From the NCBI GenBank assembly GCA_001516055.1, contig LOEZ01000076.1, forward strand, positions 1-47,968: a stretch of DNA of 47,968 nt, read 5' to 3'. The DNA is from Gracilibacter sp. BRH_c7a. Its GTDB lineage: Bacteria > Bacillota > Desulfitobacteriia > Desulfitobacteriales > Syntrophobotulaceae. Below the pieces are notes generated by a model. That model was given only the letters and a program-made list of their open reading frames with translations. It did not search any database and had not been told where the DNA came from. Each line of letters starts with the position of its first letter. The stretch's first letter is position 1. This document shows positions 1 to 47,968 of this stretch, in pieces. Made by a program: the position numbers and the translations under genes.

Positions 1-966
1 GGAGAGGGAGAGGGAGGGGAACAGATTGTGCTGTACACCGAACTCTTCTTCAGCGGTGTCACAACAGGCACAAAACTAATCTATGAATGGCAGGCTATGG
101 CCCTAAAGGGTGATGTAGGACCACGTGGAAGAATTGAGGTCCCCAAAAGTGAAGAAGGAGAATATATCGATTCTGGCTACAGAATCAGTGAAGCGATGGG
201 GGAGGTCTTGGTCCGACGCGGCGACGATCGTCTTGGCTGGGAAATGGCCTTTGAAGGGGATGTGCTTTATGAAGGTGACGTGATTATGACCAAAGATGAT
301 TCCGCCGTAATTATCTCCTGCCCGGATATGACACAGTTTAATATGACGTCAAATTCTTCAATTGGTGTGGATATAGCAGAAAAAGAAAGTACACTTAAAC
401 TTTTGCTTGGAAAGGTAATGACTAATGTAAAAAAGATGATTAAGGACGGCAGTATGAATGTCGAGATGTCCCAGTGTGTAGCTGGTATCAAAGGCACCAT
501 ACTCATCTGTGAAACAGATGAAACTACTTCGAGTGTGCAGGTCATTGAGGGTGAAGTTGAAGTAACGGATCTCAAAGGTGAAAAAGTTATTCTGAGTGCC
601 GGAGAGCTGGTTACTGCGCAGGATGGTGTTTTAGGACCGGTGCAGGAATTCTCCGTTGATCAGGAACTCCAGAATTGGCCGGAGGAGACCAGGAAACAGG
701 TTTATGCCGATATCGCCGAAAGAACAGGGAAAACAGCCGGAGGCAGCATGGATCAAAATACATCCGGCGAAGATCCTGCCGCCCGAGAAACTGCCGCTCA
801 GGGTACCGGCAGTGAAGAAACAGACTATAAGGAGCTTTTCGAGGAAAAAATTGCCGATCATGAAAGCCATGTCCAAAGCAAGTCTCTCTTGAAATATTTC
901 TTATTAATCATCGGGCTTGGCGTGGTCGCTGTAGGGGTCTTGGTATACATGAAAAAACGCCAATGA
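1..966 (+). CDS. FecR-domain membrane-anchored protein (5' end outside window)
   Basis: The frame is open from base 1, so the gene probably starts upstream; the first internal start would be GTG at 28. About residues 50-200 from that GTG look like a FecR domain: alternating beta-strand pattern, a GTI segment in CVAGIKGTI, and a closing VIEGEVEV...GELVTA block typical of FecR/PF04773 sensors. A Gly/Ser/Thr/Glu-rich linker follows, then one C-terminal membrane segment (KYFLLIIGLGVVAVGVLVYM) and a short basic tail, so the domain would be displayed from a C-terminal anchor. It is followed 16 bp later by another envelope gene and is probably co-transcribed with the next three. No sigma factor gene is near, so it is unlikely to be a classic FecIR pair. 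Its ligand or partner is unknown. Confidence 0.7.
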   Translation, partial: GEGEGGEQIVLYTELFFSGVTTGTKLIYEWQAMALKGDVGPRGRIEVPKSEEGEYIDSGYRISEAMGEVLVRRGDDRLGWEMAFEGDVLYEGDVIMTKDDSAVIISCPDMTQFNMTSNSSIGVDIAEKESTLKLLLGKVMTNVKKMIKDGSMNVEMSQCVAGIKGTILICETDETTSSVQVIEGEVEVTDLKGEKVILSAGELVTAQDGVLGPVQEFSVDQELQNWPEETRKQVYADIAERTGKTAGGSMDQNTSGEDPAARETAAQGTGSEETDYKELFEEKIADHESHVQSKSLLKYFLLIIGLGVVAVGVLVYMKKRQ

Positions 967-982
967 AAGAAAGGGGATTTTT

Positions 983-1582
983 ATGTATCAACAAGTCCAG
1001 AGGAACAAAGCAGGCTATTCGGAGAGGATCAATGATCCTGCCTTTGCCCAATATCTCAAAAACAACAACAGGTGGTCCATTATCTTCTCCCTTATTCTAG
1101 CTGTTTGTGCTGTTGTCGGTTTTGGAATCTATGGTGAAACAAGCTCGGATATGGACAATCCGGAAGCATTATTGATCGGACTGGCGATAGGATTGTTATT
1201 CATCGCTATCGCAATCTTTCAAATAGCAGGAAGAAAGAGGAGTAAAACGTGGGATGGCGTGGTAGTCGATAAAATGAGTGAGAAGAAACAGCGTAAAAAG
1301 AACTATGGGGAAAAGGAAGAGTACTATTGGGAGGAATACATGGTATTTTCAGTCCTGATTCGCAGTGAGGACGGTAAAGTACACAGCTTAAAGGTAGAGG
1401 ATGATGATACCGTCTACAACTATTTCCAGATCGGTGATCAGGTACGTCACCACAAAGGACTTAATTCCTATGAAAAATTCGATAAGTCAAAGGACGATAT
1501 CATCTTTTGCAACGCTTGTGCGACCTTACACGATATTCAGGAAGAGTATTGCTTAAGGTGTGGTTGTCCGCTCTTGAAATGA
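983..1582 (+). CDS. membrane protein with C-terminal zinc ribbon
   Basis: This 199-residue protein is not one I recognise by name. Two hydrophobic segments lie near residues 30-50 and 60-80, then a charged, beta-rich cytoplasmic or extracellular part. The last 30 residues carry two CxxC pairs (CNAC and CLRC, about 15 residues apart) that should bind one zinc. The ATG has an AAAGGGG ribosome site about 8 bases upstream. It lies 16 bp after the FecR-domain gene and 100 bp before the next membrane protein gene, suggesting a shared envelope function. The function is unknown. Confidence 0.65.
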   Translation: MYQQVQRNKAGYSERINDPAFAQYLKNNNRWSIIFSLILAVCAVVGFGIYGETSSDMDNPEALLIGLAIGLLFIAIAIFQIAGRKRSKTWDGVVVDKMSEKKQRKKNYGEKEEYYWEEYMVFSVLIRSEDGKVHSLKVEDDDTVYNYFQIGDQVRHHKGLNSYEKFDKSKDDIIFCNACATLHDIQEEYCLRCGCPLLK

Positions 1583-1683
1583 GGGCACCATGAAACTGCA
1601 GTGGGAAACTCAGGTTCCTCTTTTAAACGCAGCTTAACAAGAATGCAAAGTATGATAATTAAGAAAGAAAAGGGGTGTTGGAG

Positions 1684-2604
1684 TTGTTAGACAGTCTGAA
1701 AAAGCTGACCAAAAGCACTACTGAGGCAGCAGTTAAAAAAGCATCTTTAGCAGCACGTCGAAAGGCTGGATTGGTGGCCGGTGGTCTGATGGATAATCAT
1801 ATTGATGCTCCCGCATTCAGCGGAGAGATCTTATTATCTCAAAGCTTGATCTATAAAGAACCAGCAGCAGATTCAATTCTGAATCCGCTTAAAGTGTTGA
1901 CCCAGGGAATAAGTAGTCTTTTTAGTAACTTTAAGACAGTATTTAAGAGCAAAAGAAAACTAATCCCGGCACTAGCTCTTGCAGTTATCTGGATGGTGTT
2001 AATCCTGCTGCGATTATTGGGAGTTAACGCCATGCCTGTAAATATCTTGTCTTTTCTGACGTTTGCCCAAGGAGGGCTTAGCCCGAACCTATTTCACATC
2101 ATTGGCGGTGTCATCGGTAAAGGTGTTTTTGCTGGTTTGGTTCTGTCTTTTTTCTCGGGTCAAAATCCACTACAGAATTTCACCAGCGGAATAAAGCAAA
2201 TCTCTAATCTTATTTTTACTAAGAGTTTGAATGAGATTGCAGCCTTACTTATTGGTGCCGGAGCAGCACTGATTGCCTATAATTTTATGGCTGGTCAGGC
2301 TTCACTGGAAATGAGTATGGCTGCTGTAGCCGGGTTTATCTTATCCCTTCGTGCTTTGGGGAATCGTACGGGATTTTTAAAAAGTTTTGTTTATTCCGTC
2401 GTAGCCAAGATAAAAAGAGGCAAACAGGTAGATACAGTATATGTGAACCGCATCATTGCTGGGATGTCAATGGGTTTTGTCCTGTCTATGCCTCTTTCCC
2501 TTACTAATATTCTAACAATCGGATATCTGGCAGGTTTCCTTCTCCTGATAGCAGGAATAGTCCTGAGTATTACTTCCGGAAAAGGCAAGGAGGTGGCGGC
2601 ATAA
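1684..2604 (+). CDS. polytopic membrane protein, unknown function
   Basis: The protein is about 306 residues from TTG at 1684. That start is preferred because an AAAGGGG ribosome site at 1669-1675 lies 8 bases before it; the GTG at 1675 would overlap the site. A basic, Ala/Lys-rich N-terminus of about 80 residues precedes at least five hydrophobic segments (for example PALALAVIWMVLILLRLLGV and a Gly-rich hairpin near the middle). The C-terminus ends in two close membrane helices. The stop overlaps the next start (TAATG), so translation of the large exported protein is probably coupled to it. I do not recognise the family. Confidence 0.65.
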   Translation: MLDSLKKLTKSTTEAAVKKASLAARRKAGLVAGGLMDNHIDAPAFSGEILLSQSLIYKEPAADSILNPLKVLTQGISSLFSNFKTVFKSKRKLIPALALAVIWMVLILLRLLGVNAMPVNILSFLTFAQGGLSPNLFHIIGGVIGKGVFAGLVLSFFSGQNPLQNFTSGIKQISNLIFTKSLNEIAALLIGAGAALIAYNFMAGQASLEMSMAAVAGFILSLRALGNRTGFLKSFVYSVVAKIKRGKQVDTVYVNRIIAGMSMGFVLSMPLSLTNILTIGYLAGFLLLIAGIVLSITSGKGKEVAA

Positions 2605-5468
2605 TGAGTAATACAACAAAAATGATTAAAAAAGTCCTGATATGTCTTACTGCAGCCGTGGTCTTACTGCTAAATGCCCCATTCTTTGTCTGGGCAGCAG
2701 AGGGAAAGATTACGTTTACCATGGATGCTCAAGTCGGAAAAAGCGATTTTGGCAGATGGACAGAAACGAAAACTTTGAACTTTTACTATAGTGTCAGTCA
2801 AGACGGACAGCAGGTAATAGGGGAAACACCCTTCTTGAGCACTGACTCCCCGAACATTAGAAAAACATCGGTCAAGATAGAATTGGACAAAATATCCTCC
2901 GAATACACAATAGATATATATCAGGACGGAACAGATAATTGGGGAAGAACAAATTCAAAAAAACAGGTAGCCACTTTGTCAGTACCCGGAAATAAATCCT
3001 TGAATTTGGGGTTCACCTGTTGGGATGGCAGTGCCTGGAGCTTCGGCTTTAAGGATGGGTCATCAGATTCAGAAAGCATTATTAATACTGAAGCATCTGC
3101 AACTGCAGGTGAGACTGATATTCCCGTACCAGTAGCTGTGGTCGTCGGTGTGCTGGGTGCAGCAGCGGCTGTGGCTGCAGCAGGATCGGCTGCAGGAACG
3201 GGAGCGGCTGCCGGTAGTAGCTTAGTGGGGTCTGAGAGTGGCGGTGAAAATAGCGAGGACGAAAATGGAAGCACCTACAAAATGTATATACGCAAGGATT
3301 TCGGGAATAAGATTCGTTATGACAAACCAGCCGTGACTGTCTATGCCAGGATGGGGGAAGTCAAATCAGACGGTACGGAAATAGATCGTCCGGACTTAAC
3401 AGAGCAGATGGAGATTTTCTCAGGCACAGGTGTATTGAAAGTCAGCTCCCAAACTATGGCGGGGAATTATATGGGTGCCCTGGTTGAAGCTGAAACCGTG
3501 AAGAGGGCACAGAACCCGACGGAGGGGATTATCAGTTTTAAGTTCACCGGGGAAGGCGGATATTTCCAGAATAATGTAACCTTCAAACTTATTGGAGAAC
3601 CCTACATTACTTTCCCAGAACGTGGTGAAAACCTGGAAATGACTGTTGACATGCTCTATGGTGACGATGGTATATACGAAGTCCCGTTTGAGCTGGTCGA
3701 CTTTATGGAGAAGCCCGTAAGTGTCAAAGCGCAGCCACAGGATGGAAGTCCGTTTAGTCTGGAACTGGAAGCAATTGATGATTTCCATTATATCGCCAGA
3801 CTGCAGAACACCAGCACCAAGCCTCAAAAAATCCAGGCTCAGAGTAAAATCTTTACTATTAACGTAACAGCAGAAAATCAAACAGAATATGCCAAGTCCA
3901 CCTTCAGAGCAGTTCTATATCCCGAGGGTATCTCGGTTCGGGTGATAAAGTATAATGAAGACGGTTATGCACTAATCAGTGCCTATGAAGACACGAACAC
4001 GGAAGAAGCAGGTGATGTAACCCCGACAAGATTCTTGGTAGAGCTTGCAGTTGGTACTGTCGATGAAAACGGCAGGAATAAGGCCAAACTGGTGGATGCC
4101 AGTGAATATAAACCGGAGTTTGCGAAGCTTGAAGGTACGAATAACAGAACAGAAGAACTCGTTAAACGCTTTCAATATGAGATCAAGGATGCTGGAAAAG
4201 CTGCCTTTACATTCCAGCCCCTTATGCAGATACCGGAACTAGAAAATCCTTATTATGTCAAACTACCGATTACCTGTGAATATGCAGGTGAAACCTATAC
4301 CCTGGATCTGCCGGTCAGATTGATCGGGGAAAAACTAAAACCCATGGGAGAGCGCAAAGAAGAGCTGAGGCTACTTCTAAAGCGGATACGCCGCTATATG
4401 CCTCCTGAAGAATGGCATGATATCCTGGCGAAGATCAAGCCTGACCTGGATAAGCGGTCAGCGGAAGAACTGCGTCTGCTGAGCAAGAGTGTGATATATA
4501 CCGCTCAGGCCCGACTGTTATCGGAAGCTGCAGCACAGACGAATTGGGCGGAGACCCTTGATTGGTGTATTGGAGCACTCTCCGTCATCAAATGGGTAGG
4601 AGACCAAGCCTTCTCCTATCTGGCCACAGTCTATACCGGACCGGCTGGAGATGCCATCCTCTCTCCGATGAAAGATATGCTGACAGCACTTATTGGTGAA
4701 GCCGGAGCTTCCATCCTGGTGGGAGAAGGCTTCGAATATGAGACCTTGCAGCTCGGAAATTCCGTTGGCACCATGCTGGAAAATCTAATTATGTCCAGCG
4801 TAGATGTCAGTATCCATGAAATTAGACAGATCGCTTCCGTCTTGGCAGGATTTGCAGTCGTAAACGTCGCCAAGCATTATGTCCTGGATCTGGACAAAAA
4901 CGGCCAGCGTAGCTTCTATAATGCCCTGTTATCGGGATTTGGTGATATCACCGCCAATTGCATGAAGATAGCGGGGGGTACTTTCTTTGAAAAGGCCATG
5001 AAGAGTAAAGCGGCAGAGAATGCTATGAAGACTTACTGCGGCAAATGGATACGGCAGTATCTTGTCAAATATCTGCCTGATATTGAAATCTACTTCTCGG
5101 AATGCATGGTATCCATCGCCAAGTTCGATATCGTCAAGAAATATATCGAAGAGTTGTGCGGATTCGGTACGGTGGAACTTTTCAGCCGCAACAGGAAAGA
5201 GATAGAGAAAAGTATAGACCAAGCCTATAAAGATACTAACGCGGAAATCACAGAATTCGGCAAAAGGCTGGAGGCGTCCAATTATGTAGTAACGATAACC
5301 CTCTGGAGCGATGAGAACAATCCGGATAACAGCCTGATGGTGGACGTCGATCTAATGAAAGTCAAGGATAGTCTCTTCGACTATATTTTTGACAGCATCT
5401 GTGGTATCTTCCCGTTCCCACAAAATAGCACTACTGTCCCGGGCGATCCTGTTTTCACCCAGAACTAA
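2604..5468 (+). CDS. large exported protein with Ala-rich hydrophobic segment, unknown function
   Basis: The protein has 954 residues. An N-terminal signal peptide is clear: basic MIKK, then a hydrophobic core (VLICLTAAVVLLL) and a WAAEG cleavage-like site near residue 32. Residues about 35-165 form a beta-rich domain. A very Ala/Gly-rich hydrophobic stretch near residues 173-205 may be a membrane segment or flexible linker. Several beta-rich, Ig-like stretches follow to about residue 570, then a long mainly helical C-terminal half with a hydrophobic patch around the GPAGDAILSPMKDMLTALIG region. The start is set by GGAGGTGG at 2589-2596 and overlaps the previous stop. With the FecR-domain and zinc-ribbon membrane proteins upstream it suggests a multi-component surface apparatus, but no enzymatic motif was found. 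It ends in a terminator 70 bp downstream. Confidence 0.65.
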   Translation: MSNTTKMIKKVLICLTAAVVLLLNAPFFVWAAEGKITFTMDAQVGKSDFGRWTETKTLNFYYSVSQDGQQVIGETPFLSTDSPNIRKTSVKIELDKISSEYTIDIYQDGTDNWGRTNSKKQVATLSVPGNKSLNLGFTCWDGSAWSFGFKDGSSDSESIINTEASATAGETDIPVPVAVVVGVLGAAAAVAAAGSAAGTGAAAGSSLVGSESGGENSEDENGSTYKMYIRKDFGNKIRYDKPAVTVYARMGEVKSDGTEIDRPDLTEQMEIFSGTGVLKVSSQTMAGNYMGALVEAETVKRAQNPTEGIISFKFTGEGGYFQNNVTFKLIGEPYITFPERGENLEMTVDMLYGDDGIYEVPFELVDFMEKPVSVKAQPQDGSPFSLELEAIDDFHYIARLQNTSTKPQKIQAQSKIFTINVTAENQTEYAKSTFRAVLYPEGISVRVIKYNEDGYALISAYEDTNTEEAGDVTPTRFLVELAVGTVDENGRNKAKLVDASEYKPEFAKLEGTNNRTEELVKRFQYEIKDAGKAAFTFQPLMQIPELENPYYVKLPITCEYAGETYTLDLPVRLIGEKLKPMGERKEELRLLLKRIRRYMPPEEWHDILAKIKPDLDKRSAEELRLLSKSVIYTAQARLLSEAAAQTNWAETLDWCIGALSVIKWVGDQAFSYLATVYTGPAGDAILSPMKDMLTALIGEAGASILVGEGFEYETLQLGNSVGTMLENLIMSSVDVSIHEIRQIASVLAGFAVVNVAKHYVLDLDKNGQRSFYNALLSGFGDITANCMKIAGGTFFEKAMKSKAAENAMKTYCGKWIRQYLVKYLPDIEIYFSECMVSIAKFDIVKKYIEELCGFGTVELFSRNRKEIEKSIDQAYKDTNAEITEFGKRLEASNYVVTITLWSDENNPDNSLMVDVDLMKVKDSLFDYIFDSICGIFPFPQNSTTVPGDPVFTQN

Positions 5469-5537
5469 TAATATCAATCAAAAATAATGTGGAATATAAA
5501 AATGGGTTTGACCCTATACGACAATTATTATGAGAGT

Positions 5538-5578
5538 AACGCTAGTAATTTTAATGGATCACTGGCGTTTATTTTTTT
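5538..5578 (+). terminator. Rho-independent terminator after the envelope operon
   Basis: AACGCTAGT (5538-5546) pairs with ACTGGCGTT (5561-5569) with one mismatch around a 14-base loop, and is followed by a run of T to 5578. The position, 70 bp after the stop of the 954-residue protein, fits the end of the first operon. The remaining 180 bp to the next gene is AT-rich and shows no further gene. Confidence 0.7.
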
Positions 5579-5760
5579 GCTGCTTAATAGCTTATACTTA
5601 ATAGAGGAAAGTTATATAAACTGTAGAATACTTTGGTATATACTCGAAACCATTTTTTTATAGGTATAGTTACTTGTAAAGATAGGCGTTATGTCTAAAA
5701 TGGATAGATTCAATAAAAGAGATTAAAGAACTGATTCTTGCTTTTTTGGAGTGAAAGAAA

Positions 5761-6234
5761 ATGAAATGGGATAGATGGAAGCAAATATTAGCTATAATCA
5801 TAAGTTTTGTAATTCTTTTAACTTTGCCACTATTAGGGGAGATATATTATAAAACTCCGTACTACATTATAATAATTCTGTTAATTCCAGTTGCCATCCA
5901 TAAATTTATTTGGAACAAAAAATACGAGCAGAAGTTCTATGAAAAATGGCATAAGGCTAGAGAACAAGGATTTAAAATCAACGTTGCTCGAGAAGGAGCA
6001 AAAGGATTTACATTAATGATAGTACTAGTATTAATAGATCAGTTTTTGGGGCGCGGTCTTACTCCGTTCGATATAGTATATAAATTGCCAAGCGGCATTT
6101 TAATATGGTTACTAGTTTTGCTAATGGCATTCAGTTTAGCTATAGGAGTAGCGGCCTGGTACGGGAATGAAAAAAGATACTGCCGTATCTATTTTGAAAG
6201 TAAAAACCAACAGGAAATAGATGATGATTCGTAA
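5761..6234 (+). CDS. small four-helix membrane protein
   Basis: This 157-residue protein has about four hydrophobic segments: ILAIIISFVILLTLPLLG, IIIILLIPVAIHKFIW, a middle LMIVLVLIDQFLG helix, and a long final helix GILIWLLVLLMAFSLAIGVA. A basic loop (NKKYEQKFYEKWHKAREQGFK) lies between helices 2 and 3. The ribosome site GGAGTGAAAGAA precedes ATG 5761. It stands alone between the envelope operon and the defence-like operon. I do not recognise the family; AT-rich composition like its right-hand neighbours suggests it belongs to the island. Confidence 0.55.
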   Translation: MKWDRWKQILAIIISFVILLTLPLLGEIYYKTPYYIIIILLIPVAIHKFIWNKKYEQKFYEKWHKAREQGFKINVAREGAKGFTLMIVLVLIDQFLGRGLTPFDIVYKLPSGILIWLLVLLMAFSLAIGVAAWYGNEKRYCRIYFESKNQQEIDDDS

Positions 6235-6332
6235 GAGCCGATGTGAGAGACTGACTTCTTTAAGATTTGATGCACAATGAGTGAATCATAGAGAAGTGAT
6301 AGCTAGGACAAAACGGGAAAGGAAATAATCCA

Positions 6333-6929
6333 ATGTTTTCAGATGTGGAAATTAAACTAAAGAAAAGAAATAAACTGTTGTTTTCTCGTGATAGTCAATG
6401 CTTACAAGATTTAATAATACTTATTCAAATACAAAATCACCGTACTCTTGTGATGTGGGCCTTGGATTGTGCAAAACTACCTTTGTCACAATTTGAAGCA
6501 AAGTATCCAGATGAACTCAGACCCAGAACGTGTTTAGAGCTTTGTGAAGCTTGGGCAAGAGGCAAAATAAAAATGCCTGGAGCAAAACGGGCTATTTTGG
6601 ATGCACATGCAGTAGCAAAAACTATTGATGACTGTGAATATGGTGCTTTGTGCCACGCGATTGGCCATGCCGGGGCAACTGTGCATGTAGAAACACACGC
6701 TTTAGGGTTGCCAATCTATGAATTGACAGCATTGGTCTTAAAATACGGAAAAGATAACTACCAAAAAGCAGTCAGCGAAAAGATAGATTACTATTATCAT
6801 CGCCTGGTGCACTGGCAAGAAAATACCGATAAACTTGAACTGGATTGGGCTGATTTTTTAGCTGATGACACTAGACCTAACAAGGAAAAAATATTACGTG
6901 AAAAACGAAAGCTAAAACAACAAAGATGA
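6333..6929 (+). CDS. Imm5-like putative immunity protein
   Basis: This 198-residue, mainly helical protein matches the pattern of the family usually annotated 'putative immunity protein' (Imm-5-like). Features are an N-terminal LVMWALDCAKLPL block, a central RPRTCLELCEAWARGKIKM helix pair, the conserved DAHAVAK segment, and AIGHAGATVHVETHALGLP with spaced histidines. The C-terminus is highly charged. Family knowledge links such domains with polymorphic-toxin and conflict loci; the molecular activity is not established. The gene ends about 66 bp before the TTG start of the large STAND protein on the same strand, so the two are probably one transcript. No toxin of the polymorphic type is next to it, so here it may serve as a partner or modulator of the STAND protein. 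Confidence 0.65.
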   Translation: MFSDVEIKLKKRNKLLFSRDSQCLQDLIILIQIQNHRTLVMWALDCAKLPLSQFEAKYPDELRPRTCLELCEAWARGKIKMPGAKRAILDAHAVAKTIDDCEYGALCHAIGHAGATVHVETHALGLPIYELTALVLKYGKDNYQKAVSEKIDYYYHRLVHWQENTDKLELDWADFLADDTRPNKEKILREKRKLKQQR

Positions 6930-6995
6930 AGAACTATGTTTTTCATCTTTGTTAACTGGAATCAGCAAATAGTGATGCTTAAAGGGGTTTTTATT

Positions 6996-9900
6996 TTGCA
7001 ATGTCCTAAATGCGGACTGGAGTTAACCAAAGTATTTGAGTTTAATATTTGTCCTGTTCATGGTCAGATCACGGATGCAGAAGAAACTATTCCGCTTTTT
7101 TCAGTAGAGTTTATCCGGCTAGTCGATGAACTAGGTAAAGTTATGCCTTTTTCCTTAGTCCATCAATTTAATTGGTTAAATGTAGAAATCAGTAAGCAAA
7201 ACCCCATTGCTTCAGCCTGGCAGTTGAGGGATTGTTTTGAATACTTAATACGTTTTCTGGCAGTTATAGAATTAGCGGAGTTCTTCCGAGTCCAGAGAAA
7301 TGAAGCCTACACCCAGCAGATTGTCTCTCTACTTACCAAACCCCAGGGATTATCTCTAGGCGATTGGTGGAGTTTAGTGGATACAATCTGTGCTTATTGG
7401 TCAAGGGAAGATAGCGGTGACCAACCGATATTCCCATCGATTGTAAAGTTAGTAATAAACGAGAGAGGAAGAAAAACCGAACTGGCTCAGATGTTAGGGA
7501 GCGGATCTAAAAATGTGATCAACTGGAGAAACAAAGTTTTTGGACATGGTGTTTTCCAAAGAGAAAATAGCTGGTATGCCGATGAATGTATATATTGGAT
7601 TAACAAATTGTTTTCTTTCCAAAAATTACTAGAAGAGGTCTTTAAAGATCTTAGTATTTACGTAGATAGAAGTCAAATCTACTTAACCTACGGGAGTAAA
7701 AACCTAAAATTATCTCCATTTGTCCAATTTCTCGCCTGCAAGAGATGTAATAGGGAAAGCTATTATTATCTTGATAAAACTAAAATATTCCGGGCTCATA
7801 ATACTCTCAGCACTCATTATATTGATTATGCTTGCGGTGATCTAGCAGAAGTACGTGATGCTCCTGAAATTGAGCGATTTATTTTAGAATATATTAAGGA
7901 TTCCGGCAAATATAATTGGGAGCGTACTAGCTACGATTCAAGTCGGTATTATGAATGGGAACAAAAACTTATCAGGGATTTTGAAGAGGAATACTATCCT
8001 TTTCCTCATTTTATGCAGAAATTAAAACTGTGGTTTGCCGATAACCCTTGTGGCTACCTCTGGATCAAAGGAGAGGGTGGAACTGGCAAGAGTTTTCTCG
8101 TTGAGGGCTTTGGCCGGATATTAAAAGAAGAGGGTTATATTGTTTTGACATATCGCCTAGCCATGGGACAGTTTTGCGATTACAGGACTTTTATAATTGA
8201 ATTAGCCCACCAATTACGCAATACACTTAGCCACCGAACGCAAGAGATTCAAGCAAAAAATTCTCAACTCCAGGATCTCCAGGCACAATTCATAGAATTC
8301 GTAAGGGAGACAATGCTGGCAAATAATATAGACAGTTTAGTTCTTATCGTTGATGGTATTGATGAGATACCTGTCGGGCAGATCTCATTATTGAATATCT
8401 TTCCTCCAGCATCCCAATTGCCTCGAGGGTTATATATAGTTCTTTCCGGCCGCCCTTCTTTGAATGAAACTGCTAATAAACAGGTAAATAGGATAAAAGG
8501 AGAAAGTTCCCTCTACTGGCAGGAAATTACGTTAGAACACTCCTCGAAGCAATACCGGGAATTGCTAGACGGCTATATTAGACGCGAGCTTGGTGATAGC
8601 TTTTCCCAGAACTTAGCCTCTAAAATTATTAATTTATCAGAGGGCCGATTCCTATATGTATACCATTACTGCCAGGCCCTAAAGAGCAGAGTTATTAGAG
8701 AAGATGAACTGATCGAGGATCAATCTTTTTATCAGTGCTACTTGTCGTTGTTAAATGATAAGCTTGGGGAAAGGATGTTTAAACAAGTTTTCTGGAATAT
8801 GATCTTAGTTTTAGCTGCAGCCCGAGAACCCCTTGAACTGGAATGTCTAGAAAATTGGGGCTTTCCACGGGAGGATATATTTCTATTTATTCAGCAGTTT
8901 AAAGATTTTATTTCTACGGAATTTACTCAAGAACGACTAAAGCTACAAATTGCTCATCAAAATCTGACTAGGTTTGTTTGTGAAGATCATGATCTAAATA
9001 AGCAGTTTCAGGCGATACAGATTTTTATCGCCAACAAAGGACTTGACCTCTATAGCGGGCAGTGGTTAAAGATTGAACCTGATGATTATCTCGGCAATTA
9101 CTATTTAAAGCATTTACCATATCACTTGAACGAAGCTGATTTATCGGGAGCCGAGATAAGCTCAGCACCAGTTTATGGGATAGCTTGTTATAAATCTGCT
9201 ATCAATCAAATTCAAGCGCGTAATTTTCAATCTGCATTATTATTACTAGATAACTCGATAGGTTTATTAAAGGATCTAGATATTATTACTTTTTTAGAGT
9301 CGTTGTCTGCAAAAGCAACATTACTAAAACAATTAGGAAGCTACCGAGAAGCAATAGTTTGCTTTACGGACCTGGAAAACGAAGCCTCAAAAATCGATGC
9401 AAAAAAGTACCAGATCCAGGCACTATACGAACGGCAATGGATAAATGACATCATGGGCAATCGAAAAGATGCTTTTGCTGACCTTGTCTTCTTAAAGGAC
9501 TTATTGCTTGAAGAAAAGTCTGAACTATTAGCCGAAGTATACCTATCTCTCGCCTGGCATTATCATTTTACAAATATTAATCAAGCTATTACTTTAGTAG
9601 AAGATGCTGTTAAAGTATCTGTCAAAGCCAATAAAGACTTGTTTGAACTTAAAGTTCATCTTATGCTTGGGAGAGCTTATGCAAGCAGTGGTCGGCTTGA
9701 ACTTGCTATAAAGGAGTATGATTCTGTTTGGCCAAAATTAGCTTCTCCCTCTTTTGATCATATAAATAGCGATTATAACTTACGTTTGCTGATCATCGAG
9801 GCAGTTGTTGGCTGTATAGATTATGGGGATTACTACAAGGCTCTCCAAATGATCAGCCATATTAATAATTTACTAGACCTTAATTTGCTTGAGAAAAGCT

Positions 9901-10565
9901 ATTTAAGTCTGTGGAAAGCACTTGCCTACAAGAACTTAGGCGCATACGACCAGGCTTTGGCGGTCTTGGATGAAGCAATCGAATTTAAAAAACACTTGCC
10001 TAGCGACTGGATTGAGTTAATCTTGCTTTCCTTAAGGTCCATGGTATATGATGATCTGAATGAAGTTGTAAAAGCTCAAGAACTGCGTCAACAGGCAATG
10101 AAGTTAGCAATAGCCTGTGATGATACCTGGATAATGGTTGACCTGAAGATTGCCTTTGCTTTTACGGAACTGAAGCTAAATAACATTCATAAAGCCCTAG
10201 TCGATTTCTCGGATGCTCGAACAACTGCCATCCAGATCGGAATGACCCATGCGGAAGTCTTAAGTCGACTTGGGATTGCTGAGGGAAGCATAAACCTAGG
10301 TCTTCCCCATAAAGCCAGAGAAGAAATGACAGCTGTTGAAAAGGTAATGGCCGATTATCCTCAACTACCAAGCTGTAGTGAGGAAGGGATTTGGTTTTCC
10401 TTATTTAATTTATATGTAAATCTTGGAGATAAACAAAGAGCTAAGCAATGTTTTATGAAGGCAGAAGCTGAAGTAGAACGAAAACGATCGTTAATCACTA
10501 ATCCTGAATTTTTGAAGACTTATTTGGATACTAAAATAGTAAGAGATATCCTAAAGGAGGCATAG
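6996..10565 (+). CDS. zinc ribbon/HEPN-like/STAND NTPase/TPR protein (putative defence sensor-effector)
   Basis: About 1189 residues from TTG 6996, chosen because AAAGGGG (6981-6987) lies 8 bases upstream and the protein then opens with a zinc ribbon (MQCPKCG...ICPVHG); the earlier ATG at 6936 has no ribosome site. Domain order: zinc ribbon (1-25); a helical region with an R-N-x4-H motif (RNKVFGH, about R178-H184) like the active site of HEPN nucleases; a second Cys pair near residue 247; a P-loop NTPase with Walker A GEGGTGKS (about 359-366) and Walker B LVLIVDGIDEIP (about 447-458); a winged-helix-like linker; and tetratricopeptide-type helical repeats from about 710 to the end. This is the layout of STAND sensors such as NACHT or Avs proteins, where the C-terminal repeats detect a trigger and the N-terminal domain acts. 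Target and trigger are unknown. The methyltransferase gene starts 4 bp after the stop. Confidence 0.75.
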   Translation: MQCPKCGLELTKVFEFNICPVHGQITDAEETIPLFSVEFIRLVDELGKVMPFSLVHQFNWLNVEISKQNPIASAWQLRDCFEYLIRFLAVIELAEFFRVQRNEAYTQQIVSLLTKPQGLSLGDWWSLVDTICAYWSREDSGDQPIFPSIVKLVINERGRKTELAQMLGSGSKNVINWRNKVFGHGVFQRENSWYADECIYWINKLFSFQKLLEEVFKDLSIYVDRSQIYLTYGSKNLKLSPFVQFLACKRCNRESYYYLDKTKIFRAHNTLSTHYIDYACGDLAEVRDAPEIERFILEYIKDSGKYNWERTSYDSSRYYEWEQKLIRDFEEEYYPFPHFMQKLKLWFADNPCGYLWIKGEGGTGKSFLVEGFGRILKEEGYIVLTYRLAMGQFCDYRTFIIELAHQLRNTLSHRTQEIQAKNSQLQDLQAQFIEFVRETMLANNIDSLVLIVDGIDEIPVGQISLLNIFPPASQLPRGLYIVLSGRPSLNETANKQVNRIKGESSLYWQEITLEHSSKQYRELLDGYIRRELGDSFSQNLASKIINLSEGRFLYVYHYCQALKSRVIREDELIEDQSFYQCYLSLLNDKLGERMFKQVFWNMILVLAAAREPLELECLENWGFPREDIFLFIQQFKDFISTEFTQERLKLQIAHQNLTRFVCEDHDLNKQFQAIQIFIANKGLDLYSGQWLKIEPDDYLGNYYLKHLPYHLNEADLSGAEISSAPVYGIACYKSAINQIQARNFQSALLLLDNSIGLLKDLDIITFLESLSAKATLLKQLGSYREAIVCFTDLENEASKIDAKKYQIQALYERQWINDIMGNRKDAFADLVFLKDLLLEEKSELLAEVYLSLAWHYHFTNINQAITLVEDAVKVSVKANKDLFELKVHLMLGRAYASSGRLELAIKEYDSVWPKLASPSFDHINSDYNLRLLIIEAVVGCIDYGDYYKALQMISHINNLLDLNLLEKSYLSLWKALAYKNLGAYDQALAVLDEAIEFKKHLPSDWIELILLSLRSMVYDDLNEVVKAQELRQQAMKLAIACDDTWIMVDLKIAFAFTELKLNNIHKALVDFSDARTTAIQIGMTHAEVLSRLGIAEGSINLGLPHKAREEMTAVEKVMADYPQLPSCSEEGIWFSLFNLYVNLGDKQRAKQCFMKAEAEVERKRSLITNPEFLKTYLDTKIVRDILKEA

Positions 10566-10569
10566 AGTT

Positions 10570-11343
10570 TTGATTATCACGACTGATGTGGAATACTGTA
10601 ACCCTTTTGATGCCGATTCACCGTATTTCTGGATGAAAATCGAACATTGTGGGCGGTACATTTTTGCTAAGAAATTTGCTCAAAAGAATAACCTGCGGAG
10701 AATACTAGATTCTGCCTGTGCAGATGGATATGGAAGTTTCCTTATGGTTGAGGAAAATAATATGATCTACGGTATAGACATTAGCAAAGAATTATTGGAC
10801 GTAGCACAACAACAGGTAGCAGCACTTAGATTGACCAATGTAGAATTTATTGTTAATAACTTGGAGAAAGACTTTCTGCCTTTTGGTGGTGAAGAGATTG
10901 AATTGGTTACGTGTTTTGAGACATTGGAACATCTGTCTAACCCAGAATTTTTACTTAATAATCTTTACAAAGTTTTAGCTCCAGAAGGATATTTGCTTCT
11001 ATCGGTGCCAAACGAAAAATATGAGCCGAAAACAGAAGACGGAAAGCCGAGAAACGTTCATCATAAACAATTATTCGATAAAGACAAGATTTGCAAGCTT
11101 CTTATCTCTGAAGGATTTGAAATTAAAAAAATTCTTACCCAAACCTATACGAATATGTTTTTTAACCGAGAAAAGTATTATATCGATAATGGACTTTATG
11201 ATAAAGATTGGGTTCACTCGCTTTATCCAAATGATAAAAAAGCTATTGAGTTTTTCGCGCAGTTATTCGCTCTACCTCAAAATGGTAAAATCGAAGATAC
11301 GTATTCAATATTTATCATTGCATCCAAACCTGTGACAAAATAA
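10570..11343 (+). CDS. class I SAM-dependent methyltransferase
   Basis: This 257-residue protein starts at TTG 10570 with an AAAGGAGG site at 10553-10560, only 4 bp after the STAND gene, so it is translationally linked. The Rossmann signature is visible: motif I LDSACADGYGSF (a variant of DxGCGxG), an acidic loop at YGIDIS that should bind the ribose, and the CFETLEHLSNPEFLL / LAPEGYLLLSVPN blocks typical of the UbiG/Methyltransf_11 group. The first 40 residues are rich in aromatics. The C-terminus has an insert with many Tyr/Asn. The substrate cannot be predicted. Being the last gene of the Imm5-like/STAND operon, it may modify a small molecule or the STAND protein; that is inference. Confidence 0.75.
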   Translation: MIITTDVEYCNPFDADSPYFWMKIEHCGRYIFAKKFAQKNNLRRILDSACADGYGSFLMVEENNMIYGIDISKELLDVAQQQVAALRLTNVEFIVNNLEKDFLPFGGEEIELVTCFETLEHLSNPEFLLNNLYKVLAPEGYLLLSVPNEKYEPKTEDGKPRNVHHKQLFDKDKICKLLISEGFEIKKILTQTYTNMFFNREKYYIDNGLYDKDWVHSLYPNDKKAIEFFAQLFALPQNGKIEDTYSIFIIASKPVTK

Positions 11344-11442
11344 TATAACTCAATAGTGAACTCTAAAAACAAAACACAATATAGTATCTAGCATCATTTT
11401 TTCTGTCGGGAATACATAGATACTTTAGGTGAGGGGGTCATG

Positions 11443-11904
11443 ATGAAGAGAATTATTGCATATCTGCTTTATGTATTGGGTCTTTTGCTCTTGGTATTTT
11501 ATGCTGGTCAATATCAAGAAGAATTCCGTGTATTAGCTGGACAAACATTTAATCCGTTACCGTCAATATTATTTAGTAGTATCTATCCATTTATAGTTGG
11601 ATTGTATATATCTTTACCCCAGTTTATCAACATGCTAAGAAAAAAAGGTGCATTAAAGGTTAATTGGGTAAGAATTCTAATTGTTGGGATACCAACATTG
11701 GTAATCAATAGTAACTTTATTTTATATTATTTAACACCATTAGGGTCTAATCCGCTGTTTGGATGGATATATCATGGATATAGCTTAGTCGGAGTATCTT
11801 TAATTGGAGCAGCTTGTGGATTTACAATACTAAGTTCAATTACTAAAGAAGAGATAAGGGATCAGTATTCTAGCAACAAAGAAATTGATTTTAGCAAGTT
11901 TTGA
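11443..11904 (+). CDS. small four-helix membrane protein
   Basis: This 153-residue protein starts at the second of two tandem ATGs; GAGGGGG at 11431-11437 fits ATG 11443 better than 11440. It has four hydrophobic segments (IIAYLLYVLGLLLLVFYA, SILFSSIYPFIVGLYISL, ILIVGIPTLVINSNFILYYL and VGVSLIGAACGFTILSSI) and a charged C-terminus. It is not recognised. Its stop is followed within 16 bp by structured repeat copy A. It may act with the defence genes on either side, as small membrane proteins often do in abortive systems, but this is only positional. Confidence 0.5.
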   Translation: MKRIIAYLLYVLGLLLLVFYAGQYQEEFRVLAGQTFNPLPSILFSSIYPFIVGLYISLPQFINMLRKKGALKVNWVRILIVGIPTLVINSNFILYYLTPLGSNPLFGWIYHGYSLVGVSLIGAACGFTILSSITKEEIRDQYSSNKEIDFSKF

Positions 11905-11919
11905 TGACCGCTAACTTCA

Positions 11920-11996
11920 CGAACACGCAATTCCCGTAACTTTACATAGATGCCTGTGGTTAGACGCTGCGGGAACTACTGAAAGTTAAGTAAAAT
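11920..11996. repeat. structured repeat, copy A (about 77 bp)
   Basis: This block aligns at nearly the same length with 14014-14090. Shared islands are CGAACA, TCCCGTAACTT, GACGCTGCGGGA and GTAAAAT. TTCCCG (11931-11936) pairs with CGGGAA (11970-11975), enclosing the conserved GTAAC...GACGCTG core. The pairing arms differ in sequence between copies but remain complementary, which points to selection on structure. It lies 16 bp after a stop codon. Confidence 0.6.
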
Positions 11997-12079
11997 TGCT
12001 AATTTGGAGAAAAAATAGTATGGACAGAAGGATTTTTATAGTATTAGGACTAATTAATACAATAGTTCGTTAAAGGGTA

Positions 12080-12108
12080 TTAACATTCGAACATATGTTT
12101 GGTATAAT
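12080..12108 (+). promoter_or_regulatory. sigma-A promoter of the C5 methyltransferase gene
   Basis: TTAACA (12080-12085), a 17-bp spacer and TATAAT (12103-12108) form a near-consensus promoter. Transcription would start near 12115, so a start codon at ATG 12121 would leave almost no leader, supporting TTG 12139 as the true start. Confidence 0.7.
12088..12101. promoter_or_regulatory. LexA (DinR)-like operator in the promoter spacer
   Basis: CGAACATATGTTTG matches 13 of 14 positions of the Firmicute LexA box CGAACRNRYGTTYC, and its core AACATATGTT is a perfect palindrome. It fills the spacer between -35 and -10, where a bound repressor would block RNA polymerase. Another dyad-binding regulator such as the methyltransferase itself is an alternative. 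Confidence 0.5.
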
Positions 12109-12138
12109 ATTCCAAAGAATATGTTTGGAGTGATAATT

Positions 12139-13146
12139 TTGAGACAAGGTACTCTATTTGATTGTATTGCTAATGAATGGAGCGGTCATAATTTGAATTC
12201 AATAAAATATATAGATTTATTCTGTGGAATTGGCGGCTTCAGAATCGCTGCGGAGCAAATATTTGAAAAGTATAATTTAAAATCAGAATGTGTTTTCTCA
12301 TGTGATATTGATAAATACGCTCAAGAGTCGTACTATGCAAATTACGGAGAATATCCGTCTGGTGATATTACGGAGATTGAATCTGAAGACATTCCCGATC
12401 ATGATATACTTTTTGCTGGTTTTCCTTGTCAACCTTTTAGTATTATTGGTATGGGTAAAGGCTTTGAAGACACTAGAGGTACTCTTTTCTTTGATATAGC
12501 ACGTATAATTTCGAGTAAGAGGCCAAGGGCATTTATTTTAGAGAATGTAAAACAGTTAGTAGGACATCAAAAAGGGGAGACTTTTAGAAAAATAATAAAA
12601 ACTTTACAGGATTTAGGATATTGGGTTGATTATAAAGTACTTAATGCATTAGATTACGGGTTACCGCAAAAGAGGGAACGAGTATTTATTGTTGGATTTG
12701 ATCAACCAGCATGGTTTACATGGCCTTCGAAGATAACAAAAAGATTAGAATTAACAGATATTCTAGAAAAGAACATAGACCCTAAACATTTAGTCTCTGA
12801 GAGAATAAGAACAAAACGTCATGAAGTTCACAAATCACAATATTACCCATCAATTTGGCACGAAAATAAAGCTGGTAACGTTACTTCGTATCCTTATTCT
12901 TGTGCTTTAAGGGCGGGTGCTTCGTACAATTATTTATTAGTTAATGGAGAGAGGAGACTTACTCCCAGAGAAATGCTTAGGTTACAAGGATTTCCAGATA
13001 GTTTTAAAATTGTTGTGCCTGACTCTCAAATTAGAAAGCAGGCAGGAAATTCAGTTCCAGTAAACGTTGTACGTGCTGTGGTAGAAAATCTTATACCAAT
13101 AATATTAGACCAGACGTGTAATATTAAACAAAGAAACGTAATTTGA
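12139..13146 (+). CDS. C5-cytosine DNA methyltransferase (type II modification)
   Basis: About 335 residues from TTG 12139, which has TGGAGTG 7 bases upstream and lies downstream of the predicted transcription start. Canonical motifs appear in order: I (DLFCGIGGFRIAAEQ, SAM binding), IV (PCQPFSIIG with the catalytic Cys near residue 97), VI (LENVKQL), VIII (QKRERVFIVGF), a target-recognition region at about 200-270, IX (RRLTPREMLRLQGF) and X (AGNSVPVNVVRAV). The length is typical of prokaryotic m5C enzymes. It transfers a methyl group from SAM to cytosine in a recognition site that cannot be read from the motifs. The next gene starts 22 bp later and is its likely restriction partner. Confidence 0.9.
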   Translation: MRQGTLFDCIANEWSGHNLNSIKYIDLFCGIGGFRIAAEQIFEKYNLKSECVFSCDIDKYAQESYYANYGEYPSGDITEIESEDIPDHDILFAGFPCQPFSIIGMGKGFEDTRGTLFFDIARIISSKRPRAFILENVKQLVGHQKGETFRKIIKTLQDLGYWVDYKVLNALDYGLPQKRERVFIVGFDQPAWFTWPSKITKRLELTDILEKNIDPKHLVSERIRTKRHEVHKSQYYPSIWHENKAGNVTSYPYSCALRAGASYNYLLVNGERRLTPREMLRLQGFPDSFKIVVPDSQIRKQAGNSVPVNVVRAVVENLIPIILDQTCNIKQRNVI

Positions 13147-13168
13147 TGTATAAGAAGAGGCATAAAGT

Positions 13169-13936
13169 ATGACAGAGAAAAAGGCACCTAGATTAAGAAC
13201 AGTAAATAAGAGCTTGCCACCATATGAATTGAACAAGTTTCCTAATGATTTTGCTTTTAAACTTGGTCGAGAATTAGTTTATTTACTAGCCACAAAGGGA
13301 AATCCTACCTTGGAAGGTTCGGAGTGGGAAGAGATTTTCGCAAATTGTATAGGTGCAAAATGGAAACCTTCAAATGTTGGGTTGGATGATGTTGTGCTGG
13401 GGTCTTGCGCTTGGGGTGCAAAAACAGTTAAAGCAAAGAAGCCAGCAGTTCAAAAAACAGTAAGATTGATATCTGGAAGAAATTCGCCAGTTTACTCCTT
13501 CGGAGAGAAACAAATCGCTGAAGTTAATCCAGACCATCTAGGATCTCAGGTTCTTGAGATTTGGAATGAGAGGGTTTCAGCAATTAGAAAGCTTTATAAA
13601 TTCGTTCGTACTGTAGTATTATTAAAGTCCGATAATTTAGATGAAGTAGCAGTGTTCGAATATGATACTGTAAGATTTGATCAGGAGCTGTATGAGTGGA
13701 AGTGGAATGAACGAGGAAATTTGGAAGGCTATCTAAAAAGAACCAAAGAGCATTGTTTTACTTGGCAACCGCATGGATCACAATTTACCATTATTGAGGA
13801 AGTACCAGACGACAGTTTAGTAATAAAGATTCGAATTCCTAAGCGAATTGATAAAGAAGAATTATTACAAACAATTGGATTTGATAATAGTTGGGTAACA
13901 ACTTCACTCAACAGAGGGTTTGCGACATCAGGGTAA
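13169..13936 (+). CDS. probable restriction endonuclease partner of the C5 methyltransferase
   Basis: This 255-residue protein has ATG 13169 with AAGAGG upstream. I do not recognise it firmly. Position (22 bp after a C5 methyltransferase, same strand, no other candidate nuclease) and size fit a type II endonuclease. A possible PD-(D/E)xK-like core is GLDDVVLGSCAWGAKTVKA (D73/D74 ... K85/K88): beta-strand, acidic residue, short spacer, Lys. The usual Glu/Gln two residues before the Lys is replaced by Gly or Thr, so the match is atypical. The remainder is mixed alpha/beta with a Trp-rich strand (YEWKWNERGN). The last codons lie inside a 21-bp inverted repeat. Alternatively it is an accessory protein of unknown type. 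Confidence 0.5.
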   Translation: MTEKKAPRLRTVNKSLPPYELNKFPNDFAFKLGRELVYLLATKGNPTLEGSEWEEIFANCIGAKWKPSNVGLDDVVLGSCAWGAKTVKAKKPAVQKTVRLISGRNSPVYSFGEKQIAEVNPDHLGSQVLEIWNERVSAIRKLYKFVRTVVLLKSDNLDEVAVFEYDTVRFDQELYEWKWNERGNLEGYLKRTKEHCFTWQPHGSQFTIIEEVPDDSLVIKIRIPKRIDKEELLQTIGFDNSWVTTSLNRGFATSG

Positions 13937-13970
13937 ATATGAATGTATTAACCTGACGTCGCAAACCCTC
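13914..13970. repeat. 21-bp inverted repeat spanning a stop codon
   Basis: Bases 13914-13934 are the reverse complement of 13950-13970 except at two positions, around a 15-base AT-rich loop. The TAA stop of the preceding gene (13934-13936) is at the tip. There is no T run after it, so it is not a classic terminator, though it could block 3' decay or form a cruciform. Confidence 0.75.
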
Positions 13971-13987
13971 ACAACTTTAGTACGTAA

Positions 13988-14010
13988 TGTAGCGAACTGG
14001 GTTAGCTACA
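13988..14010. repeat. short hairpin TGTAGC/GCTACA
   Basis: TGTAGC (13988-13993) pairs with GCTACA (14005-14010) around an 11-base loop. It sits between the 21-bp inverted repeat and structured repeat copy B, making three consecutive hairpins in 160 bp. Confidence 0.5.
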
Positions 14011-14013
14011 CTA

Positions 14014-14090
14014 CGAACAGAGCACTCCCGTAACTTACCAGTATGAACGTAGTATGACGCTGCGGGAGTGCTCAGAACGTTATGTAAAAT
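14014..14090. repeat. structured repeat, copy B (about 77 bp)
   Basis: This is the second copy of the element at 11920-11996, in the same orientation and also just after a gene end. GAGCACTCCCG (14020-14030) pairs perfectly over 11 bp with CGGGAGTGCTC (14063-14073). The enclosed 32 bases keep GTAACTT and GACGCTG in common with copy A, and the element ends in GTAAAAT in both. Confidence 0.65.
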
Positions 14091-14144
14091 GTCCATATCG
14101 GATAAGTTTTAATAGGCAAAAAAAGACCTTTTGGATCAGAACTA

Positions 14145-14372
14145 TTATTTGACGCCTTCCCAAAAGGTAGTTTCGCTTATTTGAAGTTGCCTTAGTCGGA
14201 TTTTTTCCCATAAATTCTTAGGGATTTCTTTACTGACAGCATGACTTATTTTCGTTCTTAGAACAGTCCCATCACTCAGCACTTTTTCATAATACCAGTG
14301 GTCGGTATTACGAAGCATCACCCAGCCATTTTTATCGCAATAGCGTTTTAAATCTCCAAATTTAGGTGCCAT
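14145..14372 (-). CDS. HicA-like toxin candidate
   Basis: This 75-residue basic protein has the short beta-alpha-beta pattern of HicA-type mRNA interferases: an N-terminal LKRYCDKNGWVMLR helix-strand, NTDHWYYEKVLSDGT in place of the usual GSHxxYxxxDG (His at about residue 24), RTKISHAVSKEI in place of the PxHxxKEI strand, and a final LWEKIRLRQLQI helix. It lies 2 bp downstream of the Phd-like antitoxin gene on the same strand, the expected order when the antitoxin comes first. If active it would cleave mRNA; this is inferred from the fold pattern only. Confidence 0.6.
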   Translation of the reverse strand: MAPKFGDLKRYCDKNGWVMLRNTDHWYYEKVLSDGTVLRTKISHAVSKEIPKNLWEKIRLRQLQISETTFWEGVK

Positions 14373-14374
14373 AT

Positions 14375-14800
14375 TTATAGTCCTAAGAGGGCAAGAATCT
14401 CTTCATCGTTGTCACAAAGAAGGACTTTTAAAACATATGGAAAGTGAGATTTACGGTTAGGTGCTTGAAGGAAAAGCTGGGAGCGATCCATATAATCTTG
14501 AGAATACACTTTAAGGTCTTCAACTAAATTGTTAGCTGCTAAATCTAATGTCGAATCATTTGCGTAAATTTCCAGAGAATCTAAGGCAAGCGTAATCGAA
14601 CCATCATCTTCATTAATAATTTCAGGGTTAAGTTTGTAATCCACTAAGACCATCTTTAGTAGATCAACTCTGAGTAAAGCAACTTGTTCTGTCTGTTTTC
14701 TATTGACAATAGTAGGGTTAAAAGAGTTAAAGACAGAATCATAAAGAGTAGAAAATTGTTTTCTTGCTTCAGTAAATTGTAGTTCAGATAACATAGTCAT
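14375..14800 (-). CDS. Phd/YefM-like antitoxin
   Basis: The protein is 141 residues from ATG 14800; ATG 14794 is equally possible because GGGAGG lies 7 bases upstream of it. The N-terminal half (ELQFTEARKQFSTLYDSVFN, then PTIVNRKQTEQVALLRVDLL) has the layout of Phd/YefM DNA-binding antitoxins: helix, turn, strand pair reading 'I..R.....LL', helix. The longer acidic C-terminal half should wrap the toxin. It precedes the HicA-like gene by 2 bp and presumably represses the shared promoter through the palindromes at 14832-14869. Confidence 0.65.
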   Translation of the reverse strand: MTMLSELQFTEARKQFSTLYDSVFNSFNPTIVNRKQTEQVALLRVDLLKMVLVDYKLNPEIINEDDGSITLALDSLEIYANDSTLDLAANNLVEDLKVYSQDYMDRSQLFLQAPNRKSHFPYVLKVLLCDNDEEILALLGL

Positions 14801-14831
14801 GCCTCCCTCACCTCCAATATATCATATGACG

Positions 14832-14869
14832 TACACTGTGTATAGTATGACCATTATGTACATTATGTA
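14832..14869. promoter_or_regulatory. paired palindromic operators upstream of the toxin-antitoxin genes
   Basis: TACACTGTGTA (14832-14842) and TACATTATGTA (14859-14869) are both 11-bp palindromes of the form TACAY-N-RTGTA, 27 bp apart centre to centre. The second overlaps TGTACA (14857-14862), the core known for YefM operators. They lie just upstream of the antitoxin start on the minus strand, where autoregulatory sites are expected, and also upstream of the molybdoenzyme operon on the plus strand. Confidence 0.55.
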
Positions 14870-14989
14870 TAAATCTGGGGAGGGGACATAAATTGGTAGG
14901 GGTGAAAACAGGGCGGAGGCCGCAGCAACTGCTGCAATGTCAAGTCCTTTGTTGGTTATGAGATACAGGCTAAACTTAAGGAGGAGACC

Positions 14990-17041
14990 GTGCAAATTAC
15001 AAAGCATATTTGTCCAAGAGATTGTTATGATACTTGTGGCATGATTGCACATGTTGATGAATACGGGCGATTGGTTAAAGTATCCGGTGACCCTGATCAT
15101 GACTATACGCAGGGCAAATTATGCTGCAAAGGCTATTCCTATACGCAATATGTCTATCATCCTCAGAGAGTAACTTTTCCAATGATACAGGAGCCACGAT
15201 TCTCTGGCAATTGGAAGCGAATTTCATGGGATGATGCTCTTGAAATTGTGGCTCGGAAAATGATCGAACTTAAGAATCGCTATGGTAGTCTTCTGCCAAT
15301 GGCACTTGTAAGAGGACCTGGTAACTACGGCGTTTTTACTAAATCGATGGAATTTTTATTACGCTCAATCGGTCCTTTTACTTTAGCGTCAGGATCTCTC
15401 TGTATTGCTGCTGGCTGGGATGCACACTTATTGGATTTTGGTGGGGTAAGGTACAAAAATCCAACTGGGATGTTAAATTCTAATCTATTGTTGCTTTGGG
15501 GAGCAAACCCAGCCGCAACCGCAATACATCAAATGGCGACTATTCAGAAGTTAAGAGAACACGGTGGTAAGGTTATATTAATTGATATAATACCTACTGC
15601 CACTTCACTTCATTGTGATGAATTTATACGCGTCCACCCAGGCGGGGATGGTGCCTTGGCTTTAGCAATTTTAAGACAGATGGTTATTAAAAATACTGTT
15701 GATTATTCTTTTATAAAAGATCACTCTGTGGGGTGGGAAGCGTTCAGCTCCTGGCTGCTTCAGGTTGATCCTCAAGAATTAATAAATGTAAGTGGGGTCG
15801 ACGAGCATAAAGTAGAAATGATTGCTGACCAGATAGCCGAATCTAAACCTGTTTCCTTTTGGCCTGGGTCAGGTCTGCAGCGTTATGCTAATGGCGGACA
15901 AAACATGAGAGCCATTGATGCGCTGGTAGCTGCTAGTGGCAATCTTTATTCAAAAGGTGGAGGGTTGTATTTTCAGAATATTGATTTTTGGAAATTAAAT
16001 CATGAGATTTTTTCCTCTGCTTTCAGTACAAAACTTTATGATCCTCGTTTGGTTGGTTTAAACGCTCTGGCAAAGGAATTAGGAGCCTGCCAGAATCCTC
16101 CCATTAAATTAATGTGGTTCACATCAAGTAATTACTTAGCACGTGGTACAGATATACTGAGTATGAAAAAACGAATTGCCGAAATGGAACTAACAATAGC
16201 GGTTGATCATTTTTTAACTTCGACCGCTGCGGTTAGCGATATTGTTTTCCCAGCTACAACTTGTTTTGAGTGTCAAGATTTAGTTGCGGGATATTGGCAC
16301 AATAAGATCGGAATTAATCAGCAGGCTATTGAACCTGTTGGCGAATGCCGTTCTGAGTTAAAAATCTCTCAATCGTTAAGCCAAATGATTAATCACATAG
16401 AACCTGGTGCATGTTCTTTCCCTGAAGAACGCACATCTGAGGAATGGTTTCAAAGCTTTACCCCTTGGTTAAAAACTAATGTGGAAATTTCTGATTACCG
16501 GGAATTGCTAAACGGTGCTCTTCCATTACAACCTCCTGCAGAGGAGAAAGGTAATAGTTGCAATATAGCATCTGGAAAGTACAAATTTCTGACACTTGAG
16601 GCATTAAAACAGGGATGTCCTGAAATTCCTAGCCTAATAAACCCTATGGAGCCTCCATCAGCCTATCCTTACCGCTTCTTGGTTCTACACCGGGCAGAAC
16701 ACCTGAACACCCAGTTTTCAACAGTAGACTGGCTCCAAGAAAATATCTTAGAAGAAGTTTGTATGAATCCTTCAGTTGCCCAGAGATTAGGTATTGAAGA
16801 AGGAGATACTGTTGTTATTTATAATGAAATAGGAGAAATCCAAATGTATTCAAAGCTTGATAAGGATGTACCAAGCGATATTCTTATCACATATAGCTGG
16901 CAGGATCTATTCAAAAAACCTGTTAATGTACTAACTAAAGTTCAGGAAACAGATTTAGGACAAAGCTTAACTGGATTTCCAGGCGTAGCTTATCATGATA
17001 CCTTTGTTAACTTAACCCGCGGTAAGAAAGGAGGGGGCTAA
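14990..17041 (+). CDS. cytoplasmic molybdopterin oxidoreductase, catalytic subunit
   Basis: The protein has 683 residues; GTG 14990 is placed by AAGGAGGA at 14978-14985. It belongs to the DMSO reductase superfamily: an N-terminal [4Fe-4S] site with Cys at 8, 12, 16 and 45/46, a WDDALEIVARKM segment, and bis-MGD binding blocks through a C-terminal MopB-type barrel (CMNPSVAQRLGIEEGDTV). GSLCIAAGW places Cys138 where the Mo/W ligand is expected, as in Nap/Phs/FDH-type enzymes rather than Ser as in DmsA. There is no Tat signal, so the enzyme should stay in the cytoplasm. It is followed at once by a four-cluster ferredoxin subunit and a PucR-type regulator. No membrane anchor gene belongs to this unit. 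The substrate is unknown; a soluble reductase or dehydrogenase is plausible. Confidence 0.8.
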   Translation: MQITKHICPRDCYDTCGMIAHVDEYGRLVKVSGDPDHDYTQGKLCCKGYSYTQYVYHPQRVTFPMIQEPRFSGNWKRISWDDALEIVARKMIELKNRYGSLLPMALVRGPGNYGVFTKSMEFLLRSIGPFTLASGSLCIAAGWDAHLLDFGGVRYKNPTGMLNSNLLLLWGANPAATAIHQMATIQKLREHGGKVILIDIIPTATSLHCDEFIRVHPGGDGALALAILRQMVIKNTVDYSFIKDHSVGWEAFSSWLLQVDPQELINVSGVDEHKVEMIADQIAESKPVSFWPGSGLQRYANGGQNMRAIDALVAASGNLYSKGGGLYFQNIDFWKLNHEIFSSAFSTKLYDPRLVGLNALAKELGACQNPPIKLMWFTSSNYLARGTDILSMKKRIAEMELTIAVDHFLTSTAAVSDIVFPATTCFECQDLVAGYWHNKIGINQQAIEPVGECRSELKISQSLSQMINHIEPGACSFPEERTSEEWFQSFTPWLKTNVEISDYRELLNGALPLQPPAEEKGNSCNIASGKYKFLTLEALKQGCPEIPSLINPMEPPSAYPYRFLVLHRAEHLNTQFSTVDWLQENILEEVCMNPSVAQRLGIEEGDTVVIYNEIGEIQMYSKLDKDVPSDILITYSWQDLFKKPVNVLTKVQETDLGQSLTGFPGVAYHDTFVNLTRGKKGGG

Positions 17042-17605
17042 GTGTACCAATGGAGGTTTCTGGTTGATCCATCGTTATGTATTGGGTGTAGAAACTGTGA
17101 AATTGCTTGTCGCAATGAATTTAATATAAAGGGCGGCGAACGCCGAAGATGGATAAAACCGGTTGACAACGAGGATAACTATAGAAAACATTTTTTAACG
17201 ATGAGCTGTAACCATTGTGAGAACCCTGAATGTTTTCGTGTATGTCCAGAAGGAACCTTGCGCAAACGAAGAGACGGAGTTGTTATACACGATCCTCGCC
17301 GATGTGCAGGCTGCGGAACCTGTGTACGGGCTTGTCCTTTTGGGGCGATAAGGTATTCATTGAGAACGGGCAAAGTAGATAAGTGTAATTTTTGTGCAGA
17401 TCGTCTTGAAACCAATTTAAATACTGCGTGTGTAGAAGCTTGTCCTACGGGTGCTCTGCGGCAATTATCGGTGTATGAAAATAATCCTCCCTCTATACTC
17501 CGTACCGTACCAGGCTTTGGGAAAATAATGCTTACTCGCCCTTCAACGCGTTTTCTTATTAGCGGAAATCTGTCAAGACAGGATGGAGGAGATGTTGATA
17601 CATGA
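17042..17605 (+). CDS. four-cluster ferredoxin subunit of the molybdoenzyme (DmsB-like)
   Basis: The protein has 187 residues; GTG 17042 immediately follows the TAA of the catalytic gene with AAAGGAGGGGG before it. Four cysteine groups for [4Fe-4S] clusters are visible: CIGCRNCEIAC, CNHCENPECFRVCP, CAGCGTCVRACP and CNFC...CVEACP. This is the layout of DmsB/PsrB/PhsB electron-transfer subunits. It should pass electrons between the adjacent molybdoenzyme and an unidentified partner; no quinone-reactive anchor follows, so a soluble donor such as ferredoxin or NAD(P)H enzymes may serve. Its TGA overlaps the next start (ATGA). Confidence 0.85.
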   Translation: MYQWRFLVDPSLCIGCRNCEIACRNEFNIKGGERRRWIKPVDNEDNYRKHFLTMSCNHCENPECFRVCPEGTLRKRRDGVVIHDPRRCAGCGTCVRACPFGAIRYSLRTGKVDKCNFCADRLETNLNTACVEACPTGALRQLSVYENNPPSILRTVPGFGKIMLTRPSTRFLISGNLSRQDGGDVDT

Positions 17606-18834
17606 GCCTAGCAGATTTTTTACGAAAAATAGCTGCGGCGCAGGCAAATAGTACGGGTATACCGGGATTATCCAGAATATTAATGAATGAAATTAATATG
17701 CCTGTCATTATTACAGATGCCAAAGGACGTGTTCTAAGCTGGCATTGTCCACCGTCAGTAGCTCTTTTCCCCGAAGAAAGAATCATGTTGCCAAGTACCA
17801 TACTAAATCATAGAGAAAATTTAATTGAAGGAATTATCAGTTTTAAGGGTAAAAAATTTAAATACTTCTGTTGGCCTATTGGGGAACCAAAAATACTTGG
17901 CTATCTCTTGGTGATTGGAAAACTTGAGGAATCCTTAGAAACAAAATCTCTGATGTTTGGTCAATATGCGGAAGCGGTTAGTTTGGCTGTAATGGTTGAA
18001 ATAATGCATCAGCGTGAAATAGTAAATATTGAAAAGAATTACAGAGATGAGTTTGTGCGTGATTTAATATTTAACAATTTCGATGGAATCGATGAAGTGA
18101 TAAGACTAGGCAAAATATGGGGATGTAATTTTTCAGGGGCCCATTTTGTAATGGTTATTCAGCTTTTCAATAAGAGTAATAATCTGGAACCTGAACAGCT
18201 AGAAGCTTCATCAAGTATTGAAAAATTCTTCATTGAGAAGGTACCAGGTAGTATAGTAGGAGAGATGGCTCATTTTCAAGTTGTAATTAGTCCTTTGCCT
18301 CAATCGCAATCTGCTGATTGGCATTTCTTTACACGAGATCTGTTAGCAGGACTTTCTCCAATTATCTCTGAATGGGACTATATTGCTGGAGTAGGCAAGA
18401 TTTCTGGAAGTATTAATGAACTATATCGAAGCTATCAGCAAGCTAAAGTAGCTCTAGAATTAGGCAAGCTCATTCAGCACGACTGTTCACCTGTTTTTTT
18501 TGATGAGCTTGGTGCAGTACGCCTGTTTTATAACCAAAGCGAGCAAGACCTTGATGAGTATTATAAAGAAGTAATGGAGCCTCTTGAAAAATTTGACCGA
18601 GAAAATAATGGAAGTTTGCTGATGACCCTTTGGCATTACTTTAGGGCCGGGAGGAATATGAAAAAAGCCTCTGAGAAGCTATTTATCCACACGAATACCT
18701 TAAGATACAGATTGAAGAAAATTGAAGAGCTGTTAGGTACAAGTCTGGAAGATGAAGAAACAAGGTTCAATATTTATGCGGCACTTACAGTAGCAGCTAT
18801 CTTAGGGAAGATAGAACCAAAAATCCAATCTTAA
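17602..18834 (+). CDS. PucR/CdaR-type transcriptional regulator
   Basis: The protein has 410 residues and starts at ATG 17602, overlapping the ferredoxin stop by 4 bases. The N-terminal part (about 15-130) includes PVIITDAKGRVLSWHC, similar to a PAS-like or sensory fold. The middle (about 150-290) looks like the GGDEF-related domain of CdaR/PucR proteins, including IAGVGKISGSINELYRSYQQAK. The C-terminus has the HTH_30 domain (MKKASEKLFIHTNTLRYRLKKIEELLG, about 350-376). Such proteins usually sense a small molecule and activate nearby catabolic genes. Translational coupling to the molybdoenzyme suggests it controls this unit or the Dms operon downstream. Confidence 0.8.
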   Translation: MSLADFLRKIAAAQANSTGIPGLSRILMNEINMPVIITDAKGRVLSWHCPPSVALFPEERIMLPSTILNHRENLIEGIISFKGKKFKYFCWPIGEPKILGYLLVIGKLEESLETKSLMFGQYAEAVSLAVMVEIMHQREIVNIEKNYRDEFVRDLIFNNFDGIDEVIRLGKIWGCNFSGAHFVMVIQLFNKSNNLEPEQLEASSSIEKFFIEKVPGSIVGEMAHFQVVISPLPQSQSADWHFFTRDLLAGLSPIISEWDYIAGVGKISGSINELYRSYQQAKVALELGKLIQHDCSPVFFDELGAVRLFYNQSEQDLDEYYKEVMEPLEKFDRENNGSLLMTLWHYFRAGRNMKKASEKLFIHTNTLRYRLKKIEELLGTSLEDEETRFNIYAALTVAAILGKIEPKIQS

Positions 18835-18941
18835 GGCTATATTCTTGTGCTTTTATACAATCAAAAGATAGATTTTGTCCTTCCTATACACGTGACATAT
18901 AGATGATGACACTAAAATGGTTTTTTTGTGCTTTCAGGTAC

Positions 18942-18960
18942 AAAGAGGCCTCTTTTTTTT
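18942..18960 (+). terminator. possible terminator after the regulator gene
   Basis: The palindrome AAAGAGGCCTCTTT runs into a T tract ending at 18960, about 110 bp after the regulator stop. It has no proper loop, so it is a weak candidate. The rest of the 222-bp gap must contain the promoter of the torD-like/dms genes; no clear site was identified. Confidence 0.35.
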
Positions 18961-19056
18961 TGTGTTTATATCCAATGTCTAAATTGATTACTTATCGTAT
19001 CATGAGCACGAGTCATAAAGAGACCATTAGCCAATTTTAGCAAGGGAGGTGAAATT

Positions 19057-19737
19057 ATGCACATGCAAAGTGAATGCGTTTTAGGCCAGTGTAAACCATT
19101 AATTGAATTACGGATGTATGCTTATGGAGTTCTATACAGAACTTTTCTGGAAGAACCAACTATGGATTTTCTTAATTTCCTTAAGGATGATCAGTTCTTA
19201 AAATTCTTCCCTTTTCAAGACGAACATCCATTAATCAAACAGGGAATTGAGTTAGCGGTCCAATCCCTGAATGATTTAGATCCAGAGAGGTATGAACGAA
19301 TACGCTGGGACTATACCAGGCTCTTTATCGGTCCTCATAAAATCCCTACGCCACCATGGGAATCAGTATATCTAAATAAAGAGCGCTTAATTTTTCAGGA
19401 AGAGACATTAAATGTACGCAGGGCTTATCTTAAATATTGCTTAATACCTAAAAATATTGGCCAAGAAGCAGATGATCACTTAGGATATGAACTGGACTTT
19501 ATGTATCAGTTATGCCAATTAAGTTTAGAAAATACTGAATATATAGGTTCTGTTCTGAGTGATCAAAAGGATTTCCTTGAAAACCATATTTTAAAATGGG
19601 TACCGTTAATATGTAAAGATATCTTTATCCATGCCAAAACCGATTTTTACAAAGGTATGGCAATTTGTTTGGAAGGTTTTATAGAAACCGATAAAAAAGC
19701 ACTTAAAGAGTTAATTGACCAAGTTAAACTGTCTTAA
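19057..19737 (+). CDS. TorD/DmsD-family molybdoenzyme chaperone
   Basis: This 226-residue all-helical protein carries the family signatures: RWDYTRLFIGPHKIPTPPWESVYL (about residues 88-111, the (F/Y)xxLF-GP-PPWESVY block) and the ADDHLGYELDFM block (about 143-154). These proteins bind the Tat signal peptide of DMSO-reductase-type enzymes and help cofactor insertion before export. It lies 22 bp upstream of the dmsA-like gene, whose twin-arginine signal is the expected client. GGGAGGTG precedes ATG 19057. An alternative start at the third codon (ATG) is possible. Confidence 0.85.
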   Translation: MHMQSECVLGQCKPLIELRMYAYGVLYRTFLEEPTMDFLNFLKDDQFLKFFPFQDEHPLIKQGIELAVQSLNDLDPERYERIRWDYTRLFIGPHKIPTPPWESVYLNKERLIFQEETLNVRRAYLKYCLIPKNIGQEADDHLGYELDFMYQLCQLSLENTEYIGSVLSDQKDFLENHILKWVPLICKDIFIHAKTDFYKGMAICLEGFIETDKKALKELIDQVKLS

Positions 19738-19759
19738 TTTTTTGGAGGTGAAATAATTT

Positions 19760-22408
19760 ATGGCTAATCTCTTAGATAAAGCAAGAGAAATGATGATTAG
19801 CAGAAGAAAATTTTTAGGTTTATCAGCTACAGCTGCGACCGGGGCAGCACTCTTAACACTTCCGGGCTGTGGGTTATCAAAGCTGGATGCCAATGAAGCG
19901 ACAGCATTAGCAAATAAAGAAGGAACTTGGATTTCTGCTGCTTGTTGGCATAATTGCGGTGGAAGATGTTTAAACAAAGCCTTAGTAGTGGATGGTGTTG
20001 TCATTCGTCAAAAAACTGATGATACCCATGAGGATTCCCCCGATTATCCGCAGCAAAGAGGGTGTTTGCGGGGACGGGCTCAAAGACAGCAAGTATTTGG
20101 CGCTGATAGATTGAAATATCCCATGAAACGAAAACATTGGCAGCCTGGCGGTGGTGATAAATCCTTGCGTGGCAAGGACGAATGGGAACGCATTAGCTGG
20201 GATGAAGCACTTACGTATATCGCGGATGAATTGAAACGGGTCAAAAAAGATTACGGTAATCGTTCTATTTTACACATCGGCGGTTGGAACAGTCAGATCA
20301 CAGAAATGTCCAGGACATTAGGTTTATATGGCGGATACACCGAATATTGGAATACCAATTCATTCGGCAGCTGGTCGATGACACCTAAAACAGTTGGTTT
20401 CTGGCAATTGGGGGTATGGGATCAAACCGTAAACGATCGCTACGATCTGCGTAATTGCGATACCATCATCATGTTAAGCATGAATCCGGCCTGGAGTGCG
20501 ATGGGAAGTTCAAGTTGGCATTATTGGCAAGCGAAGAAGGCCGGGGCAAAATTTATAGGGATAGACCCGTATTACAATTCTACGTACTCTTCATTTGGAG
20601 CTGAGTGGGTACCGATTCGTCCCAGTACTGATACAGTACTGCTCTTAGCACTAGCCTATGTTCTTCTTACTCAAGATCATCCGGTTCTAAACCCACTCAT
20701 TGATTGGGAGTTTTTGAATAAATGTACCATAGGGTTTGACGCGGATCATATGCCTGAAGGGGAAGATCCCAAAGGCAATTTTAAAGACTATATTTTGGGG
20801 ACTTATGATGGTCTTCCCAAGACACCGGAATGGGCTAGTGAAATTTGTGGAGTTGATAAAGTTCAGATCGAACAATTAGCGTTAGAGTTTGGCAAAAATA
20901 AAAAAGTAGCTTTTCTTTGTGGAATGGCTTCAGCAAGAACCAGAAATGCCGATAATCTGCCGCAATTGATTATGACCATTGGTGCAATGACAGGCCACAT
21001 GGGTAAATCCGGACATATGACTGGCAGTACAATGCATGCAACATCTGGCAACGGAGGCCCTGCACTTGTTAACGCTGGTTCTAATGGATTGCCCGGCATT
21101 GCTAACCCGATTGATGATACGATTAATGCCAATCAAATTTGGGATGCAGTCCTAGATGGCAAATACAATTTTACAGGAAAAGGCAGCTTTGTTTCAGCAG
21201 ATCAATATCAACCTGGAAAAATGAGAGACATTGACATCCATATCATCTATCATTCTGGAGGCGCAATTTTACAAACGAGTGACGGCATGACCAAAGGAAT
21301 AGAAGCTCATCGCAAGGTGGATTTGGTTGTATCCCACTCTCAGTTTTTAACGACAAATTCTAAGTATGCCGATATTGTTTTACCGGTTACTACAGAGTGG
21401 GAGAAGTTTGGAGGCTTTTTGGGAGGAACTTTGGTTCATAGTGGTAACAGGGAAATGATTCTTATGTATTCCCAAATTACAGAACCGCTTTATGAAGCCA
21501 AGAGTGATCAATGGATTGCTATGGAGATTGCTAAGAAGTTAGGAATTAAAGAGAAAGAGGTTTACCCATTTGGTGAAAAGCAACAATTCTTCAATGCTTT
21601 GAGCAGCATAACTGTTGTCAATGAAGATGGTGAAACGTACGGACCACTAGTAACCATAACCCAGGAAGACATTGATAAATTAGGAGTTACAGGAAAACCC
21701 CAGACCGGGAAAATAACCTACAGCGAGTTTAAGGAAAAAGGAGTCTATCAGGTTAAACGTTATCAGGGTGATAATTATGGATATATTGCCTTTAAAGATT
21801 TTGTCCAGGATCCGGAAAACAACAAATTAAGCTCTGAAAGCGGTAAGCTGGAGATTTACAGCAAAAAGTTGGCTGACACAATTAACAATATGGGATTCAG
21901 CAAGATTAAGCCAATACCGTCCTATATCAAAGTCGTTGGCGGCTATGAAGATACGTTTAAAGATTGGGGAAATAAAGTAAAAGATGAATATCCTTATCAA
22001 GTTATCACTCCCCATTACTTACGGCGATCACACACAGTATTTGATAATGTCAAGTGGTTGCAGGAAGCATGGGTAAATCCAGTCTATCTTAACACTAAGG
22101 ATGCTGCGGATAATGGAATTGCTGAGGGAGATACAGTGCTTATTACCAGTGCCTATGGAAAAATCTTAAGAAAAGCCTGTCTAACAGAATGTATGAGACC
22201 TGGAGTAATTGCCCTTCCGCACGGAGCCTGGGTTGATATTGATGAAAAAACTGGGGTTGATACAGGCGGAGCAGATAACATCCTCAGTGGCCAAGTTCCA
22301 ACAGGTCAGGGAGTCTCAGGCTTTAATACCGGAATCGTTAAAATTGAAAAGCACATACAAACAAAATTAATTCCCGATGTAGAAAAGCCTGCAAGAATTA
22401 TTTTATAG
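19760..22408 (+). CDS. dmsA: DMSO reductase-like molybdopterin subunit A, Tat-exported
   Basis: The protein has 882 residues. A twin-arginine signal is clear (SRRKFLGLS at about 14-22, then a hydrophobic stretch and a LPGC lipobox-like site at about 34-37). The [4Fe-4S] site uses Cys 62, 66, 70 and 102. The bis-MGD oxidoreductase core contains WDEALTYIADELKRVKKDYG and GGYTEYWNTNSFGSWS, where a Ser is the likely Mo ligand as in DmsA; the C-terminal dinucleotide-binding barrel ends with PTGQGVSGFNTGIVKIEK. It should act on the outer face of the membrane, reducing DMSO, TMAO or a related acceptor; the exact acceptor cannot be told. It forms an operon with a chaperone upstream and dmsB/dmsC-like genes downstream. 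GGAGGTGA precedes the ATG. Confidence 0.88.
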   Translation: MANLLDKAREMMISRRKFLGLSATAATGAALLTLPGCGLSKLDANEATALANKEGTWISAACWHNCGGRCLNKALVVDGVVIRQKTDDTHEDSPDYPQQRGCLRGRAQRQQVFGADRLKYPMKRKHWQPGGGDKSLRGKDEWERISWDEALTYIADELKRVKKDYGNRSILHIGGWNSQITEMSRTLGLYGGYTEYWNTNSFGSWSMTPKTVGFWQLGVWDQTVNDRYDLRNCDTIIMLSMNPAWSAMGSSSWHYWQAKKAGAKFIGIDPYYNSTYSSFGAEWVPIRPSTDTVLLLALAYVLLTQDHPVLNPLIDWEFLNKCTIGFDADHMPEGEDPKGNFKDYILGTYDGLPKTPEWASEICGVDKVQIEQLALEFGKNKKVAFLCGMASARTRNADNLPQLIMTIGAMTGHMGKSGHMTGSTMHATSGNGGPALVNAGSNGLPGIANPIDDTINANQIWDAVLDGKYNFTGKGSFVSADQYQPGKMRDIDIHIIYHSGGAILQTSDGMTKGIEAHRKVDLVVSHSQFLTTNSKYADIVLPVTTEWEKFGGFLGGTLVHSGNREMILMYSQITEPLYEAKSDQWIAMEIAKKLGIKEKEVYPFGEKQQFFNALSSITVVNEDGETYGPLVTITQEDIDKLGVTGKPQTGKITYSEFKEKGVYQVKRYQGDNYGYIAFKDFVQDPENNKLSSESGKLEIYSKKLADTINNMGFSKIKPIPSYIKVVGGYEDTFKDWGNKVKDEYPYQVITPHYLRRSHTVFDNVKWLQEAWVNPVYLNTKDAADNGIAEGDTVLITSAYGKILRKACLTECMRPGVIALPHGAWVDIDEKTGVDTGGADNILSGQVPTGQGVSGFNTGIVKIEKHIQTKLIPDVEKPARIIL

Positions 22409-22426
22409 GAAGGGGTGTAGGACAAA

Positions 22427-23005
22427 ATGGGTAAATTGGGCTTTTACTTTGACATGGAAGCTTGCATTGGATGCCGTACCTGTCAAATGGCTTGTAAAGA
22501 TAAAAATAATTCAGATATAAATGTCTTGTTTCGTAGAGTGAAAAGTTTTGAAACCGGTGTTTATCCGAAACCCGATGCGTATAATTATTCAGGTTCTTGT
22601 AATCACTGTTCGGAGGCTAAATGTGTCCAAGGATGCCCGACAGGGGCAATGCACTATGCTGAGGATGGAACTGTTCAACAGAATAAAGATAAATGCATTG
22701 GATGTCAGTACTGTGTCTGGAACTGTCCCTATGGTGCTCCTCAATATATTGAAAAAAGCGGTGTAGTAGGAAAATGCGACAGCTGTAAAGACTTAAGAGA
22801 CAATGGGGAAAATCCGGCTTGTGTAAATGCTTGTATTATGCGTATTCTTCATTTTGGGGATCTAGATGAATTGAAACAAAAATATGGCCCGAATTTGGTT
22901 AATGAATTACCTATTTTACCAATCGCGAGCGTTACTCAACCATCTTTGGTAGTCAAACCAAAAAGCTGTTCCTCAGATCGAAACTATAGAGAGAAGGAGG
23001 TGTAA
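22427..23005 (+). CDS. dmsB: DmsB-like four-cluster ferredoxin subunit
   Basis: The protein has 192 residues with four [4Fe-4S] cysteine groups: CIGCRTCQMAC, CNHCSEAKCVQGCP, CIGCQYCVWNCP and CDSC...CVNAC. The GAPQYIE segment after the third group is typical for DmsB. It connects the membrane subunit to the molybdenum subunit. The gene starts 18 bp after dmsA (GGAAGGGGTG upstream) and ends 3 bp before dmsC. It has no signal and would be exported by hitch-hiking on the Tat signal of subunit A. Confidence 0.88.
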   Translation: MGKLGFYFDMEACIGCRTCQMACKDKNNSDINVLFRRVKSFETGVYPKPDAYNYSGSCNHCSEAKCVQGCPTGAMHYAEDGTVQQNKDKCIGCQYCVWNCPYGAPQYIEKSGVVGKCDSCKDLRDNGENPACVNACIMRILHFGDLDELKQKYGPNLVNELPILPIASVTQPSLVVKPKSCSSDRNYREKEV

Positions 23006-23008
23006 GTA

Positions 23009-23887
23009 ATGAAAGAAATAGCTTTAGTGTTATTTACCATTTGCATTCAGGCCTCTATCGGCATTATGGTGTTTGCCGCAGTTGCCAAGCTTTTGAATAA
23101 AGAGAGCAGCTTTAAATCAGCTATCATAACTGCTGCCGGGCTGGCAATTGTCGGCCTTTTAGCCTCCTTTATGCACTTAGGTAGGCCCCTTTCGGCAATA
23201 AATGCTCTTTCTCAATTTGGCAGCTCATGGCTTAGCCTCGAGATTTGGTTTACCAGTGCTTTTACAGGGTTAACTGCTCTAGTAGCTTTATTGATCTACG
23301 TTAAGCCTTCTACCAAGAGTGCTATCAATGCTTTGATTCCGATTGCTGCAGTTATCGGACTTGCCAACGTTTTCGTTATGGCTTCGATCTATAATTTTAC
23401 TAGTGTTCCAGCATGGCAGCACAGCTCTATCTTTATGGAGTTCTATGCCGCCGCTATCTCGATGGGAGCTGTCCTTTTTATTGTCCTGAGTGGCAAAAAA
23501 GTTGGTAATATGAGAAGAACATTAGCATTCACTATCGGAGTGGCAGTCATACTCCAAGTAGTTGCCATGGAACTATATTATATACAATTAGGAGCTAATG
23601 AAAGTTTAGCTGCTCAAACAAGCTTTACACTACTGAACAACATGAGCACAGCTATGGCTCTAAAATGGCTCCTAATCCTTTTTGGTTCGGGATTACTGTT
23701 TTTACCAACTATGAAAGCAAAAACCAATGTATTAGTTGGTCAAGCAGCAACCGAGGTCGCAGCAACCACAGAAGAAACTTTAAGTACTACTACTTACATT
23801 GCGGCAGCACTTATTATTATTGGTCAAATTATTGGACGCTACATCTTCTATGCTATATCGATAACTGGCACAATTGGATTAAGCTAA
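23009..23887 (+). CDS. dmsC: DmsC-like membrane anchor (menaquinol-oxidising)
   Basis: This 292-residue protein has about eight membrane helices. The signature FMHLGRPLSAINALSQFGSS followed by WLSLEI (about residues 53-78) is typical of DmsC and distinguishes it from NrfD-type anchors. It should oxidise menaquinol and pass electrons to the ferredoxin subunit. It closes the torD-dmsABC operon; a strong terminator follows 70 bp later. AAGGAGGTGTAAGTA precedes the ATG. Confidence 0.85.
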   Translation: MKEIALVLFTICIQASIGIMVFAAVAKLLNKESSFKSAIITAAGLAIVGLLASFMHLGRPLSAINALSQFGSSWLSLEIWFTSAFTGLTALVALLIYVKPSTKSAINALIPIAAVIGLANVFVMASIYNFTSVPAWQHSSIFMEFYAAAISMGAVLFIVLSGKKVGNMRRTLAFTIGVAVILQVVAMELYYIQLGANESLAAQTSFTLLNNMSTAMALKWLLILFGSGLLFLPTMKAKTNVLVGQAATEVAATTEETLSTTTYIAAALIIIGQIIGRYIFYAISITGTIGLS

Positions 23888-23957
23888 TTCGGATGATTGA
23901 AATGTCTTACCTAATAAATATTTAATCTTATAGAGTACACAAATTCGGATAGGGAAG

Positions 23958-23995
23958 TGGGACGGTGAAGTTAATCTTCACTGATCCCATTTTTT
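23958..23995 (+). terminator. Rho-independent terminator of the dms operon
   Basis: TGGGA/TCCCA (23958-23962 with 23985-23989) and GTGAAG/CTTCAC (23965-23970 with 23976-23981) form a two-part stem around TTAAT, followed by TTTTTT. Confidence 0.85.
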
Positions 23996-24116
23996 AGCTA
24001 GAAAGATCAATAATTATATCAAATATCTTCTGAACTACTGATACAGTTAAATATGGTTTCTTGAGAATTGTGCATATTGCATAATAAATAAATTCATAAG
24101 ACGAGGGAAATAAACC

Positions 24117-24167
24117 AGCCAGTAATCACCCCTTAGAATGCTGTTTAATTTAAGGTTATTACTGGCT
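24117..24167. repeat. 10-bp perfect inverted repeat
   Basis: AGCCAGTAAT (24117-24126) and ATTACTGGCT (24158-24167) are perfect complements around a 31-base loop, followed by an AT-rich tail with five T. It may be a second terminator or the edge of a lost mobile element. Confidence 0.45.
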
Positions 24168-24181
24168 ATTACTTTTTAAGA

Positions 24182-24334
24182 ATGAAAGGAGATAAAATTA
24201 TAGGTTCAATTGCTATAATCCAAGACGTTGAGGAGTATGCTGGAAAGTATGGAGACGAAATCAAAATGCAGTATGAACCAGTTTTTGTAGGAAAGAAATT
24301 TGAACCAATAAATGTAGATATAGCAAAGTATTAA
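24182..24334 (+). CDS. small ORF or gene remnant, 50 aa
   Basis: ATG 24182 opens a 50-residue frame with coding-like composition (DVEEYAGKYGDEIKMQYEPV...PINVDIAKY). The only ribosome-site-like sequence, AAAGGAG, lies within the first codons, so the frame may instead be the 3' remnant of a longer lost gene. I do not recognise it. Confidence 0.35.
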   Translation: MKGDKIIGSIAIIQDVEEYAGKYGDEIKMQYEPVFVGKKFEPINVDIAKY

Positions 24335-24429
24335 GTATGGAAAGACAATACTATTTGATTAATCCTGGGCACTTTGAGCAACTGTTCCGTTTTCTAGAGC
24401 CACTATTCTATAACTGCGAATCCACTCTG

Positions 24430-24730
24430 GGGTAAGACTTGACATGGCACCCTACGACGGATGCTTCAATGAATAAAGGGCTGTGGCTCAAATGAAGTGT
24501 TCCTTTAGGGGGAAGCCACATTTCTGAATCTAGGTTAGCACTCTTCGCCCCCATATCGAGTCCTTTACTGGGGTCATGAAGCATGTGCTAATCAAATGTC
24601 ACCTATACGATTTTACCCTGACACTAATAATGGTACCGGAGCTATGACTCAATTTTTTGGACAAGTGGCTCGCTTATCCGGAACGTTCGCTCTGTTGAAT
24701 CGGTATATTCATTATTCGGTTAAATCTTAA
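24430..24730 (+). pseudogene. decayed remnant resembling a molybdopterin oxidoreductase C-terminus
   Basis: No intact gene is present, but readable fragments remain on the plus strand. One frame ending at a TAA at 24728-24730 reads YWGHEACANQMSPIRFYPDT, NNGTGAMTQFFGQVARLSG and then about 20 more residues; the 'HQMxPIRxxPxxNNGTGAM' style resembles the C-terminal end of DMSO-reductase-family proteins. An upstream fragment reads TWHPTTDASMNKGLWLK in another frame before stops. The pieces suggest a third molybdoenzyme gene lost by deletion and frameshift next to the dms operon. Family assignment is tentative. Confidence 0.35.
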
Positions 24731-24787
24731 ATATTCATGAGTTAATTGCAGTTTGTTTATATGTATATTCATACCTCATTAATAACA

Positions 24788-24823
24788 AGGTGTCTCAAAT
24801 AATATTTGAGGCATCTTATTATT
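24788..24823 (+). terminator. terminator-like hairpin serving as intron insertion site
   Basis: AAGGTGTCTCAAAT and ATTTGAGGCATCTT form an interrupted inverted repeat around AAT, followed by TATTATT. The group IIC intron begins directly after it, which is the known target preference of that intron class. Confidence 0.6.
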
Positions 24824-25893
24824 GTACGCCCAGCATGAGCATTATCTATACGATGAAAGTCCTGAACGGGGGCTGGCGAGTGCATATCGTAGCTGAAAGC
24901 AAGGGTGTCTGTCGCGAGGCAGAATCTGAAGGAAGCTCTAAGCAAATGCTCGACTTGAGGTACACGAATCCAATTTGAGGCTACCATAGTCGGATGAATC
25001 TCCAGTACATGATTAAATCCAAAAACCGCCAAGTACTATGGTAAGTAAACTTGGGCAAGTGTGGGCAGAAAGATACGCTCTTATCTGGGGAGTCTGCAGG
25101 ATATGCGAATTTATTCGTAACCGTATCCGAGAGGGTACGCTGAACCTGCAGAAGTCAGCAGAGGCCATAGAAATCGGAAGGGCTGAACCTAAAGAAGAGA
25201 GGGAAATGATGCGTTCTAGTAATGGACAAAGAAAGCAGCCACTTCATACGAAGACTCATAGCATAAGGTAGTGGTGAAGCCACAAGGGGATGCTGGAGTG
25301 CCGAGTCCAATACCGGCACAAGTCGGAGAAAACTCTCGCGGAGACAAAACAACTTGTTGGAACGAATGCTCGAAAGAGAGAACTACTTGGGGCACTAAAG
25401 CAGGTGAGAAAGAACGGAGGGGCACCAGTGTAGATGGTATGAGAGTAGATGGACTACCAGACTACCTAAAAGCAAATTGGGAGGCAATAAAAGGCCAACT
25501 TCTAACGGGAGCCTACAGACCTAGCCCCGTTAAACGGGTGGAAATACCCAAACCTGGAGGCAGAGTTCGACTCTTAGGCATTCCAATCGTTCTGGATTGC
25601 CTTATCCAGCAGCACTACTGCAGGAAATGACCCCAATATTTGACTCTGAATTTTCCCCGTATAGCTACGGATTCAGACCGGCTACACACAAGATGGCGGC
25701 TTCACGGAGGGGGCCTTAGGAAATGTCTCGGAACACAAACAATAACCTCAACAATTCCTATTGGGAAAGTCAAGGGCTTAAGAGTTTACTTAATCGTTTT
25801 ATGGAACTTCGTCAATCTTTGGAAACGCCTAGTGCGGACTTGCATGCTAGGTGGTGTGAGAGGACGAGGGCTTGCCCCCCTCTCCTACTCGAT
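24824..25893 (+). mobile_element. group IIC intron, internally deleted
   Basis: The 5' end reads GTACGCCCAGCATGAGC and continues with landmarks of group IIC ribozymes such as the Oceanobacillus intron: GATGAAAGTCC, GCAAGGGTGTC, GAATCTGAAGGAAGC, then TTGAGGCTA and CAGAAGTCAGCAGA. The 3' end keeps a domain V-like hairpin (about 25821-25853, GCCTAGTGCGG...GCTAGGTGG) and a domain VI-like hairpin (about 25855-25890) ending near CTACTCGAT. Total length is about 1.07 kb instead of the usual 1.9-2 kb, because most of the domain IV reverse transcriptase gene is missing. It sits immediately after a terminator-like hairpin. Confidence 0.8.
25208..25840 (+). pseudogene. ltrA: LtrA-type reverse transcriptase/maturase, broken
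   Basis: Fragments in different frames cover the N-terminus (MRSSNGQRKQPLHTKT; then VKPQGDAGVPSP), the RT0/RT1 region (TSVDGMRVDGLPDYL, ANWEAIKGQLLTGAYRPSPV, VEIPKPGG.VRLLGIP), a piece of RT2 after a frameshift (MTPIFDSEFSPYSYGFRP), and the extreme C-terminus (SYWESQGLKSLLNRFMELRQ). The catalytic YADD region and the maturase X domain are absent. The enzyme cannot be active. Confidence 0.85.
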
Positions 25894-26087
25894 TATTAAA
25901 TTCAATTAGCTATAACAAAACTATCTGTTTTGTCAACACTTGGACTCTAGAGAATCCAGAGGTGAACAAACATGTATGTATTTGTATTTTACTTATTTCT
26001 ACAATCTAATACATTTGGATACACCAATATGTATATCAGCTGCCTGTTGCACTCGGATATAACACTACCAACTTCAAGCTATTTCTG

Positions 26088-26099
26088 TACACCGCTGTA
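26088..26099. promoter_or_regulatory. candidate enhancer site TACA-N4-TGTA
   Basis: TACACCGCTGTA is centred about 63 bp upstream of the predicted transcription start. A looser TACA-N6-TGTA lies at 26020-26033, near -130. The same half-sites with 4-bp spacing occur upstream of the other two sigma-54 promoters. Confidence 0.4.
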
Positions 26100-26129
26100 A
26101 TAGTAACCTTTTTTTCTTAATTTAGTTAG

Positions 26130-26147
26130 TTGGCATAAAAGTTGCTT
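26130..26147 (+). promoter_or_regulatory. sigma-54 (-24/-12) promoter of the OFA carrier/CoA-transferase genes
   Basis: TTGGCATAAAAGTTGCTT has GG and GC separated by exactly 10 bases and matches TTGGCA-N6-TTGCW. The start would be near 26157. Confidence 0.8.
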
Positions 26148-26200
26148 ATTTAGATTAGCAGAAGCATTGTTAAATAAATCACGAAAAGAAAGGAGGTAGT

Positions 26201-26240
26201 ATGTAAATATATGGAAAGAAGGAGCGTGATAAGTAATTAA
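26201..26240 (+). promoter_or_regulatory. start-stop element and nine-codon upstream frame in the leader
   Basis: AAAGGAGG (26189-26196) is followed 4 bases later by ATGTAA, a start codon directly followed by a stop. A second ATG at 26211 opens a nine-residue frame (MERRSVISN). A ribosome would load here and stop about 60 bases before the carrier start. Confidence 0.4.
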
Positions 26241-26303
26241 CTAAATTCCATTCATGAAATTATTGTTAATATTAAAATTATTTAGTTTAGGAAGGTGATT
26301 TTT

Positions 26304-27590
26304 ATGAGTTCGGATCATAAAACCGGTGGGTTCCATTATGGCTTTCTTATTGTTGCAGCACTATGTCTAATGATGGCTACGACTGTAGGATTAGTCTTTA
26401 GTACTGCGGGTATCTTTTATACACCTGTGAGCACCGAATTAGGGGTTGGTAAAGGCACATTTGGTATGTATATCTCTATCCTTTTACTTGTCTGTGCCAT
26501 CGTCCTTACTTTTGCTGGCAAAGTGTTAGACCGTTTTAATGCCCGTTGGGTATTGTCTGGTTGTATCGCTCTAATTGGTGTTTGCTTTTTTGCAATGTCA
26601 AAGTTTACTTCAGTATTCCAGTTTTATGTAGCAGGTGCTTTTCTAGGTATATCGATTGCTTTTATTCTGTATCTTGCTGTACCAACAATGATTAATCGTT
26701 GGTTTAAAGAACGGGTTGGTTTCTTTATTGGGTTATGCGCTGCTTTTACAGGTATAGGCGGAATTATTTTTAATCCTGTAGGCGGATATATTATTGGCAC
26801 TTATGGATGGAGGACAGCTTATCTGGTTTGGGCTGTTATTGTTCTTTTCATAACCTTACCTCTTAATGCATTGATTCTTAGGAGTCATCCAAGTGATAAG
26901 GGATTAAAGCCTTTTGGGTATGACGCTTCAAAGGAAGGCCAGGCCACAGTCACTGCTTCTGCACCCTTGACTGGTGTTTCATACTCAACCGCGATCAAGA
27001 GCCCTGTATTCTATATCGTAGCTCTCTTCGCTTTTGCTGTAGCTTTTGTTACCAATGTTAACTTTTATCTTCCGTCATATGCTAGTTCTCTTGGATTGGC
27101 TGCAACGATTGGCGCTACTATTGCTTCTGCCAGTATGTTTGGACAGTTGATCGGTAAGATTGTTTTGGGTTATGCCAATGATAAAAGCATTATTAAGGGC
27201 ATGATTGTCTGTTTCGGAGGCGGAATTTTGGGTATGGGGCTACTAATGTTCTTTGGTTCAGTAGGTGTTTGGGTTGTTCTGCTGGGCGGTTTCCTGTATG
27301 GCATCAGCTATGCCGGTGTTATGGTTCAAACCCCAATGACAATCAAAAAAGTATTTGGTAACCGCGATTATAGTCAGATCAATTCCAACATTTCCATCGT
27401 AGCAGCTGCAAGCTCAATGATTGGATCTTCTGCTTGGGGCTTTATTATTGATTCTACAGGGGGGTATGTTGCTACGCTATCTATAGCTTGCGGAATCCTC
27501 GTTGCAGCTTTCCTCTTGGGTCTTGCTGCTTTAAACCTTAGCAAAAATTTTGTTCATACTCCGGCTGATAATACAAAAGCGGCCAAATAG
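26304..27590 (+). CDS. OFA-type MFS carrier (carboxylate transporter)
   Basis: About 428 residues from ATG 26304, chosen because GGAAGGTG (26290-26297) precedes it by 6 bases; a GTG at 26295 lies inside the ribosome site. Twelve hydrophobic segments are expected. The hallmark loops of the oxalate/formate antiporter family appear: GKVLDRFNARWVL after helix 2, RWFKERVGFFIGLCAAFTGIG in helices 4-5, and IKKVFGNRDYSQINS in the second half. It is clearly a paralogue of the minus-strand carrier at 35233-36525. It probably imports the carboxylic acid used by this cluster, perhaps in exchange for the product. It is the first gene after the sigma-54 promoter at 26130. Confidence 0.82.
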   Translation: MSSDHKTGGFHYGFLIVAALCLMMATTVGLVFSTAGIFYTPVSTELGVGKGTFGMYISILLLVCAIVLTFAGKVLDRFNARWVLSGCIALIGVCFFAMSKFTSVFQFYVAGAFLGISIAFILYLAVPTMINRWFKERVGFFIGLCAAFTGIGGIIFNPVGGYIIGTYGWRTAYLVWAVIVLFITLPLNALILRSHPSDKGLKPFGYDASKEGQATVTASAPLTGVSYSTAIKSPVFYIVALFAFAVAFVTNVNFYLPSYASSLGLAATIGATIASASMFGQLIGKIVLGYANDKSIIKGMIVCFGGGILGMGLLMFFGSVGVWVVLLGGFLYGISYAGVMVQTPMTIKKVFGNRDYSQINSNISIVAAASSMIGSSAWGFIIDSTGGYVATLSIACGILVAAFLLGLAALNLSKNFVHTPADNTKAAK

Positions 27591-27611
27591 ACAATAACGG
27601 AGGAAAACAGA

Positions 27612-28676
27612 TTGCTTGCAGGAATTAAAATTATCGACTTTACGCGCTATTTTCCTGGTCCTGTTGCCACATTACGCTTAGCGGAACGAGGAGCAGAAGT
27701 CATCAAGATTGAAGAACCGACAGGTGATCCGGCACGATTCATGGATATGATCAATGGTGAAGAAGGATGTATCTTTCGTTCTCAAAACCGGGGTAAGAAA
27801 AGCGTAGCACTAGATTTAAAGAAAAATGACCAGCTTGAGAAAGCCCTGGAATTGATTCGTACAGCGGATGTGGTCATTGAGAGTTTTAGGCCGGGCGTAC
27901 CCAAAAAACTGGGGATTGACTATAGAAGTCTCATTGAAATCAACCCATCCTTAGTTTATTGCTCCTTGTCAGGTTTTGGACAAAACACGAGCATTTCGCA
28001 CTTAGGTGGACATGATCTAAATTATCTAGCCTTAAGTGGAGTCTTAGCACAATTGACAGATGCTCAAGGAAGACCTATCAAGCCAAACATTGCCATGGCT
28101 GATTTGTTAGGAGGCATAGTTGCCAGCGAAGAGATTCTAGCCGGCCTGGTCCAGCGAGAAAGAACGGGAAAAGGTGTATATCTCGATGTTTCCATTACAG
28201 AAACCATGCTTTCCTGGATGGGGCTTCATGTCTCGCACCAATCCGTAACAGGGGAAGAACACGGGATCAATGATCATGGAATCTCTTACTACATTTATGA
28301 GACGAAAGATCAGCGTTACATGACGATAGGAGCCATAGAGGATAAGTTCTGGAACAACTTCTGCAAAGCTGTAGAAAGAAAAGATTTAATTCAAGGTCAT
28401 AAGACGCAGCCTCATCCCGATAACCCTTACTATCAGAAAATGGTAAAGCTTTTCAAATCTCGCACTTTCAGTGAATGGACAGAATTTTCCACAAGAGTTG
28501 ACTGCTGTATGGCTCCAGTACTTCAAACAAGTGAACTCAAACACCAAGTACCTTTCCAAGAAAGACAGTTTATCGAGCATAAGTGGGGACTTGATTATGT
28601 AGCAACTAGCTATATGCAAGAAAAATCATTTTTAGATTTCCCCAATCCTTTCCCCAAACTAGGCGAACATAACTAG
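27612..28676 (+). CDS. CaiB/BaiF family III CoA-transferase
   Basis: The protein has 354 residues; TTG 27612 follows CGGAGG by about 7 bases. The N-terminal nucleotide-fold motif IKIIDFTRYFPGPVATLRLAERGAEVIKIEEP and the SRN-type block (FRSQNRGKKSVALDLK) are typical. ADLLGG (about residues 163-168) contains the Asp that would form the acyl-CoA anhydride intermediate. It is shorter than CaiB (405) and nearer the AMACR-like branch in length. It should move CoA from a product thioester to the incoming acid. It lies 21 bp after the carrier gene and is followed by a long hairpin terminator. Confidence 0.82.
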   Translation: MLAGIKIIDFTRYFPGPVATLRLAERGAEVIKIEEPTGDPARFMDMINGEEGCIFRSQNRGKKSVALDLKKNDQLEKALELIRTADVVIESFRPGVPKKLGIDYRSLIEINPSLVYCSLSGFGQNTSISHLGGHDLNYLALSGVLAQLTDAQGRPIKPNIAMADLLGGIVASEEILAGLVQRERTGKGVYLDVSITETMLSWMGLHVSHQSVTGEEHGINDHGISYYIYETKDQRYMTIGAIEDKFWNNFCKAVERKDLIQGHKTQPHPDNPYYQKMVKLFKSRTFSEWTEFSTRVDCCMAPVLQTSELKHQVPFQERQFIEHKWGLDYVATSYMQEKSFLDFPNPFPKLGEHN

Positions 28677-28681
28677 TCATG

Positions 28682-28747
28682 AATGCCCCTTCAGTTATAT
28701 ATAAATATCACAATCAAGCTTCAGTTCTGAAGGGGCATTATCCTTTT
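28682..28747 (+). terminator. terminator/attenuator between CoA-transferase and acyl-CoA dehydrogenase genes
   Basis: AATGCCCCTTCAG (28682-28694) is perfectly complementary to CTGAAGGGGCATT (28727-28739) around 32 bases, then ATCCTTTTT. It lies between genes of one pathway, so some readthrough or a second promoter near 28750-28790 must express the downstream genes; no -24/-12 site is present there. Confidence 0.75.
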
Positions 28748-28807
28748 TGAAAATAATGTTCAACAATTAAATTATATGTTAATAAAAACTTTAGAAGGAG
28801 AATGAAT

Positions 28808-29959
28808 ATGGATTTTAGATTTACTGAGGAACAAGAATTATTAGTCGAAAGCTTAAGAGAATTCATGTCAAGAGAAGTAACAGAAGAGGATATTAAGACT
28901 TTTTATCAAGAAGGTGCTGTTTCTGAGAAATTCTCCAAAGCATTTATTGAAGCAGGTTTTGGTTTCTTAGGAATTCCAGAAGAGTACGGCGGTACACCGG
29001 CAGACGTCACAACCTTGATGCTGGTCGGAGAAGAATTAACCAGACAATCAGCCGCTGTATTTCCTTTCATGTCCAATATCCTCAACATGTTTGATATGGT
29101 GGAATTCGGCAGACCCGATCAGATTATGACAATGATGGAGATCTATAAGCAAACTGGAAAACCAGCTTTTTCCTTAGCAATTTCCGAACCTCAGGGGGGA
29201 TCGGACAACAGCGCCATGACCACTGTCGCCACCCATAAAAACGGAAAGGTATACCTGAACGGTGCAAAAACATGGGTTACCCACGGTAATGTAGCACCAT
29301 GGACCTTGGTGGTCTGCAAAGAAGAGTCTCCTGAACTCACCAACAAAAATATGTCTATGTATTTATTCGCAGCCGATACACCAGGTGTGAAGTTCTCTCA
29401 GCTTCATAAGATTGGCCAGACAAGCACAACCTTCTGCGAGATGTATCTGGACAACGTAGAAATTGATGAAAGTGCTCTATTAGGCGAAAAAGACAAAGGG
29501 TTTCTTCAGCTGATGAAAAACTTTGAAGTGGAACGTCTTTTAATCGCTTCTCAATCTCTGGGTTTGGCCAAAGCAGCTATGGATGATGCTGCTGCATATG
29601 CCAGTGAAAGAATCCAGTTCGGTAAGCCTATCGGTAACCAGCAGATGATCCAACAAATGCTTACGGATATGGAAATTAAAATCAAGAACATGCACAACCT
29701 GCTCTATGAAGCTACCTGGAGACATGATAACGGTCTTCCTATTAAGCTTGAGTCCGCGCTGGTTAAGCGGTATTGCGGTATGACCGCTACCGAAGTTTGC
29801 TCGGACGCCATTCAAATCTTTGGGGGTCTGGGCTATACCACAGAAACCCGTGTCTCCCGTGCTTGGCAGGATGCCAGAGGATGGCAGATTGCAGGCGGAA
29901 CAGATCAAATTATGGTTCATATTGCTGGCAGAGAAGTTCTTAAAAAATACAAAAAGTAA
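28808..29959 (+). CDS. acyl-CoA dehydrogenase/reductase, CaiA-like
   Basis: About 383 residues from ATG 28808 (the ATG at 28802 is too close to AGAAGGAG). The full acyl-CoA dehydrogenase fold is seen: N-terminal helices (FTEEQELLVESLREFM), LGIPEEYGG, FAD-binding SEPQGGSDNSAM and GAKTWVTHG strands, and C-terminal ERIQFGKPIGNQQMIQ, QIFGGLGYTTE and RAWQDARGWQIAGGTDQIM. Length and C-terminus resemble CaiA (crotonobetainyl-CoA reductase), which runs as a reductase in anaerobes. A conserved Gly/Thr at the usual catalytic-Glu region (AGGTDQI) hints that the base may be placed elsewhere. It is next to etfBA and fixCX-like genes that would supply electrons. Confidence 0.85.
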   Translation: MDFRFTEEQELLVESLREFMSREVTEEDIKTFYQEGAVSEKFSKAFIEAGFGFLGIPEEYGGTPADVTTLMLVGEELTRQSAAVFPFMSNILNMFDMVEFGRPDQIMTMMEIYKQTGKPAFSLAISEPQGGSDNSAMTTVATHKNGKVYLNGAKTWVTHGNVAPWTLVVCKEESPELTNKNMSMYLFAADTPGVKFSQLHKIGQTSTTFCEMYLDNVEIDESALLGEKDKGFLQLMKNFEVERLLIASQSLGLAKAAMDDAAAYASERIQFGKPIGNQQMIQQMLTDMEIKIKNMHNLLYEATWRHDNGLPIKLESALVKRYCGMTATEVCSDAIQIFGGLGYTTETRVSRAWQDARGWQIAGGTDQIMVHIAGREVLKKYKK

Positions 29960-30010
29960 ACGGCCGAATTCGCTTAAAATTCAAGTTTCATGTAGAACAG
30001 GACTTATCAG

Positions 30011-30047
30011 GAGCAGATAAAATGAAGGTTATTCAGATTATCTGCTC
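30011..30047. repeat. intra-operon hairpin upstream of etfB
   Basis: GAGCAGATAA (30011-30020) and TTATCTGCTC (30038-30047) are perfect complements around 17 bases in the 133-bp gap before etfB. No T run follows; RNA processing or stability is more likely than termination. Confidence 0.5.
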
Positions 30048-30092
30048 TATACCAAAAAATCACTAAATTATGGCATATATAGAGGTGTAAAA

Positions 30093-30863
30093 ATGAACAT
30101 TATTTCATGTTTTAAAGTAGTACCTGATGAACAGGATATTACAATCAAACCGAATAGAGATATCTCTTTTGAGAAAGCACCGATGACAATCAGTGCCTAT
30201 GACTTAAACTGTATCGAAGCCGGTGCACAGCTGGCGGAGGCCTTTGAGGGCAATCTGATTGGCGTTAGTATCGGTGCGAAAAAGATTGATGATTCAAAGT
30301 TAAAGAAAAATGTGCTATCTAGAGGACCCGAAAGCATCTTAATGGTGGCAGACGATTTCTTGGAGGACTTAGATACCTACCAGACTGCTAATGCTTTGAA
30401 GGCTGCTATCCAAAAGGTTGGAGAGTTTGACCTGATTCTATGTGGAGAAGGATCAGCAGACCTGTATGCTCAACAAGTGGGAGCCCAATTGGGCCAGCTA
30501 CTCAACGTACCTGTCATCAATAGTGTCAATAAGATAGCACTCATGGAAGGTAAAGTGATCGTTGAACGCTCACTAGAGGACGAAGTAGAAACCATAGAAA
30601 TACCTCTCCCTGCAGTCATATCTGTTACCTCAGATATTAACCTGCCTCGTATCCCTAGTATGAAGCAAATCCTGGCTGCTGGTAAGAAGTCAGCCACCAT
30701 TTTAAGTGCGCTAGACGTGGGAATCGGAGATTTCGGTGCAACGCTCCAAGTCATTGAAACCAAAGCACCCGAACAAAAGGAAAGAAAGAAAGATATTATT
30801 CAAGGAGATTCTGACGAAGCGATTAAGTCATTCATAACTAAAATTAACAAAGTATTAAAGTAA
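30093..30863 (+). CDS. fixA: electron-transfer flavoprotein beta subunit (FixA-like)
   Basis: This 256-residue protein has the EtfB/FixA fold: MNIISCFKVVPDEQDI start, SAYDLNCIEAGAQL, the adenosine-binding DLILCGEGSADLYAQQVGAQLGQLL block (about 111-135) and a C-terminal arm after PRIPSMKQILAAGKK that contacts the alpha subunit. With FixB-, FixC- and FixX-like genes following, it should be part of a FixABCX complex that links NADH or another donor to the acyl-CoA dehydrogenase, possibly by flavin-based electron bifurcation. Confidence 0.85.
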   Translation: MNIISCFKVVPDEQDITIKPNRDISFEKAPMTISAYDLNCIEAGAQLAEAFEGNLIGVSIGAKKIDDSKLKKNVLSRGPESILMVADDFLEDLDTYQTANALKAAIQKVGEFDLILCGEGSADLYAQQVGAQLGQLLNVPVINSVNKIALMEGKVIVERSLEDEVETIEIPLPAVISVTSDINLPRIPSMKQILAAGKKSATILSALDVGIGDFGATLQVIETKAPEQKERKKDIIQGDSDEAIKSFITKINKVLK

Positions 30864-30881
30864 AAGGGCAGGTGGAATAGA

Positions 30882-31781
30882 ATGAAAGTGTTCGTATTTA
30901 CAGAGAAGGTGAAAAGTCTTTTGGAATTATGTCAAGGTGCCCGTCAAATAGGGGAACGCGTTGAAGCAATAATTATACAGAGCCAAGATAATCAAGATAA
31001 TGGAGCAGCGGATAAAGTGTGGAGCATTCCAATGCAGGATGGAGTTATGCTTGAGGACTATACAGAGACGCTTGCAGCACTGCTGGAACGGGAAAAACCT
31101 GACCTTTTGCTTATCGAGCCAAGCAAAAGATGCAAGTTAATTGCAGGTCGGCTTGCAGCTATTTTCGAAACCAGCGTAATGACGGATCTGATCGAACTGA
31201 CCAAAGAAGGTGAAGGCAGGCACTTAGTTTATGGAGGAGCGGCTATTCGTAAAGAGAAGTCAAATAATAGTCTGTCCATTGCTACGGTCGGGCCAGGCGT
31301 ATTGCAGGGAACTGGAGAGGCCGGTAAAGGAGAGACAGAAATTTTCCCATTTGTTGAGCCGAGTAATAAAATGAAAGTCATTAACATAGTCCAAAAAACG
31401 AAATCCAGCGTTGACTTGCCCAACGCCAAGCGGGTAGTCGGGGTAGGCCGCGGGATTGCCAAAGAAGAAGATCTTGGGATGATCAGGGAACTGGCAGAAG
31501 TAATAGATGCTGAAGTCGGATGCTCCCGTCCTATAGCTGAAGCAGAAAGATGGATGCCGAAGGAAACGTATATCGGTGTTTCAGGCTTAATGCTATCCCC
31601 GGAGGTTTATGTAGCTATTGGCATTTCCGGACAGGTTCAGCACACCGTTGGAATGAACAGATCTAAAGTTGTTATTGCCATTAATAAAGATAAAAATGCA
31701 GCGATCTTTGGACAGGCAGATTATGGAATCGTTGGAGATTTATATAAAGTAGTTCCAGCTTTAGTCGATCAGTTGAAGTAA
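30882..31781 (+). CDS. fixB: electron-transfer flavoprotein alpha subunit (FixB-like)
   Basis: This 299-residue protein lies 18 bp after the beta subunit gene. The C-terminal FAD domain is typical: VGVGRGIAKEEDLGMIRELA, EVGCSRPIAEAERWMP, YIGVSGLMLSPEVYVAIGIS, GQVQHTVGMN and AIFGQADYGIVGDLYKVVP. The N-terminal domain is somewhat shorter than in many FixB proteins. It binds FAD and docks to the dehydrogenase. Confidence 0.87.
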   Translation: MKVFVFTEKVKSLLELCQGARQIGERVEAIIIQSQDNQDNGAADKVWSIPMQDGVMLEDYTETLAALLEREKPDLLLIEPSKRCKLIAGRLAAIFETSVMTDLIELTKEGEGRHLVYGGAAIRKEKSNNSLSIATVGPGVLQGTGEAGKGETEIFPFVEPSNKMKVINIVQKTKSSVDLPNAKRVVGVGRGIAKEEDLGMIRELAEVIDAEVGCSRPIAEAERWMPKETYIGVSGLMLSPEVYVAIGISGQVQHTVGMNRSKVVIAINKDKNAAIFGQADYGIVGDLYKVVPALVDQLK

Positions 31782-31798
31782 AAGCAATGTGGTATAAA

Positions 31799-31833
31799 AG
31801 AGGTGGAAGAGAAGAAATTGATTTTCCACCTCT
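31799..31833. repeat. intra-operon hairpin between etfA and fixC
   Basis: AGAGGTGGAA (31799-31808) and TTCCACCTCT (31824-31833) are perfect complements around 15 bases. No T run follows. It may set the relative expression of the Etf and FixCX parts. Confidence 0.5.
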
Positions 31834-31863
31834 CCATAATGGAAGAAAGAAAGGAAGTAATCA

Positions 31864-33156
31864 ATGTCAGATGATAGATTTGATGCCATTATTGTTGGCG
31901 GAGGAATTGCCGGAACTGTAACCGCTTACTTACTGGCCAAAGAAGGGCTAGAAGTGATGCTAGTTGAAAGGGGAAACTACTCGGGGAGCAAGAATGTAAC
32001 AGGTGGACGTATTTACAGCCACAGCCTGGAAAAAATTATCCCTGACTTTGCACAGGAAGCACCGGTTGAACGGAAGATTACGCGCGAAAAAATTAGTCTT
32101 ATGACGGACGACAGCAATGTAACCATTGATTTTAGTTCAACACGTTTAGGACAACAAGGGAGTGATTCTTACTCCGTATTAAGAGGTGCTTTTGATCAGT
32201 GGTTAGCTGGTAAAGCTGAAGATGCTGGGGTGCAAATGGTTACTGGAATCCGTGTGGATAACCTGATTGTCAGAGAAGGGAAAGTATGCGGAATTGTTGC
32301 AGGAGAAGATGAGATGGAAGCCAATATAACCATCCTTGCTGATGGAGTGAATTCCCTCCTGGCACAAAAGTTAGGTTATCGGGGAGAATTATCACCTCAT
32401 CAAGTAGCCGTCGGTGTGAAAGAAATCATCGAACTTCCCTCGGAAGTGATTGATGATCGTTTTAACTGCAAGGATGGGGAAGGAACCTCATGGTTATTTG
32501 CCGGGACCCCATCAGCAGGAAAGGTTGGAGGAGGATTCATTTATACCAATAAAGCAAGTATTTCTCTAGGTGTGGTCTGTACGTTATGTGAATTAATTAA
32601 AGCTAATAAGACAATACCTCAAATGTTAGAAGATTTTAAGAGCCATCCTTCGATTGAGCCGCTGCTCAAAGGTGGAAAAATGATTGAATATTCCGGTCAT
32701 CTGGTTCCGGAGGGCGGACTTCATATGGTGCCTAAAATCATCGGGGATGGGGTGCTTATCGTCGGGGATGCAGCCGGATTCTGTATTAACTTAGGATATG
32801 CTGTGCGAGGGATGGACTTTGCTGTTGGTTCAGCAGAATGCGCAGCGAGAGCAGTTCTTAAAGCCAAGGAGACTAAAAACTATAGTGCCGAGTTCCTTCA
32901 ATGCTATCAATCCTTCCTGGATGATAGTTTTGTAATGAAAGATTTGAAGCATTACAAAAATTTTCCGCACTTCCTAGAGGAGACCCCAAGAATTTTCGAT
33001 GGATATCCGGGCATGGCTGCAGATATGATGACGGATCTATTTGTTGTTACGGGTAATCCCCCCCAATCCATGACGAGGATGATGATGAAGCATGTGAAAC
33101 AAATTGGATTACTCAATATTGCTAAGGATGGCTGGAAAGGAGTGCGTTCGCTATGA
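31864..33156 (+). CDS. fixC: FixC-like FAD-dependent dehydrogenase (ETF:quinone oxidoreductase family)
   Basis: This 430-residue protein opens with a Rossmann FAD motif DAIIVGGGIAGTVTAYLLAK (about 7-26). YSVLRGAFDQWLAGKAEDAG, the DGVNSLLAQKLG block and the VLIVGDAAGFCINLGYAVRG segment (about 298-317) are the family features. It lacks the C-terminal ferredoxin domain of full ETF-QO; that part is the separate fixX-like gene, whose start overlaps this stop by 4 bases. It should bridge the Etf and quinone or ferredoxin, as in FixABCX. Confidence 0.87.
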   Translation: MSDDRFDAIIVGGGIAGTVTAYLLAKEGLEVMLVERGNYSGSKNVTGGRIYSHSLEKIIPDFAQEAPVERKITREKISLMTDDSNVTIDFSSTRLGQQGSDSYSVLRGAFDQWLAGKAEDAGVQMVTGIRVDNLIVREGKVCGIVAGEDEMEANITILADGVNSLLAQKLGYRGELSPHQVAVGVKEIIELPSEVIDDRFNCKDGEGTSWLFAGTPSAGKVGGGFIYTNKASISLGVVCTLCELIKANKTIPQMLEDFKSHPSIEPLLKGGKMIEYSGHLVPEGGLHMVPKIIGDGVLIVGDAAGFCINLGYAVRGMDFAVGSAECAARAVLKAKETKNYSAEFLQCYQSFLDDSFVMKDLKHYKNFPHFLEETPRIFDGYPGMAADMMTDLFVVTGNPPQSMTRMMMKHVKQIGLLNIAKDGWKGVRSL

Positions 33157-33449
33157 GAATTGTCAATACGCTAAATGTAGATCATAAACTTGGAATTAAT
33201 AAATTCCATGTAGATGAAGATAATGCCCATATAACCTTAAAAGAAGAGAACATCGACATGGAGGAATATCAGAAATTAGTGATCGCTTGTCCTGCTGGCT
33301 TATACAAAGTAGATGAGAACTGCAGTGTTCAATTTGACTACGCCGGATGTTTAGAGTGTGGTACCTGTCGTATACTATGCGGTAGAACAATCTTAGAAAA
33401 ATGGGAATTTCCACAGGGAACCATGGGGATAGAATTCAGATTCGGGTAA
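33153..33449 (+). CDS. fixX: FixX-like ferredoxin
   Basis: The protein has 98 residues. ACPAGLY (C46) and CLECGTCRILC (C66, C69, C72, C76) are the FixX/ETF-QO-type iron-sulfur pattern for one [4Fe-4S] cluster, with C46 also conserved. The GTMGIEFRFG C-terminus is typical. The ATG overlaps the fixC stop, giving tight coupling and a 1:1 complex. Confidence 0.87.
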   Translation: MRIVNTLNVDHKLGINKFHVDEDNAHITLKEENIDMEEYQKLVIACPAGLYKVDENCSVQFDYAGCLECGTCRILCGRTILEKWEFPQGTMGIEFRFG

Positions 33450-33475
33450 TCAAACGACTAAGGAGGTAAGTTATA

Positions 33476-35017
33476 ATGGATAAAGTGGAAACCTTCAATG
33501 GTCTATTGGATTACTGGGGAGAAAAAACGCCAGAAAAAGAAGTTATATTTGATGGGCTTAGGAGAATGAGCTACGGAGAGTTGAATCGTGAGACCCAGCA
33601 TTTAGCAGCAGCCTTATCTTTTTTGGGCATTGAAAAAGGGGATAGAGTTCTAGCCATACTGCCAAACTGGCATGAATTTATCACTATCTTTTTCGCAGTT
33701 GCGAAAATTGGTGCAATTCTTGTTCCGTGTAATATGTCTTTGAGCAATAGGGAATTGAAAGATCGATTTGATTTGACTCGCCCTAAACTAACGTTTGTTT
33801 CCAGCCACGATCAATTGATGTGGCTGGAAACAAACGAGGAATTAACAAAATTTATTACAGTTCGGTTTGAAAAGAATCATTACTTTATGTATTCAGAAGT
33901 GCTGGCATTTGGGAATAAACACATCAATCCAACCGTCATGACTGATTCTTACTTGGATTATCAAGAAGATGTAATTGCTCTTATCTTTACATCTGGAACG
34001 ACGGGAATCCCGAAAGGAGTAGGACTGACAGGGTATAGTCTTATAAAGACAGCTGTCAGCATCGGTCAGCGTTTAACGTGTACACAACATGATGTTTTTC
34101 TTGTACCGCTTCCATGTACGCATTTATTTGGAATTGTAACAGGAATAATTGCCCCCATATATTTTGGGGCAAGAATAGTCATTATGGAAAAATACAATTC
34201 ACAGGAAGCATTACGGTTGATAGAAAAGGAACAGATCACTGTTCATCATGGTGTACCTACAATGTTTGTCCGTGAATTGGGAGAATACAAATACTTTCCA
34301 GTCAACGTTTCATCATTAAGAACGGGTATCGTGGCAGGTTCAGTTTGTTCAGAAGAAATTATGAAGAAAGTTAATACAAATTTTAAATTTGATCTTATGG
34401 TTGCTTATGGACTCACAGAATTTGTGGGGGTTTCCATGACAAGTCTGGATGACAGTCTAGAACATAGATTTAAGACTGTTGGACGACCTTATGAAGGTAT
34501 ACAGATTAAGGTCGTTCATGAAAGCGGAAGAATTGCAGAAACCGGGGAAATAGGCGAGCTATATTGTAAGGGTTACGGTGTAATGAAAGGTTATTATAAA
34601 ATGCCATGCAAGACGAAGGAAGTACTGGATGAAGAGGGTTGGCTTCGCACAGGTGATTTGGGTAGTGTTGATGAACTCGGGTATATTAGAATAACTGCCA
34701 GAAAAAAAGAAGTCATCAACAGAGGAGGTTACAAGGTCTATCCCCGTGAAGTGGAAAACGTGTACTATGACCATCCTGATATCTTGGAAGTCTGTGTGAT
34801 TGGGGCTCCTCATGGCGAATTAGGGGAACAAACCATCGCCTATGTTCAATTAAAACAAGATTCTGGAGGAACACCGGAGCTGCTGCGGGAGTATGCTAAA
34901 GATAGAATAGCTAAATATAAAATCCCAGATCGCGTTGTATTGCTGGATAATATGCCAAAGTTGGGAAATGGAAAAATTGATAAAAAGTTCATAAACACTC
35001 TGTTATATCCAAAGTAA
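33476..35017 (+). CDS. acyl-CoA ligase (CaiC-like, ANL superfamily)
   Basis: This 513-residue protein has the ANL motifs in order: A3 FTSGTTGIPKGV (about 171-182), the MVAYGLTEF A5 block, GWLRTGDLGSVDELGYI (A7), RKKEVINRGGYKVYPREVE (A8) and the C-terminal NGKIDKKF with the catalytic Lys. It would activate the free acid with ATP and CoA to prime the cycle, after which the CoA-transferases can recycle CoA. AAGGAGGT precedes ATG 33476. It is the last gene of the plus-strand series and converges on the second carrier. Confidence 0.87.
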   Translation: MDKVETFNGLLDYWGEKTPEKEVIFDGLRRMSYGELNRETQHLAAALSFLGIEKGDRVLAILPNWHEFITIFFAVAKIGAILVPCNMSLSNRELKDRFDLTRPKLTFVSSHDQLMWLETNEELTKFITVRFEKNHYFMYSEVLAFGNKHINPTVMTDSYLDYQEDVIALIFTSGTTGIPKGVGLTGYSLIKTAVSIGQRLTCTQHDVFLVPLPCTHLFGIVTGIIAPIYFGARIVIMEKYNSQEALRLIEKEQITVHHGVPTMFVRELGEYKYFPVNVSSLRTGIVAGSVCSEEIMKKVNTNFKFDLMVAYGLTEFVGVSMTSLDDSLEHRFKTVGRPYEGIQIKVVHESGRIAETGEIGELYCKGYGVMKGYYKMPCKTKEVLDEEGWLRTGDLGSVDELGYIRITARKKEVINRGGYKVYPREVENVYYDHPDILEVCVIGAPHGELGEQTIAYVQLKQDSGGTPELLREYAKDRIAKYKIPDRVVLLDNMPKLGNGKIDKKFINTLLYPK

Positions 35018-35079
35018 ATTTTCCTTTTAATCTTTCTCTGTGAAGAATTTTAGTACTGCGTTTTTTTGTTTTAGGTAAT

Positions 35080-35132
35080 AATAAAGTTTAGGCTGCAGAA
35101 ATTATTTGATTTACTGCAGCTTAAACTTTATT
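35080..35132. terminator. bidirectional terminator between convergent genes
   Basis: Bases 35080-35098 pair with 35114-35132 over 19 positions with one G-T wobble, around a 15-base loop. AT-rich ends give T/A tracts on both strands. It separates the ligase gene from the minus-strand carrier gene. Confidence 0.8.
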
Positions 35133-35232
35133 GATCCGAAGAAGAACTATAAACTCAAACTCTATCTTCAAGTTCGCGTACTCAGCATAAGATAACCTAT
35201 GATGTTTATTTTACTAATAAATAATATAAATG

Positions 35233-36525
35233 TTATTGTGTGATGGATGTTGGGTTGGTTTCGTCAAATAGGATTCTTTTCCTTAAGGAGTAGGCTGTTA
35301 TACCAAAGATCGTAAAAGCTATGGCCAGCCCCATCACCATAAATAGCGGAATTATATAAGAACCGTTATTGAAATCAGCAATATATCCATACAGAGATTG
35401 GCCTATAGCAGATGCTGCTGCATAGAACATCATGACGATAGAATAGATTTGAGTGAAATAGCGCTCCCCAAATATCTTGCGGGTTAGCATCGGTGATTGT
35501 ACGGTTGCCTGTGCAAAACCAAAACCATAAAGGAAGGCACCAGCCAGGAAAAAAGATGCATTGTGCGTACCGATAAAGGTAATCATGCCAACCCCGAGGA
35601 GTCCAGAAATACCCGAAAAAAGGATTCCTCCAACGACGCTTTTATCATTAATCCAACCTAAGACAACCTTACCTACTAAGACACCAAACATACTAGCTGA
35701 ACCTACGGTGGATGCAACGACAGCACCTTGTCCAAGAGAGGTAACAATCGATGGATAATAGACATTAATGTCGGTATATAAAGCTACAGATGCTAAAAAA
35801 AGAAGAAGAATGATAAAAGCCGGAGTTTTGATAGCCTTTGAAACAGGTACTCCATTGAGCACTAAAGGTTTCATATTAGCTTGATTCTTAGAAATATCTG
35901 CAGAATCTGATTCACCATAGGCCTTTAGTCCTATATCAGATGGATAGCTTCTTATGAATAAGGCAACGAGGGGGAAAACAAGAAGAGCAATAATAAGACC
36001 AAAAGCTATGTAGGCTGACCTCCAACCCATAGTTGCAATGATGTAACCTCCGATAGGATTGAAAATAACTGCGCCAACGCCGGTGAAGGCCATACATAGA
36101 CCGATAAAAAATCCGGTTCTAACTTTAAACCAACGAGTAATCATCGTAGGAGTAGCAATATAAAGAAAAAATGCTTGGGAGATTCCCAGAAAAACTGCGC
36201 CAACATAGAATTGGTAGACACTTGTGTAGAGAGCCATGGAACCTACTGCAAGTGCGTTTATCAAGACAAAAGTAGATAATAGCTTACGGGCATCAAACTT
36301 GGAAAGCAACTGACCTGCAAATGGAAGAAAAAGCATAGCAGAAAAAGAAACAAATGTTAGGTACAGAGCTAACGATCCTCTCGGAACCCCAAATTCTTTT
36401 AGAATTGGGACAAAGAATATTCCTGCGGTATTCCAAGTGATGGAGGAAGTTAAACTCATCGCACAACAAGCTATTACAATTAAAAACCCGTGATGAAGAC
36501 GGTTTGAATTTTGTGTAGTACTCAT
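35233..36525 (-). CDS. OFA-type MFS carrier, second copy
   Basis: This 430-residue, twelve-helix protein is paralogous to the carrier at 26304-27590, sharing GQLLSKFDARKLLSTFV, RWFKVRTGFFIGLCMAFTG, FNPIGGYIIATMGWRSAYI and RKIFGERYFTQIYS. AAAGGGG precedes ATG 36525. It has its own sigma-54 promoter at 36697-36717 and two enhancer-like palindromes further upstream. Two related carriers around one pathway could have different roles (uptake and product exchange, or two substrates). Confidence 0.82.
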   Translation of the reverse strand: MSTTQNSNRLHHGFLIVIACCAMSLTSSITWNTAGIFFVPILKEFGVPRGSLALYLTFVSFSAMLFLPFAGQLLSKFDARKLLSTFVLINALAVGSMALYTSVYQFYVGAVFLGISQAFFLYIATPTMITRWFKVRTGFFIGLCMAFTGVGAVIFNPIGGYIIATMGWRSAYIAFGLIIALLVFPLVALFIRSYPSDIGLKAYGESDSADISKNQANMKPLVLNGVPVSKAIKTPAFIILLLFLASVALYTDINVYYPSIVTSLGQGAVVASTVGSASMFGVLVGKVVLGWINDKSVVGGILFSGISGLLGVGMITFIGTHNASFFLAGAFLYGFGFAQATVQSPMLTRKIFGERYFTQIYSIVMMFYAAASAIGQSLYGYIADFNNGSYIIPLFMVMGLAIAFTIFGITAYSLRKRILFDETNPTSITQ

Positions 36526-36619
36526 TGGAAACCCCTTTCATTTTGGTAAAAGCACATTCAAATTAAAAATAGTTCTGTTTGGAAGGTTTAGACTTAAAGC
36601 ATGTAACAAGTATCACATA

Positions 36620-36642
36620 TCATTTCATAAAAAAGCCTCCTT
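36620..36642 (-). promoter_or_regulatory. strong ribosome site with two-codon frame in the carrier-2 leader
   Basis: On the minus strand AAGGAGGC (36642-36635) is followed 7 bases later by ATG AAA TGA (36628-36620). CTCC four bases upstream of GGAG can fold over the ribosome site. The frame lies about 95 bases before the carrier start. Confidence 0.4.
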
Positions 36643-36696
36643 CTGGAGAAATAGAATTATTGAGTGAATTTTCGAATCTAGTATGTCATTTATTAT

Positions 36697-36717
36697 ATAA
36701 GCATTTACCATGCCAAC
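36697..36717 (-). promoter_or_regulatory. sigma-54 (-24/-12) promoter of carrier 2
   Basis: On the minus strand TTGGCATGGTAAATGCTTA has GG and GC separated by 10 bases. The -12 element reads ATGCT rather than TTGCW, a small deviation. Transcription would start near 36688, leaving a leader of about 160 bases. Confidence 0.7.
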
Positions 36718-36777
36718 TTTTAAATGCAGTATATATGTACATAGTCAGGTGGTATTAAATAGATCTTAACAATACAG

Positions 36778-36793
36778 TGTACAATATTGTACA
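36778..36793. promoter_or_regulatory. 16-bp perfect palindrome, candidate enhancer site
   Basis: TGTACAATATTGTACA is centred about 97 bp upstream of the predicted carrier-2 start, a usual enhancer distance. A single TGTACA also occurs at 36736-36741. Confidence 0.55.
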
Positions 36794-36813
36794 AATATGA
36801 ATTAGCAAGCATA

Positions 36814-36825
36814 TACACAATTGTA
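36814..36825. promoter_or_regulatory. second candidate enhancer site
   Basis: TACACAATTGTA repeats the TACA-N4-TGTA form 34 bp from the first palindrome, about three helical turns, so a regulator oligomer could bind both on one face. Confidence 0.5.
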
Positions 36826-36952
36826 CTACTAAATGTTTCGGGTTTGTTATGAGAAAAAGATATATGAATATGTATAAAACTATACTATAATGAAATTATT
36901 CACATTCATTTTAACTTTATATTTAGCAAATTTAAGGCTTGGGGTGTTTATT

Positions 36953-38929
36953 TTGGTAGAACACTATAATGAGGCACAAGTAAAGAAAAATAGGTTATCT
37001 TTTATTATTAAAGGAGAATTTTTTGCAGAGAATTTAAGAGAGGAAATTTTAGCCTCTTGGTTGAGATGCAAAGAATCAAATCTTGATCCAAAGGCCTCTA
37101 TGGTCGATCTCCCTCCTAATTTGTCAAAAGCGCAAAGTCAGCCTAATCCCATCATGTCTTTTCTGAGAGATGACATTCTACCTGATATTGTAGGATCCTT
37201 GTATCAACTATTAGAAAAATGTCAGGGCGCCTTATTTTGGGTATACAGCGATAGCTTAGTCGTTTTTTCCCAGAGGGGAGACAAGAAACTCCTGCAGGAA
37301 TTAAATTCTAAAAATATTGGTATAGGTACATGTTTATCAGAACAATACATAGGAACTACAGGGATTTCGCTTTCAAGCGGACCACATCAGGAATCGTGGG
37401 TTATTGGTCATGAACACTATTTGGACATGTTTACACCTTATGTAACCTATAGTTATTGTCAAGAAGATTTTTATGGACTGTCCTATGCATTTATCATATT
37501 GCCCCAAGAATCTTTTACACCTTTGTTTCTTGATTACATTAGACTATTCCATCAAGCTCGAACAAACACCATCATTTGTTATCGAAATAGATTAGAATCA
37601 GAATTGAAAGATGAATTATTTAGCCAGTTCTTTGAAATGAAAAATGAAGCGGTCATTTTTATAGATTCTTTCGGAAAAATTGTTGATGTGAACCAGAAGT
37701 TTACTGTGTGGTTTCAGCTAGAACTGACTAAAGTAAAGGACAGAGACCTTGTGGAATTGATTCCTGAGATGGAAAGAGTCCTTACCTGTTTAGAAACAGG
37801 TAAGAGAATAATCTCGGAAGAGGTTCAGTTACCAGAGTTACCGGCGCATTCGCAATTTGTAAGAATGGACGTTATACCAACGATCAAAGATCAAAAAATA
37901 ACCGGATTGATCGTTACTCTGATGGATAATAAGACGGTTCGCCAGAGGGTTAGTAAAATTTCTAATCAGGCATACTATACGTTTGACGAGATTATTGGGG
38001 AATCTAAGTCACTACTAGCGGCTAAACTAAGGGCCGTGAATGCGGCCAACAGCTCCAGCAATGTTATTATATCCGGGGAGAGCGGAACAGGAAAAGAACT
38101 TTTTGCTCATTCCATTCATAATGCAAGTCAACGTCGAGAAGGTCCCTTTGTTTCCATTAATTGTGCGGCTATACCTACAGAGTTAATAGCCAGCGAATTA
38201 TTCGGCTATGTGGAAGGTGCTTTTACCGGTGCCAGAAAAGGCGGATCAATGGGTAAGTTTGAATATGCCAATACGGGGACGATTTTCCTCGATGAAATAG
38301 GGGAAATGCCTATTCATGTTCAGACCATTTTGTTAAGGGTATTAGAAGAACGGACTGTAACCAGAATCGGAAGCAATGTTTCTACACCTATTGATGTTAG
38401 GTTAATATGTGCAACCAATAGAAATCTGCATAAAATGGTAAAAGATAGAACATTCCGTCTGGATTTATATTTTAGAATCAATGTTCTTCATATTCATTTA
38501 CCCCCATTAAGAGAGCGGATTACAGATATCCCAATTATTGTTGATTACTATTTGAATTATTTTAATTCATTCCTAAATAAGACGGTGAAAGAAATTTCGC
38601 CTGAAGCCATGGATTCTTTGATTAAAAATCCTTGGGAAGGTAATCTAAGGGAATTAAGAAACACGATTGAATGCGGTGTTAATAACGCAATTGGAGATGT
38701 ACTGGAACTTGAACACTTACCCAGAGATTACTTTGAAGATGATGATCTATCCATCACACAAACCGACAAAACTGCAGTTCTCACCGAAAATGATTTCACG
38801 TTAGAGGAAAAAAGAATAATATTGAACCTAATGATTAAGTATAACGGTAATAAATCTCAAGTCGCTCAAGACTTGGGGATGTCAAGAAGTACATTATATA
38901 GAAAATTGAAAGACTATAATCTGGCTTAA
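36953..38929 (+). CDS. sigma-54-dependent enhancer-binding regulator (PAS, AAA+, Fis)
   Basis: About 658 residues from TTG 36953, which follows GGGGTG (36941-36946); an ATG at 36890 overlaps the -10 box and is unlikely. The N-terminal third resembles the AcoR/RocR-like sensory region, with a PAS-like segment NEAVIFIDSFGKIVDVNQKF. The AAA+ core carries GESGTGKE (about 375-382), GAFTGA (about 422-427, the sigma-54 contact loop), FLDEIGEM (Walker B) and the arginine-finger region FRLDLYFRINV. The Fis-type helix-turn-helix (NKSQVAQDLGMSRSTLYRKL) ends the protein. It is the only such activator in the window and stands between the -24/-12 promoters it probably controls. The sensed signal is likely the pathway acid or its CoA ester. 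Confidence 0.88.
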   Translation: MVEHYNEAQVKKNRLSFIIKGEFFAENLREEILASWLRCKESNLDPKASMVDLPPNLSKAQSQPNPIMSFLRDDILPDIVGSLYQLLEKCQGALFWVYSDSLVVFSQRGDKKLLQELNSKNIGIGTCLSEQYIGTTGISLSSGPHQESWVIGHEHYLDMFTPYVTYSYCQEDFYGLSYAFIILPQESFTPLFLDYIRLFHQARTNTIICYRNRLESELKDELFSQFFEMKNEAVIFIDSFGKIVDVNQKFTVWFQLELTKVKDRDLVELIPEMERVLTCLETGKRIISEEVQLPELPAHSQFVRMDVIPTIKDQKITGLIVTLMDNKTVRQRVSKISNQAYYTFDEIIGESKSLLAAKLRAVNAANSSSNVIISGESGTGKELFAHSIHNASQRREGPFVSINCAAIPTELIASELFGYVEGAFTGARKGGSMGKFEYANTGTIFLDEIGEMPIHVQTILLRVLEERTVTRIGSNVSTPIDVRLICATNRNLHKMVKDRTFRLDLYFRINVLHIHLPPLRERITDIPIIVDYYLNYFNSFLNKTVKEISPEAMDSLIKNPWEGNLRELRNTIECGVNNAIGDVLELEHLPRDYFEDDDLSITQTDKTAVLTENDFTLEEKRIILNLMIKYNGNKSQVAQDLGMSRSTLYRKLKDYNLA

Positions 38930-38973
38930 TTTTTTAAGACATGGAAAGATTTTGGAATAACCGTAGCCAGAAG

Positions 38974-39029
38974 AGAAAATGAAGCAGCCTTAGACTGATA
39001 GATATCAGGACTACGCTGCTTCATTTTCT
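38974..39029. terminator. bidirectional terminator between regulator and CoA-transferase 2
   Basis: Bases 38974-38988 and 39015-39029 are perfect 15-bp complements (GAAGCAGC/GCTGCTTC core) flanked by A- and T-rich ends, between two convergent genes. Confidence 0.8.
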
Positions 39030-39074
39030 TTATTTGTAATTATTTACCCAAATAATCTATTACGTCTTTGTTGA

Positions 39075-40295
39075 TTAACAATTTGGATCCTGCTTCAGAA
39101 TATTGTTGGCATAGAGTTCTTGAATTTGCTCAGGGGAGTAACCAAGTTCTTCGAGAACATCTTCATTGTCTTTACCATAACTGGGAGCTGCTCTCCAGAC
39201 TTTGCCGGGATTGTTCTTTAGTCTTGGGGCGATAGCTGGAGCAATAAATTTTCCGCCTTCGAAAGCATCATATTCGACAAATACACCGCGTGCTTTATAG
39301 TGGGGATGGTCGTACATAGTTTGGTATGTCATGATAGCACTCGAAACAATTCCATGAGCATTCAGTTCCTTTTCGGCTTCCATCACTGTTCTTTCGCCAC
39401 AGAATTCTTCAAGTCGTTGATGTAATTTTTCTGCGCCAGGCGTTCCTTTAAATACGGCATATTTATCTGTTGGAAAATCAGGAGACCCAAACTCAAGACC
39501 GAATAAAGGCAATCCTTTTTTGAGGGTAAGCGTGCTTAAGAAAAAGGTATAAACATATCCATCTTTACATTTGTAAGGTTGACATCCGGCAAATGTGGGA
39601 CTGGAAGCACCTGAACGCTTTCTCTCAATCTTGTAATTCAGCCAGTCACTGGGAAAGCCGGCTTGAATCATGAGCAGGGCTTCAAATTGAGCACAATCGA
39701 TGCTTTCACCTTTACCAGTTTTTTGGGCATTAATATAAGCTGCAAGTGTTGCCCAAGAGGCTGTTAATCCGGCAACGTAATCGCCCATATATGCGGGTGC
39801 AGGAGCAGGCAGCCCATCGGGTTCACCGTTCATATTCATAAAGCCACTAAAGGCCTGGCCGATGGAATCGTACGATCCTCTGTTCAAATATTCAGAATCA
39901 CCAGTTTGTCCATAGCCCGAAACATGTGTGATAATCAGTTTTGGATTTACCTTCCATAATTCTTCGTCACCTAAACCTCTTTTATCCCATGTGCCTGCCT
40001 TGGAATTCTCCACAACAATGTCTGCTTCTTTAACTAACTTTAAAAATACTTCCTTGCCCTTAGGCTTTACAACATCTAAAACAACGGCTCTATGATTTCG
40101 ACGATCCTTATTCAGGTAGGACAAAGAGTCTGTAGTTCTAAATTGATCTTTGACGATGGGGCTTTCCACAAAAATCACATCAGCACCGAAATCGGCCATC
40201 ATGGCTGCTGCAAAAGGACCTGCTACTGATAAACCGCAGCTGATTACTTTAATTCCTGATAATGGACCAAACTTAGGGATCTCTGATCTTTTCAT
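39075..40295 (-). CDS. CaiB-like family III CoA-transferase, second copy
   Basis: This 406-residue protein has nearly the length of CaiB. Motifs: GPLSGIKVISCGLSVAGPFA, MMADFGADVIFVESP, NKDRRNHRAVVLDV, and YMGDYVAGLTASWATLAAY with the catalytic Asp. AATGGAGGTAGAAT precedes ATG 40295. It differs clearly from the 354-residue copy at 27612-28676, so the two probably act on different acyl pairs. It has its own sigma-54 promoter about 190 bp upstream. Confidence 0.85.
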   Translation of the reverse strand: MKRSEIPKFGPLSGIKVISCGLSVAGPFAAAMMADFGADVIFVESPIVKDQFRTTDSLSYLNKDRRNHRAVVLDVVKPKGKEVFLKLVKEADIVVENSKAGTWDKRGLGDEELWKVNPKLIITHVSGYGQTGDSEYLNRGSYDSIGQAFSGFMNMNGEPDGLPAPAPAYMGDYVAGLTASWATLAAYINAQKTGKGESIDCAQFEALLMIQAGFPSDWLNYKIERKRSGASSPTFAGCQPYKCKDGYVYTFFLSTLTLKKGLPLFGLEFGSPDFPTDKYAVFKGTPGAEKLHQRLEEFCGERTVMEAEKELNAHGIVSSAIMTYQTMYDHPHYKARGVFVEYDAFEGGKFIAPAIAPRLKNNPGKVWRAAPSYGKDNEDVLEELGYSPEQIQELYANNILKQDPNC

Positions 40296-40483
40296 ATTCT
40301 ACCTCCATTAAAATTTAAAAATATTTTACAGTAAAATAGTTTATGGTTAATCTTCACCTCTCTCGTAACTGTCTACTAATTCTTCTTCGTTGATTGATTT
40401 CATCACTTCAGTCAAAAAAAGATTTTTGCTTAGTAGGTAGTTTTGTTTTGGGTTTTTAACAATAATGGACACATTAAACTATA

Positions 40484-40502
40484 AGAGCAATTATTATGCC
40501 AA
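40484..40502 (-). promoter_or_regulatory. sigma-54 (-24/-12) promoter of CoA-transferase 2
   Basis: On the minus strand TTGGCATAATAATTGCTCT has GG and GC separated by 10 bases and a perfect TTGCT -12 element. The start would be near 40474. Confidence 0.8.
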
Positions 40503-40574
40503 ATCATGAAATTCCGGTTTGACTTGATAAATGGCATTTTAGAACTTAATTTATTATCTCTTTGTTAAAAAGTG

Positions 40575-40586
40575 TATAAATTTGTA
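40575..40586. promoter_or_regulatory. degenerate enhancer-like site
   Basis: TATAAATTTGTA differs from TACA-N4-TGTA at one position and is centred about 106 bp upstream of the predicted start of CoA-transferase 2. Confidence 0.35.
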
Positions 40587-41463
40587 TCAAATGAAAAAGT
40601 CGTATTGAAACAAACATTAGTGGGTGATCTGGATGAAACGTAATCAGGCAAATAAGAATTATGGAATATCTATGGGAAGATCAAATTTAATGGGATAGGG
40701 GAGATAAGTGGTTGAAGAGGGATAGAAGTATAAGTTACTTATAAAGAAGGATTGGATATTTTATGTGAAATATGGTGCATATAAAATTTATATAGAAAAG
40801 CATAATAATAAACAGACTGATGGTATTTTTACTGATGTTAGCTATCTAGAATTCCTTCTGTGCGATCTGAAAGAAAACCACTCTTAAAGTATGAACTAGA
40901 ACATTTTCTGATAACTATACACTCCAAATAGCACTATATAAAATTAGCCCAGGTACAAACACCTTACCCAATATATTTAAAAGCCTTAGAAGTCCTTAAA
41001 ATGGCTCATTGTTTCAAGTGACTTTAGCACTGGTCCATACAGGACGGTATATCCAATAAACCCAAGGATAAAGAGATTTATGATATACATTTAGGGATAC
41101 ATATGAAAGCATATGAAATAAAATAGATAAATTCGGATAAAAGACGAACAGATTAATCCAGATAATTTTAATGATGTTATATAGAGCCAATATATTATGA
41201 TTAGAATAGTATTATCAATACCGTGGAAAATGTAACTATAGTTTCTTATTATATACTTTACATAATATTTAAAATAGCACATTGCAAAATCGAAAAACAC
41301 TTATATCAAGCCGATGCTGCATTAATGTGCTTAATGACAGCCCATTTCTATACCATTCCAAGAAGTATTTTGACATCCTAAATAGGTAATTATAATTTAA
41401 GTCCCTTTTACCTTGTTTAAATTTAAAAATGGGAAAAGGTTTTTTAATTACAGATGAAAAAAG

Positions 41464-41495
41464 CTTGACTTGGAGTAAACTATAAGTGATAACCT
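41464..41495 (+). promoter_or_regulatory. MerR-type promoter/operator 1
   Basis: TTGACT (41465-41470), then 19 bp beginning TGGAGTAAACTATAAG, then TAACCT. The stretched spacer and the GGAGTNAAC centre match the two promoters further right; the right half of the dyad and the -10 are weaker here. Confidence 0.6.
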
Positions 41496-41513
41496 TAATT
41501 AGGAGGTGCACAT

Positions 41514-42668
41514 ATGGAGTATAGAGTTTTAGGGAGAACAGGAATTAAAGTCAGCGCTATTGGTATTGGCGGTGAGGGATTTGAAAATAAAAGTTATAAG
41601 GAATGCGAAGCCCTTATTGATTATTCTATTCATAAAGGCATTAACTTCTTTGATCTATATAATTCCAATCCCATAGTCAGAAGTTATTTAGGCCAAGCTT
41701 TAAGTAAATATCCCCGGAGCAGTTATGTGATAGAGGGACATTTGTGTTCGACTTGGGATCAAGGACAATATCGTCGTACCAGGGACTCTAATGAGGTGGT
41801 CAATGCTTTCGAAGACTTATTGATAAGAACGCAGTTTGGCTATGTCGATGTAGGGATGATTCATTATGTGGATGAGCAAAAAGATTATGACAAAATTTTT
41901 TATGGAGAAATTATTCAATATGCCAAAGAACTCAAAGCGAAAGGGATTATTAAATCGTTAGGAATATCAACCCATAATACAGATATTGCTTTTCGAGCTG
42001 TTGAAAGTGGAATCATTGATGTCGTATTATTCAGCATCAATGCCGCTTATGATATGTTACCCCCCATTGAGGATGTCGACATCCTCTTCGAAGAAAGTAC
42101 TTTTATAAACAGGACGTATGAAGGAATTGATCCCAAACGGGATAAGCTTTACCAAACCAGCCAAAATGCTGGGGTTGCTCTAACCGTAATGAAAGGATAT
42201 GGAGCCGGAACCTTGCTAAGTGACAAAGAATCACCTTTTGAGAAAGCACTGACCCCGGTACAATGTTTACATTACTGTTTAACCAGACCGGCAGTTGCTT
42301 CCGTCATTGTTGGCGCATCGAATATCGATCAAATTCGAGCAGCAACTGATTATGTCACGGCAAGTCCTAAAGAAAAAGATTATTGTGAAATCCTTGCCAA
42401 TGCACCCAAAAGTTCCTTTAGAGGGCATTGTATGTATTGTGGGCATTGTGCCCCCTGTTCTAAAAAAATTGATATCGCAGCAGTCAATAAGTACCTGGAC
42501 CTAGCATTAATTCAGGAAGATGTTCCTGAAACCCTAAAGAACCATTATAATTTATTGGACCATCAAGCAAATGAGTGCATTGAATGTGGGAACTGTATAA
42601 AAAGCTGTCCATTCGGAGTCAATATCATTAACAAAATGGAACAAGCGGTTAAACTTTTTGGTCAATAA
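41514..42668 (+). CDS. aldo/keto reductase with C-terminal two-cluster ferredoxin domain
   Basis: This 384-residue protein starts at ATG 41514 after AGGAGGTG. Residues 1-280 form an AKR-like barrel (YRVLGRTGIKVSAIGIGGEG, INFFDLYNS, DVGMIHYVDE, IKSLGISTHN, SVIVGASNIDQIRAA). Residues about 303-380 carry CMYCGHCAPC and CIECGNCIKSCP, a ferredoxin-like pair of [4Fe-4S] sites. The usual catalytic tetrad D-Y-K-H is incomplete by eye: after FFD the Tyr is not in the standard place, and the Lys strand reads VIEGHL; the His of MIHYVD is kept. It may therefore work by an iron-sulfur-linked redox route rather than as a classical NADPH aldehyde reductase. It lies under MerR-type promoter 1. Confidence 0.8.
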   Translation: MEYRVLGRTGIKVSAIGIGGEGFENKSYKECEALIDYSIHKGINFFDLYNSNPIVRSYLGQALSKYPRSSYVIEGHLCSTWDQGQYRRTRDSNEVVNAFEDLLIRTQFGYVDVGMIHYVDEQKDYDKIFYGEIIQYAKELKAKGIIKSLGISTHNTDIAFRAVESGIIDVVLFSINAAYDMLPPIEDVDILFEESTFINRTYEGIDPKRDKLYQTSQNAGVALTVMKGYGAGTLLSDKESPFEKALTPVQCLHYCLTRPAVASVIVGASNIDQIRAATDYVTASPKEKDYCEILANAPKSSFRGHCMYCGHCAPCSKKIDIAAVNKYLDLALIQEDVPETLKNHYNLLDHQANECIECGNCIKSCPFGVNIINKMEQAVKLFGQ

Positions 42669-42707
42669 ACAATTAGCAGGTTGCCCAATAATAAGATCTG
42701 AAATCAC

Positions 42708-42738
42708 TTGACTTAGAGTTAACTCCAGGTCTTATACT
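42708..42738 (+). promoter_or_regulatory. MerR-type promoter/operator 2
   Basis: TTGACT (42708-42713), a 19-bp spacer starting TAGAGTTAACTCCAGG, and TATACT (42733-42738). The 19-bp spacing with a central dyad is the hallmark of MerR-activated promoters. Confidence 0.8.
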
Positions 42739-42770
42739 ACAAATTGAAGAATATACGAGGAGGCTATATT

Positions 42771-43937
42771 ATGTTTAACTTTGATTTTCACAATCCCACA
42801 CGGATTTTTTTCGGGAAGGACAGACTTGACAGCATTGATCAGGTTGTTCCGGCTGATGCTACAGTCTTAATTACCTACGGAGGCGGTAGTGCTGTTAAAA
42901 GCGGCCTGATCGACAAGGTGAAAATCGTACTTGGCAACAGGAAGGTTTATGAATTTGGCGGAATCGAGCCGAATCCCCGTTACGAGACACTGATGAAAGC
43001 CGTAGAGATAGTACGCAGTGAGAATATTGATTTCTTAATTGCTGTTGGCGGGGGATCGGTGATTGACGGAACTAAATTTATAACGCTGGCTTCTTCATAT
43101 AAAGGAGATGGACGTGATCTGTTGAAGTACGGCTTTACGCCGATTACTTCTGAGGTAGTCGGAACCGTAGTTCCCATTGGTACAGTTCTTACACTGCCTG
43201 CGACCGGGTCTGAAATGAACAGCGGTGCTGTAATCAGTTATGAACACGGAAAATTCCCGGTGATGAGTCCACTGACTTTTCCAAAATTTTCTACATTAGA
43301 TCCGACCATTACGTTTACACTTCCCAAGATTCAGGTTGCTAACGGTATCATAGACACCTTTGTGCATACAACTGAGCAATATCTGACCTACCCTGTGGAT
43401 GCGAGACTGCAGGATCGCATGGCAGAGGGCATCTTACAAACATTGATTGAAATCGGTGAAACGACGGTGAATGAACCCGAAAACTATGATGCACGAGCGA
43501 ATCTGGTTTGGTGTGCTACGCTTGCTTTGAATGGAATCATTGCTACTGGTGTTCCGGTAGATTGGTCGGTTCATATGCTCGGGCATGAACTTACCGCATT
43601 ATTTGGCATTGATCATGGACAAACTTTAGCCATTGTATTGCCACCAATGCTTGAGGTAAGACGTGAACAAAAACGCGCGAAACTTCTCCAATATGCAGAA
43701 CGTGTTTGGAAGATTGAAGATGGCAGCGATGAAGAAAAGATAACCTTGGCCATTCAGAAGACGAGAGAATTCTTTGAAAACCTTGGTGTAAAAACCCGTT
43801 TTTCCGAATACGGTGTCGAAGCCGATCAGATACCGGTCGTTATTGAACAGCTGAAGGCGCATGGAATGACAGCACTGTCGGAGACACAGGATCTTACTTT
43901 GGATATCAGTCAACAGATCCTGGAAAGAGCACTCTAA
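42771..43937 (+). CDS. iron-containing alcohol dehydrogenase (YqhD/BDH type)
   Basis: About 388 residues from ATG 42771, placed by CGAGGAGG. The N-terminus NPTRIFFGKDRL and the NAD(P)-binding LIAVGGGSVIDGTKF are typical. Metal ligands are expected in GIIDTFVHTTEQYL (Asp, His) and HMLGHELTALFGIDHGQTLA (two His). Length and motifs fit the NADPH-dependent aldehyde reductase YqhD/BdhA group, which reduces short or reactive aldehydes to alcohols. It is controlled by MerR-type promoter 2 and ends in a 12-bp-stem hairpin. Confidence 0.87.
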   Translation: MFNFDFHNPTRIFFGKDRLDSIDQVVPADATVLITYGGGSAVKSGLIDKVKIVLGNRKVYEFGGIEPNPRYETLMKAVEIVRSENIDFLIAVGGGSVIDGTKFITLASSYKGDGRDLLKYGFTPITSEVVGTVVPIGTVLTLPATGSEMNSGAVISYEHGKFPVMSPLTFPKFSTLDPTITFTLPKIQVANGIIDTFVHTTEQYLTYPVDARLQDRMAEGILQTLIEIGETTVNEPENYDARANLVWCATLALNGIIATGVPVDWSVHMLGHELTALFGIDHGQTLAIVLPPMLEVRREQKRAKLLQYAERVWKIEDGSDEEKITLAIQKTREFFENLGVKTRFSEYGVEADQIPVVIEQLKAHGMTALSETQDLTLDISQQILERAL

Positions 43938-43985
43938 TCTTTGTGCCCCAAACAAAATTACAGTACGACACAGTACGTTTGATCT

Positions 43986-44016
43986 TAAATAGCAGCATGG
44001 ATTGTGCTGCTATTTA
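43986..44016 (+). terminator. hairpin after the alcohol dehydrogenase gene
   Basis: TAAATAGCAGCA (43986-43997) and TGCTGCTATTTA (44005-44016) are perfect 12-bp complements around 7 bases. No T run follows, so termination may be partial. Confidence 0.6.
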
Positions 44017-44023
44017 CAAAAAC

Positions 44024-44054
44024 TTGACTTGGAGTTAACTCCAAATGTTATGGT
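44024..44054 (+). promoter_or_regulatory. MerR-type promoter/operator 3 (orphan)
   Basis: TTGACT (44024-44029), a 19-bp spacer TGGAGTTAACTCCAAATGT, and TATGGT (44049-44054). TTGGAGTTAACTCCAA is a perfect 16-bp palindrome, the best of the three sites. The gene it once served is gone; an IS110-type fragment begins about 50 bp later. Confidence 0.8.
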
Positions 44055-44102
44055 TATGATGTACTCTTTGAGCATTCCTGTAATGAATGAAAATGATCTT
44101 TG

Positions 44103-44599
44103 AGAAATAAACAAAACAGCTTGAACAACTGGAAAATGCTATGGAGTCTGCCCTAGCAGAGATAAAATACAGTAAGATAATTCTTGGTATCCCCGGCATA
44201 GGAGTGGTTAGTGCAGCAAGTTTTCCGGGAGAGATTGGCGATCCCCTAAGATTTGACCATCCGCGCCAAATAAGCAAAATGGCTGGATACAATCTCGTTG
44301 AGGATAGTTCTGGCAAAAGTAAAAGCGGAACAGTAATCTCAAAACGAGGGAGAAAAAATTCGAGAAATATTTTGTACCAGATGGCTATGGTCATTGTCGC
44401 AGTAAACAATGAAATGAAAGAGCTTTACCAATACTTGAAGACTCGCGAAAACAATCCTCTCAAGAAGAAACAAGCACTTGTTGTTATCTCCAAGAAAATA
44501 ATAACAGTGATATATAATCTGGCAAAAAAGCAAACAGAATACAAAGCAGAATTAGTGCTTGGAAAATATAGAAAAAACCAAGTAAAAGAAGCAGCATAA
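44103..44599 (+). pseudogene. IS110-family transposase, C-terminal fragment
   Basis: The frame is open from about 44103, and the longest product with a start covers 152 residues from ATG 44141. It matches the Transposase_20 (IS116/IS110/IS902) domain: IILGIPGIGVVSAASFPGEI, then DPLRFDHPRQISKMAGYN, a KSGTVISKRGRKNSRNILYQ block and an ALVVISKKIITVIYNL helix. The N-terminal DEDD catalytic domain is missing, so it is inactive. Residual coiled helix KQLEQLENAMESALAE precedes it. Confidence 0.85.
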
Positions 44600-45038
44600 G
44601 TTTAAACTCAAGTATCATTTTCCCGATTTGTAGTTAAGCTGGTTAAGCCTTAATGTGGCTTAACCAGCCCGTTATAAGGGTTTTGGTTTGGAGCTGGATG
44701 TTCAAGGGTAAATAAACGGCTGCGCCGCCCTTGACATCCGATAAGAAATTTCCTATGACGCAGTAAAACAAGAACCATGAAATACGCCGATAAAGTGGAG
44801 ATAAGGGGATTACCTCCATAAGCCCATTGAGGCAGCATACGAGCATAAACGCTATCTCCACTTTTATCCATAAAACAGAACGAAGGAATGTAAGGGCATA
44901 GACCCAGTGAGTTATGATAGGGTGAGTTTTGGATAGCACCGGCGAAAGAGATAAAAATATTACACTTTAAAAGATACTGCGATTGACGGAGTAATCCGTA
45001 GATATATTTCAAAAATTGAGATAGGGAGGTAAAACTTT
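44600..45038. other. 439-bp structured non-coding region downstream of the IS110 fragment
   Basis: No gene is visible. It has three strong inverted repeats: CTGGTTAAGCC/GGCTTAACCAG (44639-44649 with 44657-44667), TCAAGGG/CCCTTGA (44702-44708 with about 44728-44734) containing GGC/GCC, and a stem of about 15 bp at 44789-44803 with 44853-44867. They may be the non-coding end of the insertion element. The right end must include the promoter of the MerR-type gene; TTGACGGAGTAATCCG at 44983-44998 is a weak candidate. Confidence 0.5.
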
Positions 45039-45422
45039 ATGACGATTACAGAAGTAAGTAAAAAATATGACCTTTCTCCGGACACGCTCCGCTATTATGA
45101 ACGCATTGGCCTCCTTCCAAGTGTGAACCGCAATAAAGGCGGTATCAGGGATTATACAGAAGAAGACTGCAAGTGGATAGAATTTATCAAATGTATGCGG
45201 GGAGCAGGTCTTCCGATAGAAGTATTGATCGAGTATGTTACGTTGTTCCAACAGGGTGACTTGACCACCCAGACCAGAAAAGAATTGTTAATCGAGCAGC
45301 GTAAGCGGTTAATAGTAAAAATGAAGGAAATGCAGAATACACTGGAACTCCTAGATTATAAGATTGAAAGCTATGAATCGGTGGTCAAAAAAGAAAAAGA
45401 ACTTAAAAAATCACAGGATTAG
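45039..45422 (+). CDS. adhR: MerR-family aldehyde-responsive regulator (AdhR-like)
   Basis: This 127-residue protein has the winged helix MTITEVSKKYDLSPDTLRYYERIGLL (residues 1-26), the YTEEDCKWIEFIKCMRGAGLPIE segment (39-61) and a C-terminal dimer coiled coil. It lacks metal-binding cysteines of CueR/ZntR types but has Cys52, the position known in Bacillus subtilis AdhR to react with aldehydes. GGGAGGT precedes the ATG. It is the obvious activator for the three 19-bp-spacer promoters in this region and is followed 122 bp later by a reductase gene. Confidence 0.82.
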   Translation: MTITEVSKKYDLSPDTLRYYERIGLLPSVNRNKGGIRDYTEEDCKWIEFIKCMRGAGLPIEVLIEYVTLFQQGDLTTQTRKELLIEQRKRLIVKMKEMQNTLELLDYKIESYESVVKKEKELKKSQD

Positions 45423-45505
45423 TTAATAGCAAAAATGTATTGAACTTTCCTGCAGTCTGGGAGAGCTAGAACTTCTGATTTCTGATTAAAGTGGATAATG
45501 AGTAA

Positions 45506-46396
<891 letters not shown>

Positions 46397-46435
46397 CAGG
46401 TAGAATAGAGACGATTGATTAGAAAGGGATTGAAA

Positions 46436-46507
46436 ATGGCAAATTCGAAAAGCCTTATCGCTTATTTTTCTCGCAAAGGAAAACGATGTATAACGAGGAG
46501 AATATAA
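46436..46507 (+). pseudogene. flavodoxin gene fragment (5' end only)
   Basis: ATG 46436 begins MANSKSLIAYFSRKG, the first beta-strand and start of the FMN phosphate loop of flavodoxins, then runs after about nine further codons into a stop. The rest of the gene has been deleted. Confidence 0.55.
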
Positions 46508-46816
46508 TGATGAATAAACAAATAATTTAAGTGAAAGTGTTATCTTCCCGAAGGGTCAAAAAATTACGAATGACTTTTTCATAGGGACAGCCTGGCTTGA
46601 AATGCTGGTTTCTAACGACAGTACTTTTAATTGTCCGATATATAACGTTACTTTTGAACCAGGTGCCAGAAATAATTGGCATCAGATATAAAACATTGGC
46701 ATGGCGCTGCACCAGATAGCTGGTTTACACATATCGGAATAACGACGAACACCCAAAAGGGAGACGCCGTATGGCTGGAACCCGTAACTGATGAAGAATA
46801 CAAGAAAGAAACCTAG
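46507..46816 (+). pseudogene. cupin-domain gene, frameshifted and internally deleted
   Basis: The ATG pair at 46507/46510 with GAGGAG upstream leads into a stop after a few codons. One base shift restores a frame reading SESVIFPKGQKITNDFF, then GTAWLEMLVSNDSTFNCPI, NVTFEPGARNNWH. This then jumps, with another shift and loss of roughly 40 codons, to KHWHGAAPDSWFTHIGI and AVWLEPVTDEEYKKET before TAG 46814. These are the first and last parts of a cupin oxidoreductase-like protein often found beside flavodoxin and aldo/keto reductase genes. Confidence 0.7.
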
Positions 46817-47923
46817 TCCCCATGGGATTTTCATAACAGGAAATACCTCAATGTTTTGATTCGGATTGATAGAATAGGGTGGGGGAGACAAGAAAAGTTT
46901 GAGGATAAGGTTTCTCTGAAAAATAAAAATAGAGAATAAGAAAAAGGAAAAGAATTAGAAATAGATTTATGTGAATTATAGTGCAAGCAGATGGTTAGAC
47001 ATAAAAAGGTATTTAGTTTTTAGCAATTTGATTTAAAATGTATAAACTTAAGAATACCCTCATGATATTTAATAATATATTTTGATGATATACTTTGATA
47101 ATTATCACTATAGTTAGAAGAATCTTTACGCAATCAATACAAGCAATATATCTTACAAATAGTCTCAAACTTTATAAACCAGCTGGATCAAAACCTTTGC
47201 CGGCAATATTAAGTATTGGCTCGATTCAATAATGCTAATAATTATGGTTAATAGGATTTTTACTAGACACTGAACAAGTATTATTTATGACCCTGTATCA
47301 AACCCTTAAGGAATTATTATAAAGGCCTTACAGGGTAAATATGAGGCTACTGGATTTTAAGGGTTATTCACAAAAATATCGACCATAGATTTTGGGCTGC
47401 TTAAATGCAGCATTAGCTGGGTAGAATTATTTATTATAGGTTAAGACAAGTTGACTAAGAACCAGAGAAAAAAATTCATTATGCCCATCTGCAACTAAGA
47501 ACGCCAGATGAGATTATTAAAATAGATAAGTTAGTATATAGGCATGGCAATCACTTTAAAAATAAATCTGAACCCATATGAGAACAAAAGTGTTAATCGA
47601 CAAATATAAATTTCCATCTCCGGTAACAACTTTACATAATATTTAAAATGGTGCGTATTCGATTGTGTCAAGGTCTAGGTAAGCAGAATCATCCAAGTTA
47701 TTTGGGTTATTATATTTAATTCTTTTCATTGACATTGATAGATTGTTGCAATACTCTTAAATTAGATCATAATATTTTTAGCTAGTTCTGCATCCTATAA
47801 AATGCTGATTATATTTAGTAATAATTGTAAAGTATAATGGTCTAAGAAAACTCGACAAGATTTTTTAAAAAGATAATGAACCTGATATAATAAAACTACT
47901 AGAAGAAAGCAGGTTAATTATTG
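46817..47923. other. 1.1-kb AT-rich region without a gene
   Basis: Only short, broken frames are seen. A 7-bp inverted pair ACCCTGT/ACAGGGT lies near 47290-47338. A fragment around 47470-47530 vaguely recalls the end of an integrase-type transposase (HYAHLQLRTPDEII) but is too short to assign. One 21-bp stretch is shared with 41255-41275. Confidence 0.5.
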
Positions 47924-47968
47924 ATGAAGAAAAGAGTATTTAGCGCAGAATTTAAGGCGGAGAGAGTT
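47924..47968 (+). CDS. transposase, first 15 codons (runs off the window)
   Basis: ATG 47924 opens MKKRVFSAEFKAERV, the typical beginning of an IS3-type OrfA or related Tnp_1 helix-turn-helix transposase (MKKRxFSxEFKxxxV). Only 45 bases are inside the window, so completeness cannot be judged. Confidence 0.55.
   Translation, partial: MKKRVFSAEFKAERV

Follow-up and report, generated by a model that had tools for sequence, protein, structure and literature searches.

Strong Shine-Dalgarno sequences apart from the gene's own ribosome site in sigma-54-type leaders of a Gracilibacter carrier cluster, candidate 5' mRNA stabilisers beside start-stop frames that look incidental

The window analysed here comprises 47,968 nucleotides from Gracilibacter sp. 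BRH_c7a (GenBank assembly GCA_001516055.1, contig LOEZ01000076.1) and it encodes two MFS carriers, each behind a long leader. Carrier 1 (P0001, 26304-27590, plus strand, ATG at 26304) is the first gene of a cai/fix-like operon and is preceded by a sigma-54-type promoter (-24/-12) at 26130-26149 (+) (TTGGCATAAAAGTTGCTTAT), which matches TTGGCAYNNNNNTTGCTTAT exactly and from which the transcript would start near 26157. At about +33 the leader carries the Shine-Dalgarno sequence (SD) AGAAAGGAGGT (26187-26197, +, with AAGGAGG at 26190-26196 and AAAGGAGG at 26189-26196), a proposed STAB-SD-like 5' stabiliser, whereas carrier 1 has a ribosome site of its own, GGAAGGTG, before ATG 26304. The start-stop ATG-TAA (26201-26206, +), judged incidental, follows 4 nt from AAGGAGG and ends 97 nt before the carrier start, and a second, weaker SD-like hexamer, AAGGAG, lies at 26219-26224 (+). 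A second ATG frame in this leader has 9 codons. Carrier 2 (P0002, 35233-36525, minus strand, ATG at 36525) lies behind a sigma-54-type promoter at 36697-36716 (-) (TTGGCATGGTAAATGCTTAT, one mismatch). Its leader contains, at about +47 from the promoter-inferred transcript start, the orphan SD AGAAGGAGG (36636-36644, -, with AAGGAGG at 36642-36636), likewise a proposed 5' stabiliser and separate from the gene's own site GAAAGGGG before ATG 36525. The mini-frame ATG-AAA-TGA (36628-36620, -), whose translation is possible, begins 7 nt from this AAGGAGG, and its stop lies 94 nt from the carrier start. A sigma-54 activator gene starts at 36890, with a PF00158 match above the cut-off.

An earlier note on this DNA had described the two start-stop frames behind strong ribosome sites in leaders of sigma-54-driven OFA carriers. 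Both frames were found at these coordinates, each behind AAGGAGG, and each of the two related transcription units has in its leader a strong ribosome site other than that of the gene itself, and this site recurs in relatives. The promoters match the sigma-54 type. The label "OFA carrier" is only loosely apt because the models matched by both carriers are those of lactate, bile-salt and oxalate/formate transporters, with every match listed falling under the curated cut-offs. Computed pairing with the 16S 3' end, using the canonical anti-SD, which may differ from that of the host's 16S, amounts to -17.4 kcal/mol for the plus leader SD versus -10.7 kcal/mol for the own site of carrier 1, to -12.6 versus -11.8 kcal/mol in the minus leader, and to -12.5 for the second hexamer of the plus leader.

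A third sigma-54-type promoter of the cluster (40483-40502, -; two mismatches to the longer pattern) precedes an L-carnitine CoA-transferase-like gene (39075-40295, -; family score just under the cut-off). In its leader the SD-like hexamer GAGGTG (40355-40360, -) is located at about +115 and has no ATG start-stop. The leader of the 95%-identical ortholog in genome G012 carries AGGAGG at +117, and the DNA alignment leaves the two words out of register. A GTG frame leading from the CoA-transferase-like leader into the gene start was rejected, as it was not seen in the leader of this ortholog as aligned.

Among 82 genomes, close relatives of both carriers (E <= 1e-85) were found in one only besides the window's own, and a contig scan with P0001 returned one distant partial relative. 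In G012, the carrier 81% identical to P0002 (L042/L234) has the leader SD GAAAGGAGG at nearly the same promoter distance, and the leader of the carrier 50% identical to P0001 (L034/L236) contains two AAGGAGG sites. In the pairwise alignment a few columns separate the SD of the minus leader from that of the 81% ortholog, and because automatic alignments put the SDs not exactly in register, positions are stated here by how far they lie from the promoter. Both of these G012 leaders retain the SD, but in neither is it followed by an ATG-stop, and the suggestion of the earlier note that the start-stop is a functional unit, or the same idea arisen twice, is not supported by the leaders of these homologous carriers. 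The more distant carriers (L035-L041, L043-L046) were inspected by eye only; L035 has a sigma-54-type site, the gene's own AGGAGG and a leader with no start-stop.

Across 73 genomes of the order, TTGGCAYNNNNNTTGC-N30-60-AAGGAGG occurs at 113 places, versus 2 for the reversed pattern and 2 when CCTCCTT replaces AAGGAGG. AAGGAGG sites 30-60 nt behind the promoter that serve no ORF of at least 40 aa were defined as orphans, which applies to 54 of the 113, the other 59 being gene sites. No ATG, GTG or TTG follows at 3-14 nt in 32 of the 54 orphans, and 6 precede frames of 20-39 aa, so that these 6 may be the ribosome sites of small proteins. For sigma-A-type leaders 36 matches were obtained and 30 of them were examined, resulting in 27 ordinary gene sites, 2 orphans and 1 leader truncated by the contig end, i.e., an orphan share of 2/29 in the classifiable leaders. 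The difference between sigma-54 and sigma-A leaders has a Fisher P of 1e-4 with the truncated leader taken as orphan, and of 1.2e-5 with similar sigma-54 leaders grouped and sigma-A leaders ungrouped. In genomes from outside the order, orphans make up a smaller share (7/27). A T after AAGGAGG, which extends the match to 16S, was observed in 22/54 orphans versus 3/59 gene sites; the count of A at this position is inflated because one family of similar leaders makes up 15/59 of the gene sites.

Start codons behind the orphans are about as frequent as expected by chance: an ATG at start spacing follows 6/54 orphans versus 5.7 expected, and any ATG at spacing 4-11 follows 7/55 versus 6.7 in shuffles, where the 55 are the 54 orphans of the survey and the minus leader. 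For the shortest frames a slight excess was found. ATG with at most one sense codon and a stop at spacing 4-11 occurs in 3/55 versus 0.83 in shuffles (P = 0.052), of which two are the cases picked by the earlier reader, so that their exclusion leaves 1/53, and ATG with at most four sense codons and a stop occurs in 5/55 versus 2.1 (P = 0.050). Compared with background windows of the same leaders, ATG with at most five codons and a stop occurs in 4/54 versus 1.1 expected, and with at most two codons in 2/54 orphans and in none of the background windows. The leader SD exceeds chance and the start-stop hardly does; the two start-stop frames, although real, have the look of chance and incidental features. 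A shared regulatory device was rejected as the main reading of the start-stop, the latter being missing from the two related leaders and with ATG at background level.

It is nevertheless conceivable, though in our estimate unlikely, that the frames are translated minigenes, in which initiation at the ATG and an immediate stop leave a paused or re-initiating ribosome that tunes or protects the downstream gene. This would be possible chiefly in the minus leader, where the spacing of 7 nt from AAGGAGG to ATG is the commonest at gene sites of the order (27/59), so that genuine initiation may occur there; in the plus leader the spacing is just 4 nt, and 4 nt or less is found in only 3/59 gene sites. 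The marginal excess of short frames points in the same direction, as do leaders of other genomes, similar by eye, with ATGAAAAAGGGTTAG (L060, L123) or ATGAAATAG (L137), and E. coli provides a precedent in the two-codon minigene mg2 of axe-txe, an SD followed by ATG, one codon and a stop as in the minus leader (available part of PMC8708949). However, mg2 as described there requires both its start and its stop codon and lies 15 nt before txe, whereas the mini-frames of the window end 94-97 nt from the carrier starts and are missing in the relatives. At this distance short-range re-initiation was regarded as unlikely. The ATG-TAA of the plus leader also resembles eukaryotic AUG-stop uORFs, e.g., of Arabidopsis NIP5;1, with an ATG and an immediate stop (excerpts of PMC5972666), but according to these excerpts such uORFs act on scanning ribosomes and by re-initiation, in contrast to an SD-led bacterial leader whose frame is not kept.

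Predicted folding bears on a further alternative, namely that the leader SD is a regulatory switch for carrier expression, as part of a structure pairing with pyrimidine stretches or as the target of an RNA-binding protein such as CsrA, whose motif is GGA. The SD of the minus leader is mostly paired by prediction, which counts against a stabiliser, and the SD of the 81% ortholog is predicted to be paired with nearby pyrimidines in the same way (mean unpaired 0.10-0.13 for the two leaders), as a switch would have it. In the plus leader, however, the SD is predicted open (mean unpaired 0.73-0.90), the predicted folds differ among the leaders compared, the orphan words lengthen towards the 16S complement, and Rfam returned zero matches within the leaders at E <= 1, which together make a switch improbable. 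A known structured RNA was rejected as well: the single match in 25900-37000 lies at 33791-33835, outside the leaders and below the gathering score.

A set of leaders was additionally chosen without regard to the SD. It is based on 115 promoter-like sites in three genomes, with the promoter pattern for the window's own genome one base looser than that for G012 and G046, and the gene start was assigned by a simple rule in 102/115; L083 was read off-centre and has no gene start. L090, L098, L103 and L233 were dropped by eye as false promoters. The 57 leaders of 70-300 nt were counted, shorter or longer ones being left out. Of these, 26/57 have a strong SD hexamer at some place other than the site of the gene, or 26/60 with the dropped rows kept, three of which would be in the size range and lack an SD. 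Shuffles give 5.7 (maximum of 300: 13), the reverse complement gives 3, and reversed words reach 15/57, a control qualified by the fact that reversed purine words are themselves partly SD-like. The internal SD lies at +5 to +50 in 16/26 and beyond +50 in 10/26. The anti-SD match of the leader beats that of the gene's site in 21/26, a proportion favoured because the leaders were preselected for a strong hexamer and the best match was taken from a longer stretch; in the remaining 31 leaders the gene's site is stronger on average (-11.0 vs -7.4). We give little credence to the view that these words are leftover or chance purine tracts of AT-rich leaders with no function, as the 31/57 leaders lacking a strong internal SD and the score of the reversed words would allow, given the excess over shuffles, the 113 places versus 2 for the complement word with 54 of them not gene sites, and the SD retained in the two related leaders.

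The functional element is probably the strong leader SD itself, acting as a STAB-SD-type stabiliser of the 5' end of the mRNA, with the start-stops incidental. A 30S subunit would bind the leader SD without productive translation, the bound subunit would block the 5'-to-3' exonuclease RNase J, and this block would prolong the life of the long leader together with the operon that follows; we infer 30S binding, the RNase J block, the longer half-life and the transcript start alike from the sequence. Two RNase J homologs above the family cut-off are encoded in the genome, which would only make such a block possible and which constitute a further likeness to the setting of the cry3A STAB-SD. The latter was reportedly first described by Agaisse and Lereclus in 1996, and we take its letters to be GAAAGGAGG.

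The available parts of the literature describe the STAB-SD and its block of RNase J (PMC4113751, PMC3997798). As in cry3A of Bacillus thuringiensis, where a long leader has an SD-like word towards its front and apart from the gene's site (available part of PMC4113751), both window leaders contain such a word, but here the promoters are of the sigma-54 type, the word is close to the primary transcript start as inferred, and stabilisation is proposed. The STAB-SD, as far as the same part describes it, directs no initiation, and in both window leaders an ATG happens to come after the SD, unlike in the 32/54 orphans lacking a start codon and in both relatives lacking an ATG-stop. A similar case is the mini-ORF in the esp leader of EHEC LEE4, for which the available part of PMC8708949 relates that a strong SD suffices for stabilisation and that translation of the mini-ORF is unneeded; the protection there is against RNase E, whereas RNase J is proposed for the window leaders. 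STAB-SD-like sites are mentioned for further genes of Gram-positive bacteria and are possibly widespread (available part of PMC4113751), and no report linking a STAB-SD to sigma-54-type promoters was found within the limited library and searches used. The kind of stabiliser is already known; what is new is how often it occurs in leaders of the sigma-54 type.

More tentatively, ribosome sites of this kind may be general at the front of the long sigma-54-dependent leaders of the order, where a parked 30S subunit might armour on-demand mRNAs against RNase J at once and couple promoter type with message lifetime. An eye-catching and probably accidental motif is hereby turned into a testable rule, that in these bacteria a ribosome site without a gene is often carried by long sigma-54-type leaders. 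If these sites are stabilising, they would help to explain how enough protein is made from tightly switched promoters, and they would extend the cry3A type of stabiliser.

Judged from sequence comparison, the feature of the two carrier leaders is the Shine-Dalgarno (SD) sequence in front of each start-stop, and both start-stops are probably incidental. Inspection of the sequence confirmed exactly the coordinates that the earlier note had reported for the two elements, ATG-TAA at 26201-26206 (+) and ATG-AAA-TGA at 36628-36620 (-), each located behind AAGGAGG. Each is positioned between a sigma-54-type promoter, which is an exact pattern match for the plus carrier P0001 (26130-26149, +) and has one mismatch for the minus carrier P0002 (36716-36697, -), and the ribosome site of the carrier itself, whose start is at 26304 (+) or 36525 (-). 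The carrier proteins are 44% identical, both match MFS transporter models with scores below the model cut-offs, and a cai/fix-like gene set adjoins both; a sigma-54 activator gene (36890-38929) is located near the carriers and this set. Upstream of the plus carrier promoter, group II intron domains are found at 24908-25183 (+) with two Rfam matches over cut-off, and the short ORF behind them (25271-25630) matched no Pfam family at E <= 0.001; the two may represent an intron whose protein is truncated. In the leader of the carnitine-CoA-transferase-like gene (40290-40502, -) a GTG frame begins at an internal SD-like word and, by eye, overlaps the ATG of the gene; this frame was not found in the leader of the ortholog in genome G012 as aligned.

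A start-stop common to homologous carrier leaders is not supported: it is absent from both G012 relatives, while the SD is present in both. Among the genomes searched, G012 is the only other one with close relatives of both carriers; matches to P0001 at E <= 1e-85 occur in two of the 82 genomes of the class, the window's own and G012. The G012 relative of P0002 (81% identical) has a sigma-54-type site upstream and a leader SD, GAAAGGAGG, near +46 relative to the inferred start, where the minus leader has +47; ATTGCATAC comes next, with no ATG-stop; in the pairwise alignment the two SDs are offset by a few columns. The G012 relative of P0001 (50% identical) carries AAGAAGGAGGTTTTGAACG 34 nt behind the TTGC of its promoter and a second AAGGAGG downstream, the two sites being 50 nt apart, and no ATG start-stop follows either. 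In the own genome, a contig 64 leader has GAAGGAGGTAAG 44 nt from the promoter, a distance identical to that of the plus leader, with no start codon at 3-14 nt. Thus, it is the SD that recurs in related leaders, without the ATG-stop. Contig 64 contains two exact sigma-54-type sites (4420 and 10529), and both leaders have SD-like words at a distance from the gene start; by eye, the genes behind them resemble the proteins encoded at 28802-29959 and 30093-30863, suggesting a second cai/fix-like set.

Across 73 genomes of the order, TTGGCAYNNNNNTTGC-N30-60-AAGGAGG occurs 113 times in 45 genomes, compared to two occurrences each for the backward-read pattern and for CCTCCTT replacing AAGGAGG. Downstream sequence was inspected for all 113 sites: 59 belong to an ORF of at least 40 aa, and the other 54 (orphans) serve none of that length. 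No ATG, GTG or TTG is found at 3-14 nt in 32 of the 54 orphans; six are followed by a 20-39 aa frame, and a few orphans may thus be the ribosome sites of small proteins. For 52, a plausible start of a gene, preceded by a separate SD-like word, lies <=400 nt away. Grouping alike leaders leaves 46 orphan and 38 gene-site groups. A similar search with sigma-A-type promoters gave 36 matches, and the 30 examined comprised 27 ordinary gene sites, two orphans and one off the contig end; in other orders of the phylum, seven of 27 newly fetched loci were orphans. A T, which extends the match to the 16S tail, directly follows AAGGAGG in 22/54 orphans vs 3/59 gene sites; 15 of the 59 gene sites belong to a single family of alike leaders.

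A leader set chosen without regard to the SD was obtained from promoter-only matches in three genomes (28 own, 20 G012, 67 G046). Gene starts were assigned by a simple rule for 102 promoter sites, and 57 leaders of 70-300 nt were kept, four being removed by eye; the plus leader is included, the minus leader, with one deviating base in its -12 box, lies outside. Apart from the site of the gene itself, 26/57 leaders (own 7/11, G012 3/6, G046 16/40), among them the plus leader, contain AAGGAG, AGGAGG, GGAGGT or GAGGTG, compared to 5.7 in shuffles (maximum 13 in 300), three in reverse complements and 15 with reversed words; the latter are to some extent SD-like. Computed 16S-tail pairing exceeded the leader's own shuffles at P < 0.05 in 25/57 (60 shuffles per leader). 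In 21 of the 26, which were preselected for a strong hexamer, the leader match is stronger than the gene's site (means -13.8 vs -10.9 kcal/mol), whereas in the remaining 31 the average favours the gene's site (-11.0 vs -7.4 kcal/mol). A limited literature search found no report on the frequency of such SDs in sigma-54-type leaders of the order.

An ATG 4-11 nt behind orphans is as frequent as expected (6/54 vs 5.7 in background windows; with the minus leader added, 7/55 vs 6.7 in shuffles). ATG with at most one sense codon and a stop occurs in 3/55 vs 0.83 (P = 0.052), including the two that the earlier note had picked, and with up to four sense codons in 5/55 vs 2.1 (P = 0.050); against background windows, frames of up to five codons number four vs an expected 1.1, and those of up to two codons number two vs none. 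This mild excess comes from the two picked leaders together with three alike leaders of other genomes. The latter (L060, L123, L137), sigma-54-type and alike by eye, have ATG frames of 4, 4 and 2 codons behind the leader SD, with a constant start and a shifting stop. Alternatively, the start-stop might be a translated minigene, chiefly in the minus leader, for which axe-txe mg2 described in PMC8708949 is a precedent. AAGGAGG lies 6-10 nt from the start in 50/59 gene sites, most commonly 7 nt (27/59); the minus start-stop has 7 nt, and by this spacing its mini-frame could be translated, while the plus one has 4 nt, and only 3/59 gene sites have 4 nt or less. The account of the LEE4 leader in PMC8708949 favours the SD reading: there a strong SD ahead of a mini-ORF is enough, and the mini-ORF need not be translated.

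Leader SD elements of this kind are already known. The cry3A STAB-SD, a 5' mRNA stabiliser, does not direct initiation but is capable of interacting with the 3' end of 16S rRNA, and the 30S subunit bound there blocks RNase J1, as described in PMC4113751. A strong SD with no serviceable start, placed early in a long leader of a host that has RNase J homologs (two matches over the family cut-off), has this STAB-SD anatomy. Counting against this reading, the minus-leader SD is predicted to be mostly paired, the element is absent from 31/57 long leaders, and the SD lies beyond +50 in ten of 26 leaders, the other 16 having it between +5 and +50 relative to the inferred start. The leader SD most probably acts in a STAB-SD-like manner, in which case it would stabilise the carrier mRNA, and a 30S subunit bound to it would block RNase J as in cry3A.
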